Of a DNA stretch of 64,000 bases, positions 1 to 64,000 are shown one piece after another. The notes below the pieces were generated by a model. The model saw nothing but the letters and a program-made list of their open reading frames with translations, did no database searches and had not been told where the DNA came from. Origin of the DNA: a virus. The stretch lies in IMG/VR virus record IMGVR_UViG_3300025425_000009, positions 1 to 64,000 of that record. One strand, 5' to 3'. A program made the position numbers and the translations under genes. Numbering within the stretch: position 1 is the stretch's first letter; each line of letters begins with the position of its first letter.

Positions 1-1
1 A

Positions 2-247
2 AACGGAGATTATGTGGTTATAACTCTCGGAAGACCTATAACCCTCGAAGATGTGATGGTGATGATGGATAAGGTCTTAAAAGAATACGCTTGGGAATAT
101 CTAATAAGTCCAGAGGGGGTATTTTGGAGGGACTGGGGAGAGGGGAGACACGAAGGTACTTCAAAGAAGTGGAAACTCAACACCCCCCTCGACCGACAGG
201 AAGAAATAACTATCGACTTCTTGCACGAGTTACTGGTAAATAGATAA
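2..247 (+). CDS. Partial phage protein, TLxD-motif family (5' end cut by window)
   Basis: The reading frame is open from the window edge, so the first in-frame GTG at 14 is probably not the true start. The C-terminal part has a GRPITLEDV segment matching KPLTLQDIL in the next two genes, followed by a similar tail that ends in a hydrophobic helix. This looks like a third, diverged and truncated member of the same small phage family. Function is unknown. It is followed 1 nt later by the next gene, so the three are probably co-transcribed. Confidence 0.6.
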   Translation, partial: NGDYVVITLGRPITLEDVMVMMDKVLKEYAWEYLISPEGVFWRDWGEGRHEGTSKKWKLNTPLDRQEEITIDFLHELLVNR

Positions 248-248
248 T

Positions 249-773
249 ATGAAAAATGCAAAGACGTTTCACGAGTCAATCAAGAAGCTTAGTGCAAACC
301 TAAGAAAAAAGAAGCGTATAGAGAGTGTTGCCTTGCAGAAGATTAAAAAGTTTAAAAAAAAAACTGATATGACACCACTTGAAACACTTATTGAAGAGAT
401 AAACAAAACACTAAATGCCTGCACTGACTGTGGGGGAGTAGGACAAGTAGAAAATAAAAACAACAGGATTGATTCAAATGGATTATCTGTTGCTGTTGAT
501 TGCACCACCTGCAAAGGCGATGGCTACGTGATTCAACTAGAGTTTGGATGTTTTGTAAAACCCCTCACCCTCCAAGACATACTCCTAGTGTTTGATGAAA
601 ATAAAGTCAGATGGGAGTCAACTTGGGAAAAAACTATAGAGATTACCCAGGAAGCAACTATGGGTTGCGGATGTTGTCACGAAGATGAGGTGACGCTCAC
701 CCTCGACCTCACCAAATTACCTCAAGAATGGGATGACAAGACAGTTGAGGCTGTTATTGAATTGATAAAGTAG
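249..773 (+). CDS. Zinc-ribbon phage protein, tandem paralogue 1
   Basis: 174 aa. Two CxxC pairs, CTDCGGVG and CTTCKGDG, resemble the DnaJ-type CxxCxGxG zinc-binding module (about residues 57-95). A KPLTLQDIL segment and a C-terminal LDLTKLPQEWDD block follow. The basic N-terminal 40 residues are absent from the paralogue, so translation may instead start at the internal ATG at 369. Proteins of this layout are common in phages with no known function. The next gene shares whole blocks of sequence, showing tandem duplication. No Shine-Dalgarno is visible; the gene follows a TAATATG junction. Confidence 0.75.
   Translation: MKNAKTFHESIKKLSANLRKKKRIESVALQKIKKFKKKTDMTPLETLIEEINKTLNACTDCGGVGQVENKNNRIDSNGLSVAVDCTTCKGDGYVIQLEFGCFVKPLTLQDILLVFDENKVRWESTWEKTIEITQEATMGCGCCHEDEVTLTLDLTKLPQEWDDKTVEAVIELIK
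557..588 (+). repeat. 32-bp direct repeat, copy 1
   Basis: Identical to 1139-1170. It encodes the PLTLQDIL segment of the tandem paralogues and marks recent duplication. Confidence 0.85.
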
Positions 774-776
774 CGT

Positions 777-1343
777 ATGAAATCACCACTACAAACCCTC
801 TCCCAAGAGGCAAACAAAAGAATAAATTGCTGTAAAAATTGTGATGGGGCAGGGCTTCAACCTTGGGTGCATCCAACATACAGAACGTCAGCTACGAAAG
901 ATATGTGCAAACCCTGCAAAGGCAAAGGCTACATGATTCCACTAGAGGAAGGGTGTGAGGTAGAATTGTATAAAGAGGTTGGATCAAATAGTCATGATTA
1001 TGATGTTGTAACCAACATTCAATATTCAAATGAGCAAGGCTTAATCTTAAAAAGATGTGGAGAGGTTGTCGAAGATAAAGACTTTATTGTCTGGGGAAAA
1101 CAAGCAGAAATAACAGATGATATAAACAAAAACCTCGGAAAACCCCTCACCCTCCAAGACATACTCCTAGCGTTGGGAGATGACTATGGCGTATATGGAG
1201 GAGGAGATGTATTTCAGTTTGATAGCTACACATCTGAAGGCGACCACTATATCTCTCGCACAGGGGTTATCCTCGACCTCACCAAGACACCCCAAGAATG
1301 GGATGACGAAACGATTGAGGCTATTATTAAATTAATAAAGTAG
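777..1343 (+). CDS. Zinc-ribbon phage protein, tandem paralogue 2
   Basis: 188 aa. Same architecture as the upstream gene: CKNCDGAG and CKPCKGKG zinc-binding pairs, then GKPLTLQDIL and LDLTKTPQEWDD near the C-terminus. A 32-bp stretch is identical in the two genes (557-588 and 1139-1170). The middle has an extra segment (about residues 60-120) not in paralogue 1. Role unknown; a metal-stabilised adaptor is only a guess. Confidence 0.75.
   Translation: MKSPLQTLSQEANKRINCCKNCDGAGLQPWVHPTYRTSATKDMCKPCKGKGYMIPLEEGCEVELYKEVGSNSHDYDVVTNIQYSNEQGLILKRCGEVVEDKDFIVWGKQAEITDDINKNLGKPLTLQDILLALGDDYGVYGGGDVFQFDSYTSEGDHYISRTGVILDLTKTPQEWDDETIEAIIKLIK
1139..1170 (+). repeat. 32-bp direct repeat, copy 2
   Basis: Identical to 557-588, inside the second zinc-ribbon paralogue. 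Confidence 0.85.
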
Positions 1344-1346
1344 CGT

Positions 1347-1628
1347 ATGGATATTAAAGACACCAAAGAGTTGTTTGCAAGAGATGTTACCAAGATAACC
1401 CCTCTTCCCAAGAGTGAAGTAACACGAAGACTAGAAGCTCTCATCATCCAAGACCGTACTAAGCTTATCGAGGAGGTGATTGAGCGGTTTGAGGAGAAGA
1501 TCCTATCTTATTCACAGATTGACGATGAAGGTCACAGGAGTGTAAAAAGGTACAAACAGGGTCTTATAGATTCATTAGAAGAAGAAACAGCCTACTGGCA
1601 AGAAGCATTATCAAAGCTAAAGGAATAG
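1347..1628 (+). CDS. Small charged hypothetical protein
   Basis: 93 aa, rich in Glu and Lys, predicted mostly helical. Contains an EEVIERFEEKI segment that recurs as NEIERFEEEI in the next gene, so the two may be distant relatives. It starts 3 nt after the preceding stop, as for its neighbours. Not recognised. Confidence 0.7.
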   Translation: MDIKDTKELFARDVTKITPLPKSEVTRRLEALIIQDRTKLIEEVIERFEEKILSYSQIDDEGHRSVKRYKQGLIDSLEEETAYWQEALSKLKE

Positions 1629-1631
1629 AAT

Positions 1632-1958
1632 ATGAAACACCTAATAGACATCTACAAAGCAAAAATAAAAAAACTGCAAGGCAAAGTTTGGATAGAACGA
1701 AGAGGACAATCTAGTCGATCAAAGACACACGTTTTTGACAAAGAGGTTGGTTTGCTCAACGAATACACCCTTGCCATCTGTGACAACGAGATCGAGCGGT
1801 TTGAGGAGGAAATAAGTGCCTACGAGAAAAATGAAATAGACTACGAGAACAATAAAAATAGTAAGTTGGTTGGAAAACCTAACTTTGGGTATGTCTACGC
1901 CCTTCATCTACAACTTACCTACTTGAAGGAACAGAGGGAGTTAATCGTTAAGGAATAA
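1632..1958 (+). CDS. Small charged hypothetical protein
   Basis: 108 aa, helical and highly charged, with the IERFEEEI segment shared with the upstream gene. The N-terminus (MKHLI) recurs in the gene at 2252. No recognisable domain. Part of the tightly packed small-gene operon. Confidence 0.7.
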   Translation: MKHLIDIYKAKIKKLQGKVWIERRGQSSRSKTHVFDKEVGLLNEYTLAICDNEIERFEEEISAYEKNEIDYENNKNSKLVGKPNFGYVYALHLQLTYLKEQRELIVKE

Positions 1959-1961
1959 TCT

Positions 1962-2111
1962 ATGAAAACAAACAATCAAAAAGCAGAAAAGATCAGAGAA
2001 CTAACGCTCGTCTATCTCAATGAACATGGTCTTATGGAGATAACAGATGATGATGAAACCACTTGCTACAAGACAGACATCGAGAAGATATTAGATGATC
2101 CTGAGGAATAG
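1962..2111 (+). CDS. Small acidic hypothetical protein
   Basis: 49 aa starting MKTNNQKAEKIRELTL and ending DPEE. It sits in the regular spacing of the operon (3 nt after one gene, 2 nt before the next), which supports it as real despite its size. Function unknown. Confidence 0.6.
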   Translation: MKTNNQKAEKIRELTLVYLNEHGLMEITDDDETTCYKTDIEKILDDPEE

Positions 2112-2113
2112 AT

Positions 2114-2248
2114 ATGAAAAAAACCTGGAAAGACGATGGATACGTACCAACACAGACCCAGCACCTACTAGGTCTTATGGCAGGAATGTTCTTGGTGTTT
2201 GGTCTGGTGCAATTGCTGGATTACTTATCAGACGTGTTAATGAAATAG
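2114..2248 (+). CDS. Small single-pass membrane protein
   Basis: 44 aa with a hydrophobic stretch HLLGLMAGMFLVFGLVQLL (about residues 17-35), a likely transmembrane helix. Operon spacing supports it. Function unknown. Confidence 0.55.
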   Translation: MKKTWKDDGYVPTQTQHLLGLMAGMFLVFGLVQLLDYLSDVLMK

Positions 2249-2251
2249 AAT

Positions 2252-2518
2252 ATGAAACACTTAATAGAAGAACTAACATCCATAATAAAAAAGTACAACA
2301 AATGCAAAGACAACGACTTTGAAGGCATTGCCAAAATTGAAGGAGAAGATGGTATTTTTGAAACATGCCATAAGGTGTTTGCGCAAATCCCGAATGGTGC
2401 AGTTTTCCAGACAAAAGGGTTTGACAGCTGTGGGTACGACTTAAATTCCTGGGTGTTTACGTGGGTAGATGAAAAAAGAAACGTCGACGGTGTTATTCTT
2501 GATGTAGAAAACTGGTAA
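2252..2518 (+). CDS. Hypothetical protein
   Basis: 88 aa, MKHLIEEL start like the gene at 1632. Compact and mixed alpha/beta by composition, ending in DVENW. Not recognised. It starts 3 nt after the preceding stop. Confidence 0.7.
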   Translation: MKHLIEELTSIIKKYNKCKDNDFEGIAKIEGEDGIFETCHKVFAQIPNGAVFQTKGFDSCGYDLNSWVFTWVDEKRNVDGVILDVENW

Positions 2519-2519
2519 T

Positions 2520-2687
2520 ATGAAACTAAAATACAGATTCTTTAACTGGCTTACAGACAAGAAAATAGAAATTACAGAGGCAAATAAATTAAAATTGCCA
2601 GAGATGACAAAGCGAGATAAAGAAATTCAAAGACTAGGAGGCATTCTTATACTTATCGGAGGGTTGATTATTCTACTAAGCACATAA
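2520..2687 (+). CDS. Small tail-anchored membrane protein
   Basis: 55 aa: charged N-terminal 37 residues, then a C-terminal hydrophobic helix (GGILILIGGLIILLS). It looks like a tail-anchored membrane protein. The start ATG shares its A with the end of the TAATATG junction. Function unknown. Confidence 0.6.
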   Translation: MKLKYRFFNWLTDKKIEITEANKLKLPEMTKRDKEIQRLGGILILIGGLIILLST

Positions 2688-2689
2688 AC

Positions 2690-2965
2690 ATGAAAACAAA
2701 CAAAATAAACACTACATTTATAACCACAGATGAGAATACACCTAAGAGCAGTTTTACACTTGAGAAAGACCCTTCTCAAGAAATAAACCCAAGCGACACC
2801 CTACAAAAAAACCAGATTATATTCCACTCATCTTTTCCAGGAGGACAGGAAGAAACTATAAGAATCTCTCAAGAAGGATTCTTTTATAAGGGAGAAAAGG
2901 TTGAGGATGTACACAACGTATATGAGAGGTTCAATGACTGGCTGAAAGGGGCAGAAAGAAGTTAA
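2690..2965 (+). CDS. Hypothetical protein
   Basis: 91 aa ending the first small-gene operon. C-terminal half has IRISQEGFFYKGEKVEDV, a pattern seen in small phage proteins of unknown role. The next gene has its own promoter. Confidence 0.65.
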   Translation: MKTNKINTTFITTDENTPKSSFTLEKDPSQEINPSDTLQKNQIIFHSSFPGGQEETIRISQEGFFYKGEKVEDVHNVYERFNDWLKGAERS

Positions 2966-2986
2966 CCATTAAAGATGAAAATAGAG

Positions 2987-3033
2987 TTGTTAACACCTAG
3001 CCTATGTACACATGTGCAGAAGTGGGTTATAGT
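2987..3033 (+). promoter_or_regulatory. Composite promoter: TTGTTAACA box, -35 and -10
   Basis: TTGTTAACA at 2987-2995, TGTACA (-35) at 3005-3010, 17-nt spacer, TATAGT (-10) at 3028-3033. Same arrangement as at nine other sites in the window. Drives the gene at 3082. Confidence 0.75.
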
Positions 3034-3081
3034 TAGCATAGGCAAAGACCAACACACATTATCAAGTTATACATATCAACA

Positions 3082-3402
3082 ATGTTATATTTTTACATGA
3101 TCGCAGGGACATTACTATCAGCCATTATTACTCACGTAGGGGTAACTGTGTACGTGTACGGACCGCTAAGGTCAGATAAAAAGTGGCTGTCAGAAGTGAC
3201 GTCGCTGTTTAACAAGAGCAGTGTCAACCCATACAACACGTCAATATTACAAACAGACAATTCATACGCAGTCAAGACTGGCTTTCTGTTCTGGCATGTA
3301 AACGGTGTTGGCACCTTTACAGTATGGAGTAAGACTGCCAAGATGCTCAAGGCCAGGTATACAGAGGAGTTCACTAATGCAAGTCATGCATGCAAGAAAT
3401 AG
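3082..3402 (+). CDS. Membrane-anchored hypothetical protein
   Basis: 106 aa with an N-terminal hydrophobic helix (residues 2-27, MLYFYMIAGTLLSAIITHVG). The rest is soluble and polar. An alternative start is the ATG at 3097. First gene after a composite promoter. Function unknown. Confidence 0.65.
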   Translation: MLYFYMIAGTLLSAIITHVGVTVYVYGPLRSDKKWLSEVTSLFNKSSVNPYNTSILQTDNSYAVKTGFLFWHVNGVGTFTVWSKTAKMLKARYTEEFTNASHACKK

Positions 3403-3785
3403 ATGATACGACAAAAGGTGAATTAAGAAGCACATTGTCTGTGAACAAACAGAGTCATGCTAAACGGCGCGCAGCAAAAAGGCAAGATGCAAAGATAAGG
3501 TTATCACTATTGCTGGCTAACCATCTGAGTCTTGGTCAGGATGAGAAGGACTTGCTTAACAGGAGAAAACAGGAGCGAGCAAGGTCAAGAAGATTGCCTA
3601 CATCATACCTAATGAAATGCAGGGCAGAAAAGAAAGCTATCAGACAGGCCAAGAAGGCTGCACACCAGCAAATGTTCGAGCAACTCATGATTCTAAAAGG
3701 ATCTACTAAGAAGTATCGGGAAGGCAAGTCGTTGACGCCAAGCGAGATATTGCTTGCGTTCAGTAAGCACTGCCAAGGCAAATAG
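3390..3785 (+). CDS. Very basic hypothetical protein
   Basis: 131 aa, overlapping the previous gene by 13 nt. Dense in Lys and Arg (HAKRRAAKRQDAK, RRKQERARSRR), which suggests nucleic-acid binding. C-terminal LTPSEILLAFSKHC may be a short helical module. Not recognised. Confidence 0.6.
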   Translation: MQEIDDTTKGELRSTLSVNKQSHAKRRAAKRQDAKIRLSLLLANHLSLGQDEKDLLNRRKQERARSRRLPTSYLMKCRAEKKAIRQAKKAAHQQMFEQLMILKGSTKKYREGKSLTPSEILLAFSKHCQGK

Positions 3786-3832
3786 CGTAATACAGAGTAT
3801 ATCGTTATCAGTCAACACGCATAATTACGTGA

Positions 3833-4054
3833 ATGAAAAAATCAAGAAAACATAGACTTGTGGAACAAGCCATTGCTATCATGAAGGATGATGGGTTGGT
3901 TATAGACAGGGATTCAGTTCAGCAGTGGGTGATGGGACATGTTGTAAGAGGCACACACCATGCAGGAAAGTTTGGTGGATTATTTCCAGGGGATTTCTCC
4001 TCTTATTTTAGAGAATTTTATGAAGACATTGACAAAGACACTACTGACCAATAA
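3833..4054 (+). CDS. Hypothetical protein
   Basis: 73 aa, basic N-terminus (MKKSRKHR), then a predicted helical domain with GLFPGDFSSYFREFYEDID. Overlaps the next gene by 35 nt in another frame. Function unknown. Confidence 0.55.
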   Translation: MKKSRKHRLVEQAIAIMKDDGLVIDRDSVQQWVMGHVVRGTHHAGKFGGLFPGDFSSYFREFYEDIDKDTTDQ

Positions 4055-4331
4055 CGAGTTTGCTGACGCAGTAGGGCAGACCGTCTTCGGCAGAGGCTCT
4101 GCTGTCAGTGCAAGACATAAGATAAGAAAGCGTATGAGTTACAGGGCAAGAACTCGGTCTAATGCAGCAAGGCTGCAGAACATAGTCATAGCTGAAGACG
4201 CTATAGATGATGTTATCTGGAAGATGTACATTAGGGATAGGCTTGATAACGGTGTCACAACAGGGAGTGTGGCTCAGGAATCAAATCAGGAGTTGGCAGT
4301 GGTTAATGCCCGTCTCTTTAAGATAGTGTAA
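4020..4331 (+). CDS. Basic hypothetical protein
   Basis: 103 aa from the ATG at 4020 (the frame is open to 3960, but the later ATG limits overlap with the previous gene). Basic centre HKIRKRMSYRARTRSNAARLQ suggests nucleic-acid contact. Followed directly by a rho-independent terminator, so it ends the unit that begins at 3082. Confidence 0.6.
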   Translation: MKTLTKTLLTNNEFADAVGQTVFGRGSAVSARHKIRKRMSYRARTRSNAARLQNIVIAEDAIDDVIWKMYIRDRLDNGVTTGSVAQESNQELAVVNARLFKIV

Positions 4332-4335
4332 GCAC

Positions 4336-4361
4336 AAGGCCCTGTTGTTCAGGCCTTTTTT
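4336..4361 (+). terminator. Rho-independent terminator
   Basis: AAGGCC / GGCCTT stem with a 10-nt loop followed by six T, 4 nt after the stop of the preceding gene. Confidence 0.85.
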
Positions 4362-4396
4362 GCTAGGTATTTACTTTCTGTAGAGTTGTACTGTGA

Positions 4397-4436
4397 TGTT
4401 AATATACCTTTACATAGTTGACCACTGTGATATTAT
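4397..4436 (+). promoter_or_regulatory. Promoter, diverged composite element
   Basis: TGTTAATA at 4397-4404 (variant of TGTTAACA), TTTACA (-35) at 4409-4414, TATTAT (-10) at 4431-4436. Upstream of the gene at 4490. Confidence 0.55.
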
Positions 4437-4489
4437 ATCTATATCAAGGAAGGAAATTAAATCTTGATGTTAACCATAAAATACACACT

Positions 4490-4714
4490 ATGAAATCAAC
4501 TTACAACGACTACTACTCAGACAATGCAGCAGCAGCAGCAGAAAACGTGACAACTACAGTGACCACTGATAATGATGGATCATACCAACGAGGTGCATCA
4601 TACATTGTAATTCTAAATGGTGTAAAGCACACACACCTCTTCAACGGACCCATTCTGCAGAGTCAAATCCGAGACTGTGAAGCACTTGTTGATTCATTCA
4701 GTAACAACAGCTAA
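4490..4714 (+). CDS. Small hypothetical protein
   Basis: 74 aa from ATG 4490. The frame is open from 4418, but the earlier start would lie upstream of the -10 box. Has a short Ala run and a repetitive Thr/Val segment, then ASYIVILNGVKHTHLFNG. Unknown function. Confidence 0.6.
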   Translation: MKSTYNDYYSDNAAAAAENVTTTVTTDNDGSYQRGASYIVILNGVKHTHLFNGPILQSQIRDCEALVDSFSNNS

Positions 4715-4715
4715 G

Positions 4716-4820
4716 ATGGCTACATTTGAAGAGATGGCACTAGAGGCAATGTCAGATATAGGACTACCAGAGGACGAAGCAGAAATGTTACTTGAAGATT
4801 ATATAGAGGCATATGACTAG
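4716..4820 (+). CDS. Very small acidic protein
   Basis: 34 aa, highly acidic (MATFEEMALEAMSD, ending DYIEAYD), starting 1 nt after the previous stop. Net charge is strongly negative, as in DNA mimics, but it is too short for inference. Real status uncertain. Confidence 0.4.
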   Translation: MATFEEMALEAMSDIGLPEDEAEMLLEDYIEAYD

Positions 4821-4851
4821 TTATGGTATTATATAGTATGACTACATGTAG

Positions 4852-4897
4852 TTGTTAACAGGCCAAAGGTGTACATAGTTGGTAATCTGTGTACAAT
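4852..4897 (+). promoter_or_regulatory. Composite promoter
   Basis: TTGTTAACA 4852-4860, TGTACA 4870-4875, TACAAT 4892-4897 with a 16-nt spacer. Precedes a 30-codon zinc-knuckle ORF and a structured leader. Confidence 0.7.
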
Positions 4898-4905
4898 TAC
4901 ATTAG

Positions 4906-4998
4906 ATGAAGAGATTGGCTCAGAGTGTAGATTCTAAGAACTTCAAAAAATGCGACGATTGCGGTTATTGCGGCCGTAACAATCAGAGGCATGACTGA
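4906..4998 (+). CDS. Micro-ORF with Cys knuckle
   Basis: 30 aa. Contains KKCDDCGYCGRNNQRHD, three Cys and one His spaced like a small zinc knuckle. It lies 9 nt after a -10 box, so it could be translated from a very short leader. It might also be a regulatory leader peptide. Confidence is limited by size. Confidence 0.4.
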   Translation: MKRLAQSVDSKNFKKCDDCGYCGRNNQRHD

Positions 4999-5136
4999 AT
5001 GGAGAACCTACCCTCTAAACCAGACTTTTCACACAGCAGTATGCTCAGATCTGCACTTAACATGCACACTTCGGTATGTCACGTTACTTCCTTTCTTAAC
5101 TCCTTTGTTGGGTGCAGAATTGAGAATAGTGCTTGT

Positions 5137-5213
5137 CTCTTTCGGAGGCTGACCCACTCGTTAAATTGATATCAATGCCTTGCCTTGGCTGAGTGGTTCA
5201 GGTTTCGAAAGAG
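5137..5213 (+). ncRNA. Long structured hairpin RNA or leader
   Basis: CTCTTTCG (5137-5144) pairs perfectly with CGAAAGAG (5206-5213). Inside are a second helix CCACTC/GAGTGG and CTGA/TCAG, and an apical loop holding the 12-nt palindrome ATTGATATCAAT. It occupies the otherwise non-coding 5000-5260 interval ahead of the lysis-like genes. It could be a regulatory 5' leader or a stand-alone RNA; the class is not recognised. Confidence 0.5.
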
Positions 5214-5260
5214 GTAAGTAATTATCTCATAACAATATTATCTAATAAACAAGGCAAATT

Positions 5261-5716
5261 ATGGCAAAGAAAAAGAAAACCAGAACAGCACCGTTCGGTC
5301 TAATCATTGTAGTAGGGCTGGTGATAACAGGTGTAAGTATTTACCGCACTGCAACAACGACTCCTATAGTAAGAGAATCAAAGGAGGAGGTCCGGTCCAC
5401 AGTGGCTATCATTGTAGATGACACAGTTTCCGCATTTCAGGCACCAGACAAACGCAAAATGGATTCTATCCGTGACCGTGAGACGGTCAAGAGACAACAG
5501 GAGATAATTGTAATGGAGACATACCTCCTAGAAGAAAAGGAAGCCACAACGGAAGCCAAGGCTGCAGAACTTGCGGAAATAGAAGATGCAAGGGCTAAGG
5601 CAATAGCAGAGTTTGATGCTGAAGAAGCATCAGTTGTTAAAGCACATGACAACACACTTAGTAACATCGAATCACAATTGGAAAACGTCAGGGCTGACAA
5701 GTTGTCTTTTCTATAG
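5261..5716 (+). CDS. Membrane-anchored coiled-coil protein
   Basis: 151 aa. Basic N-terminus (MAKKKKTR), one transmembrane helix (about residues 12-28, FGLIIVVGLVITGVSIY), then a long charged coiled coil (residues 60-148). The layout resembles an inner spanin or the N-terminal half of coiled-coil cell-wall hydrolases. The next ORF, in the -1 frame 20 nt on, is a transglycosylase domain without its own membrane signal, so the two may have been one protein. Confidence 0.7.
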   Translation: MAKKKKTRTAPFGLIIVVGLVITGVSIYRTATTTPIVRESKEEVRSTVAIIVDDTVSAFQAPDKRKMDSIRDRETVKRQQEIIVMETYLLEEKEATTEAKAAELAEIEDARAKAIAEFDAEEASVVKAHDNTLSNIESQLENVRADKLSFL

Positions 5717-5736
5717 CCCCATCAACTCGTAAAGTT

Positions 5737-6090
5737 GTGAACGCAATCAAGCAGAAGGAATCCACTGGTGGAATCAATTGCGGGAACGGGGCTTCTGGAG
5801 AGTATGGGTGTTTCCAATACACCTACTCCACGTGGGAGGGATACTCTAAAGAAGTGTTAGGCTATGTGCCAGTCCAGACGAAGGTTAATGAAGAGTATGT
5901 CATTGCTGTCAAGGTGCAGCAATGGCTAGAAGAAGGGCAGAGTGTACGATCTATAGCACTGAACTGGAACCAAGGTGAGTCGCATGGAGGAAAATGCATT
6001 AGTGGTGTAAACGAGCATGGCGTTGCATACGATTCCTGTGAATACATGGCAGCAGTTGTTGCGTATCACCAACAGAACAATCAATATTAA
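5737..6090 (+). CDS. Transglycosylase-like cell-wall hydrolase (Rpf/SLT-like)
   Basis: 117 aa from a GTG start. NAIKQKESTGGINCGN followed by GEYGCFQYTYSTWEGY matches the resuscitation-promoting-factor/lytic transglycosylase fold, with the Glu of KES as the likely catalytic residue. The protein begins right at the catalytic domain, with no signal peptide. The frame is open back to the TGA at 5686 and overlaps the end of the coiled-coil gene, so a frameshift fusion is possible. Likely degrades peptidoglycan at lysis or entry. Confidence 0.7.
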   Translation: MNAIKQKESTGGINCGNGASGEYGCFQYTYSTWEGYSKEVLGYVPVQTKVNEEYVIAVKVQQWLEEGQSVRSIALNWNQGESHGGKCISGVNEHGVAYDSCEYMAAVVAYHQQNNQY

Positions 6091-6112
6091 CTTAACTTTA
6101 ACGAAACAAATT

Positions 6113-6310
6113 ATGGAAATCTTAATCATCGTGTACATATTATCAATCGTAGCAACTTGGCAAATCGCTAGGCACAACGGACGAAACTCAGGACTTGCAG
6201 TTGCGTTGTCTGTTGTCTTTGGGTGGATGGCAACCATCGGGTACATTATTGCAGGAAAGTCTTTTGCAAAAAAACTATCTGAGCAACAGCAACTTAACTC
6301 AATCAAATAA
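6113..6310 (+). CDS. Small two-pass membrane protein (holin candidate)
   Basis: 65 aa from ATG 6113. Two hydrophobic segments (residues 2-16 and 27-46) and a polar C-terminus (KKLSEQQQLNSIK). Size, topology and position right after a wall hydrolase fit a holin or phage membrane accessory, but there is no sequence signature. Confidence 0.55.
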   Translation: MEILIIVYILSIVATWQIARHNGRNSGLAVALSVVFGWMATIGYIIAGKSFAKKLSEQQQLNSIK

Positions 6311-6316
6311 AACATC

Positions 6317-6631
6317 ATGATAGCGCAACAAGTGTTCGAAGTAGGACAGTCTGTAGAGTTCAAAACAATAACTAACCCCGAGACAGGTAGCCCCGAAATA
6401 ATCCAGGGTAAGATTGGTGCACATTTTGACAATGGTACAGTGTCACTTGTGTTAGAGTCAGGTGACATTATCATGGTGCATGAAGATAACTGTGTTGCCA
6501 CAGATGACTGTGGTGTATGCGGAGGGTCTGGTCACCTGATCATTCCTGCTAGGCAGGTTTACTCGAAAGAAAAAGGTGTGCATATACAAGAGGAGGCAGA
6601 TTACAAGTGTAAGAATTGCGACAATGGATAA
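6317..6631 (+). CDS. Zinc-knuckle hypothetical protein
   Basis: 104 aa. N-terminal beta-rich part (VGQSVEF, GTVSLVLESGD) resembles a small SH3-like fold. C-terminus has CGVCGGSG and CKNC, a DnaJ-like zinc pair as in the genes at 249 and 777. Its end overlaps the next gene by 8 nt. Confidence 0.65.
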   Translation: MIAQQVFEVGQSVEFKTITNPETGSPEIIQGKIGAHFDNGTVSLVLESGDIIMVHEDNCVATDDCGVCGGSGHLIIPARQVYSKEKGVHIQEEADYKCKNCDNG

Positions 6632-7322
6632 AGAAACAAACATTTTCTTTTTTAAGACGTTGGTAGGTTCACAGGCACATGGGTTGGCTACCCCGGAAAG
6701 CGATAGAGACTACAGAGGTGTGTTTATTCAGCCTACAGGAGAGATACTATCACTAGGATCAAAGCCAAGAACAACATCTTGGTTTGAAGGCGATGAGGAC
6801 AACACATCTTGGGAGCTAGGCCACTTCCTCAACCTTGCAACAAAATGCAACCCTACAGTGCTTGAAGTGTTTTTCGCCCCAGTGGAAAGTGTCAACGCTG
6901 AACTCAACCAAGACTACAAAGAACTTATGGAGTTGTTCCCGCACCTATGGAACTCAAAAGGTGTCAAGGACGCTTTCATGGGTTACGGGTACAGCCAAAG
7001 AAAAAAACTTCTGGAAAACAAAGACAACAGGTCACACAAGTATGCATCAGCATATCTTAGAGTGCTGATTCAGGCTAAAGAACTACTGAGCACAGGACAG
7101 TTTAGGGTGGATTTCAGAGGGCACCCACAATATGAGTATATTAAATCAGTCAAGACACAGAACAGTGACAACGGATTTGACATTTCACTAGGTGCAATCA
7201 TAAACAAGTGTTCAGAGTTGGAGAAGGCAGTTGAAGATGCGTTTACTGCGAACCCTGCTAAAGAAACAGATGTAGCCAAGGCTAACGCATTTCTTTTAAA
7301 GGTACGTAAGAATCACATGTAG
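6624..7322 (+). CDS. Predicted nucleotidyltransferase, RlaP-like
   Basis: 232 aa from ATG 6624. GSQAHGL followed by ESDRDYRG is the GSxAxG...SDxDxxG signature of the RlaP family (RNA-ligase-associated nucleotidyltransferase), with both aspartates present. Members often sit beside T4-like RNA ligase and are thought to act in RNA end repair. An RNA ligase (9712) and a polynucleotide kinase (11123) lie in the same region, supporting that role. Substrate is not known. Confidence 0.75.
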   Translation: MDKETNIFFFKTLVGSQAHGLATPESDRDYRGVFIQPTGEILSLGSKPRTTSWFEGDEDNTSWELGHFLNLATKCNPTVLEVFFAPVESVNAELNQDYKELMELFPHLWNSKGVKDAFMGYGYSQRKKLLENKDNRSHKYASAYLRVLIQAKELLSTGQFRVDFRGHPQYEYIKSVKTQNSDNGFDISLGAIINKCSELEKAVEDAFTANPAKETDVAKANAFLLKVRKNHM

Positions 7323-7344
7323 ATTACAAACTAATGTTTCTGTG

Positions 7345-7581
7345 ATGCGTAAAAAAGAAATAACTATAGCAATACAAGATTATGTTGATGCAATGACAGC
7401 CAGATATGAGGCAAAAACATGCCTAGCCAACGCTGAAGTAGCAGATAAAAGAACACGACACATTCTTAGTCAGGCCAGACATTCCTTAAGAGGGTTGGAA
7501 CATGAACTCAACGAGTCATCTCTTACACCTGATTTAGTTTCATCGTTTGAAGTGCTTAAGAAGGTTGACTTGGAGGGGTAA
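7345..7581 (+). CDS. Small helical hypothetical protein
   Basis: 78 aa from ATG 7345 (a GTG at 7342 is in frame). Predicted all-helical, charged, possibly coiled coil. No domain recognised. About 110 nt of non-coding sequence follow, holding an ATAAGGA/TCCTTAT stem without a T-run. Confidence 0.6.
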   Translation: MRKKEITIAIQDYVDAMTARYEAKTCLANAEVADKRTRHILSQARHSLRGLEHELNESSLTPDLVSSFEVLKKVDLEG

Positions 7582-7688
7582 AGCACATACACGTGTTCTC
7601 AAATGGGCCCCACAGGTACGCTATCAGTGTTGATAAGGAACTAATCATTAGTTGGCAAACTCCTTATACAGAGGTGGGTGCACAGCAC

Positions 7689-7735
7689 TTGTTAACAGGT
7701 TGGTAGTGTACAATTGTTGACAACTATAATACTAT
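7689..7735 (+). promoter_or_regulatory. Composite promoter
   Basis: TTGTTAACA 7689-7697, TGTACA 7707-7712, TACTAT 7730-7735 (17-nt spacer). A TATAAT at 7725-7730 overlaps it. First promoter of the RNA repair and replication region. Confidence 0.7.
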
Positions 7736-7767
7736 ATCACTATACTAATCATAACGAAAAACGAATC

Positions 7768-8196
7768 ATGCCAAAACAATCAATGTTCATGTTTGTTCCT
7801 GAAAAGCAACTAACGAGACAGTCAAAGGAGGCTATCAAGAAAAAACAATCGGTTACAGTAGATACCAAATCTGGTGTTCTAAGATTCTCTATGGCATATG
7901 TCAGAGAGGCAAACTTAGACAGGGCGTTTATTAAACTGTATGCAGATGTTAGCACAAAAACAATTGGATGGCGTAAGGTACAAGGAGACATAAGCAGGTT
8001 GTCAGACATGAAAGACCTTAGGCAACTCAAGGTATATAAGAACAAGAAGACTGGATGTGACGTACATTGCCAGATCGGTATATCAAGTTTACTCTCAGCA
8101 ATAAACGTCAAGCCTAAGCTGTTTAGCAGAATGGAAATAAAGCAATATAAGCCCGGTGCCCTCGAAGCAGCAATTACCTACGTAACACTTAAATAG
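7768..8196 (+). CDS. Hypothetical protein, first gene of the middle operon
   Basis: 142 aa from ATG 7768. Basic and mixed alpha/beta. Not recognised. It begins the long run of genes through replication, directly behind a composite promoter. Confidence 0.65.
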   Translation: MPKQSMFMFVPEKQLTRQSKEAIKKKQSVTVDTKSGVLRFSMAYVREANLDRAFIKLYADVSTKTIGWRKVQGDISRLSDMKDLRQLKVYKNKKTGCDVHCQIGISSLLSAINVKPKLFSRMEIKQYKPGALEAAITYVTLK

Positions 8197-8199
8197 AAT

Positions 8200-8781
8200 A
8201 TGACAACAAAACTAACAAAGAAGGAAGCACACGAATTGTCTATAGTAGAATCAATTGACGAAGCAACTTCCACGTTGCCTGATGTTATTGAGACGGAGGA
8301 CGACCTGTTTGCAGCATCAGACCTTATTGTAAAGGTTAGAAGAACATTCGATGAAGTAGAAGCACGTAGAACTGCAAGAACTTCCCCAGCCAAAGAGACA
8401 ATTGATCTCATCAATGAAGACTTTAAGAAGTTCCTAGTCCCTTTGAAAGATGCGGAAGCAAAACTTAAGGCACTGATCCTGAAGTATGCTGATACTCGGA
8501 TAGAGTCAGACCTTATTACGTTAGCGGACGTGCGCAAGACAACAGGCGATGGAGAGTTAACTATCCCAATCGGTCTTAAATCAGTACCGAGTAATGGAGG
8601 TGAAATCAGGTTTAAGAAAGCGTTTTACGGTGAGGTCATAGACACTGTGTTACTCCCAGCAAAATATATGCAAGTGGACCAAAAAGCCATAGACAAACTC
8701 ATCAACGCCACAGACGGAGAGCATGAGATTCCTGGCGTGGTAATTCGTACAAAAGCTGGGTTGGCTATCTACAAAAAATAA
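8200..8781 (+). CDS. Hypothetical phage protein with helical N-terminus
   Basis: 193 aa. N-terminal 100 residues are coiled-coil-like (VEARRTARTSPAKETIDLINEDFKK), followed by a beta-rich part with FKKAFYGEVID. The pattern is reminiscent of replication-associated phage proteins of the DUF1351 type, but this is weak. Its stop overlaps the IF-1 start by one base. Confidence 0.65.
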   Translation: MTTKLTKKEAHELSIVESIDEATSTLPDVIETEDDLFAASDLIVKVRRTFDEVEARRTARTSPAKETIDLINEDFKKFLVPLKDAEAKLKALILKYADTRIESDLITLADVRKTTGDGELTIPIGLKSVPSNGGEIRFKKAFYGEVIDTVLLPAKYMQVDQKAIDKLINATDGEHEIPGVVIRTKAGLAIYKK

Positions 8782-9008
8782 TGGCTGCTTCTGAAACAGT
8801 GATTGGTCTTGTAATAGAGGCGCTGCCTAACACTCAGTTTATAGTGCAACTCAAGGATGCTACAGAGAAAAGATGCTATATAGGAGGTCGTATGAAAAGA
8901 AACAGAATTAGGGTAATGGTAGGAGATCATGTGGAGTATGTGCCAGACCATCAAGGCGAAAGCAACAGGATTATCAAGAGATTGTCAGGTAAGTCAGTAC
9001 TCAGATAA
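8781..9008 (+). CDS. infA: Translation initiation factor IF-1 homologue
   Basis: 75 aa, the normal length for IF-1. Aligns throughout with bacterial IF-1: VIEALPNTQFIVQL matches the VLEALPN/TxFxVxL block, CYIGGRMKRNRIRVMVGD matches the xISGKMRKNxIRIxxGD block, and the end has RIIKRL. This is the S1-like OB fold that binds the ribosomal A site with IF-2 and IF-3. A phage copy could bias initiation towards phage mRNAs, which lack Shine-Dalgarno sequences here. Clear assignment; the effect is inferred. Confidence 0.9.
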   Translation: MAASETVIGLVIEALPNTQFIVQLKDATEKRCYIGGRMKRNRIRVMVGDHVEYVPDHQGESNRIIKRLSGKSVLR

Positions 9009-9009
9009 T

Positions 9010-9525
9010 ATGAAAAAATACACAATAGAAAGATCCTTAACATACTCTGAAGAAGAGAAAACAGTCGAAGTAGAAATTACCAAAGAAGAAGCAGAGTTAG
9101 CACTTGCTCACTATGCACAACCCGAAGGAAGATTTGTGCCAGAGGAGGGAGATGATTACTGTTATGTAGACAGTTATGGAGGTGTATCGTGCAATACTTG
9201 GGGAAATCATGGGTCAGACAAATGGCGACTCTCCCAAAGAAATGTCTTCCGAACAGATGAAGAAGCCGAAGACCACCGAGAGTACCTTCAAGCAGTAGCA
9301 GTGATTAAAGAAAGTGCGGAGTTCTGGACTCCCGACTGGAGTGATGAGAAGCAATACAAATGGCATGGAGTATACAATCACTTTAGTAAAATCCTTAGTT
9401 CTAGCAACGATAGTATTTTCCAACGTCCAAACACAATCTACTTCGAGACAACAGAAGCACTCGTAAAGTCCCAAGAAGAACACCTAGCAGAGTGGAAGAT
9501 TTATCTTAACGTAAAAATAATATGA
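9010..9525 (+). CDS. Hypothetical phage protein
   Basis: 171 aa from ATG 9010, 1 nt after the IF-1 stop. Middle part has YVDSYGGVSCNTWGNHGSDKWR followed by RNVFRTDEEAED, a layout common in unnamed phage proteins. No catalytic motif seen. Confidence 0.65.
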   Translation: MKKYTIERSLTYSEEEKTVEVEITKEEAELALAHYAQPEGRFVPEEGDDYCYVDSYGGVSCNTWGNHGSDKWRLSQRNVFRTDEEAEDHREYLQAVAVIKESAEFWTPDWSDEKQYKWHGVYNHFSKILSSSNDSIFQRPNTIYFETTEALVKSQEEHLAEWKIYLNVKII

Positions 9526-9710
9526 ATATCCTTATGACTACATTTATGAGTTTTATAGGAGGGGTTGTAACAATGCTGATTGTAATGTGGTGGGTAAGTC
9601 TCTGGATGTATTTAACAGCGACTGATAAGTTGCCAACTCCTATAGGGGTAGGAATCGCGTTTGGTGTTCCAATTGTGTGGGCGATCTCACTAATTGTTAT
9701 CTTGACATAA
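9522..9710 (+). CDS. Small two-pass membrane protein
   Basis: 62 aa, ATGA overlap with the previous stop. Two hydrophobic helices (residues 3-30 and 42-61). Function unknown. Confidence 0.6.
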   Translation: MNILMTTFMSFIGGVVTMLIVMWWVSLWMYLTATDKLPTPIGVGIAFGVPIVWAISLIVILT

Positions 9711-9711
9711 T

Positions 9712-10779
9712 ATGCAGTCTCCTACTTACAAACAAATACTCCCTTACATAGAGAAAGGGCTTGTTAAGGAACGGTCACATCCCTGCAATCCTGCAATTAA
9801 GATATTTTGCTACACTGAAGAGTGTGTGTATTCCAAAGCCTGGGACGACATAACACTAGAATGCAGAGGGTTAATACTGAACACACTCACAGATGAGGTG
9901 ATGGCAAGACCGTTTCGTAAGTTCTTTAACTGGGGAGAACTTAGTGAAGATGAGCAGTCTCTGCTGTCCAAAGATAAACACTACTCAGTAGAAGAAAAAC
10001 TTGACGGGTCACTTGGCATCTTATACTGGTACAACGATAAACCTTGTATAGCAACCAAAGGGTCCTTTGACTCTGATCAATCTGTGTGGGCTACAGAATG
10101 GTTTAGACAGAACATCAACTATTCCTACATGCCTGGGAGAACAGAGCTGTTTGAGATAATATACCCGGAAAACAGGATTGTTGTGAACTACCCAGAGTCA
10201 GGACTGTCGCACCTTGCAACCATACAAAAAGACACAGGCAACACTGTCATATCAGAACCAATTGTAGGCTGCAAAACCAGAGCTCTATGTGATGTCTTAC
10301 CAATCGATGCGTTATGCAAACAGGACAAGGACAACGCTGAAGGGTATGTCCTTTACTTTCATGAAACCGGAACAAGAGTTAAGGTCAAATTCCCTAACTA
10401 TGTGGAGAAGCATATGCATGTAACAGGGCTGTCTACTAAGATGATATGGCGTGCCATGTGCAAGTACGATGGTGAGTTGATGAACGTACGTGTGGTTGAC
10501 ATACTCCATGACATACCTGACGAGTTGCATGACTGGGCTGACTCTGTGGTCAAAGACATATGCATGGATTATTATGTAGTGCTAAAAACGGTTATATCTG
10601 AGTTGGCACCTCATGAAAAAGTCATGGCTACCAAGTCTAGAAAAGACATTGCAGAAGTAGTAATGTCAACCACTTACCCAGGACTTGGATTCATGTGGGT
10701 TGACCTCAAAGCAAAGCAGCTTGACAAACAAATCATGAGAACGATAGAGCCGCACGGTAGCAAAACGTTTAAGTATTAA
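9712..10779 (+). CDS. RNA ligase, T4 Rnl1-like
   Basis: 355 aa. Nucleotidyltransferase motif I is EEKLDGS with Lys96 as the adenylated lysine. ECRGLILN upstream is the conserved RG element, ELFEIIYPENRIVV is motif IIIa-like, AEGYVLYF is motif IV and VKVKF is motif V. Size fits T4 RNA ligase 1. Rnl1 seals tRNAs cut by anticodon nucleases after end healing by Pnkp. A Pnkp homologue lies two genes downstream and 22 tRNAs lie in the window. Confidence 0.88.
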   Translation: MQSPTYKQILPYIEKGLVKERSHPCNPAIKIFCYTEECVYSKAWDDITLECRGLILNTLTDEVMARPFRKFFNWGELSEDEQSLLSKDKHYSVEEKLDGSLGILYWYNDKPCIATKGSFDSDQSVWATEWFRQNINYSYMPGRTELFEIIYPENRIVVNYPESGLSHLATIQKDTGNTVISEPIVGCKTRALCDVLPIDALCKQDKDNAEGYVLYFHETGTRVKVKFPNYVEKHMHVTGLSTKMIWRAMCKYDGELMNVRVVDILHDIPDELHDWADSVVKDICMDYYVVLKTVISELAPHEKVMATKSRKDIAEVVMSTTYPGLGFMWVDLKAKQLDKQIMRTIEPHGSKTFKY

Positions 10780-10789
10780 CATCATCATT

Positions 10790-10993
10790 ATGCAACAAAC
10801 ATCATCAACAAGCACAGGATTCCTTTCTATTTTATCAATTTTATTCATCGGTCTAAAACTCGGCGGTGTTATCACTTGGTCTTGGTGGTGGGTACTTGCT
10901 CCGTTATGGGGAGGGATGGCACTGCTGCTTGCCATAATTGCAGTTGTCATTGTTGTACTAGGAATTATTAGTGTTGTAAAGAAATCACGATAG
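10790..10993 (+). CDS. Transmembrane protein, Fragile-X-F-associated type
   Basis: 67 aa. GFLSILSILFIGLKLGGVITWSWWWVLAPLWGG matches the short two-helix phage proteins usually annotated as transmembrane Fragile-X-F protein. Both helices are clear (residues 10-30 and 36-62). Role unknown. Confidence 0.7.
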   Translation: MQQTSSTSTGFLSILSILFIGLKLGGVITWSWWWVLAPLWGGMALLLAIIAVVIVVLGIISVVKKSR

Positions 10994-10994
10994 T

Positions 10995-11135
10995 ATGACA
11001 GACACAGACAAAGCAAGAAAGGTTGCTGCTATTATAGATCTCATCCACCCGTCCAACGAAGGTGATTGGGTAGAACATATAGACTGCTCCTACAGCGAAT
11101 TTATAGACTTAATAAACGAATTATGGCAAAACTAG
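10995..11135 (+). CDS. Small acidic hypothetical protein
   Basis: 46 aa (MTDTDKARKVAAIID to FIDLINELWQN). Overlaps the start of the kinase gene by 13 nt. Unknown function, supported by operon spacing. Confidence 0.5.
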   Translation: MTDTDKARKVAAIIDLIHPSNEGDWVEHIDCSYSEFIDLINELWQN

Positions 11136-12040
11136 TAATGACAAAAGGGCTGCCTAGATCAGGTAAATCAACATGGGCAAAGGACTATGTGCTTCGGTCA
11201 GGCAACGCAGTAAGGGTGAACAAGGACGACCTACGTGCAATGCTCCATGCTGGTAAATGGAGTCAGCAAAATGAAAGACTGACCAGGCATGCAGAAAAAG
11301 CCATGGTGATAGCCATGCTTAACAAAGGCAAATCTGTGGTGGTAGATAACACCCATATGCCAGAAAAGTATGAGGTTGAATGGAAAGCTGTTGCAGAGGA
11401 GTGCGGTGCAACCTTTGCAATTGAGAGGTTTGACGAAGCCGACCTACGTGTTCTTGCCAAACGAGATTATAACAGTGATTCTAGAAGAGGTATCAACATT
11501 ATCACAGACACTGCTCTTGTGTTTGACAAGATACACTTCGAAGATGACAGCCTTATCATCTGTGACATAGACGGCACCATAGCAAACTGCGAGCATAGAC
11601 GAAAGTATGCCAGCGGTGATACAAAAAACTGGGACACATTCTTTAAGTTGGCACCACAAGACACACTGATAGCCAACACAGACCTCATGCTTAAGGAGTA
11701 TATGGCACAAGGAAAACATATTATGTTTGTGTCTGCCCGACCAGAGCACTGCAGGCAAGACACAGAAAGTTGGCTGTCAGACAACGGCTGGCTAAACAAG
11801 TTTTCTAAGTCTGCAGAACTTGCCAATGAATCAAAGGTGCAGCATCACTGCTACTTTGGACTGCTCATGAGAAGTGACGGCGACAGCAGGGACGACACTG
11901 TTGTTAAACAGCAAATTCTTGACAGGATGCTTAAAAAAGAGTGGATCCACACTGTGATAGATGATAGACCAAAGATAGTAAGGATGTGGCAGGACAATGG
12001 GGTGCCTGTCATAGATGTAGGAAATGGTATAGAATTCTAA
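11123..12040 (+). CDS. pseT: Polynucleotide kinase-phosphatase (T4 Pnkp-like)
   Basis: 305 aa from ATG 11123. N-terminal kinase with P-loop GLPRSGKST (residues 9-17). The linker is followed by an HAD phosphatase with DIDGT (Asp148, Asp150) and VSARPEHCR. This two-domain order and length match T4 PseT/Pnkp, which removes 2',3'-cyclic or 3'-phosphates and phosphorylates 5'-OH ends. With the ligase at 9712 it forms a complete break-repair pair for cleaved tRNA. Confidence 0.9.
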   Translation: MAKLVMTKGLPRSGKSTWAKDYVLRSGNAVRVNKDDLRAMLHAGKWSQQNERLTRHAEKAMVIAMLNKGKSVVVDNTHMPEKYEVEWKAVAEECGATFAIERFDEADLRVLAKRDYNSDSRRGINIITDTALVFDKIHFEDDSLIICDIDGTIANCEHRRKYASGDTKNWDTFFKLAPQDTLIANTDLMLKEYMAQGKHIMFVSARPEHCRQDTESWLSDNGWLNKFSKSAELANESKVQHHCYFGLLMRSDGDSRDDTVVKQQILDRMLKKEWIHTVIDDRPKIVRMWQDNGVPVIDVGNGIEF

Positions 12041-12042
12041 TT

Positions 12043-13734
12043 ATGAAAGTTGAATTAGCAAGAACAAGACTAAAGGTGTCACTGCCATATAATGAGCACC
12101 TCGTTGCCATGATTGCCCAGGTGCCTGGTAGAACTTTTAACAAGAAGTCCAAGACATGGTCTGTACCAGTGGTACATGTTAAAGATGTTGTAGAAGCGCT
12201 TGGCCCATTCGGTTGCGAGTTTAGCGACAAGGTTGTGGAACTTTATAGAGATCAAGTCAAGTTCTTTCAAAAAATAACAAGACTAAAGGAAGGTAGATTC
12301 ACAGAAGTGGAGACCCAGCTTCTTGACAAAACAGACATTCCTATGTATGCATACCAACGAAGAGGTGCTGGGTTCATGTGTGCAGTAAATGGCCTGCTAG
12401 GTGACCAGCCTGGGTTAGGTAAAACAATACAAGTGATTGCAGGAACTCAACTTAAGCAATCAAAGAAGGTCCTTATTTTCTGCCCTAGCGTCATAAGATC
12501 AACATGGGAGGAGGAACTTCAAAAGTGGTCCCCTGACTCAACGTTTGTTGTGGTGAAAGGAAACCCTAAGCAAAGGCTTGCCCTTTACAAAACAGATGTC
12601 ACATACTATATATTGAACTATGAACTTGTTCTTAGGGATCTACCAATTCTCAAAAGCATGGAGTGGGACGACATCGTATGTGACGAATCAACAGTGCTAG
12701 CCAACCATACAGCAAAAACAACCAAAGCCATTAAGAAGCTAAAGCCTCTCCGTAAAACAGCAATGACAGGTACACCATTGAGTAATAAGCCAGACGATCT
12801 GTGGTCACCTATGGATTGGCTGCAGCCTGGCTTACTTGGGTCGTACCTTGAGTTTGTGGAGAAGTACTGTACCACAAACAGGTATGGATCAGTTGCTGGG
12901 TACAAGAATCTTGACAAGTTAAGCAAGATCATAGAACCATACATGCTCCGCAGACTTAAGTCCGAAGTGCTCAAGGATCTACCTCCTAAGATATACAAGA
13001 ATATTAGGGTAGACTTCACCTCTGAGGAAAGAAGAATGTACGACAACTTTGAGAACGCTCTAACTGATGAACTTAAGTTGCAAGGGGTGGACAATACAAG
13101 AAATCTTAACTCAGCGTTGGTTAAAATGACAAGACTTTCGCAGTTGGCAGATTCAGGTGAGCTTGTGACAGGTGAAAAGCATGGGTCTAAGCTAGACGGT
13201 CTGAAGTCGTTGCTTGCTATATTGTTGGAAGACCCTGATACAAAAACAATAATATTCACAGGGTATGCAGCGATGGCCAAAATACTGGAAAGGGAGCTAA
13301 CCAAGTACAACCCACTCTGTATTGCAGGTTATGTAAATGACGATGACAGAACAAAAAACAGGCACACATTTCAAGAAGACAACAAGCATCAGATCATGAT
13401 AATGACCTCAGCAGGTAACATGGGACTTAACCTCCAGCGTGCTTCAAGTGTAATTCACTATGATCTGCCATGGTCGATCTCAGGTGCCGAACAGAGGGAA
13501 GACAGGGCACATAGGAATGGGCAAACTGGATCTGTGGTTGTGTACAGGATGCTTGTAAAGGACACAATAGATGAGTACAAGCTGTTCAAACTGCAAGGCA
13601 AGAAAAACTACTCTGACACAGTCCTAGGTGACAAGGCAGTTGACACCTCAGGAAGTGAGGTTGACGTTGACTCACTGAACGCGGAGTCCTACATGGAGTG
13701 GTGTACAAAGGTAACCAAGCGTGATAATATATAA
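12043..13734 (+). CDS. SNF2-family helicase (SMARCAL1-like)
   Basis: 563 aa from ATG 12043. N-terminal part (RTFNKKSKTWSVPV) looks like a HARP-type segment. Walker A is DQPGLGKT, motif II is CDESTVLAN (DEST in place of DEAH), and the C-terminal RecA-like domain ends in QREDRAHRNGQTG (motif VI). This is a double-stranded DNA translocase of the annealing/fork-remodelling type, common in phage replication regions. Likely acts in fork repair or recombination, like T4 UvsW in role. Confidence 0.85.
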   Translation: MKVELARTRLKVSLPYNEHLVAMIAQVPGRTFNKKSKTWSVPVVHVKDVVEALGPFGCEFSDKVVELYRDQVKFFQKITRLKEGRFTEVETQLLDKTDIPMYAYQRRGAGFMCAVNGLLGDQPGLGKTIQVIAGTQLKQSKKVLIFCPSVIRSTWEEELQKWSPDSTFVVVKGNPKQRLALYKTDVTYYILNYELVLRDLPILKSMEWDDIVCDESTVLANHTAKTTKAIKKLKPLRKTAMTGTPLSNKPDDLWSPMDWLQPGLLGSYLEFVEKYCTTNRYGSVAGYKNLDKLSKIIEPYMLRRLKSEVLKDLPPKIYKNIRVDFTSEERRMYDNFENALTDELKLQGVDNTRNLNSALVKMTRLSQLADSGELVTGEKHGSKLDGLKSLLAILLEDPDTKTIIFTGYAAMAKILERELTKYNPLCIAGYVNDDDRTKNRHTFQEDNKHQIMIMTSAGNMGLNLQRASSVIHYDLPWSISGAEQREDRAHRNGQTGSVVVYRMLVKDTIDEYKLFKLQGKKNYSDTVLGDKAVDTSGSEVDVDSLNAESYMEWCTKVTKRDNI

Positions 13735-13745
13735 CTACTTAAATC

Positions 13746-14165
13746 ATGATTAACTACACAACAATGACTGACTCATTAAGCGACAAGATGTTAGTTGAGG
13801 AGCTACAACTTGCCACAGTGCAAGGACGCAGAACACAGCGGTGGAAAGACATTCTACTAGAGATTAACGAATGTTTTGCTGCAGCGAAGGACAACAGAAG
13901 AAGCACACCTTTGGTTAGATCCAAGAATACAAAAAAAGATGCAGACCTAACTGTATCAGCCAGAGTGTTTTGGCTCCATGGTGTAGGGGAGGACGGCATC
14001 ATAACGCTGTTCAGATCTTACAAGACATGGCGAACATACATATCTAAAGAGTATGCACACATCTTCAAACCTACTGCGGTGGGGACAGGCCCAGGCAGAC
14101 GGTATTATCTAAAAACGTACAGCATTGCAGACTTCGTGTATCTATTCGAAACTAATCAACTTTAA
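13746..14165 (+). CDS. Hypothetical replication-region protein
   Basis: 139 aa. C-terminal half has a winged-helix-like pattern (FRSYKTWRTYISKEYAHIFKP, then GRRYYLKTYSIADFVYLFE) that could bind DNA. Not assigned to a family. Confidence 0.55.
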   Translation: MINYTTMTDSLSDKMLVEELQLATVQGRRTQRWKDILLEINECFAAAKDNRRSTPLVRSKNTKKDADLTVSARVFWLHGVGEDGIITLFRSYKTWRTYISKEYAHIFKPTAVGTGPGRRYYLKTYSIADFVYLFETNQL

Positions 14166-14168
14166 ACA

Positions 14169-14879
14169 ATGACTAAAGTCAAGGCATCACAACATCAAAT
14201 ACTGGCACTATCGGTTGACAAGGCAGAGTCAATAGAAATTGGTCTGGATCATGCAGTTGTTCTGCATTGGCTTAGGCAGGAGACAACTCTGTCTAAGTTA
14301 GTGAGTGAAGGCTCTAGTGTGCAGAACAGTCAGTGTATAGCAATAACACCTGAGATGGTTACACTCTTCTTTCCTATGTTTACTCCAGGCAGAACTCATG
14401 GGATATTACACAACCTTGCTCTCAAATTCAAAAAAATACATTTGGTTAAGTCTCACTCAAGGTTGTACGTATCCATGGCCAAGGACAAGCCTGCAGACTT
14501 TAAACCTGCAAAAAAGAAAACAGAGATAGTAGTAAAGGAGGATGTGACCTACACTACAGAAACCGGAGACAAGGTGACAGTGCCTGAAACCAAGTTTATA
14601 GCTACTATAATAGATGCGTTTAGCACCGTCAACCCTCGGTATGCAGACTTCTTCTCTAGGAAAGGTGAGCGTGAGTCAATATCAGTAATGTTAACTCAGT
14701 ACACAGCGGATAAGATACTACAAATGGTGTCTGTGCTGCCTACTACTAACAATATGCAGTGGGCACCTATTATTACAACCCCTAGGGAGTTGTATAACAA
14801 AGGCAACAAGCTTATAATATTCATGAATAGACTTAAGGCCGAGGAAGATGGAAAGGACACCATAGAGGTACTCCTATAA
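14169..14879 (+). CDS. Putative replisome organiser or helicase loader
   Basis: 236 aa. N-terminal helical part fits a winged-helix domain (ALSVDKAESIEIGLDHAVVLHWL, KKIHLVKSHSRLYVSM), then a linker. The C-terminus (ITTPRELYNKGNKLIIFMNRLK) resembles the conserved end of phage replisome-organiser proteins that load the helicase. It lies just upstream of the primase-helicase, which supports this. Inference is moderate. Confidence 0.5.
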   Translation: MTKVKASQHQILALSVDKAESIEIGLDHAVVLHWLRQETTLSKLVSEGSSVQNSQCIAITPEMVTLFFPMFTPGRTHGILHNLALKFKKIHLVKSHSRLYVSMAKDKPADFKPAKKKTEIVVKEDVTYTTETGDKVTVPETKFIATIIDAFSTVNPRYADFFSRKGERESISVMLTQYTADKILQMVSVLPTTNNMQWAPIITTPRELYNKGNKLIIFMNRLKAEEDGKDTIEVLL

Positions 14880-14880
14880 T

Positions 14881-15162
14881 ATGACATACTTACTTAAATC
14901 AACAATAGGCGTATCATTTCTGATTGACGAAGATGAGATAGCTTTGATCAGGTCAGCAAAAGATGATCACTTCATCTTCTTTAGAAACGGCGCTGTCAAG
15001 AAGAAGTTAGTAGGTACAATCACAGAGTATACATCACCTCAGGACCCAGTCCTTAGATTATCAACTGAAACAAAAGAACAATACGAAGTTCGGAAACGAG
15101 AAGCCAAACTGCCAGACATTTTCGAAAACAGTAGGAGTTCCAAAGTTCGTAACATCAACTAG
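14881..15162 (+). CDS. Hypothetical protein
   Basis: 93 aa, 1 nt after the previous gene and 1 nt before the primase-helicase. Beta-rich start (FLIDEDEIALIRSAKDDHFIFFRNG), basic C-terminus. Not recognised. Confidence 0.6.
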   Translation: MTYLLKSTIGVSFLIDEDEIALIRSAKDDHFIFFRNGAVKKKLVGTITEYTSPQDPVLRLSTETKEQYEVRKREAKLPDIFENSRSSKVRNIN

Positions 15163-15163
15163 T

Positions 15164-16879
15164 ATGTCAAAGGTCAAAGAGTTCTTAGACAGTCAGGACG
15201 TAGATTACAAAACAGTACCAGGTGGGGAGTTGATTTTAGAAGTGTGTCCAGTGTGTGGCAAGGAAAACAAATTTTATGTAAACGCTGAAACAGGGCTACA
15301 TGATTGCAAGATATGCGGTCATAAAGGAAACCTGTTTAAGCTCAAATCTCTATATGGTGTGATAGAAGGTGTTAGTTCTGCTAGAGACCTGATAGGGTCG
15401 TCCTTTAAACCCATGGACATTGCAGTACTTGAATCCCTGGAAACAGCACTATGGGAAGACACACAGGCACTCAACTATCTAAGAGGCCGTGGGTTAACTG
15501 ATGCAACCATCAAGCATTTCAGGATTGGGTACGAACAAACTCTAGGCGGGCATTGGATTGCCATACCTCATATACAGGACGGTAAGCTGTGGAACGTTAA
15601 GTACAGGGAGTTTGTTGGCAAGAAGGCGTTTAGGCGTGTGCAAGGGCAGCCTACTGTCTTGTACAACATTGATGGTGTAGATTATAGTAAAGGCGGTCTT
15701 GTCGCTGCTGAAGGTGAATTTGATGTGATGGCTGCTTGGCAGATGGGCGTGACAAACACCGTAGGACTAACAGGAGGAGCTAAAACATTTAAACCAGAGT
15801 GGCTTAGTGTGTTTGCACAGTTTAACAAGGTGTACACATGTCTTGACTCTGATCAAACCGGGCAGGAAGGAGCAAAGAAGGTTGCTGAAATAATAGGGTT
15901 AAAGAAAACAAGGAATGTTGAGCTACCAACTAACGATATAAATGACTATCTCAATGATGCAACTACATCTCCTGCTGACTTTAAAAACCTGCTTGGGCAG
16001 GCTAAGCAATTTGAAATAGATTACATCGGTACATCTGCTGATATTGTAGGCCAACTAGATGATTGGTTCTCAGGGGAGGACACTGCACTTCGTGGTCTTG
16101 AGACAGGGCTTCCTCAATTTGATGCGTTAACAAAAGGACTCAAGGATCAAGACCTTATCATTCTGTCAGGGGATTCAGGTGTAGGTAAGACAACGCTGTG
16201 TCTTAACATCATTCATGAGATAATGGACAGAGGTAACGCTGCGTTTGGCTTCTTTCTTGAAGGGCAAATACCATATTACTTCACCCGTATGATTGGTGCA
16301 CCTCTTGGTCTAGAATACAATGAGTTAAACAACGACCCTGAAGTGTATGAAGACATAAAGAGTGCTGCAGCGGAACTACCACTGTACTACTACAGCGGGT
16401 CCCAAGGCGGGCTGACCCTGGACATAATAAAAGACATCATTCCGATGGTTGTAAGGCTTTACGATATCAAGGTCATCTTCATTGATAACCTCCAGAAACT
16501 TGTTCGTGGGTCAGACACAATGTATTACCAGCGGTTAGGAGATACTGTGTCAGCACTTAAAGATTTAAGTGTAGACAACAACATACCTATCGTTCTTATC
16601 TCTCACATCACTAAAATAGATGAGACCAAGAAGGTCATTACTATGCATGATGTGAAAGGGTCATCTACGATATATCAGGATGCTGACATATTCGCTATCT
16701 TCCAGGCAATCAAAGATGAGTTCTACTTGTCTATTGATAAAAACAGAATGGGGGAAGGAGGCATACACATACCAATGAACGCAGATAAGCGACTTGGCTT
16801 GTTTAAAGAGCTTGACGGGGAGGCAGTCAAAACAGAAGACATGGGCTCACAGGTGCCTAGGTCTAGGGCAGCCGATTAA
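15164..16879 (+). CDS. Bifunctional primase-helicase (T7 gp4/Twinkle-like)
   Basis: 571 aa. N-terminal zinc finger CPVCG...CKICG (residues about 28-56), TOPRIM with EGEFDVMAA and CLDSDQTG, then a DnaB-type helicase with Walker A SGDSGVGKT and IFIDNLQKL as Walker B. Primes lagging-strand synthesis and unwinds the fork. It closes this transcription unit; the next gene has its own promoter. Confidence 0.9.
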   Translation: MSKVKEFLDSQDVDYKTVPGGELILEVCPVCGKENKFYVNAETGLHDCKICGHKGNLFKLKSLYGVIEGVSSARDLIGSSFKPMDIAVLESLETALWEDTQALNYLRGRGLTDATIKHFRIGYEQTLGGHWIAIPHIQDGKLWNVKYREFVGKKAFRRVQGQPTVLYNIDGVDYSKGGLVAAEGEFDVMAAWQMGVTNTVGLTGGAKTFKPEWLSVFAQFNKVYTCLDSDQTGQEGAKKVAEIIGLKKTRNVELPTNDINDYLNDATTSPADFKNLLGQAKQFEIDYIGTSADIVGQLDDWFSGEDTALRGLETGLPQFDALTKGLKDQDLIILSGDSGVGKTTLCLNIIHEIMDRGNAAFGFFLEGQIPYYFTRMIGAPLGLEYNELNNDPEVYEDIKSAAAELPLYYYSGSQGGLTLDIIKDIIPMVVRLYDIKVIFIDNLQKLVRGSDTMYYQRLGDTVSALKDLSVDNNIPIVLISHITKIDETKKVITMHDVKGSSTIYQDADIFAIFQAIKDEFYLSIDKNRMGEGGIHIPMNADKRLGLFKELDGEAVKTEDMGSQVPRSRAAD

Positions 16880-16886
16880 AAAAAAG

Positions 16887-16932
16887 TTGTTAACAGGCAG
16901 GCGTTGTACATTTGCACACAGGGTGATACTAT
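16887..16932 (+). promoter_or_regulatory. Composite promoter
   Basis: TTGTTAACA 16887-16895, TGTACA 16905-16910, TACTAT 16927-16932. Starts 7 nt after the primase-helicase stop and drives the recombination block. Confidence 0.75.
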
Positions 16933-16959
16933 TATAGGATAATACTAACGAAAACGCGC

Positions 16960-17700
16960 ATGGCAAAAGACCCAACAACAACAACAACGCACACAGACTC
17001 AGTGTTCCTGACTCACAGTGGTAGCACAATGGCTGTTAAGGACGCGGTTAGTCAGAATGATTGCTGGTTTATACAAAAGGAGCGAAGGTGGGTGCTTACT
17101 CACAAAGCCATTCAGAAGATTGCGACGTTGGCAGGAATCAGTAAGAATTACGATGTGGAAGAGTCAGCTACAGTGCAACCGTCTTACAGAAATGAACTTG
17201 AGCACATTGTCAGGGTGACAATTAAGTGTAATTCTAAAAGAAAAGGCAAAGGTGCTGCAAAGGGGTGTGTTCATGATCAGTTTGAAAACACTCTTACAAA
17301 AACAGGAGAAGCAAACAAGGTTAACACTGCTGTCAAAGGTAGAGGGTACCTTAGGACTATGGCTGAGAAACGTGCTTACGACGTTGCTGTACTAGAGCAT
17401 GTTGGACTGTACGACACTACATTCTCAGAGGAAGAGTCAGAGTCAATGATGGGAGGCTCACCTGAAGAGCATAGATCTATTGTGCTAACCAACGTTCAGT
17501 TGGAGGCAGTCAAAACAGAGGTCAACGCGATTGTATCCTGTACCACAGATGATCAGTTAGCCAAGGCCGCAGCAGAGGTCAAGATTAAAAAGGAGTCCAA
17601 GATGTATTCTGACAGCCAGGTTAAGTTCCTGGACAAGCTGATAAACGACACCCAGCTTGGATTTATAAATGAGGCACCTCCTCAAGTAAAACCTTTTTAG
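16960..17700 (+). CDS. Putative single-strand annealing protein
   Basis: 246 aa. YLRTMAEKRAYDVAVLEHVGLYD resembles the Rad52/Sak-type phage recombinase helix in which a MAExRA block packs against the beta sheet. Followed 1 nt later by a RecB-like nuclease, the usual partner of annealing proteins, with SSB nearby. The family match is by pattern only. Confidence 0.55.
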   Translation: MAKDPTTTTTHTDSVFLTHSGSTMAVKDAVSQNDCWFIQKERRWVLTHKAIQKIATLAGISKNYDVEESATVQPSYRNELEHIVRVTIKCNSKRKGKGAAKGCVHDQFENTLTKTGEANKVNTAVKGRGYLRTMAEKRAYDVAVLEHVGLYDTTFSEEESESMMGGSPEEHRSIVLTNVQLEAVKTEVNAIVSCTTDDQLAKAAAEVKIKKESKMYSDSQVKFLDKLINDTQLGFINEAPPQVKPF

Positions 17701-17701
17701 C

Positions 17702-18535
17702 ATGGAACGACCATTTAACTTAAAATTTGATGACACACTCACAGGACATGCGGAGTCATCATTTAAACTAGAAAGAATATCACCATCTATGATGGGTACC
17801 TACACATCATGTCCTCTTGCATTCTACTACGGGTACATAGCAAAGATAGAGATACCACAGTCCAGACTGCATTTGCTGTTTGGTAGTGCAATTCACTTAG
17901 CGTTAGAATACATGTACAACGATGGCAAGGACCCGCATGAAACATTTGCAGAGCACTTTAAAAGGGAGGATCTGGACCCTGAAGGGCAGTTATCCTTTTC
18001 GGAGTACTACATGCTAGGTGTAGAGATGGTAAAGAACTATGTAGATGCAAAGCCAGCCATAGATGCTGCTTACGGTTTAGACAAGGCAGACACTGAACTT
18101 AAGGTGAAGGAATTCATCACCCACCCAATCACAGGCAAGCAGTCTAGTGTCAAGTTCTCAGGAATCCTCGATGTGCTTACACACGGTCATAAGATTGTGG
18201 ATTACAAGACATCGAAGACTAAGTGGAAGACAAGTGAAGCCCGGTTTAAGCTCCAAAGCCGCATGTACAATCTTTGGTATTTGTCAAGGTTCGGCAAAAT
18301 TGCTGATGAGACAGTGTGGATCATTTTACTAAAGAAGTTTAAGAAAACATCAAGAGATGAGGTAATTCAGTTTCTGTCTTACAAGCCATCTATAGATGAC
18401 CTTGCCGCAACATTTGAGGAGATGGAAGCAATTGTTGAAAAGATTGAAACTGGCAACTTCGAAAGACCAACCAAAGGTCACCCACCGTATTGTGATTGTT
18501 ACAAATACGAAAGGTATCTAGGGATTACTAGTTAG
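17702..18535 (+). CDS. PD-(D/E)XK exonuclease, RecB/Cas4-like
   Basis: 277 aa. YTSCPLAFYY and LLFGSAIHLALEYM form the N-terminal motif, FSGILDVLTHGHKIVDYKTSKT carries the catalytic D...DYK, LQSRMYNLWYL is the QxxxY motif, and the C-terminal YCDCYKY holds cysteines as in RecB/Cas4 iron-sulfur nucleases. With the upstream annealing-type protein it probably forms a recombination pair. Confidence 0.85.
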   Translation: MERPFNLKFDDTLTGHAESSFKLERISPSMMGTYTSCPLAFYYGYIAKIEIPQSRLHLLFGSAIHLALEYMYNDGKDPHETFAEHFKREDLDPEGQLSFSEYYMLGVEMVKNYVDAKPAIDAAYGLDKADTELKVKEFITHPITGKQSSVKFSGILDVLTHGHKIVDYKTSKTKWKTSEARFKLQSRMYNLWYLSRFGKIADETVWIILLKKFKKTSRDEVIQFLSYKPSIDDLAATFEEMEAIVEKIETGNFERPTKGHPPYCDCYKYERYLGITS

Positions 18536-18544
18536 CACACACAC

Positions 18545-18760
18545 ATGGATAACATTCAAGCATTAACTGCACTGCTTTTAAAGCATGCACAAGAAGCACA
18601 AGATCTAGCAAATGAAGCAGAACGTAAAGGCAAAATGCCATACAGGATTGCTAAAGAGATTAGACGTAACGCAGGTGACTGTGGTAAAGTAGGTAAGGAA
18701 CTTAGACTAGTGACCCAGGCATATTTCAAAGCACAGAAGGAGGTACAGACAGAAGTGTAA
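18545..18760 (+). CDS. Small helical hypothetical protein
   Basis: 71 aa, all-helical, Ala/Lys rich. Between a recombination nuclease and SSB. No family recognised. Confidence 0.6.
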   Translation: MDNIQALTALLLKHAQEAQDLANEAERKGKMPYRIAKEIRRNAGDCGKVGKELRLVTQAYFKAQKEVQTEV

Positions 18761-18785
18761 TACTACCCACTAACTTATAATTATT

Positions 18786-19394
18786 ATGGCAGACGAAAAC
18801 AACCCATCACCGAACACAACTACTATTGAAGTTGCTTCAGTTGAGCACAAGGAAGGAGTTAGTCAAAAAAATGGACGGCCTTATGTTATTCACAGGATAA
18901 CAGATGCAAAGTCAGGACGGGACATGTCAACATTTGACGAGTTTGCGGCAAACCTTAAAATAGGAGACAAGCTTGATGTTATAGTAAGCCAGAACGGGCA
19001 GTACTGGAACTTCAACGATCCAAACAAGCCGGCATCGAAGTCTTACGGAGGTGGAGCAGCAGGAAGAACAGCAGGTGTTCTTAGCACAGCTCAGTCAGCC
19101 ACTGTTCATGCATTCCAGATAGCAGCAACACTGCTTGCACCAAAGTTTGCAGAGAAAGGAGCAAAGATATCAACAGACTTTCTAAAAGAACTAGCAGACC
19201 AGATCAAACCTATGATTGAAACAGTCACACCTCCTGCTGCACCTGTTGCACCTGCAGTACGACCTGTTGCAATTGTAGCACCTGCTGCAGCACCTGTTGC
19301 AACACAGCCTGCAGTTGCAGTTCCTACATCAACTGAAGACACAACCCCTGCAGTTGATTCATCATTTGCACAAGACGAAGACAAACCATTTTAG
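18786..19394 (+). CDS. ssb: Single-stranded DNA-binding protein (SSB-like)
   Basis: 202 aa. N-terminal 75 residues fit a small OB fold (IEVASVEHKEGVSQKNGRPY, KIGDKLDVIVSQNGQYWNF). A long Pro/Ala/Val linker follows (residues 135-180). The last residues are DEDKPF, matching the DDDIPF-type acidic tip by which SSB recruits replication and repair proteins. Composition and tail support SSB even though the core is diverged. Confidence 0.7.
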   Translation: MADENNPSPNTTTIEVASVEHKEGVSQKNGRPYVIHRITDAKSGRDMSTFDEFAANLKIGDKLDVIVSQNGQYWNFNDPNKPASKSYGGGAAGRTAGVLSTAQSATVHAFQIAATLLAPKFAEKGAKISTDFLKELADQIKPMIETVTPPAAPVAPAVRPVAIVAPAAAPVATQPAVAVPTSTEDTTPAVDSSFAQDEDKPF

Positions 19395-19417
19395 CAAATA
19401 AGTAAAACGACTCCTCT

Positions 19418-19861
19418 ATGATGCACGTATTCCCAGCTACATTCATTACGCCTACAAACAGGGCGGGTGGTGTAAGAGTAATATTTGAAATTGATGATTC
19501 CAATAGGGAAAGCGCAGGTGAACTGATCAAGCTCCCTATGGGAAAAGAGATGTTGTTGGTTGCTTATGAAATCGGAGAAGACAGTGAGGACATCAGAAAG
19601 GCACATGTTAAGCCTGACTACGGCAAAAACCAATTCATGAAACAAGTTCATGCTATCATTGGTGATTACGCAGCCCAAACAGGTGTGGGAAAGGATAAAA
19701 TCAAGAACATTCTAAGATTAAAGTTGATAGCAAAAAACTATATCAAAGAATCAATGTCAGAAGCCAACGAACAAACAATGGCTACTGCTGTATATATCCT
19801 TAGAACACAGATGAACCCTTCCAGATTAGATTACACTGACTATCAGGATAACGAAACATAA
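19418..19861 (+). CDS. Hypothetical recombination-region protein
   Basis: 147 aa. Second half (NQFMKQVHAIIGDYAAQTGVG, then helices) resembles NinB-like recombination mediators, but the match is weak. First half is beta-rich with KLPMGKEMLLVAYEIGED. Placed between SSB and nucleotide metabolism. Confidence 0.5.
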   Translation: MMHVFPATFITPTNRAGGVRVIFEIDDSNRESAGELIKLPMGKEMLLVAYEIGEDSEDIRKAHVKPDYGKNQFMKQVHAIIGDYAAQTGVGKDKIKNILRLKLIAKNYIKESMSEANEQTMATAVYILRTQMNPSRLDYTDYQDNET

Positions 19862-19867
19862 CACTCA

Positions 19868-20173
19868 ATGGTCACATTAAAAGACAGAACAACAGGAGAA
19901 GAGTATCCTCTTGAAGATGATAATATCCACAAGTACTGGAATGAGCAAACTGCCTACAAAGGTTCTGTGTTTGTCATTGAGCCTCACTTCGAGGTTGAAA
20001 AATACGACAAGTTTGCTATGCTAGTAAAAGATAACACAGAAGAGCCAGTATGGATTTGCTTCAATAGGGCAACAATCGAGAAGGAAAGTACAAGAGAGCA
20101 CATTACAGGATTGTTCAAGGACAACCCATTTTATCGGATTCATATATCAGATCATGACTCAAGACAAACTTAG
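19868..20173 (+). CDS. Hypothetical protein
   Basis: 101 aa with many aromatic and acidic residues. Ends 20 nt inside the next gene. No recognisable motif. Confidence 0.6.
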   Translation: MVTLKDRTTGEEYPLEDDNIHKYWNEQTAYKGSVFVIEPHFEVEKYDKFAMLVKDNTEEPVWICFNRATIEKESTREHITGLFKDNPFYRIHISDHDSRQT

Positions 20174-20564
20174 CCACATGCTCCAGTTACAGTCGGAGTT
20201 TCAAAAGAACTTCTACGACATTGCAACACTTGCTGATGCAGATAGAGTAAGACAAACAAAAGAGAACATGCTAGCACTACATAGGGAATTAGGTGAGGCA
20301 CTAAACGAGATGCCGTGGAAACACCACAGGGCAAACTCACAGTCCTATGATATTACAAAGGTGCAGGAAGAACTCATAGATTGTATTAAGTTCATGATGA
20401 ACATTTGTTTGCTGTGGGGACTTGATGCAGATACAATGTACTCCAAATTCGTTGAGAAAACACGTGTTGTGCAAACTCGGTATGACAAGGAGAAGGACAG
20501 GATACCGACTGCATTAGACAGTAACAGCACCAAGATGGGGTACAACACAGACCTCAAGAACTAA
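20154..20564 (+). CDS. All-alpha NTP pyrophosphatase (dUTPase/dCTPase type)
   Basis: 136 aa. ALHRELGEALNEMPW followed by KVQEELIDCIKFMMNICLLWGLD gives the two ExxE/ExxD metal-binding helices of the dimeric dUTPase/MazG superfamily, to which T4 gp56 dCTPase-dUTPase also belongs. Placed just before a dCMP hydroxymethylase, where removing dCTP and supplying dCMP would feed the pathway. Substrate choice (dCTP versus dUTP) cannot be read from sequence. Confidence 0.75.
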   Translation: MTQDKLSHMLQLQSEFQKNFYDIATLADADRVRQTKENMLALHRELGEALNEMPWKHHRANSQSYDITKVQEELIDCIKFMMNICLLWGLDADTMYSKFVEKTRVVQTRYDKEKDRIPTALDSNSTKMGYNTDLKN

Positions 20565-20566
20565 AG

Positions 20567-20613
20567 TTATTAACAGGCATACGGTGTACACTGTTGCACT
20601 TAGTGATTATAAT
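20567..20613 (+). promoter_or_regulatory. Composite promoter, leaderless spacing
   Basis: TTATTAACA 20567-20575, TGTACA 20585-20590, 17-nt spacer, TATAAT 20608-20613. The ATG of the hydroxymethylase is only 6 nt beyond the -10, so transcription would start at the start codon. Confidence 0.8.
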
Positions 20614-20619
20614 AGACAT

Positions 20620-21534
20620 ATGACAAATCGACAAACTGATCAGCAGGAACTTCACAATAAAGAATCAGCCGTGGCGGAATCTGCGTTTAGAGAAATCTAC
20701 ACCAGGCTAAGCCACCTTGGTGTTGAAGTTGCCCCTCGCGGTTATAAGGTTCTGGAATGTGAGGACTTCTCATTCCTGCTACCTAAGTATGTCAGGTTTG
20801 CCAATTTCCAAGTACGAAAACTCAACCTAGATTACATCAAGGCTGAGTTTCTTTGGTATTTGAACGGCGACCCTGGTAACACCCGGATAGGCAAGTATGC
20901 ATCAACATGGAACCCACTCATCAATCCTGACGGAACAATCAACTCTAACTACGGGCAGTACATCTTCGGACAACAGGACCAGTTCGCAATAACAAGACAA
21001 ACCCTAAGGGATGACAAAGACTCAAGACGTGCTTCAATTGTTATTCTGTCTCAGGCCCACCTGGCTTCTGACACAAAGGATGTGCCTTGCACTTACTCTA
21101 TCAACTTTAGGATCAGGGATAACAAGCTAAACATGAGTATACGCATGAGATCCCAAGATGCAATATTCGGGTTTGGTAACGACACACCTTGTTTTAGTCT
21201 AGTACATGAGATGATGTACATGAGCCTTAAGGCGGATTATCCTGATCTTGAGCATGGATCATACCATCATACTGCTGATTCCTTCCATGTGTATGAACGT
21301 CATTTTGCCATGTTCCACGCCATCACTGCAGGTGGCCTAAGCAAGGCAAAGTATGAGCACATCGCAATTCCTAAGATATCCTCCCATGCGGAAGTTGAAT
21401 TCCTAAGAACAGGGGATTTCTCTCATATACCAGATGAGTATGAGTTTTCAAAGTGGCTAACATTTTTCGAGAACGAGAAGTACAAAGATGCGTTAGCTGA
21501 TCTAGGCAAGCCTACTAATATGACATTGTTCTAA
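20620..21534 (+). CDS. Deoxycytidylate hydroxymethylase (T4 gp42-like)
   Basis: 304 aa from ATG 20620. Thymidylate-synthase fold: INSNYG, DSRRASIVIL, VPCTYSINFRIRDNKL with catalytic Cys157, and RSQDAIFGFGND. Asp188 sits where ThyA has the dUMP-selecting Asn177 and T4 gp42 has Asp179, so the substrate should be dCMP. SFHVYERHF also matches gp42. Makes 5-hydroxymethyl-dCMP, which implies cytosine-modified phage DNA. The gene appears to be read from a leaderless transcript. Confidence 0.88.
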   Translation: MTNRQTDQQELHNKESAVAESAFREIYTRLSHLGVEVAPRGYKVLECEDFSFLLPKYVRFANFQVRKLNLDYIKAEFLWYLNGDPGNTRIGKYASTWNPLINPDGTINSNYGQYIFGQQDQFAITRQTLRDDKDSRRASIVILSQAHLASDTKDVPCTYSINFRIRDNKLNMSIRMRSQDAIFGFGNDTPCFSLVHEMMYMSLKADYPDLEHGSYHHTADSFHVYERHFAMFHAITAGGLSKAKYEHIAIPKISSHAEVEFLRTGDFSHIPDEYEFSKWLTFFENEKYKDALADLGKPTNMTLF

Positions 21535-21535
21535 T

Positions 21536-21760
21536 ATGAAGTACGTGATAACAGAGCACAAAGACTTCGCAATATTCAGTGAGGTAACAACACATAGTGA
21601 GATAGGACACACTCTTTTTGGAGCACCCACAAGTGCAGGATTCTGCCATTTTGATGACCTGTCAAAGACAATGCAATGCTACGGACAAAGTGTAAGCATA
21701 GGCATTGGCAGTAGACCTGACGACAGTGACTTCCTTACCAGCAAACTAACGGACAACTAA
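21536..21760 (+). CDS. Small hypothetical protein
   Basis: 74 aa, beta-rich, between the hydroxymethylase and the DnaQ-like exonuclease with 1-nt spacings. Not recognised. Confidence 0.6.
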   Translation: MKYVITEHKDFAIFSEVTTHSEIGHTLFGAPTSAGFCHFDDLSKTMQCYGQSVSIGIGSRPDDSDFLTSKLTDN

Positions 21761-21761
21761 C

Positions 21762-22523
21762 ATGATATACAAACTAGTGTTCATAGATACAGAGACGACT
21801 GGCCTTACTGACGATGTCAATGCCAGGCTACTGCAGGTAGCTTACACAGTAGGAACAAAACAGGTTGACGAAATGTACCTGCCTCCTGTGGAGATAGGTG
21901 CTGGAGCTATGGCAGTTCACAAGATCACTCCTCAGATGGTGGAGTCAAAGCCAGAGTTCAGAGGTTCACCAGAACACAAGGAGTTGGTTCGACTGTTTAA
22001 ACAAAAGAAGAACGTGTTTGTTGCACACAACGCTGCATTTGATGTTGAAATGATAGAGCGTGAAGGTGTGGATATTGTTTCAGTGTTGTGCACCAAGCGG
22101 TTGGCCCAGACGCTAATGCCGCTTGCTGAGCATGCCGCACTAGCAAATCACAAACTACAAACGTTAAGAGAGTATTTTGGTATTGAGCTTAAAGATGCAC
22201 GTGCCCATGATGCGTTAGGCGATGTGCTGGTCATGGTCGAGGTTTTCAAAGAACTATACAAGATAGCAAAGGGGAAAGCAAATGCCAAAGCAGTCACACT
22301 TGGCAGAGTAAAATACACAAAAGATGAAATCTTAGAAAGAATGATCGAATTGTCAAGTGGACCTGTCCCACCAGACAGCCCAATGCCTTTCGGTAAACAT
22401 GCAGGAACCTCCCTTAGAGATCTTGTAACAAACGAGCGCAGCTACTGTGAGTGGCTACTTAGAAACACAGATGACAGTGGAGGAGTTAACCCAACACTAA
22501 GGGCATTACTAAATCGAAACTAA
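21762..22523 (+). CDS. DnaQ-like 3'-5' exonuclease with DUF3820 tail
   Basis: 253 aa. FIDTETTGL (Exo I), VAHNAAFDVEMIE (Exo II) and HDALGDV (Exo III, DEDDh type) are all present. The C-terminus MPFGKHAGTSLRDL followed by YCEWLLRN is a DUF3820-type module. Sits directly before the DNA polymerase, although that enzyme has its own exonuclease domain, so a repair or recombination role is likely. Confidence 0.85.
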   Translation: MIYKLVFIDTETTGLTDDVNARLLQVAYTVGTKQVDEMYLPPVEIGAGAMAVHKITPQMVESKPEFRGSPEHKELVRLFKQKKNVFVAHNAAFDVEMIEREGVDIVSVLCTKRLAQTLMPLAEHAALANHKLQTLREYFGIELKDARAHDALGDVLVMVEVFKELYKIAKGKANAKAVTLGRVKYTKDEILERMIELSSGPVPPDSPMPFGKHAGTSLRDLVTNERSYCEWLLRNTDDSGGVNPTLRALLNRN

Positions 22524-22527
22524 TATT

Positions 22528-25161
22528 ATGTCAAAACCAGATTACTCAAACATTAACGCACTGACCGCATGGGATGAAGGCAAGGACATTAAGATTGCTT
22601 GCAAAATCAAGGATGATAAAACAGGGAACTGGTCGCGTGGTGTCAAGACTATATCTGGGTTTGAATGGTACTTCGCCCTTAGCGCCAAGGATGTGGAAAA
22701 GAAGGTAGTCAAACTACTCATAAACAACTACTACGATAAAGGTGTGGTTGTGCGTATTGAGGATTACAAGGACGACTGGGTCAAGGTGTACTGCAACAAA
22801 GAATCAACTGATGTAAGGTACGGCACAGGTACAAGTTCCAACGTTAAGTATCTGATCCAGGACTTGAAAAGGGAAGGAGTTGTATTGTATGAGTCTGACC
22901 TTTCTATGTGGAAGCGATTCTGCATTGATAACAAAATTGATGTTGCAGGTAATCTTGATATACTTTACTTCGATATTGAGACAGATGACACCCATGACGG
23001 TATAGAGATTGGTGCACACACTATTCTTTCTTGGGCAGCTATGAACTCCAACGGTGATGAGTTCTTCTGGCTTAACGAGGAATCTACCGGAGGAGAACCT
23101 GGGCTGCTGAAAGGGTTCCTGAACCTAATGACAGATCATGACCTTATATCAGGTTGGAATTCAGGAGGGTTTGACCTACCTTATATACAAGGAAGGCTAG
23201 AGTTTCACAACATAGACCCAGGCGATATGTTCAAAAAGAAACTGCACATAGATCTTATGCAAAGATGTGCAAAGGTGTACAGCTATGAAATGTTTAACAT
23301 TGGCTTGAAAGGTTTCTCCTTGAATGAAGTGTCCAGGGTGTTCCTTGGCGCACAAAAGGTTGAGCATGAGGAAGGCATTATGGAGATGTATCTCAACAAC
23401 CCAGAACTCCTTGAAGAGTATAACAGACAAGATGTTAAGCTACTGTTTGACTTGGACAACAAACTCCTAATCACTGATTTGATGATCAAGGAGTGTCAGT
23501 GGACAGGTGCGTTCCTGGATAGGTTCTACATTGGCGAGTTGCTTGATAACTATATATTGAGACGTACTCATGAAATGGGGTTCTTCCAACACGCTAGGCC
23601 TGATTGGAATGAGAAACAGTCCTTAGACAACATCTCTATTCGTGGAGGGTTTGTTATGGCACCTGTACCAGGTGTTTATGATGGTGTTAGAGTATTCGAT
23701 TTCAAATCACTGTACCCGTCAATCATGGTGGGGTTCAATATAGGACGTGATTCACTCAACAAGGAACTGTCAGATCATGGGTTTGTAGCTATGTCACAGT
23801 TTCTTAGAACAGGCACTAAGGACGAGATCAAGGTTGAACTAGTTGATTTTGGCCAGTGGAAAGCATTCCTAGAATCAGAGAAAGCAAGGTTGGATCCTAA
23901 AGATGAGCACATACAAACAGCCAACAACGCATTCTTTTCCAAAAGTAAGATATCATTCGTCGGTGACCTTGTTCAGCACCTATTGAATCTTAGGGCAGAC
24001 TGGAAAGCACAGGCAAAAGGGATGGACAAAGATGATCCTGAGTATGTTAACATCCAGCAGTCACAAGGTATTGTGAAGGAGATGGCTAACTCTATGTATG
24101 GTATCACAGGTGACAAGGGTAGTCGCTACTTTGATCAGAGTGTTGCAGAGGCTATCACCTTGACAGGTCAGTTCCTCAACCGTTTGTCATCTCACTTTGC
24201 ACAGAGGCACGGGTACTCAACAATCTACGGAGATACTGACTCCATCTTTGTGCCTATCGCTAGTGATGAAGGTACAACCTCCTTAGTTGCGAAGGTAGAG
24301 GCTGATCTTAAGGAGTACTTGGAAAGTCATGTCGGTGTTACCAACAACATCATAGAACTTGAGTATGAAAAGAAGTTTAGCAGAATGATCATGCTAGATA
24401 AGAAGCGGTATGCTGGTAAGATGGTGCTGTACGATGGGTATGCTACTGATAAAATATTTTCACGCGGTACAGAGAACATCAAAAAGAACACAATTAGAAT
24501 CACCCGTGAAGCGTTGGTTGAGCTAATCCACTGGGTGGTTGATGATGATACTGACATTTCAGTAGCTAAGGCAAAGACGTGGGTTGAATCACTTATGAGT
24601 AAGATGCTTAACGATGATATAGATCCAGATGATCTTAACATGATTATCAAGGTGTCGAAACCACCATCTAAGTACAAATCAAAGCCACTCCACGTCAGGC
24701 TAGCAGAACGGCTGATCAATGCTGGTATGTTACCACCTATCATAGAAGGAAAGAGGTCGTGGGGTACAAGACTAGATTACATAGTGGTCAAAGATCCTGA
24801 GACAGGTAAACAAGAAGGTATACTTCGTGAAGAGTGGGCAGGTGTTTGGGACAGGCAATACTACTGGGAGGTGCAAGTGTACGCACCTATCAGGCGGTTC
24901 CTAGAGGTTGTGTTTCCTAGTGAGGACTGGGGGATCTACTCCATTGAGGAGCAGGACAAAATCAAGAGAAAGAAGGACAGGGAGGAATCGAAGATACTCA
25001 AGTTTATAGATCTAGAAGAAAAGAGAAAGACAAGGCATATCAAAAAAGCAGAGATGACTGCAAAGAAACAGAAGGCCCTTGAGGATAAGGAAAAGGCAAA
25101 GAATGAAAAGCGCCGTAACGCGATATTGGCCAAGATCAATAAGACCAAAGAGGCAAGCTAA
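22528..25161 (+). CDS. Family B DNA polymerase
   Basis: 877 aa. Proofreading exonuclease YFDIETDD, SGWNSGGFDLPYI and YNRQDVKLL. Polymerase motif A DFKSLYPSIM, motif B KEMANSMYGITG, motif C YGDTDSIF. Length and layout are like T4/RB69 gp43. The last 70 residues are a Lys/Glu-rich extension in place of a defined clamp-binding tip. Replicative polymerase of the phage; no sliding clamp is seen in this window. Confidence 0.95.
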   Translation: MSKPDYSNINALTAWDEGKDIKIACKIKDDKTGNWSRGVKTISGFEWYFALSAKDVEKKVVKLLINNYYDKGVVVRIEDYKDDWVKVYCNKESTDVRYGTGTSSNVKYLIQDLKREGVVLYESDLSMWKRFCIDNKIDVAGNLDILYFDIETDDTHDGIEIGAHTILSWAAMNSNGDEFFWLNEESTGGEPGLLKGFLNLMTDHDLISGWNSGGFDLPYIQGRLEFHNIDPGDMFKKKLHIDLMQRCAKVYSYEMFNIGLKGFSLNEVSRVFLGAQKVEHEEGIMEMYLNNPELLEEYNRQDVKLLFDLDNKLLITDLMIKECQWTGAFLDRFYIGELLDNYILRRTHEMGFFQHARPDWNEKQSLDNISIRGGFVMAPVPGVYDGVRVFDFKSLYPSIMVGFNIGRDSLNKELSDHGFVAMSQFLRTGTKDEIKVELVDFGQWKAFLESEKARLDPKDEHIQTANNAFFSKSKISFVGDLVQHLLNLRADWKAQAKGMDKDDPEYVNIQQSQGIVKEMANSMYGITGDKGSRYFDQSVAEAITLTGQFLNRLSSHFAQRHGYSTIYGDTDSIFVPIASDEGTTSLVAKVEADLKEYLESHVGVTNNIIELEYEKKFSRMIMLDKKRYAGKMVLYDGYATDKIFSRGTENIKKNTIRITREALVELIHWVVDDDTDISVAKAKTWVESLMSKMLNDDIDPDDLNMIIKVSKPPSKYKSKPLHVRLAERLINAGMLPPIIEGKRSWGTRLDYIVVKDPETGKQEGILREEWAGVWDRQYYWEVQVYAPIRRFLEVVFPSEDWGIYSIEEQDKIKRKKDREESKILKFIDLEEKRKTRHIKKAEMTAKKQKALEDKEKAKNEKRRNAILAKINKTKEAS

Positions 25162-25206
25162 CTGTTAACAACTTCAGTGTACACATCGTAACTTAAGTAA
25201 TATAAT
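25162..25206 (+). promoter_or_regulatory. Composite promoter, leaderless spacing
   Basis: CTGTTAACA 25162-25170 starts immediately after the polymerase stop codon. TGTACA 25178-25183, 17-nt spacer, TATAAT 25201-25206, ATG at 25213 after 6 nt. Confidence 0.75.
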
Positions 25207-25212
25207 CAACAT

Positions 25213-25749
25213 ATGAAAGCAAACAAAACACAAACAATCATAATTATGGAAGGTGCAGACATGATGGGAAAGACAAGTATAGGTGCAGCACTGTCAAACA
25301 AGCTTGATGTTCCTATTGTCAAGATGACTCGTAGTGAGAAGTGGTTTGACCCTATGATAGACCTGATGTATGCAGGTGAAACCCACTGCCAGCTGGCTCA
25401 GCAAACAGGGTATGACTTTATCTACGATAGACTGTTTCCTAGTGAGTATGCATACAGTAGAGCGTACCAACGATCCACATCACATGAAAAGATAATTTCC
25501 ATTGATGCTCGTTATGCAAAGATGGGGGCACTTGTAGTTGTGTGTTTCAAGGATCCTAAAGCGTATCAAGAAGATGACAAAGGCATCATCGACGTTGCAA
25601 AATACAGTCAGCTTACAGAGTGGTACAAGGAATTCAAGAAACTGTCTAAGTGTGAAGTACTCATGCTTGACACAACAGAGGAAAACCTAGAGGACCAGTT
25701 AAAACAAATACAGGAGGCATTAGAAACAGCACAAGCTAAAGTAAAATAA
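25213..25749 (+). CDS. Deoxynucleoside monophosphate kinase-like
   Basis: 178 aa. P-loop EGADMMGKT (residues 13-21) and YDRLFPSEYAYS, the DRxxPSE-type substrate motif of thymidylate kinase-like enzymes. In T4, gp1 phosphorylates hydroxymethyl-dCMP, and this gene sits in the matching pathway. Which monophosphate it uses is inferred from context. Expressed from its own leaderless-type promoter. Confidence 0.7.
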   Translation: MKANKTQTIIIMEGADMMGKTSIGAALSNKLDVPIVKMTRSEKWFDPMIDLMYAGETHCQLAQQTGYDFIYDRLFPSEYAYSRAYQRSTSHEKIISIDARYAKMGALVVVCFKDPKAYQEDDKGIIDVAKYSQLTEWYKEFKKLSKCEVLMLDTTEENLEDQLKQIQEALETAQAKVK

Positions 25750-25751
25750 AT

Positions 25752-26474
25752 ATGAAGTCACTTCTCAACGATGATACAGCGCAGTATCTTAAAAAAATAG
25801 ATTATACAAGCACATGGAGTGTTGGCCATCATTACAGGTTCCTACTATTTGCTAATTACGTAGTTAAATCTGGTGCCAAGAAGGTGCTTGATGTAGGATT
25901 CGGAAAAAACATGCTGATTCATTATCTAATAGATGCTGGGTTTGATGGCGAGTATATTGCAGTGGACATCAATCAGGACTACATTGATGCAGGACAGCAG
26001 GAATGGGATTCTGAGATCAGTAAGAGGGATGGTTGTGAGTGCAGTGCACAATACGTGTTCGGGGAAACAGTAAACATGGAGGTCGACGTTGTTGTGCTTG
26101 GTGAGTTTGTGGAACACATCCCAAAGGACACAGTCAAAGACGTTCTTGCAGGGTACAGGAAGCAACTAACTGATGGTGGATCAGTTATTATTTCCACACC
26201 TAACAAGCATAACGGTGAACTAAACTGGCCGGACGATCATGAGGATGAGTTTGAGTTAGACGAACTCCTTGAGGTAGTAGCTGGGAGTGGCCTTGTATCT
26301 CACCAAGTTGTAGGGTATTGGAACAACACAGCAGGTGTCAAATCACACCTAACTAAGGAGCAGTTGGCTACGTACGAAAATGATGCTGCGTATCTACCAG
26401 CATCTTTACTAAACGTACAGCACTGTTTGTCATACCCACGGGATTCAAGGGCAGTAATTGTAATTGCAAAATAA
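25752..26474 (+). CDS. SAM-dependent methyltransferase
   Basis: 240 aa. Class I Rossmann fold with motif I VLDVGFGKN, AVDINQDYI after beta-2, and VLGEFVEHI as motif IV, then IISTPNKHNGEL. Related to methyltransferases acting on small molecules or sugars. No DPPY/NPPY catalytic motif for DNA amino groups is seen. It sits between the dNMP kinase and the DNA glucosyltransferase, so modification of a nucleotide or a sugar is possible. Confidence 0.75.
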   Translation: MKSLLNDDTAQYLKKIDYTSTWSVGHHYRFLLFANYVVKSGAKKVLDVGFGKNMLIHYLIDAGFDGEYIAVDINQDYIDAGQQEWDSEISKRDGCECSAQYVFGETVNMEVDVVVLGEFVEHIPKDTVKDVLAGYRKQLTDGGSVIISTPNKHNGELNWPDDHEDEFELDELLEVVAGSGLVSHQVVGYWNNTAGVKSHLTKEQLATYENDAAYLPASLLNVQHCLSYPRDSRAVIVIAK

Positions 26475-26475
26475 C

Positions 26476-33815: not shown

Positions 33816-33886
33816 CGCGGGGTGGAGAAACGGCATCTCGGTGGTCTCATAAACCACAGAACCCAGTTCAACTCTGGGCCCCGCGA
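33816..33886 (+). tRNA. tRNA-Met(CAT)
   Basis: Acceptor CGCGGGG/CCCCGCG, D-arm GAGA/TCTC, anticodon loop CTCATAA, T-loop TTCAACT. The 5' part looks initiator-like, but C1 pairs with G72 and the anticodon stem lacks the three G-C pairs, so elongator Met is more likely. Ile-CAU cannot be excluded. Confidence 0.85.
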
Positions 33887-33906
33887 CAACGATAACAAAA
33901 CAAACA

Positions 33907-34479
33907 ATGATAATCTACACCAGGAAAAAAGAAATACAGTTTGCACAGACCTCAAGTGAAATAGAAGGAGAACTCTCTGAAAGTGCATGGCAGGACCATC
34001 TTGATGCGTGGGACTTCCTTAAGGAAACTGATACCGTGTCTTTGCATGATCTGTTAGAATGCCACTACGGGCTGCAAATACGGCTGAGACCTGACATTGC
34101 CGGTAAGTTTAGAACATGCAATGTTAGGGTCGGCTCCCACATAATGCCTCATTATGCCAGTGTTGTAGCAATGACACGCGCATGGCTGCGTAAGTGGACA
34201 GGCAGCAAGTTGCCTAAGACTGAGGAAGAGTGTAGGACTGCTCATATAGAGTTTGAGAATATACACCCCTTTGAAGATGGCAACGGTAGAGTAGGCCGGT
34301 GTATACTGAATTGGCACAGGCGTAAGCTAAACCTGCCGATTCTGATTATCCATGTAGGTGAAGAGCAGCAGGCATATTACGGCTGGTTCAAAGAGGCACA
34401 AAACAGTGATGCACTTTATAAAACACTAGGCAGTGACTGTGTCAGATCCTACACAAAGAAGTTTACCAAAAAGAGATAA
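33907..34479 (+). CDS. fic: Fic-domain AMP-transferase-like protein
   Basis: 190 aa. Core motif HPFEDGNGRVGR (His120) is a complete active Fic signature. SSEIEG near the N-terminus (residues 16-21) matches the (S/T)xxxE(G/N) inhibitory motif, so it is an auto-inhibited class with the inhibitory helix at the N-terminus. Fic enzymes usually transfer AMP to protein hydroxyls. It lies inside the tRNA array, 20 nt after tRNA-Met. Target unknown. Confidence 0.9.
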   Translation: MIIYTRKKEIQFAQTSSEIEGELSESAWQDHLDAWDFLKETDTVSLHDLLECHYGLQIRLRPDIAGKFRTCNVRVGSHIMPHYASVVAMTRAWLRKWTGSKLPKTEEECRTAHIEFENIHPFEDGNGRVGRCILNWHRRKLNLPILIIHVGEEQQAYYGWFKEAQNSDALYKTLGSDCVRSYTKKFTKKR

Positions 34480-34489
34480 CTCACACCAC

Positions 34490-34672
34490 ATGACCACAAA
34501 AGATAAATCTGTTGAACCAGAAGACAAGACAAACAGGGCAGGCCGAAGAGCAAGTGCAAAACAGCGTCGTGGAGTGGCTGAGCATAACCGCAAGTACAAA
34601 TTAGCTGTACACTTGAATGACGGTAGCACAGCAAAGCGAAAGAGATTACAAGCACTATGTAAAAACACGTAA
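34490..34672 (+). CDS. Small basic hypothetical protein
   Basis: 60 aa from ATG 34490, rich in Lys and Arg (NRAGRRASAKQRRG). Probably binds nucleic acid. Ends 4 nt before recA. Confidence 0.5.
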   Translation: MTTKDKSVEPEDKTNRAGRRASAKQRRGVAEHNRKYKLAVHLNDGSTAKRKRLQALCKNT

Positions 34673-34676
34673 GAAT

Positions 34677-35693
34677 ATGGCAAAGAAAGCAACAAGCAAA
34701 GGCACAATCTCAGATGCACTTGCAATACTGGAAAAGAAGCATGGTAAAGGTGCTGTTATGAAGTTGGCAAAAGGGGAACAGATCACCAAGGTTGAGCTGC
34801 TTCCTACAGGTATTTATTCTATCGACAAGGCACTAGGTGGAGGGTTTGCAAGAGGAAGAGTGGTAGAGCTGTACGGAAATGAAGGGTCCGGTAAGACTAC
34901 CCTTGCACTGCAGACCATCGCTAAAGCCCAGGCCGATGGACTTAAGGCTGCTTTCATAGATGTGGAACACGCGTTCAGTCTGCAATATGCCAGATCTTTA
35001 GGAGTTGACCTAGAAGAGTTGTATTTTTCACAGCCTAAGTCAGCAGAGATGGCGATGGACATTGCCAAGACACTTGCCCAAACAGGCGAGTTTGCTGTGG
35101 TGGTAGTTGACTCAGTGGCAGCATTAACACCTGACACAGAGTTTGATGGAGAGATAGGTAAGGCACAGATAGGGCACCTTGCTAGATTCATGTCGGCTGC
35201 ACTAAGGCAGATTGTTGGTGAGTTCCACAAGACAGGCACATCACTTATTTTTATCAACCAGCTCAGAATGAAAATTGGTGTAATGTTCGGAAACCCTGAG
35301 ACAACACCTGGTGGAAATGCACTAAAGTATTATGCATCACAGCGACTTGCTATACGTAAGTCTACAAAGATAGATAATAAGGAAGGTGTCACCATAGGGT
35401 ACAACGCACTCATTAGAGTAGAGAAAAACAAGATAGCGCTACCTAACATTAAAGCAACTGTGCCTGTGACAAATGGTAAAGGGTTTGACAAGGTTGCTGA
35501 CATGTTCCAGGTTGCGGAATTACTTAATGTCATAACTAAGGAGAAGGCGTCCTACTTTTTCAATGGTGAGAAACTTGGAGTGTACGAGGTAAACGCAAAA
35601 CAGGCACTGTACGACAGTCTAGACATATACACAGCAATAGAAGAAGCAGTCATAGCGTTAAACAACCCTGATGAAAGCGCTAACATAGTATAG
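34677..35693 (+). CDS. recA: RecA recombinase
   Basis: 338 aa from ATG 34677. Walker A GNEGSGKTT, FIDVEHAFS, VVVVDSVAALTP (Walker B) and NQLRMKIGVMFGNPETTPGG (L2) are bacterial-type RecA rather than T4 UvsX. The usual acidic C-terminus is short. VEHAF replaces the common AEHAL. Likely acts with the SNF2 helicase, SSB and RuvC-like resolvase in recombination-dependent replication. Confidence 0.92.
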   Translation: MAKKATSKGTISDALAILEKKHGKGAVMKLAKGEQITKVELLPTGIYSIDKALGGGFARGRVVELYGNEGSGKTTLALQTIAKAQADGLKAAFIDVEHAFSLQYARSLGVDLEELYFSQPKSAEMAMDIAKTLAQTGEFAVVVVDSVAALTPDTEFDGEIGKAQIGHLARFMSAALRQIVGEFHKTGTSLIFINQLRMKIGVMFGNPETTPGGNALKYYASQRLAIRKSTKIDNKEGVTIGYNALIRVEKNKIALPNIKATVPVTNGKGFDKVADMFQVAELLNVITKEKASYFFNGEKLGVYEVNAKQALYDSLDIYTAIEEAVIALNNPDESANIV

Positions 35694-35695
35694 CA

Positions 35696-36214
35696 ATGAA
35701 AACAACAGAAGAATTTAAAGATGAGTTTCCGAAGACTTACAAGGAGATTAGATCTGCAGAGTTAAGAAAACAGCAAAGCAACAAGGCAGACACTGAGTGT
35801 TCCCATCGATGCTGGATTAAGAAGTGTAGTTTTTGCTCAGTGATCATGGAGTCAGACAGCCAGGTAAACTACAAATGCGGGGAGGATGTTAAAACGGAGT
35901 TTAGTGTACTGACAGGCATAGTGACAAACTTCAATGTATCTGAGAAACTACAAAACCGCAGGATCGGCCAGAGAACTAAGTTATATTGGGTCTACTCCCC
36001 TGTGAATGATGAGATTGGACTTAGATGTTATGAGAATGTGTCAATACAACACACTCAAATAATTGCTGCATACTCATCATCTGAGTTAGTGGCAAAACTA
36101 CGTAGGTTACCTGTAGAAATCATGACAGATGAGGTCTACCTTTATATAGGACAGAACGCGTTTGACCCTAACCGACTTGCTAGGCTATATCTTAAACTAA
36201 CAGCAGTACAGTAA
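35696..36214 (+). CDS. Cys-rich hypothetical protein
   Basis: 172 aa. CSHRCWIKKCSFCSV suggests a metal site near residues 38-52. The remainder is beta-rich. 2 nt after recA. Not recognised. Confidence 0.6.
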   Translation: MKTTEEFKDEFPKTYKEIRSAELRKQQSNKADTECSHRCWIKKCSFCSVIMESDSQVNYKCGEDVKTEFSVLTGIVTNFNVSEKLQNRRIGQRTKLYWVYSPVNDEIGLRCYENVSIQHTQIIAAYSSSELVAKLRRLPVEIMTDEVYLYIGQNAFDPNRLARLYLKLTAVQ

Positions 36215-36310
36215 AGGTCACCTCAACAACATTCACGAGGCCCAGCCTGCACCTTAGGCGGGTGTGGCACAGGAAAGGGTTAGAATATACCTCTACTGCA
36301 CATAACAACG

Positions 36311-36356
36311 TTGTTAACATGTCACAATGTGCATCTCCAAGAGAACGTGGTATAAT
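36311..36356 (+). promoter_or_regulatory. Composite promoter of second tRNA/Y-RNA unit
   Basis: TTGTTAACA 36311-36319 preceded by the palindrome AACAACGTTGTT (36304-36315), TGTGCA 36328-36333, 17-nt spacer, TATAAT 36351-36356. Drives tRNA-Asn and the RNAs beyond. Confidence 0.75.
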
Positions 36357-36376
36357 AGTTATATCTTGGAGGAAAT

Positions 36377-36448
36377 TGACCTGTAGCCAAGTGGTAAGGC
36401 AAGGGATTGTTACTCCCTGTACCGCAGGTTCGAATCCTGCCGGGTCAG
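36377..36448 (+). tRNA. tRNA-Asn(GTT)
   Basis: Acceptor TGACCTG/CGGGTCA, anticodon loop TTGTTAC, T-loop TTCGAAT, discriminator G. First tRNA after the composite promoter. Confidence 0.9.
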
Positions 36449-36459
36449 CAAGGTTAAAT

Positions 36460-36513
36460 CTCATAGATTCGCTTATTGAAAGTAAGTGTATTGTAAATAC
36501 ACCGACCTATGAG
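36460..36513 (+). ncRNA. T-armless tRNA-Tyr-like element
   Basis: 7-bp CTCATAG/CTATGAG encloses a hairpin GTGTA-TTGTAAA-TACAC that looks like a Tyr (GTA) anticodon arm, with no T-arm and only a rudimentary D-region. A complete tRNA-Tyr exists at 41834. Could be a decayed tRNA or a functional mimic. Confidence 0.3.
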
Positions 36514-36542
36514 TACCTATGCAACACACTAGTGTGTCTGCT

Positions 36543-36720
36543 AAGACGGTGCTGTAGACAACAGTTACTTCTACATCTTCAGAAAAAACAATAATGCATA
36601 GCATGCTAAACTTCGGTTTACATGCATAATGAGTGTAGGTTAAGCCTGCGCCTTCTCTGGTAAAGCAGAGTCGTACTAGAGTATTCACTCTTATCACTGT
36701 TGTCGATTGTTGCCCGTTTG
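36543..36720 (+). ncRNA. Second Y-RNA-like RNA, diverged effector domain
   Basis: AGACGG/CCGTTT and GACAACAG (36557-36564)/CTGTTGTC (36697-36704) flank the same internal-loop sequences as the first Y RNA: GTGCTGTAG on the 5' side, and CGATTGTTGCCC (versus CGCTTGTTGCCC) on the 3' side. The effector domain differs: GCATG-TAAAC-CTTCGG-type hairpin, a CTCTG/CAGAG hairpin with loop GTAAAG and a GAGTG/CACTC helix, but no classical T-loop. Followed 3 nt later by tRNA-Asp. Confidence 0.7.
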
Positions 36721-36723
36721 ATT

Positions 36724-36797
36724 GCTCTGTTAGTTCAATAGGAGAACGCTACCTTGTCACGGTAGTAACGTCGGAGCGTAACCGTCACAGAGCGCCA
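36724..36797 (+). tRNA. tRNA-Asp(GTC), swapped T-loop
   Basis: Acceptor GCTCTGT/ACAGAGC, anticodon loop TTGTCAC, discriminator G, encoded CCA. T-loop is AGCGTAA, not TTCRANN: A54, G55 and T58. D-loop AATAGGA has A18-G19 instead of G18-G19. Confidence 0.85.
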
Positions 36798-36840
36798 AGG
36801 GAGTCAACACTCCTACAGCGCAGTTAACAAACAAACAAGC

Positions 36841-37071
36841 ATGATTAAACAATTAAAAAATGATGATGCTGCACTTATCAAAGAGATTGGGATTAAATCA
36901 TTGTCCAGAGTTGTAGGGTACAATGAGAATGGGGAGCCCGTTGAGTTAGTGTACGTAAAACATTCAGATACAGGATACGAGTGGCATGTAGGAGGGGAAT
37001 ATCAGAGTGATGCATCACTAAGGTCAGTAGAGAAATATGCACACAGGCTGAATCATTGCCTATTGGTCTAG
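36841..37071 (+). CDS. Small hypothetical protein overlapping tRNA-Gln
   Basis: 76 aa. Contains SLSRVVGYNENGEPVELVYVKHSDTGYEWHVGGE-like beta strands. Its stop codon lies inside the 5' half of tRNA-Gln (15-nt overlap), so processing of the tRNA would destroy the end of this mRNA. Not recognised. Confidence 0.6.
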   Translation: MIKQLKNDDAALIKEIGIKSLSRVVGYNENGEPVELVYVKHSDTGYEWHVGGEYQSDASLRSVEKYAHRLNHCLLV

Positions 37072-37127
37072 TGGTATGACACCTGCCTTTGAAGCAGGAG
37101 AGCGAGGATCGTTACCTTGATAGGCAG
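37057..37127 (+). tRNA. tRNA-Gln(TTG), swapped T-loop
   Basis: Acceptor TGCCTAT/ATAGGCA, anticodon loop CTTTGAA, T-stem CGAGG/CCTTG with loop ATCGTTA (A54 and T58 exchanged). D-loop keeps GG. Confidence 0.88.
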
Positions 37128-37143
37128 CAGGCTATACATTTAT

Positions 37144-37218
37144 GGGCGATTGGTGATAATAGTAGCACATCCGCCTTGCACGCGGAAGGCGACGGAGCGT
37201 AACCGTCATTGTCCACCA
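37144..37218 (+). tRNA. tRNA-Ala(TGC), swapped T-loop
   Basis: Acceptor GGGCGAT/ATTGTCC, anticodon loop CTTGCAC, encoded CCA. T-loop AGCGTAA identical to that of tRNA-Asp, with D-loop AATAGTA (A18-G19). Confidence 0.88.
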
Positions 37219-37219
37219 A

Positions 37220-37306
37220 GGAGAGATGGCAGAGTGGTTTATCGCACTGGTCTTGAAAACCAGCAAGTCTTCTTAGGCTTCAGAGGTTCGAATCCTCTTC
37301 TCTCCG
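37220..37306 (+). tRNA. tRNA-Ser(TGA)
   Basis: Class II tRNA: acceptor GGAGAGA/TCTCTCC, anticodon loop CTTGAAA, long variable arm, T-loop TTCGAAT. Confidence 0.92.
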
Positions 37307-37310
37307 CATT

Positions 37311-37385
37311 GCAGGTATCGTATAGGGGTTATTACGACTGATTTCCAATCAGTTCACGCAGGTTCGAATCCTGCTACCTGCACCA
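37311..37385 (+). tRNA. tRNA-Gly(TCC)
   Basis: Acceptor GCAGGTA/TACCTGC, anticodon loop TTTCCAA, T-loop TTCGAAT, encoded CCA. Confidence 0.9.
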
Positions 37386-37436
37386 GACAACGCAAAGTGT
37401 GCCTACTCACTACAAGGCTCTTGCTTGTTTGACCAT

Positions 37437-37510
37437 ACTCATGTAGCCCAAATGGTAGAGGCAACGGTTTTAGGGACCGTTCAGTGAAAGTTCGAATCTT
37501 TTCATGAGTA
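37437..37510 (+). tRNA. tRNA-Leu(TAG) with short variable loop
   Basis: Acceptor ACTCATG/CATGAGT, anticodon loop TTTAGGG, T-loop TTCGAAT. The variable region is 5 nt (TCAGT), although bacterial Leu tRNAs normally carry a long variable arm. Confidence 0.82.
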
Positions 37511-37538
37511 CTAGATAGCGATAAGCAATGCACGTATT

Positions 37539-38009
37539 ATGAAAATACAAGGTCCTGTCACACTGTCAGAAATGCAACATGCTATAGCACTAACAAATTC
37601 CATGCTTGCTGCGTCTCGGTTATTGGACATGAAATACTCTACCTTTGTACGTACGGCAACAGCGTTCGGCGTGTACAAGCCCAATCAAGGCAACAAAGGG
37701 CACCAGACCTACAACAAGGCTGAGAGGTATGAACTAGGCGCTGTTAAGAACTCCAACATGAGAACACAAGAGCTTAAATCGCTGTTACTCCTTCTGGGAA
37801 TAAAGGAGTATTGCTGTGAAGGTTGCAGAAGTGCAGACTGGCTAGGCAGTAGACTGGTGATGGAACTGCACCATGTCAACGGAGACAACACTGATAACAG
37901 AATAGAAAACCTGCAAATGCTATGCCCTAACTGTCACAGCCAGACAGACACTTGGCGGGTGCCTAAGCAGGTGCTAAAGAAAAGAAGAGAACGCACAATG
38001 AATAAGTGA
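37539..38009 (+). CDS. HNH homing-type endonuclease
   Basis: 156 aa. N-terminal helix-turn-helix-like half (AASRLLDMKYSTFVRTATAFG), then CCEGCRSADW, LVMELHHVNGDNTDNRIENLQMLCPNCHSQ, a full zinc-supported HNH motif. Typical of phage free-standing HNH endonucleases that invade tRNA arrays. Its stop codon lies inside tRNA-Leu(TAA) (10-nt overlap). Confidence 0.9.
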   Translation: MKIQGPVTLSEMQHAIALTNSMLAASRLLDMKYSTFVRTATAFGVYKPNQGNKGHQTYNKAERYELGAVKNSNMRTQELKSLLLLLGIKEYCCEGCRSADWLGSRLVMELHHVNGDNTDNRIENLQMLCPNCHSQTDTWRVPKQVLKKRRERTMNK

Positions 38010-38080
38010 TGGAACGGTATACATAGAGAGCTTAAACCTCTCGGACTTCGGTCATGTGGGTTCGACTCCCGCCTTATTCA
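38000..38080 (+). tRNA. tRNA-Leu(TAA)
   Basis: Class II: acceptor GAATAAG/CTTATTC, anticodon loop CTTAAAC, long variable arm with GGACTTCGGTC, T-loop TTCGACT. Overlaps the end of the HNH gene. Confidence 0.9.
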
Positions 38081-38108
38081 CACGGTTCCTCACCAGAACT
38101 AACCTTAT

Positions 38109-38179
38109 CAGGGCAAAATATAATGGTAGTATACTCGGTTTGGATCCGAGAAGATCAAGTTCGATTCTTGGTGCCCTGA
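38109..38179 (+). tRNA. tRNA-Pro(TGG)
   Basis: Acceptor CAGGGCA/TGCCCTG, anticodon loop TTTGGAT, T-loop TTCGATT. Confidence 0.9.
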
Positions 38180-38265
38180 CATGTATTTTGCATATGCAAT
38201 GTTTAACTTAATTAAGCTGGCAGTAAAGTGGGCAATCCCTTCCTTGTAGAAGGTGCCTACACTCT

Positions 38266-38339
38266 CCGCTTGTGGTGCAAATGGTAGACACAAACCGTTC
38301 AAAATGGTTACAGTGCGAGTTCGAATCTCGTCAAGCGGA
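38266..38339 (+). tRNA. tRNA-Leu(CAA) with short variable loop
   Basis: Acceptor CCGCTTG/CAAGCGG, anticodon loop TTCAAAA, variable loop ACAGT, T-loop TTCGAAT. A second class I-shaped Leu tRNA. Confidence 0.82.
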
Positions 38340-38350
38340 CATGCGTATGA

Positions 38351-38356
38351 TATAAT
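38351..38356 (+). promoter_or_regulatory. -10 box for the gene at 38388
   Basis: TATAAT 12 nt after tRNA-Leu(CAA), 31 nt before ATG 38388. No TTGTTAACA box. Confidence 0.5.
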
Positions 38357-38387
38357 TAAGATATTATTAACCAATCAAAATTCATAT

Positions 38388-38819
38388 ATGAAATATCTTT
38401 TTGAAGAAGCACAAGTTGTAGCATCAGTGCTACCAGTCGCACAAACATCAGCTGCTGTAAATGGCGCTGCTGTTAACGTATCTGAGTTCGGAGACGGACT
38501 ATGCATCGTCACTGTAGGCGCTGCACTTGGAGGACCTACTGGTCAGTCTGTAGTTGGAAAACTACAGGAATCAGTAAACGGTTCAGATGGGTGGGCTGAC
38601 ATTTCTGGAGCTGTAACGGTTGCTATCACAGCAGACAACAAAACTGCAGAAATCAAGCTAACACGACAAACTCGTGTTGCAAGTAAGAGGTTTGTTCGGG
38701 CTGTCATTACACCTGCTCTTACAGCAGGGACAGCTCCTACTATTCCAGTTTCTGCTGTGTTTGTTCTTGGGTCAGCACCTACAAGTGCAGGATTCACGAA
38801 CAGTACAACTGCTAACTAG
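38388..38819 (+). CDS. Probable virion protein (decoration-like)
   Basis: 143 aa from ATG 38388. Small hydrophobic residues, repeated Gly/Ala/Thr strands (CIVTVGAALGGPTGQSVVGK, LQESVNGSDGWADISGAV). The composition and LQESxNGxDGWADI block are seen in capsid or tail surface proteins of uncultured phages. It is alone on the plus strand inside the tRNA array, with its own promoter and terminator, which fits strong late expression. Role inferred. Confidence 0.5.
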   Translation: MKYLFEEAQVVASVLPVAQTSAAVNGAAVNVSEFGDGLCIVTVGAALGGPTGQSVVGKLQESVNGSDGWADISGAVTVAITADNKTAEIKLTRQTRVASKRFVRAVITPALTAGTAPTIPVSAVFVLGSAPTSAGFTNSTTAN

Positions 38820-38835
38820 TTAGTACCAGATTAAG

Positions 38836-38858
38836 CACGGCACCATGTCGTGTTTTTT
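38836..38858 (+). terminator. Rho-independent terminator
   Basis: CACGGCA-CCA-TGTCGTG stem followed by six T, 16 nt after the virion-type gene. Confidence 0.9.
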
Positions 38859-38878
38859 CCTGCCTGTTTATAAGTAGG

Positions 38879-38907
38879 TGTACACAGTGACACAGTAGTG
38901 GTATTAT
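38879..38907 (+). promoter_or_regulatory. Promoter for the gene at 38935
   Basis: TGTACA 38879-38884, 17-nt spacer, TATTAT 38902-38907. Upstream box is degenerate (CTGTTTATAAG). Confidence 0.6.
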
Positions 38908-38934
38908 ATACATATACAAATATAACGTAACAAT

Positions 38935-39504
38935 ATGCAAACATTCGTACACTCCCCAGATGTCCACACAATTGTAAAGCAACTAGATAAAAAGAGGTTG
39001 TTCAAACAGACAGTAGAAACATTTCAGCTTATGAAAGCCATAGCAGGTCTCTACGCCAAAAGAGATGATGCAGGCACTGTAATTAAAGATGGGTGGAGCT
39101 CACACCCTGCAGCCAATATGTGGCGAGGTCATACCTATGCACTTCTATGTTACCAGGAGTTGTGTGTTAATGAGTGTATTGCACGAGGCATCAACTATTC
39201 AAGCCCTAATGTGTACGAAAAAACCAAAGCTGTATATGACGAGTATTTAACAGGCGGTGACCTTAACCCTCCAGCTTGGTGGGGTGATGAAAGAGTGCAT
39301 GGCACACACCGTGCTAACCTACTACGCAAAGACTTAGAAGACAGAGAAAAGCAGTTAGCAAAAGGCAAAGATCATGTGTTGCAATACCACAGCTTTGGCT
39401 GGTCTGAAAAACCGTATAACATTGATGGCACTCAAACTGAGTATATATGGCCAGTAGACAAGACTGGGCAAATGTCATTCTACTCTGTTGAACGAAAAAA
39501 ATAG
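38935..39504 (+). CDS. Pyrimidine-dimer DNA glycosylase-like protein
   Basis: 189 aa. MQTFVHSPD, LDKKRLFKQTVETFQLMKAI, SSHPAANMWRGHTYALLCY and HRANLLRKD match the MSMEG_6728/endonuclease V-like family named after T4 DenV. Likely repairs UV damage or acts on a related DNA lesion; the exact substrate is not proven. Single-gene unit between two promoters. Confidence 0.75.
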   Translation: MQTFVHSPDVHTIVKQLDKKRLFKQTVETFQLMKAIAGLYAKRDDAGTVIKDGWSSHPAANMWRGHTYALLCYQELCVNECIARGINYSSPNVYEKTKAVYDEYLTGGDLNPPAWWGDERVHGTHRANLLRKDLEDREKQLAKGKDHVLQYHSFGWSEKPYNIDGTQTEYIWPVDKTGQMSFYSVERKK

Positions 39505-39515
39505 CACTTACAGAG

Positions 39516-39560
39516 TTGTTAACAGGCCATGTTGTACAATGCTCTAAAATAGGTTATAGT
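39516..39560 (+). promoter_or_regulatory. Composite promoter
   Basis: TTGTTAACA 39516-39524, TGTACA 39533-39538, TATAGT 39555-39560 (16-nt spacer). Transcribes the structured leader and tRNA-Thr. Confidence 0.72.
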
Positions 39561-39561
39561 T

Positions 39562-39731
39562 ATATAGGTAGAGGGGTAGTTTATTCAAAGGGTCTGCTCC
39601 TTTACGTTCGAGTATTTTTTTCAAGCTGACTTTGTGAGCAGTCAGCAACTCTCTAGTCTTTTGATTTAGAGTTTCATCTTATGCAGTAGTGGGTCATCAA
39701 TACCAACACGTAGTCCCACTCTCTAGTGGGA
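39562..39731 (+). ncRNA. Structured RNA or leader before tRNA-Thr
   Basis: No credible ORF. Hairpins AAAGG/CCTTT and GCTGACT/AGTCAGC. CCCACT at 39715-39720 can pair either with AGTGGG upstream (39688) or AGTGGG downstream (39725), giving two exclusive folds. Could be a leader or a stand-alone RNA. Confidence 0.4.
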
Positions 39732-39734
39732 ACC

Positions 39735-39805
39735 GCCGCTGTAGTTCAATGGTAGAACAGCCTTCTTGTAAGGGGCATATGAAGGTTCGATTCCTTCCGG
39801 CGGCT
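39735..39805 (+). tRNA. tRNA-Thr(TGT)
   Basis: Acceptor GCCGCTG/CGGCGGC, anticodon loop CTTGTAA, T-loop TTCGATT. The next gene starts 1 nt after the discriminator base. Confidence 0.88.
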
Positions 39806-39806
39806 C

Positions 39807-40277
39807 ATGGAAACAACAAACAACTTAAACGAAGTTATAAAAAAATTACAAGAGCCAACCCACTGGTACACAGAGGTGTGGTACTTCGTTATATACACCA
39901 TTCCTCGTATTAGCAGTGACACTTATCACAGTGTCCGGTATGCATGCCAAAGAGTAACACAAGGGTATGACGACAGAATGATGTTTAGTCATTCCTACTT
40001 CCATGCTGAGATGATGGTGCGAGTACTAGACGATTTTATTAACAACTCAATAGGCTACCCTGGGATGTCGGACGACATTAAATGCAACACTCCAGAGGAG
40101 TGGATAAAGACACTAAAGATAATGAGGGCAGGCTTTCAGTCTGTGCTGGACCTAGAAGATGATCCGTTTTCAACTATGTCATCTGAAGAGTGTTCGGCAA
40201 GCCAAGCAGAACTTAGGAAAAGATTCAAACAAGGAATGAAGTTGTATACAACATACTATGAGCACCTTTGGGACTAG
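39807..40277 (+). CDS. Hypothetical protein
   Basis: 156 aa, starting at the 3' end of tRNA-Thr, so RNase P/3' processing would generate a nearly leaderless mRNA. Helical, aromatic, acidic; no domain recognised. Confidence 0.65.
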   Translation: METTNNLNEVIKKLQEPTHWYTEVWYFVIYTIPRISSDTYHSVRYACQRVTQGYDDRMMFSHSYFHAEMMVRVLDDFINNSIGYPGMSDDIKCNTPEEWIKTLKIMRAGFQSVLDLEDDPFSTMSSEECSASQAELRKRFKQGMKLYTTYYEHLWD

Positions 40278-40326
40278 TCAGTAGTGGGTTATGATATTAT
40301 ATCTATAAGCAGAGTAGGTTACCTAC

Positions 40327-40404
40327 ATATGCGCACATGTTCCAAGGATGGCGAGTTCGGCTCCAAACTGAACTGGGAGGGTTCGATTCCTTCTGCGTAT
40401 GCCA
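40327..40404 (+). tRNA. tRNA-Trp(CCA)
   Basis: Acceptor ATATGCG/TGCGTAT, anticodon loop CTCCAAA, T-loop TTCGATT, discriminator G, encoded CCA. A TATTAT -10 lies at about 40295. Confidence 0.85.
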
Positions 40405-40556
40405 TGACAGTCTGCCTGTCTTAGACGGATCTCCTCGCCGTTGAACAGAGTGACAACAGCCGTGCCTTCTGTAGGTGCGTCTTCAAAACACTGAGTATAA
40501 ATCGACAATGGTGTGTAACAGCATCGTTTTTATACACTAACGAATATGACCCACCT

Positions 40557-41531
40557 ATGCTAATTGGACACACAGATGAAACTTCATACAGCCTTTACCC
40601 AAGTCAACACCCATGGGCAAGAGAGCTATACGACCAAGCAGTAGCGAACACGTGGTTCCCCCACGAAATTCCTTTGAAAGAGGATCTTATTGATTTTGAA
40701 AATATGACAGTTGACGAGCGTCATGCAATAGAGTTCATAATGTCTTTCTTCAACCCAGCAGAACTCATTGTAAACAGAACACTTGCTCTAGGAGTATACC
40801 CATACCTTACAGCACCTGAGTGTCATCTGTACCTTGCAAAACAAATGTGGGAAGAAGCGAACCACTGCGTTTCATTCGAATATGTTCTTGAAACATTTCC
40901 GTTTGATCGTGAAAAGATCTATGGCCACCACAACAACGTACCAGAAATGATAGCTAAAGAAGCTTACCTGAAACGTTATCTAGACCCTGTGATTGGTGAC
41001 GGAGTTGACATCACCACAGTTGAAGGAAAGCAGGCGTTCATACGTAACCTTGTTGCAATCAACATAGTTACAGAAGGTATCTGGTTTTACTCAGGATTCA
41101 TGGTAATGCTCTCATTCCGTCAGCGAAACAAGCTTCGAAACTTTGGATCAATGATTAACTGGGTACTTCGAGATGAAAGTCTTCACCTCAAGTTTGGAAT
41201 GACACTCATTCTTACAGTGCTTGATGAAAACAAGGACATTGTGACAGACGAGTTTGCAGAAGAAATTCAAGCAATGATTGTGGAAGGAGTGGAACTTGAA
41301 ACTGCGTACAACAAGGTACTGTTTCCAAACGGTATTCTAGGACTCAATGCAGACTATGTAAACCAGTACGTAAAGTATGTAGCGGATCGTAGATTCGAAG
41401 AACTCGGGTTTGAACCACACTACAACGTGACTAACCCTGCAAAGTGGATGACTACCTCTACAGATGTGTATGAACTAGTTAACTTCTTTGAACAGCAAAA
41501 TACCTCGTATGAGGTAAACGCTAAGGCGTAA
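40557..41531 (+). CDS. nrdB: Ribonucleotide reductase small subunit, class Ic-type
   Basis: 324 aa. Metal ligands align as Glu69, Glu100, His103, Glu173, Glu207 and His210 (FNPAELIV, WEEANHCVSF, TEGIWF, RDESLH). Position 107, where the radical Tyr122 of E. coli sits, is Phe, and the first ligand is Glu rather than Asp. Both changes are the signature of class Ic enzymes using a Mn/Fe cofactor. Supplies dNTPs; the large subunit must be elsewhere or from the host. A glutaredoxin lies at 44551. Confidence 0.9.
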   Translation: MLIGHTDETSYSLYPSQHPWARELYDQAVANTWFPHEIPLKEDLIDFENMTVDERHAIEFIMSFFNPAELIVNRTLALGVYPYLTAPECHLYLAKQMWEEANHCVSFEYVLETFPFDREKIYGHHNNVPEMIAKEAYLKRYLDPVIGDGVDITTVEGKQAFIRNLVAINIVTEGIWFYSGFMVMLSFRQRNKLRNFGSMINWVLRDESLHLKFGMTLILTVLDENKDIVTDEFAEEIQAMIVEGVELETAYNKVLFPNGILGLNADYVNQYVKYVADRRFEELGFEPHYNVTNPAKWMTTSTDVYELVNFFEQQNTSYEVNAKA

Positions 41532-41563
41532 CGGTTCACTGGCAACTGACAGGTTGCCGACAT

Positions 41564-41635
41564 GGAGGCATAGTGTAACGGACAACATGTAGGTCTTCGA
41601 AACCTGAGATCCTGGTTCGAATCCAGGTGCCTCCA
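41564..41635 (+). tRNA. tRNA-Arg(TCG)
   Basis: Acceptor GGAGGCA/TGCCTCC, anticodon loop CTTCGAA, T-loop TTCGAAT. Reads CGN. Confidence 0.9.
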
Positions 41636-41645
41636 CCTGACGTAA

Positions 41646-41654
41646 TGTTATAAT
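41646..41654 (+). promoter_or_regulatory. Extended -10 promoter
   Basis: TGTTATAAT, identical to five other sites in the window. Lies just after tRNA-Arg and before the small gene at 41683. Confidence 0.5.
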
Positions 41655-41682
41655 AACTATCTTAGCAAGTAACTTATTCTAT

Positions 41683-41823
41683 ATGCCAGAAGAACTTACA
41701 CAGGAACAAATTGAGCAGAACAAGGAGGAATCTCTTAGAAATAGAGCAGCCGCTGACAAGCAGGCTGAGGAGTTCGGTCATAACGATCCCAGCACAGACT
41801 TTGTTTGTGACAGCTGCCAATAG
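41683..41823 (+). CDS. Small acidic protein
   Basis: 46 aa (MPEELTQEQIEQNKEES to FVCDSCQ). Helical and acidic, ends with a CxxC pair. Behind an extended -10 promoter and ahead of tRNA-Tyr. Function unknown. Confidence 0.55.
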   Translation: MPEELTQEQIEQNKEESLRNRAAADKQAEEFGHNDPSTDFVCDSCQ

Positions 41824-41833
41824 GCAGTTACCT

Positions 41834-41917
41834 GCTAGCATGGCATGAGTGGTCAATGGCACTGGGCTGTAAACTCAGCGACTTCGGTCTACGCAGGTTC
41901 GAATCCTGCTGCTAGCA
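41834..41917 (+). tRNA. tRNA-Tyr(GTA)
   Basis: Class II: acceptor GCTAGCA/TGCTAGC, anticodon loop CTGTAAA, variable arm CGACTTCGGTC, T-loop TTCGAAT. Confidence 0.92.
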
Positions 41918-41923
41918 CAACAT

Positions 41924-41998
41924 GGTGGGTATAGTGTAATGGTCGCACTTCAGATTGTGATTCTGACAGTTCGGGATCATTCCCCGATTCCCACCCCA
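41924..41998 (+). tRNA. tRNA-His(GTG), swapped T-loop
   Basis: G-1 present, acceptor GTGGGTA/TTCCCAC with one T-T mismatch, anticodon loop TTGTGAT, T-stem TCGGG/CCCGA with loop ATCATTC (A54, T58), encoded CCA. Confidence 0.88.
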
Positions 41999-41999
41999 T

Positions 42000-42071
42000 G
42001 GCGCCGTGGTAAAATGGTTAATACGCAGGATTTTCATTCCTGAGTTCGCAGTTCAATTCTGCGTGGCGTCA
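42000..42071 (+). tRNA. tRNA-Glu(TTC)
   Basis: Acceptor GGCGCCG/TGGCGTC, anticodon loop TTTTCAT, T-loop TTCAATT. Follows tRNA-His by 1 nt. Confidence 0.88.
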
Positions 42072-42099
42072 CAACATAAGAGCTGAACACATAGGTAAT

Positions 42100-42127
42100 A
42101 AAAAAGGCCCAACTCGCTAAGAAGGGC
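42100..42127 (-). terminator. Terminator of a minus-strand mini-operon
   Basis: GCCC/GGGC hairpin with a T-run on the minus strand (A-run on plus, 42100-42105), 12 nt after the stop of the membrane peptide. Confidence 0.75.
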
Positions 42128-42138
42128 TCTTTGTGTTA

Positions 42139-42261
42139 TCAGAATGTTACCACTACAACGCCTACACCAATTAGGAGCATGCATATAGCACCGTAATACA
42201 TTTCTGAAAAGGTTAACAAGATGATAGAGCAAACACATAATATAACTAATCCAAGTTCCAT
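42139..42261 (-). CDS. Small two-helix membrane peptide
   Basis: 40 aa, almost entirely hydrophobic: MELGLVILCVCSIILLTF, then GAICMLLIGVGVVVVTF. Overlaps the end of the upstream minus-strand gene by 16 nt. Convergent with the tRNA array. Function unknown; membrane insertion is clear. Confidence 0.6.
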   Translation of the reverse strand: MELGLVILCVCSIILLTFSEMYYGAICMLLIGVGVVVVTF

Positions 42262-42419
42262 GGGTCTCTTCCCTTGGGGATGTTAGTTGTGGCGTCTGCA
42301 CGGTCTACGTTGACAGTGTCATCTTCGGTGTTGACAAGCTCTGGATAGAGAGTGTCCTCTTTACTAGTGATGTCTTGTTCAAAACTAGACTTGCGGGGTG
42401 TCATATCTTTTATGTCCAT
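42246..42419 (-). CDS. Small acidic protein on opposite strand
   Basis: 57 aa (MDIKDMTPRKSSFEQDI to GRDPWNLD). Preceded by a minus-strand TATAAT 10 nt upstream and followed by an overlapping membrane peptide and a terminator, so this is a complete two-gene unit against the local direction. Not recognised. Confidence 0.6.
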   Translation of the reverse strand: MDIKDMTPRKSSFEQDITSKEDTLYPELVNTEDDTVNVDRADATTNIPKGRDPWNLD

Positions 42420-42429
42420 ATCATTAGTT

Positions 42430-42435
42430 ATTATA
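42430..42435 (-). promoter_or_regulatory. Minus-strand -10 box
   Basis: TATAAT on the minus strand, divergent from the plus-strand TATAAT at 42453-42458. Confidence 0.6.
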
Positions 42436-42452
42436 TACTAGACACAATGGTA

Positions 42453-42458
42453 TATAAT
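42453..42458 (+). promoter_or_regulatory. -10 box of a small RNA
   Basis: TATAAT, start expected near 42465. No ORF follows before the terminator. Confidence 0.55.
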
Positions 42459-42464
42459 AAACAT

Positions 42465-42633
42465 AGGAGAGTACGCTCTTCAGTGCCGACTCAGGTCCGC
42501 TACCGAATTGGCAAACAACGTGAGTCTTGAATTGACCCACATAACCTGTAGAAAGGAGACAATATCTGATTCTTAACTGAATCCCATAAAGAACCATTTG
42601 CCGCTGGGTATAGCATTGATGGTTCTTTTTTTT
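42465..42633 (+). ncRNA. Stand-alone small RNA with own terminator
   Basis: About 170 nt between a TATAAT and a strong terminator (AGAACCAT/ATGGTTCT, eight T). Contains AGAG/CTCT, GACTCA/TGAGTC and GATTC/GAATC hairpins and no convincing ORF. Class unknown. Confidence 0.55.
42590..42633 (+). terminator. Rho-independent terminator
   Basis: 8-bp perfect stem with a 21-nt loop then eight T. Confidence 0.85.
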
Positions 42634-42640
42634 GAGAGAG

Positions 42641-42685
42641 TTGTTAACAGGTATCAGTTTACACAATGCCTATCTTTGTTATAAT
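42641..42685 (+). promoter_or_regulatory. Composite promoter with extended -10
   Basis: TTGTTAACA 42641-42649, TTTACA 42658-42663, TGTTATAAT 42677-42685. Combines both promoter types seen in the window. Confidence 0.75.
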
Positions 42686-42698
42686 AGGAAAGGAAGCC

Positions 42699-42800
42699 AT
42701 GGACATATATGCACTACCAGAGATACAAGACGAAGACGTCAAAGAGCTAATTGAGTCAGACGTTCACAAAGGTGACTACCACAGTCTAGCGTTACTATGA
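42699..42800 (+). CDS. Very small acidic protein
   Basis: 33 aa (MDIYALPEIQDEDVKEL...), 13 nt after the -10. ATGA overlap with the next gene supports translation coupling. Confidence 0.5.
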   Translation: MDIYALPEIQDEDVKELIESDVHKGDYHSLALL

Positions 42801-42976
42801 TACCGCGACTAACCTATGCTGAAAGAAAGGCACTCCAACTTGCAAATTGTGCAAGAAACAACCACAAAATACTCGGTGGAAAGTGCTTGGAGTGTGACCT
42901 TAGATTCATAAAGCCCAAGAAGCAAACAACGACCCTACCTAAGGGTAACTCCTCAGGAGTCCAGGAGTCTCGTTGA
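42797..42976 (+). CDS. Small basic Cys-containing protein
   Basis: 59 aa. NCARNNHKILGGKCLECDLRF may form a zinc site. The start overlaps the previous stop (ATGA). Followed by a terminator. Confidence 0.5.
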   Translation: MIPRLTYAERKALQLANCARNNHKILGGKCLECDLRFIKPKKQTTTLPKGNSSGVQESR

Positions 42977-42998
42977 AATACACGAGGCTTCTTTTTTT
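42966..42998 (+). terminator. Rho-independent terminator
   Basis: AGTCTCGT/ACGAGGCT stem (one G-T) then seven T. The stop codon of the preceding gene is inside the loop. Confidence 0.8.
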
Positions 42999-43004
42999 CT
43001 GGTT

Positions 43005-43265
43005 ATGAAAACCAACAACTTATCAATCTATCGTACTATCATGACAAGACAGCAAACAATGTGGGCATGGGTGGACAAATCAGACACCAACAGCAAAGGT
43101 ATCATTTTCGTAGATGAAACAAAACTGGCGGTTAGCAAGATGCGTGCATCAGTAGTTGCAAAACTGAAAGCAGCTGACACACCAGGTGGAAAAGATACAC
43201 AGGAGATGAGGACACTTTGTAAATCTTCAGTTATTCAAAAAGTCACAGTAACCTACACAACATAA
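43005..43265 (+). CDS. Hypothetical protein
   Basis: 86 aa. Contains QTMWAWVDKSDTNSKGIIFVDETK, mixed alpha/beta. Starts only 7 nt after the terminator T-run, so expression may rely on read-through. Not recognised. Confidence 0.55.
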   Translation: MKTNNLSIYRTIMTRQQTMWAWVDKSDTNSKGIIFVDETKLAVSKMRASVVAKLKAADTPGGKDTQEMRTLCKSSVIQKVTVTYTT

Positions 43266-43266
43266 T

Positions 43267-43461
43267 ATGTTCGGATCTATATTGCATGAGTTGTACAAAA
43301 GAAAGATATTGCTTGCTTCAGACACACAAACCACGGAAGACAAGGCTTTGCAGATAATAGAAGAGCTAACATCGGACAAGCGAGTTGACACACTAGCTGC
43401 CATAACCATGGTAGAATCACTTGTTTCGTCCATGCGAGTGCCTCATGGCAGCAACAAATAA
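43267..43461 (+). CDS. Small helical protein
   Basis: 64 aa, 1 nt after the previous stop. All-helical by composition. Function unknown. Confidence 0.55.
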   Translation: MFGSILHELYKRKILLASDTQTTEDKALQIIEELTSDKRVDTLAAITMVESLVSSMRVPHGSNK

Positions 43462-43487
43462 CAGTTTATACAGTAACTAACCTTTAC

Positions 43488-43874
43488 ATGATTTTCAAAA
43501 GAAACAACGACCTAGTGCAGTCCTTAGAAGATACCAAATTGCATGTTATACAACTACAGCGCGATATTGCTTCTCTTAGTCATGACCGTGCAATAGAGTT
43601 GAAGGACCTTCATGCATCTCATAAACGAGAAGTGGACAGACTAATGTTTGAAGCTGAGTTTGCAGATAACACTGAAATCAAAGAACTTAGGAAAACCTTT
43701 ACTGAACTTGACAAGGCTTACGGAATCCTAACCAAGGAAAACGACATGCATAAACAAATACTTGAATTAGACGCAGACATCATAGATGTTAAGACTTTGA
43801 TTTCTGAGCTAATGGCTAAACTCCCTACAGTTAACATTTCAGGTCTGCTTGCTCAACCAGCAGATAAGAAATAA
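43488..43874 (+). CDS. Coiled-coil protein
   Basis: 128 aa, heptad-like charged helix for most of its length (LEDTKLHVIQLQRDIASLSH...). No domain. Possibly oligomeric. Confidence 0.6.
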   Translation: MIFKRNNDLVQSLEDTKLHVIQLQRDIASLSHDRAIELKDLHASHKREVDRLMFEAEFADNTEIKELRKTFTELDKAYGILTKENDMHKQILELDADIIDVKTLISELMAKLPTVNISGLLAQPADKK

Positions 43875-43877
43875 CGC

Positions 43878-44297
43878 ATGTCTATGTATTCAGAGGATTG
43901 CACACAGTCTGCATGGAGAGCTGCAAGGTCACTTGCAGATCAATACCAAGACTGGGAAATACGCTCACTCGAAAATACTGGTCTCATGAACCGAGGTGTG
44001 GCTGTTGTTAGAGTAATGCTCATAAACAAGATGGCCGACACGCATACCTACTTGACCATGTCTACAGGTGTTGCAAGGTGTCTTGAAGAAATGTTGGACC
44101 ATGAACCTACTGCTTCTTATCAAACTCCTCCATACATGTGCATTGACACCACTGGCTTGCGTGGAAATGTAGGTATTACTTCCGATGACCACACCCGATT
44201 CCACATGACAAGGCAGCCAGTTGACGATACTGTGGATAGATACAAAGCAAGTCTTAGGAAAGTTACATCATATCGTAACAGCCAGAATAAGTTATAA
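43878..44297 (+). CDS. Hypothetical protein
   Basis: 139 aa, mixed alpha/beta, 3 nt after the coiled-coil gene. GVAVVRVMLINKMADTHTYL looks like a central strand-helix. Not recognised. Confidence 0.6.
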   Translation: MSMYSEDCTQSAWRAARSLADQYQDWEIRSLENTGLMNRGVAVVRVMLINKMADTHTYLTMSTGVARCLEEMLDHEPTASYQTPPYMCIDTTGLRGNVGITSDDHTRFHMTRQPVDDTVDRYKASLRKVTSYRNSQNKL

Positions 44298-44299
44298 TT

Positions 44300-44449
44300 A
44301 TGAAAGACGTGCTAAACTTTTACCTCGATAAAGACGCCCATCTCATTCTGGAAACAGAGGATGACTTCTTTAGACAAGGTGGTTGCCAGTCTTCCAGAAC
44401 CTGGGAGCCAGTCGACGAAGATCAAGTTGACAAGAAGGAACCTGAATAA
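44300..44449 (+). CDS. Small acidic protein
   Basis: 49 aa (MKDVLNFYLDKDAHLILETEDD... KKEPE), 2 nt after the previous stop. Precedes tRNA-Phe. Function unknown. Confidence 0.55.
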   Translation: MKDVLNFYLDKDAHLILETEDDFFRQGGCQSSRTWEPVDEDQVDKKEPE

Positions 44450-44460
44450 GGTTCCAACTT

Positions 44461-44531
44461 GCTCCTGTAGCTCAATGGTAGAGCGTCCGTTTGAAGCACG
44501 GAAGACAACAGTTCGATTCTGTTCAAGAGCG
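44461..44531 (+). tRNA. tRNA-Phe(GAA)
   Basis: Acceptor GCTCCTG/CAAGAGC with one mismatch, anticodon loop TTGAAGC, T-loop TTCGATT. Isolated from the main array. Confidence 0.85.
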
Positions 44532-44535
44532 CTAA

Positions 44536-44544
44536 TGTTATAAT
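44536..44544 (+). promoter_or_regulatory. Extended -10 promoter, leaderless spacing
   Basis: TGTTATAAT ending 6 nt before the ATG of the glutaredoxin gene. Any -35 would lie inside tRNA-Phe. Confidence 0.55.
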
Positions 44545-44550
44545 CACACT

Positions 44551-44778
44551 ATGATAACAATATACACAACGCCAACATGCAAGTACTCAGACAAAGTCAG
44601 AAGGCTGTTGGAGGATGCAGGCAAGGACTACAAGATATGTAACGTGCTCATGGATCCTGCAGCGAGGGACCACTTAATAGACAAAACAGGTGAGGTGTTT
44701 GCACCAACCATAGAAGTAGACGGACAGTTCTTAGTAGGCTTCATTAAGTCAGATGTACAACGCATGCTAAATGTGTAA
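44551..44778 (+). CDS. Glutaredoxin-like protein
   Basis: 75 aa. YTTPTCKYSDKVRRLLEDAG has the glutaredoxin active site in CxxS (monothiol-like) form, and FAPTIEVDGQ supplies the cis-Pro. Probably a reductant for the phage ribonucleotide reductase. Last plus-strand gene before convergence. Confidence 0.82.
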   Translation: MITIYTTPTCKYSDKVRRLLEDAGKDYKICNVLMDPAARDHLIDKTGEVFAPTIEVDGQFLVGFIKSDVQRMLNV

Positions 44779-44833
44779 CCTCATTGTGAGGCAGAACTAC
44801 ATACACGAGTTACACAAGCAATAGTGGCGTAAT

Positions 44834-44877
44834 AAAAAAGGTCTAGACGGTAATAATACTATCTAGATCCTTTTTTT
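44834..44877. terminator. Bidirectional terminator
   Basis: A-run, hairpin GGTCTAGA...TCTAGATCC, T-run. Lies between the plus-strand and minus-strand gene blocks and can stop both. Confidence 0.85.
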
Positions 44878-44888
44878 ATCTCTGAGGG

Positions 44889-45377
44889 TTATCCACAGAG
44901 TCCTTGTTCATACGGCTTGTGTGACCATCCTCCTCCAAGACCATGCAGTTTTGAAGCGTTCCAGTCAGCAGTTCCGTATTTGCTCAGAACCCACATTGTG
45001 AGTTCTATGTTATCGTTGGCATTGAGTTTCTGGCGTGAATGACCATGGCCCCAATACATACTCGAATAACTTGCCCATGTTGAATCGATATATTGATACA
45101 CTCCTCCTGCGGAGGATGTGCTGTTTCTTGCATCTGCCTTGAAATTACTTTCTGCACATGCAATATTCAACGCTAGACTTTGATCGACATTATGCTCAAT
45201 GGCATATAGTCTGACACGGTCGTGATTTGTAAGATCAACATCTAGTGCGTCAGCAAGTTCTACTATATCCAGCGGCTGCTCTAATAGAGCAAGCATAGAT
45301 TCGACTTCAAACTTAACCTCAGGTTCATTAGATGCATGGGCTATCAGAGCGATACCCATTAAAGTCCATACAATCAC
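44889..45377 (-). CDS. Secreted lytic transglycosylase-like protein
   Basis: 162 aa. N-terminal hydrophobic signal (MIVWTLMGIALIAHA). SLT-like catalytic region ALNIACAESNFKADARN (Glu in AES) followed by AGGVYQYIDSTWASYS. Ends in GGGWSHKPYEQGLCG. Degrades peptidoglycan; could act in lysis or be virion-borne. Last gene of the late block. Confidence 0.8.
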   Translation of the reverse strand: MIVWTLMGIALIAHASNEPEVKFEVESMLALLEQPLDIVELADALDVDLTNHDRVRLYAIEHNVDQSLALNIACAESNFKADARNSTSSAGGVYQYIDSTWASYSSMYWGHGHSRQKLNANDNIELTMWVLSKYGTADWNASKLHGLGGGWSHKPYEQGLCG

Positions 45378-45425
45378 TATTGTGAATATTAGTTTGTTGG
45401 AAATACACTTTGGTAAATGATAATC

Positions 45426-45740
45426 TTATCCGTGTGTCTTGGCTGATATGCCGACGGAGTTAAACGCTTTAGCGACAGTAGGAATAACAAGTGGCTGTAG
45501 GATCATTTTGTATGATGCTACCGCTACTGTTGCAGCAGTCAAAAATGACTGTCCGAAATCCTGCCATGAGACGAATTGAAACCCGTCTTGTATCAGAACT
45601 GCCACGACTACTGTAATAACTGCTGTACCTGCTCTTCGTGCAGAAGATGCACCAAGCGCTGGAATTAAAGCAAGAATACCTGACACCACTGCAGCTGCCA
45701 TTCCGGCTACTTCAGGGGTCAATAGAGATGGTTCAATCAT
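45426..45740 (-). CDS. Holin-like membrane protein
   Basis: 104 aa with three hydrophobic stretches (about residues 8-30, 38-50, 63-85) and a short polar tail. Position between two peptidoglycan hydrolases fits a holin. No family signature. Confidence 0.6.
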   Translation of the reverse strand: MIEPSLLTPEVAGMAAAVVSGILALIPALGASSARRAGTAVITVVVAVLIQDGFQFVSWQDFGQSFLTAATVAVASYKMILQPLVIPTVAKAFNSVGISAKTHG

Positions 45741-45779
45741 AACGTACTTTGTTTAAGTGAATAATAACACCCATGATTG

Positions 45780-45788
45780 ATTATAACA
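45780..45788 (-). promoter_or_regulatory. Extended -10 promoter, minus strand
   Basis: TGTTATAAT on the minus strand, about 40 nt before the holin-like gene. Confidence 0.5.
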
Positions 45789-45888
45789 AACATGAGTGAG
45801 ATTGACAACAGATGCACAATAGAGGAGCGGTAAGAAAACAAACAAACAACCACTCCTCTGCTCTGCACCCGTTGCAGGTGCTCCTGTT

Positions 45889-47745
45889 TTACTTCTTGTG
45901 CTGTCTAACCTTTGCCCATATGAAGCCGTCGTTGCTTACAACATGGTCTGTTATTGTAACAGTGTCCCCTTGATACAGCACTGAAATAGGTGAGTTAGCT
46001 AACGAAGGGTCCTGCCTAAAGTTAACGTTGGTGTCAAGTACTGCTGTGTTACCTGGCTGGAAAGATGGGTTATCTATGGTCGCAAACTGTAGACCGTCGA
46101 CTCTACCAAGTGCCATGTACCCTTCTGTTGGTTCAGACTGTGCAGGTGTGTCTTCAAATGAAAATCCAAAGTGTTCCATAATAGGAGCGATAGGTGAGAA
46201 TATAGCTATCCTATCAGATCCAGCAAATATCTGACCAACTGGTTGCCTTTTGGTGTTTACTACAAGTGAGGAAGAGTCTCCTCCTGCAGTGAAGTAACTT
46301 CCGTCATTTGCAACAAGCACCTGATTTACAAATTTTCCAGTTAGACGTTCTCCTGTAGTTTTGTCGATTCCGTAGCCGACTGAAATTGTCACACCTGTTG
46401 CAACCACCTTGGACGTTTGTGTTCCTGTGGTTCTACCTGATTTGATAACAGTGTCTCCTGTCTTTGCTACAGCAGGAGTAGGGATTATATCGCCAAGTTT
46501 GTTTTGTGTAAGTGCTTGGTACGGCACTGTAAGTTTTACAAGTGCAGTGTCAAACCTGTTTGCTGTTGCTCCATCTAAATGCAGCATCTCACCTTCGGTG
46601 CATTGGCCTATCACATCTTTTCTTTTGTCACCTCCATCTAATACGGAAGGCTGAATGATGTTGTCACCTAGCTTTGCTCCTTTCCAGTGAGGAAACGCAC
46701 AGTGTGTGTTTTGTAAAGCATAAGCATCTCCGTCTTTGAACACTATTGCTCCAAGTGTACATGCTGTTCCTTTGTGCCACACTGCAGAGGTGCCTCCTTT
46801 GACTGGTCTGTGTCTATCACCGTGCACAGCCATGCCCATTGAAGTAACGTCCCCTACAACAATTACATCTGTTCTCACTCCACGTATCTTCCTTGGTATT
46901 ACATCTTCTGCACTAAGGGCAGAGATGGTATCTTTTACGCTAACCAACACAACAATTCCGTCCTTGCCTTCACCATTTTTTGGGCCAACTCCTACACCAA
47001 CCACATTCTGTTTTGTAAGTAGTTCATCTTCCACTTGCTCCTTAACTGCTGTAGGATCTGCACCTCTGAATAAGTTGAACATAGATTTTAGTAAGTTTAT
47101 AAACATAACGAATAAGTGAGTTGTCTCAGGCTCTTCAGGTGCCGGAGTCTCTATGTCCCATTCAGGTTGGGGTATACCAAGGAGATTACATATACCATTG
47201 GCAATTCCTATGGCAGCCTTCCTGTGCCCTCCTTCAGTCTGTAGAGTAAGCCAGTCTGACTTGTTTGTCATATAACAAGTCTCAACAAGAACAGATCGTA
47301 CATTGACCTGGTTGATCCAAGCTAGACTTCCTACATATGAGAGTGATTGATCTTTCGGTCCTCTGTCTCTAATACCTAATGAACTTGCAATTTCAGATGA
47401 CATCACCTTGGCAATGTTCTTTGATATTTGACTTGAGCCATGATAAGCTTCAACTCCACTGACATCACTGTTTGAATTTGCGTTTAGATGTATGTCCACT
47501 GCAATACCGTCGTTTAAGTTCGGTGCTACTAAGTCAGCCCAAGCTATGGACTGTGAAAGTGTCAGATTGTCTGGTACAAAGTGAGGTGTCACACCTGCTA
47601 GTTCAAGCAAAGGAATGAGTTCATCTCTAATTAGCATTGCTTCGTCAGCTTCTTGGAATGTAGCGTATGTCACTACTTTACCAGGGTCGTGGTCATGATG
47701 ACCAGCATTTATAATTACAACTTTTTTTGTTTTCTTTAAATACAT
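45889..47745 (-). CDS. Amidase - trypsin-like protease - SH3 fusion
   Basis: 618 aa. Residues 8-190: Amidase_3 with zinc ligands His16, Glu32 and His86 and catalytic Glu155 (LVETCYM). Residues 205-228: hydrophobic amphipathic segment. Residues 240-530: chymotrypsin-fold serine protease with His348 (QNTHC), Asp399 (NRFDTALV) and Ser491 (GGDSSS). Residues 565-618: SH3-like domain. One protein could cut both the peptide stem and protein of the envelope. The combination is unusual for an endolysin. Confidence 0.82.
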   Translation of the reverse strand: MYLKKTKKVVIINAGHHDHDPGKVVTYATFQEADEAMLIRDELIPLLELAGVTPHFVPDNLTLSQSIAWADLVAPNLNDGIAVDIHLNANSNSDVSGVEAYHGSSQISKNIAKVMSSEIASSLGIRDRGPKDQSLSYVGSLAWINQVNVRSVLVETCYMTNKSDWLTLQTEGGHRKAAIGIANGICNLLGIPQPEWDIETPAPEEPETTHLFVMFINLLKSMFNLFRGADPTAVKEQVEDELLTKQNVVGVGVGPKNGEGKDGIVVLVSVKDTISALSAEDVIPRKIRGVRTDVIVVGDVTSMGMAVHGDRHRPVKGGTSAVWHKGTACTLGAIVFKDGDAYALQNTHCAFPHWKGAKLGDNIIQPSVLDGGDKRKDVIGQCTEGEMLHLDGATANRFDTALVKLTVPYQALTQNKLGDIIPTPAVAKTGDTVIKSGRTTGTQTSKVVATGVTISVGYGIDKTTGERLTGKFVNQVLVANDGSYFTAGGDSSSLVVNTKRQPVGQIFAGSDRIAIFSPIAPIMEHFGFSFEDTPAQSEPTEGYMALGRVDGLQFATIDNPSFQPGNTAVLDTNVNFRQDPSLANSPISVLYQGDTVTITDHVVSNDGFIWAKVRQHKK

Positions 47746-47754
47746 ATTGAAAAA

Positions 47755-48141
47755 TTAGTTATTAGACACTGTTCTAGGTGTTGGTGCATCGCACACTGAT
47801 GTAAACCCTGTAAGACTGCCAGTAAACACTGCATGGGTCTCTATCTGTGGGTCGCTGTGGCTACGGAAATAAAAAAGAGGTATGCCTTGTACGTTAGGTG
47901 TACCTCTTGTTGCAGCGGTGTTGGAATACACAGAAGACCCGTGGTCAGTCGTATTTCCAGCAACTACTGCTTCAGCTGATCTGTACACACTGTAAATCTG
48001 GTTGAACCCGAATGACACAACTGTCAGTATTACAAACATTGCAACAGCTGCACCAATTAGCTCAGGCAAATGAGTTGCCTTCTTAATAGATATGACAGCG
48101 TCACAGTGAAATGTTTTTATGGTGTGTTTAAGTTTCTTCAT
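47755..48141 (-). CDS. Membrane-anchored hypothetical protein
   Basis: 128 aa with one transmembrane helix (about residues 28-50) and a Ser/Thr-rich outer part with two Cys-free strands. Just upstream of the lysin, so possibly an accessory of lysis. Confidence 0.55.
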   Translation of the reverse strand: MKKLKHTIKTFHCDAVISIKKATHLPELIGAAVAMFVILTVVSFGFNQIYSVYRSAEAVVAGNTTDHGSSVYSNTAATRGTPNVQGIPLFYFRSHSDPQIETHAVFTGSLTGFTSVCDAPTPRTVSNN

Positions 48142-48143
48142 TG

Positions 48144-48464
48144 CTATTTTCGTTTATTAAGTCTGTTAGTAAGAAACTCCAACCCTGCAAGTGATAAGGT
48201 GTTGAGTCCAGTCATTCCTAGGAACGCTCCAATCGCTGAAAATAAAATGACAGCGTCAGGGTTTTGAAAAAACAACTTCGATGCCATTCCGAACACTCCG
48301 CCTGAAAAGGTAGCAATCACAAATCTTGCAAAGTAGTCTAGTTTTGTAAACTTTGCCCCTGTGTCTTTTGCCACCTGCCATTGACTTGTGGCATGGGCAA
48401 TTGCGCCGAAGATGACTACAACTGTTACCATTATTGTGCTGTATATTTCTGGTGAGATTTTCAT
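48144..48464 (-). CDS. Putative holin (LydA-like)
   Basis: 106 aa. Three hydrophobic segments (residues 8-28, 47-60, 70-95) and a basic end (NRLNKRK). LDYFARFVIATFSGGVFGMASKLF resembles the LydA/holin family start. Upstream of the lysin gene. Confidence 0.6.
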   Translation of the reverse strand: MKISPEIYSTIMVTVVVIFGAIAHATSQWQVAKDTGAKFTKLDYFARFVIATFSGGVFGMASKLFFQNPDAVILFSAIGAFLGMTGLNTLSLAGLEFLTNRLNKRK

Positions 48465-48590
48465 AATGTTGGGTTACCTGTACATACTTACTCCGTTCAA
48501 TCTTCTGCTGTTAATACGTTTTAGTAAATTGCTTGTTATACAAGGGTCGCTCCATTTTCTTTTTTTGGAAACACGAGAAGTGTTTTTGGT

Positions 48591-49721
48591 TTATTCATCA
48601 GCAGGTGTTAGCGCAATAGTAAATGAAGTGCTAGATTCATTACTTCCTCCTGAGTTCTGGGTAAATTCTCCAGGGTTTCTTAGTTGACCCGCAGATTCTG
48701 GATCCCATCTTGCCGATGCAAAGGTAGCAACAACAACATTCCCACCAAGCGAGTTTCTAAATATGTTGTTAGTATACCCAGAAGGGGTTGTAGAAATCAC
48801 AGCAGAATTTGTGTCATTTGAACCTGCACCAAGTGCAAAAATATACGAACCACTCAGTCCTGGTTCATCAATTTCGTTTGGGTTGATGTGATTACTATTT
48901 GTAAGTGCATTTCCAACAGTAGGCGAAGCGATAGGATTGCTCGGGTTTACCCCCCTCATAACGTAAGCAATGATTGCATAACTTCCTGTTGAAGTGACCT
49001 CAACTGAAGTATCAGGAGTTCCCCCCATTACCTTATAAAACACAGCAGAACAAGAATCACGAGTGTCGTTAGCTTCTCTCTGTTCATCTAGTTGTGTAAA
49101 GCCTGAAGTTACAAGTGAGATAGTCTGGGTTATGTCAGTCGATGATACTAATATCATAACAACATCATTTTCAATAGCTGATGTCCCAATTCCACCTGTT
49201 AGTGAAGTTAGACTAATTGTGGCGCTAGTTCCTCCTGCCTGAGAAGCTGAGCCAACAAACTTAATTGATTTGTTTATATACATATATCTTTCCCAAGAAA
49301 GAGAATAACCTCCTGCTGTTAAACGAGTTATAGTAAACGTATATACATAGTCCTTATCTAAAGTTGTAGGTTTTGCATTAACATACAGAAAGTTATCATT
49401 ATCGGTGTATGTTTCATCATTTACCATCTTTAAAGAAATTGTGATTTCTGAACCTGCTGGCATATTTAAAGGCGTAGCAATAGACACTCCATCATCCTGT
49501 GCTGTAGCTTCGTATTTTCCAAAAAGAGCAAAGTTAGGTGCAATTTCCGAAGAATAAGAAACACTTGTGCTTATGTTATATATTTGCAAAAACGCGTTTG
49601 CTATCTGTCCATTATCTTCAAGTTTAGGCACTCTCCCTTCATCATTTGCAGGTGTTGCATCACGCTCTGACTCATCTATGAAGTCTGTGGCTACAATTTG
49701 TTCTCCGTTAGTGATAGGCAT
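48591..49721 (-). CDS. Tail fibre or receptor-binding protein
   Basis: 376 aa. N-terminus MPITNGEQIVATDFIDESERDATPANDEGRVPKL is typical of phage fibre attachment regions. The remainder is beta-rich with many Ser/Thr, including an ITQTISLVTSGFTQLDEQ segment. Between tail protein and lysis genes. Confidence 0.65.
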   Translation of the reverse strand: MPITNGEQIVATDFIDESERDATPANDEGRVPKLEDNGQIANAFLQIYNISTSVSYSSEIAPNFALFGKYEATAQDDGVSIATPLNMPAGSEITISLKMVNDETYTDNDNFLYVNAKPTTLDKDYVYTFTITRLTAGGYSLSWERYMYINKSIKFVGSASQAGGTSATISLTSLTGGIGTSAIENDVVMILVSSTDITQTISLVTSGFTQLDEQREANDTRDSCSAVFYKVMGGTPDTSVEVTSTGSYAIIAYVMRGVNPSNPIASPTVGNALTNSNHINPNEIDEPGLSGSYIFALGAGSNDTNSAVISTTPSGYTNNIFRNSLGGNVVVATFASARWDPESAGQLRNPGEFTQNSGGSNESSTSFTIALTPADE

Positions 49722-49725
49722 AATA

Positions 49726-50220
49726 TTATTGTTTACTGATTACATACTCGATAGTGGTGTTCTCATTTGTTCCTTTGGTATAGACACTACCAAATAGTGC
49801 CCTGCTAAATATTTGGCCGGTTCCAAGGCCAGATCCTCCATTCATGAATGTTCCTACCTCGTAGTAGTCATCATCTGCTAAGTCTCCTGTAGCAAAGAAA
49901 AATCTCAAGGTAAGTGCTGAGCCTGACACAACTCCTGTGACCTTTGCTGAACGTGCAACTCCTGCGCCAAGATCTGTATCAGAAACAGCAGGTGCTGTGT
50001 CGTCAGTTCCGATATCCAAGTGTGAGATATTCAAAGGATACGTACTGACATTATTGAGATGATCTATAATTACGTTAAACCCGGTGTCTGTTCCATTCAT
50101 TACCAGATTCTTCTGGTAAGGAGTAGTTGAAATGACCTCACCTGTTACAGAGCTGGTTTTGATAAGACGGAACTTACCTTTTAGTCCCAGTGTATCCTTT
50201 TGTTGAGTATTGCTTTTCAT
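49726..50220 (-). CDS. Minor tail or fibre-associated protein
   Basis: 164 aa from ATG 50220. GKFRLIKTSSVTGEV, then LVMNGTDTGFNVIIDHLNN and HLDIGTDDTAPAVSDTDLG. The block is common in proteins next to phage fibres. The start sits 7 nt after a minus-strand TATAAT at 50228-50233, so it may be leaderless. Confidence 0.6.
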   Translation of the reverse strand: MKSNTQQKDTLGLKGKFRLIKTSSVTGEVISTTPYQKNLVMNGTDTGFNVIIDHLNNVSTYPLNISHLDIGTDDTAPAVSDTDLGAGVARSAKVTGVVSGSALTLRFFFATGDLADDDYYEVGTFMNGGSGLGTGQIFSRALFGSVYTKGTNENTTIEYVISKQ

Positions 50221-50227
50221 ATTGTTT

Positions 50228-50233
50228 ATTATA
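50228..50233 (-). promoter_or_regulatory. Minus-strand -10 box, leaderless spacing
   Basis: TATAAT 7 nt from ATG 50220, between the end of the upstream tail gene and this start. Confidence 0.5.
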
Positions 50234-50239
50234 TAACAC

Positions 50240-51652
50240 TTAAGCCCATGCAGTGAAGCCCCAGACTGCATCTGCGTCCCCATAGTCGTAAGGACCAGTG
50301 GTAAATGAGCCAGTCGGTGCCACGTCAACAAGAGCAAACTCATCTTTGAGTTGTCTGATCCGTTCTATGAACTCATCTTGCTCAATTCTAATCTGATCAC
50401 TTGGGTTTGTAACAAGAAGTCTTGCAAGAATATCACCTATGCCTATGTCCTGGGCAGTAACACAACTTACTGTGTTAGTAAGCTCATCTGTGTCAGGAGT
50501 TCTAAGAACACTTGCTATACGTTGGATCTTGTATGACTGGTTCATATTTCTGATGTCAGATTGTATGTTGATGGTGTCACCTGTCACAAGGCCACTCCTG
50601 TAAGTGACAAAGTCAGCAGTCTTCTCTGGGTCAGAGTACTGTGCCAACTCCACATCTGCACGAAGTCCTGCAGTTGACAAGTCCTTGATGTTTACGTCAA
50701 CAACTACACTTTGAAATAATCCGTGGGTTCCTACACTCTCCTCATTTCGCTTTTGCACAATCAACGGATACTGAGGGTACTCTGTCACTGTAATATTTGC
50801 AGTTCCACTCGCAGGAACGGAAGCAAAGTTTAGTGACTTCTCATTATAGTTCCAGTAACAATCAGACCCTTCAGGATCAATATTTTCAATCCCTACAGTC
50901 TGTGTTACTCCTCCAAGAACAACCACAGGCTTATTTGCAAACTTAGTAGCAAGAGGAAAAACATCTTTTGTTGCATCCCCTGAAAGATACTCAATTCTTA
51001 GCACTGTACTGGTAAGCAGTCCTCCTCGAACAATTACCTCGTTTCTTAACTGATGGGTGTCTTCTCTTAACAGCAAGGAGTCAATCACATAGTTGTTTGA
51101 CGTGTCACTGAGGTCAAACACACTACTGACAGTACCGACCCTAAGGAAGTGCACGTCTTTGTCGTAATCCACATACCAGTCATACCCTGACACAAGCTCT
51201 GTAAGCTTCTGTATACACCTTGACACAGTAAGATAGTTGAAAGACACTGAGTCAATAACCTCTGGTGCACTAACGTTTGCAACTGTGAATCCTGATGTGA
51301 ACGTTGATATCAAGTCAGCAATGATGTCCTCCACAGAAGTAACTGTGTATGTTTTTGACACCAGCTGTCTATCAAGAGAATACGAGTAGTCCTTACATGT
51401 ACATCTTACGTATTCAAGTTGCCCTTGCATCTCTTCTTCTATTTCAACTATGAATCCACCGAACTCTTTAGTACTCCCTACAGTAAGAACAACTTCAGAA
51501 CCTGCCACAGGTTTGTATGACTGACCTTCAAATACTTGTACAAGAAAGGAAAGTGTATCCGTTGCCTTGGTAAGAACCTGTTCACGCCGCAAAGACCGCC
51601 AATCCACAAGACTGCTTTTGTTTGATCCTGCAATTGTAAGGGTAGTTGCCAT
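50240..51652 (-). CDS. Distal tail/hub protein
   Basis: 470 aa directly downstream of the tape measure, where baseplate hub proteins lie. Beta-rich, with IVEIEEEMQGQLEYVRCTCKDYSYSLDRQ in the first third, as in tail proteins with LysM/galectin-like domains. No enzymatic motif. Confidence 0.7.
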   Translation of the reverse strand: MATTLTIAGSNKSSLVDWRSLRREQVLTKATDTLSFLVQVFEGQSYKPVAGSEVVLTVGSTKEFGGFIVEIEEEMQGQLEYVRCTCKDYSYSLDRQLVSKTYTVTSVEDIIADLISTFTSGFTVANVSAPEVIDSVSFNYLTVSRCIQKLTELVSGYDWYVDYDKDVHFLRVGTVSSVFDLSDTSNNYVIDSLLLREDTHQLRNEVIVRGGLLTSTVLRIEYLSGDATKDVFPLATKFANKPVVVLGGVTQTVGIENIDPEGSDCYWNYNEKSLNFASVPASGTANITVTEYPQYPLIVQKRNEESVGTHGLFQSVVVDVNIKDLSTAGLRADVELAQYSDPEKTADFVTYRSGLVTGDTINIQSDIRNMNQSYKIQRIASVLRTPDTDELTNTVSCVTAQDIGIGDILARLLVTNPSDQIRIEQDEFIERIRQLKDEFALVDVAPTGSFTTGPYDYGDADAVWGFTAWA

Positions 51653-51653
51653 G

Positions 51654-54074
51654 CTAGATTCTTGCGTTACGTTTAAAGTTTTGTATTATCTGATCTCCAA
51701 TCTTTTCTGCCACATTGTTATCTAGGTATGTGCCTCCGTTCATGTTGATTATCACCTGCCTGGTTCCTCCGATCTGGTCGTTAGCAGTGATCTGCCCTGA
51801 AGAAGATGGACTGAACAGTTCAGGTCCTTGTTCTCCTACAAGGTATGTGCTACCTCTTGAAACAGGCCCTCCTGCTGCTCTTGCACCATCTATGCCAAAT
51901 CGAGAGGATCTAGAAGACCCACCACTGCGTATATTAGAAAGAGTGGAGTTTATATCCCTAACGTAGTCTACATACATCTGACGTGACTCTTGTTGCCAGT
52001 TGTGAAGGCCAGACTTTTCAGCTGCTAGCCTATCCCTGAATGCTTCCCCTTTCTTGGCTTCAGCCTGCAACTTGGCAAGTGTTTCAGAGTCTGTTAGTGC
52101 TAGCACCTGGTTATGCTCTTCATGAAGGTTTTTCATCTTAGTAAGACGTTCCACTTGTTCAGTAAGATATTCAGTCTTGATCAAGTTTAACTTTGTCTTG
52201 TGATCTTGTGCCATCTGCTCAATCTCATTCAGTCTAAGGTACCTACGTCGCTCTGCCACCTCGTCTTCAATGTTAAGTTCAAGATCCTTGTATGATTCGA
52301 TTAGCTCTTTCTGTTCATCGAGTTGATTTTCCAGTTTCCGCACCTCAGCTCCGCTGTCATCATCCTTTCTGGCTTTTCTTATCTCACTCTCAAGTTCTTT
52401 CTGCTTGTTTAAAGCAGCAGCAACCTTGTTAACCACACCTCCTTCGAAGCTGGCTTGCTCTTCACCTACACTTTTCTGGAAATCAGCTGTTGCTTCAGAA
52501 ATCTCGTTGTAAGCATCTTTGATTTCCCCTCTGATCTCTTTAACTGAGTCTACTAGAGTGTTAAAGTATTCATCCACTTCATCTGCGTTATCCTTAGCAG
52601 CTACAGCAGTGCCTGCCAGTGATGTGTTAATCTCGTCTGTTGCACTAGCCATTGCACTTGCACTGTCCTCAGCAGATGTTCCTATTTTACTTGCCTCGTA
52701 AGCAATTTCACCGATCTCATCCTTTGCCTCGTTCTTCATTGTATCAAACGCCTCTATCGTAGAGTCCGCTATTACATTAGCCATGCCTGGTATTTTTTCA
52801 AACAGTGCGTCAAGTCCTATCAGCACTCCTTGTATTGCAGAGAAAAACGCTATCTTAATTTGTTTCCATACTACAACAAACGCTTTACCGAACCCTCCTA
52901 CAACATCCTTGAGTTCTACAAACTTAACGATTAGGAATGTTGCAGCTACAATGAGTGCCCCTATTCCTGTTGCCATGATTGCTCCTCGCACAGTCCTAAG
53001 TGATACCACAAACGCCTTTGTTGCGGCTGACTGTCTGAGTGTTGCTGCAGTCATTGCATTCTTAACTGTCGTGAAGCTTTTAGTAACAGACACGTTTAGG
53101 AGCATTATCTTCTTAAGGCCGGTTAAGGCTTTACTAAAGTACCCAACGGACAGTATGATATTAGGAAGGATAAAACTCAATGGAAGCAGTACTGCCAGCA
53201 TTGCTGTTAACGCAAGACTAGCAAGACCAATTACTGCAGTGAGTCTTGGGTTTTCCTTGATCCATTGACTAATGTTAAGGATGATTGGCACCATTATGTT
53301 AAGGACACTTTCAAGGATCGGTACAAACACAGTTCCTAGGTTTTCACCTAGCTCCTTCATTCGTGCAAGCAGCTCTCTTTGCTTGTTAGCTGCTCCTTCT
53401 GATGTCCTAGCATAATCGCCTATAGCATTCTTAGATTGTGAGAATGCAATTTCCAACGTGGCAATGGCTTTCTTTTCTCGTTCTGTTTCATTTATGAATC
53501 TACCAGCAACTTCCAATGCCTTTACCTTTGCCTTAACATCTTCTTCAAGTATGGCAATTCCCAGCATTTTAATCGAGTCTCGTTCACCAAGCAACGCCTT
53601 TGTCAACGCTATACTGGCTCGTTCAGCACCTCCTTCGATGTTGGTGAATGATGCAAGGTCAACCGCAAGCTTGTTGGTTTTTTCAGCAAGATCTAGTGCA
53701 GAGGCTCCACTAAGACCGAACCCAGTAAGCATATCACCAGTTGATGATAGCAAATCCTTAGCACTAGATTCTGCCATACCAAAGTTATTTCTAAGATCCT
53801 GTGCCACACTCTCAGCCTGGTCACTAACATCTCCGAATACAACATCAAACTTGTTAAAGGTTTCTTGGGCATCAACCGCAGATTGAGTGGCTTTATACAG
53901 ACCAACACCTATGGCACCGAATGCCACAGCGCCAACAACACCGGCTGTTCGCATAGCCCGTGTGGTTGCTTCCATCTTCTTTTGTGTTGTTTCAATGTCA
54001 CCGTAGATTGCCTTGAAACCTTTTTCTGTCTTGTTGACGAGATCAACAATTAGATTTAGTCTTTTGTCTGCCAT
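51654..54074 (-). CDS. Tail tape measure protein
   Basis: 806 aa. Helical throughout, with hydrophobic segments (about residues 255-320 and 365-385) and long coiled coils (residues 480-690), ending in a Gly/Ser-rich stretch SSRFGIDGARAAGGPVSRGS. Location after the frameshifted chaperone and length are as expected. By the family rule of about 1.5 angstrom per residue, tail length would be about 120 nm. Confidence 0.9.
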   Translation of the reverse strand: MADKRLNLIVDLVNKTEKGFKAIYGDIETTQKKMEATTRAMRTAGVVGAVAFGAIGVGLYKATQSAVDAQETFNKFDVVFGDVSDQAESVAQDLRNNFGMAESSAKDLLSSTGDMLTGFGLSGASALDLAEKTNKLAVDLASFTNIEGGAERASIALTKALLGERDSIKMLGIAILEEDVKAKVKALEVAGRFINETEREKKAIATLEIAFSQSKNAIGDYARTSEGAANKQRELLARMKELGENLGTVFVPILESVLNIMVPIILNISQWIKENPRLTAVIGLASLALTAMLAVLLPLSFILPNIILSVGYFSKALTGLKKIMLLNVSVTKSFTTVKNAMTAATLRQSAATKAFVVSLRTVRGAIMATGIGALIVAATFLIVKFVELKDVVGGFGKAFVVVWKQIKIAFFSAIQGVLIGLDALFEKIPGMANVIADSTIEAFDTMKNEAKDEIGEIAYEASKIGTSAEDSASAMASATDEINTSLAGTAVAAKDNADEVDEYFNTLVDSVKEIRGEIKDAYNEISEATADFQKSVGEEQASFEGGVVNKVAAALNKQKELESEIRKARKDDDSGAEVRKLENQLDEQKELIESYKDLELNIEDEVAERRRYLRLNEIEQMAQDHKTKLNLIKTEYLTEQVERLTKMKNLHEEHNQVLALTDSETLAKLQAEAKKGEAFRDRLAAEKSGLHNWQQESRQMYVDYVRDINSTLSNIRSGGSSRSSRFGIDGARAAGGPVSRGSTYLVGEQGPELFSPSSSGQITANDQIGGTRQVIINMNGGTYLDNNVAEKIGDQIIQNFKRNARI

Positions 54075-54082
54075 ATGTTATG

Positions 54083-54259
54083 TTAGCTACGCTGTTGTTG
54101 CGATCTCTTCCAAGCCTTGACTTTTTCCTTTTGCTCCTGAACCAGATATGCATGCACAGCTTCTGTAAAGAAAGTAGGCTGGCCTATATAATCATAATAA
54201 GTCCAACCCATTTCTCTACATATCACAATTACATCTGTGTTATCTAATTTTTTTTTGCT
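54083..54259 (-). CDS. Tail assembly chaperone -1 frameshift extension (GT-type)
   Basis: Frame open from the A-run, with no start codon of its own in the first 12 codons and a stop at 54083. The upstream gene ends GCAAAAAAAAATTAG. A -1 slip on A-AAA-AAA enters this frame and adds about 56 residues (KKLDNTDVIVICREMGWTYY... AWKRSQQQRS). Position, length and slippery site match the G/GT chaperone pair found before tape measure genes. Confidence 0.8.
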   Translation of the reverse strand, partial: SKKKLDNTDVIVICREMGWTYYDYIGQPTFFTEAVHAYLVQEQKEKVKAWKRSQQQRS

Positions 54260-54564
54260 AGGTCCTGAAGTTGTTCAACTATCCATTGGTAGTCGTCGTT
54301 TCTCATGTCCAGCACAAGATCAACGATCCCTTCTGTGACATCACCTACAGACAGCACCTGTTTTTCTATAAGTCTGTGTGTTGACGCCTGAATTGCTGTT
54401 ACACTTAGTCCTCCTACCTTCGCATCCTTGCCTGTTCCTTCTAGTGACATTGCCTCAAGAAGAGGAGCTTGGCAGTATTCTGATTCCCGTCCTGTTAGGT
54501 ATGTGTACACCTTTACTTTCTGCTTAGATGCAGGAGTGGTAAGTACTGTTGTTTCTCTTTCCAT
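54244..54564 (-). CDS. Tail assembly chaperone (G-type)
   Basis: 106 aa, helical with an N-terminal strand region (VYTYLTGRESEYCQAPLLEAM). Lies between tail tube and tape measure. Ends DLAKKN at the nine-A slippery run that permits frameshift into 54083-54259. Confidence 0.8.
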   Translation of the reverse strand: MERETTVLTTPASKQKVKVYTYLTGRESEYCQAPLLEAMSLEGTGKDAKVGGLSVTAIQASTHRLIEKQVLSVGDVTEGIVDLVLDMRNDDYQWIVEQLQDLAKKN

Positions 54565-54584
54565 ATGTTTGTTTTGTTAGTTGG

Positions 54585-55586
54585 TTAAGCAGCGTTGTAA
54601 TTGCCAGTATCATTGATGATAGTAACACTGATTGCTGATGCTTCTGTATCATCGTAGTGTGCGTTGAAGTCTATTGACTCAGTTACTATGTCATCTATAG
54701 GTCGATCTGGAGAGTATCCGTCAAACGACACTTTAGGTAGGTCAATCACGATTCTTGGCTTTAGTGCTGATGTACCAATTACTGATAGATCAGATCGAAC
54801 CATGTCAATCCGCATTGCCTTGTATGTACCTGCCTTAAATAGGTCGTAGTAGTCAGCAGGATCATTGAAGTCTGCAGTAAACGAACCAGAGATTTCACTG
54901 ATCAAAGTAAAGATGTCTGCAGGTGTTTTACTACCAATACATTGTTTATCTCTAGCTGAGTTTGACACTGTTAATGCCAGTTCGTTAATACATACTCCTG
55001 TTGCAGCGTCTAGATCTCCGACTTCTGCAGCAAACTTAACAGTTACGTCATGATTCCTGAACAGAAAATCTTCATCAGCGTCAAATGCTGGTGTGTAGTC
55101 TGACTCCTCTGTTTCCACAGTAGCCATGAATGATGCTGTAGCGTTAACCACATCATCAAGAGGTGTTCTGATTTCAAGTGAGTTAACTACGCCAAGTGCG
55201 TAAGAATAGTCTTGGTTACCTTTTTGTGATAGTCCAAGTGTAAGTGATGGATTTTGTGGTCCAGTAGTCTGCCTTGTAAATACGTGAGTAGTTGCAGCAT
55301 CTGCAGTTGTTGATGAAACTGTACCTAGAAGACTCTTTAGGATGTAACCTATTGATGTGCTTCTAAGGTTGAACTCTAGATCACCTTCTGCAAATGTTTT
55401 TACAATTTCAGAGCCTTGGCTTGAAATACCTGATCCTCGAGTTTCACGGATTAGTGTTTTTTCTACCACCGTTGTAATACCTGTTGGTGTTCTTGCAGGA
55501 ATCCACGATTGTGGAGCCACCTTCGTTCCTCGGGTTCCCTCAACACCGAGTCCTAATTGTACTTGTTCTCCCATTACGTATGCCAT
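54585..55586 (-). CDS. Major tail tube protein
   Basis: 333 aa, beta-rich, with GYILKSLLGT, NSLEIRTPLDDVVNATASFMAT, CINELALTVSNSARDK and GSFTADFND blocks typical of tube proteins. Upstream of the chaperone and tape measure. Long for the family, so an extra surface domain is possible. Confidence 0.82.
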   Translation of the reverse strand: MAYVMGEQVQLGLGVEGTRGTKVAPQSWIPARTPTGITTVVEKTLIRETRGSGISSQGSEIVKTFAEGDLEFNLRSTSIGYILKSLLGTVSSTTADAATTHVFTRQTTGPQNPSLTLGLSQKGNQDYSYALGVVNSLEIRTPLDDVVNATASFMATVETEESDYTPAFDADEDFLFRNHDVTVKFAAEVGDLDAATGVCINELALTVSNSARDKQCIGSKTPADIFTLISEISGSFTADFNDPADYYDLFKAGTYKAMRIDMVRSDLSVIGTSALKPRIVIDLPKVSFDGYSPDRPIDDIVTESIDFNAHYDDTEASAISVTIINDTGNYNAA

Positions 55587-55588
55587 AA

Positions 55589-55801
55589 TTAAGATTTGTT
55601 AGATTTTGATTGATAATCCTTGAGTTTCTGTGTAGCTTCTTCAAGTGTGTCCGCAACAAAATTAAGACCATCAGCAGGAAAGAAGAATCTTCGTCCGGTT
55701 GCCTTTGTTGGTGTAGTTGTTGGGACGTCTTTAGTTTTCAGTGAATCTGAACTTTTGAAGTCTGTGTTTCCGATTTGCTTATTGTTATATTTGTCTTGCA
55801 T
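55589..55801 (-). CDS. Small hypothetical protein
   Basis: 70 aa before the tail tube gene. C-terminal half FPADGLNFVADTLEEATQKLKD resembles a short alpha/beta unit. Preceded by a promoter and an attenuator-like terminator. Confidence 0.6.
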   Translation of the reverse strand: MQDKYNNKQIGNTDFKSSDSLKTKDVPTTTPTKATGRRFFFPADGLNFVADTLEEATQKLKDYQSKSNKS

Positions 55802-55816
55802 AATTGAGTTGTTATC

Positions 55817-55856
55817 AAAAAAAGGCGACCCCGCATTAGTGTTTGCGGAGAAGCCC
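55817..55856 (-). terminator. Terminator/attenuator upstream of tail genes
   Basis: On the minus strand CCGCA/TGCGG with flanking G-C pairs (GGC...GCC), then seven T. It lies between a minus-strand promoter (55889-55897) and the start at 55801. Confidence 0.7.
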
Positions 55857-55888
55857 TCATTTAAGCGGTCACCACTTTTAATATGTTA

Positions 55889-55897
55889 ATTATAACA
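55889..55897 (-). promoter_or_regulatory. Extended -10 promoter, minus strand
   Basis: TGTTATAAT on the minus strand, about 25 nt before the terminator hairpin. Confidence 0.6.
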
Positions 55898-55912
55898 TAC
55901 TGGTGCACTCTG

Positions 55913-56362
55913 CTACGTATTTTGGTTAGAGACGAACACCACACACCGTAAGTTGATTTCTGCTACCCTAAAGACACCAGCATCCCTTTCCTCGTATGCC
56001 CATATGGATGGTAGAGGTTCAACTATTATGTCAGTCATTCCAGACACACCATCCAGTGACCCCCTATTGCTGAACATATGCATGACTTCCCAATATGCCT
56101 TACCCATGTTCTTTTCTACGTCTTCTGCAGCGTCAGGATCATTCATCGGTATGTAAAGCATGACCTGAAATACAAAGGTCATCCTATCTACCTTACTTGA
56201 GTTATACAGAGCTTCGTTGGAGGATATGCTTACTACAGCGGATGGGCTACCTTGAAATACAGACGGCTGGTGGAAGAATGCTTCCTGTATTGAGGTCTCG
56301 TCAGCCTCAATCTTGTCAAGTATTGCCTGTCGCAGGTTGTTGAATTGGTTGATGTCGTACAT
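55913..56362 (-). CDS. Tail terminator-like protein
   Basis: 149 aa. FVFQVMLYIPMNDPDAAEDVE followed by YWEVMHMF and a C-terminal LRCVVFVS strand fit the minor tail/tail-completion fold. Between the HK97 gp10-like protein and tail tube. Confidence 0.6.
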   Translation of the reverse strand: MYDINQFNNLRQAILDKIEADETSIQEAFFHQPSVFQGSPSAVVSISSNEALYNSSKVDRMTFVFQVMLYIPMNDPDAAEDVEKNMGKAYWEVMHMFSNRGSLDGVSGMTDIIVEPLPSIWAYEERDAGVFRVAEINLRCVVFVSNQNT

Positions 56363-56365
56363 GAT

Positions 56366-56824
56366 CTATAATTTATCAATAATGTTGTCCATTGCCTTTT
56401 TTAACTGGGTGTTAGCGTAGCTTTCACTACCTTCAACTGCATTAGTGAAGAACGGCTGTGCTTTGGTACCAGGGTGGTTGACCCGCTTAGCAAAGATCCA
56501 ACGCCCGTCTTTTTGGAATGCGAGCATCTTCTTTCTACGAGGTACAATCACGTGAGGTCTCGTGCCTTGGTCCACAAACACACCGTAGGAGGAGTTTACC
56601 ATAACCTTAAAACCGTTCCCACCGTGCGGCCTGTATTGAATGCTCTGTCTTAGACTTCCACCTCCTGCATATTTTCCTACCGGTGCAGCCTTGATGGCAT
56701 CTGAAGTTACTTTAATTGCAACCTTCTCTAGTGCGTGCCCATACTCCTTTGCAGCAATCGTAGGAGCCTTACGAAAGATCTTTTCGAGTAGGTCACCGTT
56801 CTCTATATGCAGGCTTACTTCCAT
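56366..56824 (-). CDS. HK97 gp10-like tail-completion protein
   Basis: 152 aa. AKEYGHALEKVAIKVTSDAIKAAPVGKYAGGGSLRQSI and YGVFVDQGTRPHVIVPRR are hallmark blocks of the HK97 gp10 family, including the DQGTRPH segment. Joins tail to head. Confidence 0.85.
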   Translation of the reverse strand: MEVSLHIENGDLLEKIFRKAPTIAAKEYGHALEKVAIKVTSDAIKAAPVGKYAGGGSLRQSIQYRPHGGNGFKVMVNSSYGVFVDQGTRPHVIVPRRKKMLAFQKDGRWIFAKRVNHPGTKAQPFFTNAVEGSESYANTQLKKAMDNIIDKL

Positions 56825-57135
56825 GCCCGTATACTTAGTTCCATGTGTGGGTTGCGGCTAAACGTGTATGACTCCACTCCACCGACTCTGTATTCGTCTG
56901 TGCCATCTACTGTGACTCTATCACCTTCCTTAATGTCTGCAACTGGGCAAACCATTAGCCAGCTTTTACCGAATCCGTCTTGTATGTCTTGAATAACTGA
57001 TGCATCAACAGGCTGGACATGACAAGGAAACGATTCAAGTAATGCACCGAACGTTTTCTTGATAGTTGACCCTTCCACAAACCCTTCTCGGGCAGTAGTG
57101 GCTGTCTGGTTGTACATCTTGTTGATTCCACCCAT
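56815..57135 (-). CDS. Head closure/stopper-like protein
   Basis: 106 aa, overlapping the gp10-like gene by 10 nt. Small beta-barrel composition with VADIKEGDRVTVDGTDEYRVGGVESY, as in head-tail stopper proteins. Confidence 0.65.
   Translation of the reverse strand: MGGINKMYNQTATTAREGFVEGSTIKKTFGALLESFPCHVQPVDASVIQDIQDGFGKSWLMVCPVADIKEGDRVTVDGTDEYRVGGVESYTFSRNPHMELSIRAWK

Positions 57136-64000: not shown

Follow-up and report, generated by a model that had tools for sequence, protein, structure and literature searches.

A viral endolysin predicted to combine an amidase, a NAL1-like serine protease module and an SH3 domain

What could a serine protease be doing inside a phage lysin? The question is raised by a gene in the window, by which we mean the whole 64,000-nt stretch of viral DNA analysed here, taken from a virus record of 75.7 kb (IMG/VR record IMGVR_UViG_3300025425_000009). 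The gene (45889..47745, on the minus strand, as are all its parts) starts with ATG and encodes a three-part endolysin of 618 aa, in which an Amidase_3 domain is followed by a protease module (residues 234-530) and a C-terminal SH3_3 domain. The original prediction had placed an amidase, a serine protease and an SH3 domain in one lysin and had named seven catalytic residues, H16, E32, H86 and E155 for the amidase and H348, D399 and S491 for the protease; a single intact ORF does carry all three domains, and all seven residues stand at those positions. The uninterrupted frame rules out a wrong reading frame, and chance matches are rejected because of the E-values of the domain matches given below. 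That the fusion is an assembly artefact is not favoured either, the same frame being present in IMG/VR contig 3300035698_006647, which is identical over 17,854 bases and comes from a co-assembled metagenome (3300035698) of Ace Lake, Antarctica (PMC8542988). This contig has to be regarded as non-independent support, since both sequences may stem from a single virus sampled in one lake.

The Zn-dependent N-acetylmuramoyl-L-alanine amidase domain (Amidase_3, residues 10-187, 47185..47718) matches its Pfam model with an E-value of 2.3e-24 (86.8 bits against a cut-off of 27) and the PHROGs endolysin family phrog_435 with an E-value of 2e-31. Its four catalytic residues are invariant in an alignment of five sequences that includes endolysins of Leptolyngbya, Xanthomonas, Geobacillus and Dorea phages, and the profile of this alignment, when searched against solved structures, recovers CwlV (E 3e-32) and amidases with E-values down to 9e-33. 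At the other end, the SH3_3 domain (residues 573-617, 45895..46029), presumed to bind the wall, scores 26 bits in a Pfam scan of the whole protein, slightly below the cut-off of 27; a scan confined to the C-terminus raises this to 31 bits, above the cut-off. Between the amidase and the protease module lies a linker (residues 188-233, 47047..47184), which includes a hydrophobic amphipathic helix at residues 211-226 (LFVMFINLLKSMFNLF; 47068-47115; hydrophobic moment 0.47) that is present in both AlphaFold2 models. By eye, a segment resembling this helix occurs in four other loci (L004, L014, L021 and L025), where it is located between the catalytic His and Asp. Because the AlphaFold2 model built without amidase rows is poor in the amidase region, we make no claim on the relative placement of the domains.

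Capsid, tail and tape-measure genes precede the lysin gene in a leftward late operon, at the end of which it sits in a lysis cassette with its neighbours on the same strand. Upstream are a holin-like gene (48144..48464; phrog_6384 holin, E 1.2e-4, and a weak match to Pfam Phage_holin_3_3) and, directly adjoining the lysin, a gene whose 128-aa product shows one hydrophobic stretch on reading its sequence (47755..48141) and has no family match in Pfam or PHROGs. Downstream, a 104-aa protein with hydrophobic stretches, also read from the sequence and also without a family match in Pfam or PHROGs (45426..45740), is possibly a second holin-type protein, and it is followed by an SLT transglycosylase with a hydrophobic N-terminus (44889..45377; Pfam SLT E 4.5e-6, above the cut-off; phrog_4067 E 9e-11), a second wall-degrading enzyme. 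Judged by its domains and genomic position, then, the protein is an endolysin of the common amidase plus SH3 type, and on this point we concur with the original prediction.

As for the virus itself, protein matches reveal no clear single host lineage: that of a tail gene is to Synechococcus phages over 63 aa, those of the DNA polymerase are weak and to haloarchaeal phages and cyanophages, and those of the capsid are to Firmicutes, actinobacterial and Oceanotoga phages. A Shine-Dalgarno-like motif precedes only 4 of the 69 main ORFs (249-63775), a rarity that fits a host lineage not relying on Shine-Dalgarno sequences. The window also carries 20 tRNA genes spread across 12 kb (32898-44532), with the small subunit of a ribonucleotide reductase (40557-41531) inside this tRNA-rich stretch.

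The identity of the middle module could be narrowed down considerably. Residues 234-525 match the PHROG 'protease' family phrog_20754 (E 9e-38), and relatives from plasmids and viruses align across the whole module, with H348, D399 and S491 invariant in the alignments. Both Pfam models of the NAL1 family, NAL1_N and Nal1_C, match these plasmid and viral relatives. In the window protein itself the NAL1_N model finds no match and Nal1_C scores 16.8 bits (E 0.004), below the gathering score of 26.1, which we take as a limit of the Pfam model because several undoubted relatives also score below it. When a profile of eight sequences was searched against solved structures, the best match was rice NARROW LEAF 1 (NAL1; E 7.8e-17), followed by streptogrisin B and then alpha-lytic protease. 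A structural model of the middle domain had been suggested as a check in the original prediction, and the AlphaFold2 model of residues 189-540 (12 sequences, mean pLDDT 80, pTM 0.79) has a chymotrypsin fold with NAL1 as its nearest structure: NAL1 occupies the top ranks in Foldseek (E 4.8e-13), and VIA-align superposes model and NAL1 with a Z of 22.8 over 276 residues (rmsd 3.7), the match beginning at model residue 40, in the N-terminal domain. The next family by fold, the streptogrisins, reaches a Z of about 17 over 170 residues. A generic trypsin or streptogrisin origin was therefore rejected, being only the second-best match by profile and fold and one that covers the protease half only. 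On the strength of the profile, Foldseek and VIA-align matches, we assign the middle part to the NAL1-like proteases, including the family's own N-terminal domain, which the model and alignments place at residues about 234-305 (46831..47046), ahead of the chymotrypsin-fold domain proper (residues 306-530, 46156..46830; PHROG, profile and fold). The earlier description as a chymotrypsin-type protease thus stands as far as the PA-clan fold and the intact triad are concerned, and is refined to a specifically NAL1-like protease; the NAL1_N-type domain had been overlooked, as had the residue that follows the catalytic serine.

That residue bears on whether the protease works. The codons of the triad are at 46702..46704 (His348), 46549..46551 (Asp399) and 46273..46275 (Ser491), and of the 72 scorable viral sequences, the window counted, all keep the His and the Ser and 70 keep the Asp. 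The position after the catalytic serine is Gly in 71 of these 72 sequences and Ser (Ser492) in the window alone, giving GDSS instead of GDSG; this Gly is conserved in the family and is not itself catalytic. In addition, the branch leading to the window protease domain is long (1.08, the median being 0.45), and its placement among the viral sequences is weakly supported. Given Ser492 and the long branch, protease activity may be weakened or lost, and we regard the GDSS change as a reason for caution on full activity, one that leaves the triad itself untouched. Taken further, the same two features could mean that the module is a degenerate, inactive scaffold that persists for its role in folding, oligomerisation or binding; the protein would then function only as an amidase plus SH3 lysin, and the 3 to 12 chains held by NAL1 structure entries are in keeping with oligomers. 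We nevertheless consider this rather unlikely, as a long-branch domain has retained its whole triad along with the GDS motif, which drift after loss of function would hardly be expected to spare.

How unusual is the fusion? A profile-guided scan of 2.9 million viral contigs for the protease gave 80 loci, the window included, and an N-terminal amidase was found in none of the other 79; the residues ahead of the matched protease part number 93 at most in those loci, against 216 in the window. Conversely, a protease match was found in 0 of 33 viral relatives of the window amidase, which are small proteins of, nearly all, 170-310 aa. Among cellular sequences, no recognisable amidase was seen by eye (L040 masked) in the longest protease-carrying open frames from about 940 genomes. 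A second amidase-NAL1 fusion was thus found neither via protease relatives, nor via close relatives, nor via amidase relatives, bearing in mind that the scans for relatives rest on few peptide patterns and that a divergent fusion could escape them. Within the limits of such pattern-based scans, the fusion is unique in the sampled sequences, in line with the original prediction, which had called the combination unusual.

The NAL1-like proteases themselves are common among bacteria and phages, in nearly every case as a separate protein of ~340 aa. They were found in 39 of 396 sampled actinobacterial genomes (about half of these being weak, streptogrisin-level matches), in 159 of 398 sampled genomes from the phylum of a Bacillota MAG, and in 3 of 145 from the phylum of an Omnitrophota MAG. 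Several viral members have C-terminal extensions. In one of them, an 887-aa protein on viral contig L097 (5971-8631), the protease is joined to a SpoIID domain (E 6e-20), and the long region between the two resembles, by eye, a TIM barrel; in another, of 1995 aa (L079, 4843-10827), the first 300 residues are the NAL1-like protease and the other 1,700 have no family match. A further viral copy (L014, 7944-8982) is broken by a frame change between N-domain and protease domain, which is either an error or real. Six of 10 cellular loci encode, directly next to the NAL1-like protease, a free-standing NAL1_N-domain protein with a length of 87-112 aa (L017 4980-5240, L019 5455-5736, L021 2873-3205, L023 6198-6521, L024 6175-6510 and L025 6204-6470). 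This small protein may inhibit the protease in trans or serve as its partner, much as propeptide-type inhibitors do with other proteases.

With regard to function, the likeliest reading, which we propose tentatively, is that the protease of this endolysin works and clears away protein of the envelope or bound to the wall at lysis; an active NAL1-family serine protease would, plausibly though by no means surely, dismantle host envelope proteins in step with peptidoglycan cleavage. In the simplest history, a NAL1-like module would have been inserted into the linker of an otherwise ordinary endolysin made up of amidase and SH3. When infection ends, the holin would let the lysin out, the SH3 domain would keep it on the wall, the amidase would cleave between glycan and stem peptide, and the protease would cut host protein that is attached to the wall or covers it and that, left in place, would delay lysis. 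Cleavage of an S-layer, as first suggested for this lysin, may be one form of this proposal, and a speculative one; the protein-rich host envelope, the self-activation and the processing of other lysis proteins put forward at the same time are likewise speculative. The NAL1_N-type domain probably remains attached; as NAL1 crystal constructs contain it, there is no need to postulate that its removal activates the protease. Conservation of the triad in nearly all viral relatives and the cassette with its holin-like and SLT genes lend some weight to a protease-armed lysin, and so, perhaps, do the SpoIID fusion of L097 and two viral cases in which an M15-type endolysin gene adjoins the NAL1-like gene. 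Against it, cellular NAL1-like proteins stand alone and have no obvious export signal by eye, the genes around the viral ones are mixed (terminase, head, epimerase, helicase) and not chiefly those of lysis, and the GDSS change and the long branch have to be reckoned with.

Another possibility, an improbable one in our view, is that the protease cuts its own protein, for example in the PAPEEPETT linker, and frees the amidase from the protease plus SH3 part, either after release or as a means to time lysis. The acidic, proline-containing linker between amidase and protease module does look flexible in the sequence and the models, and endolysin isoforms from one gene are known. Those of phi2638A, however, arise from internal translation starts (PMC12203907), the N-domain stays attached in NAL1 structures, and a conserved cleavage motif was found in no relative, no close relative having been found for comparison. 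An intracellular role, in which the protease would act on some protein of host or phage ahead of lysis and be tethered to the lysin for co-expression only, is very unlikely: it would agree with the mostly standalone cellular and viral relatives, in which no obvious signal peptide is seen by eye, with the presumed site of action of the cellular ones and with the several viral NAL1-like genes near head or packaging genes, but fusion within a lysin and the late lysis cassette point to the wall, and a position between a wall hydrolase and an SH3 domain poorly suits a purely cytoplasmic job.

If the protease-armed lysin that we propose is real, protein bound to the wall or lying on the surface can obstruct the release of phage, and evolution overcame that obstacle by fusing a protease to the lysin. 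The peptidase domains described in endolysins so far have peptidoglycan peptides as their proposed targets, and in the open-access literature searched we found no endolysin with a trypsin-like or serine-protease domain and no record of protease-based dismantling of envelope proteins by endolysins. It would also give a bacterial-virus role to the NAL1 family, which is abundant in bacteria and phages despite being called plant-specific in the plant literature; there, NAL1 is an active protease, which in rice breaks down a TOPLESS-related corepressor and in maize, as ZmNAL1a, REL2 (PMC12915138).

Set against known systems, the lysin is new in bringing two known families together within a single lysis protein. 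With the NAL1-like proteases (PF25608 NAL1_N / PF25819 Nal1_C; phrog_20754) it shares the layout of N-domain plus chymotrypsin fold and the triad, whereas the known members and all relatives found have no N-terminal amidase and have GDSG where the lysin has GDSS. With the Amidase_3 endolysins of phrog_435, such as those of Xanthomonas phage Pfeifenkraut and Geobacillus phage PK3.5, it shares the domain, the invariant H16/E32/H86/E155 and a location beside holins, but the viral relatives are small and lack a protease. The mycobacteriophage LysA proteins likewise unite an amidase with a peptide-cutting domain in a multi-domain lysin; the proposed targets of the peptidase domains (M23, L-Ala-D-Glu peptidase, RipA-type and C39-like cysteine peptidases) are the peptides of peptidoglycan, and no chymotrypsin-fold serine protease is among them (PMC3314691). 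In the protein of viral contig L097, a NAL1-like protease is also joined to a wall-acting domain, although there the protease is N-terminal, the partner is SpoIID, no SH3 match is present and the adjacent gene encodes a DNA methyltransferase.
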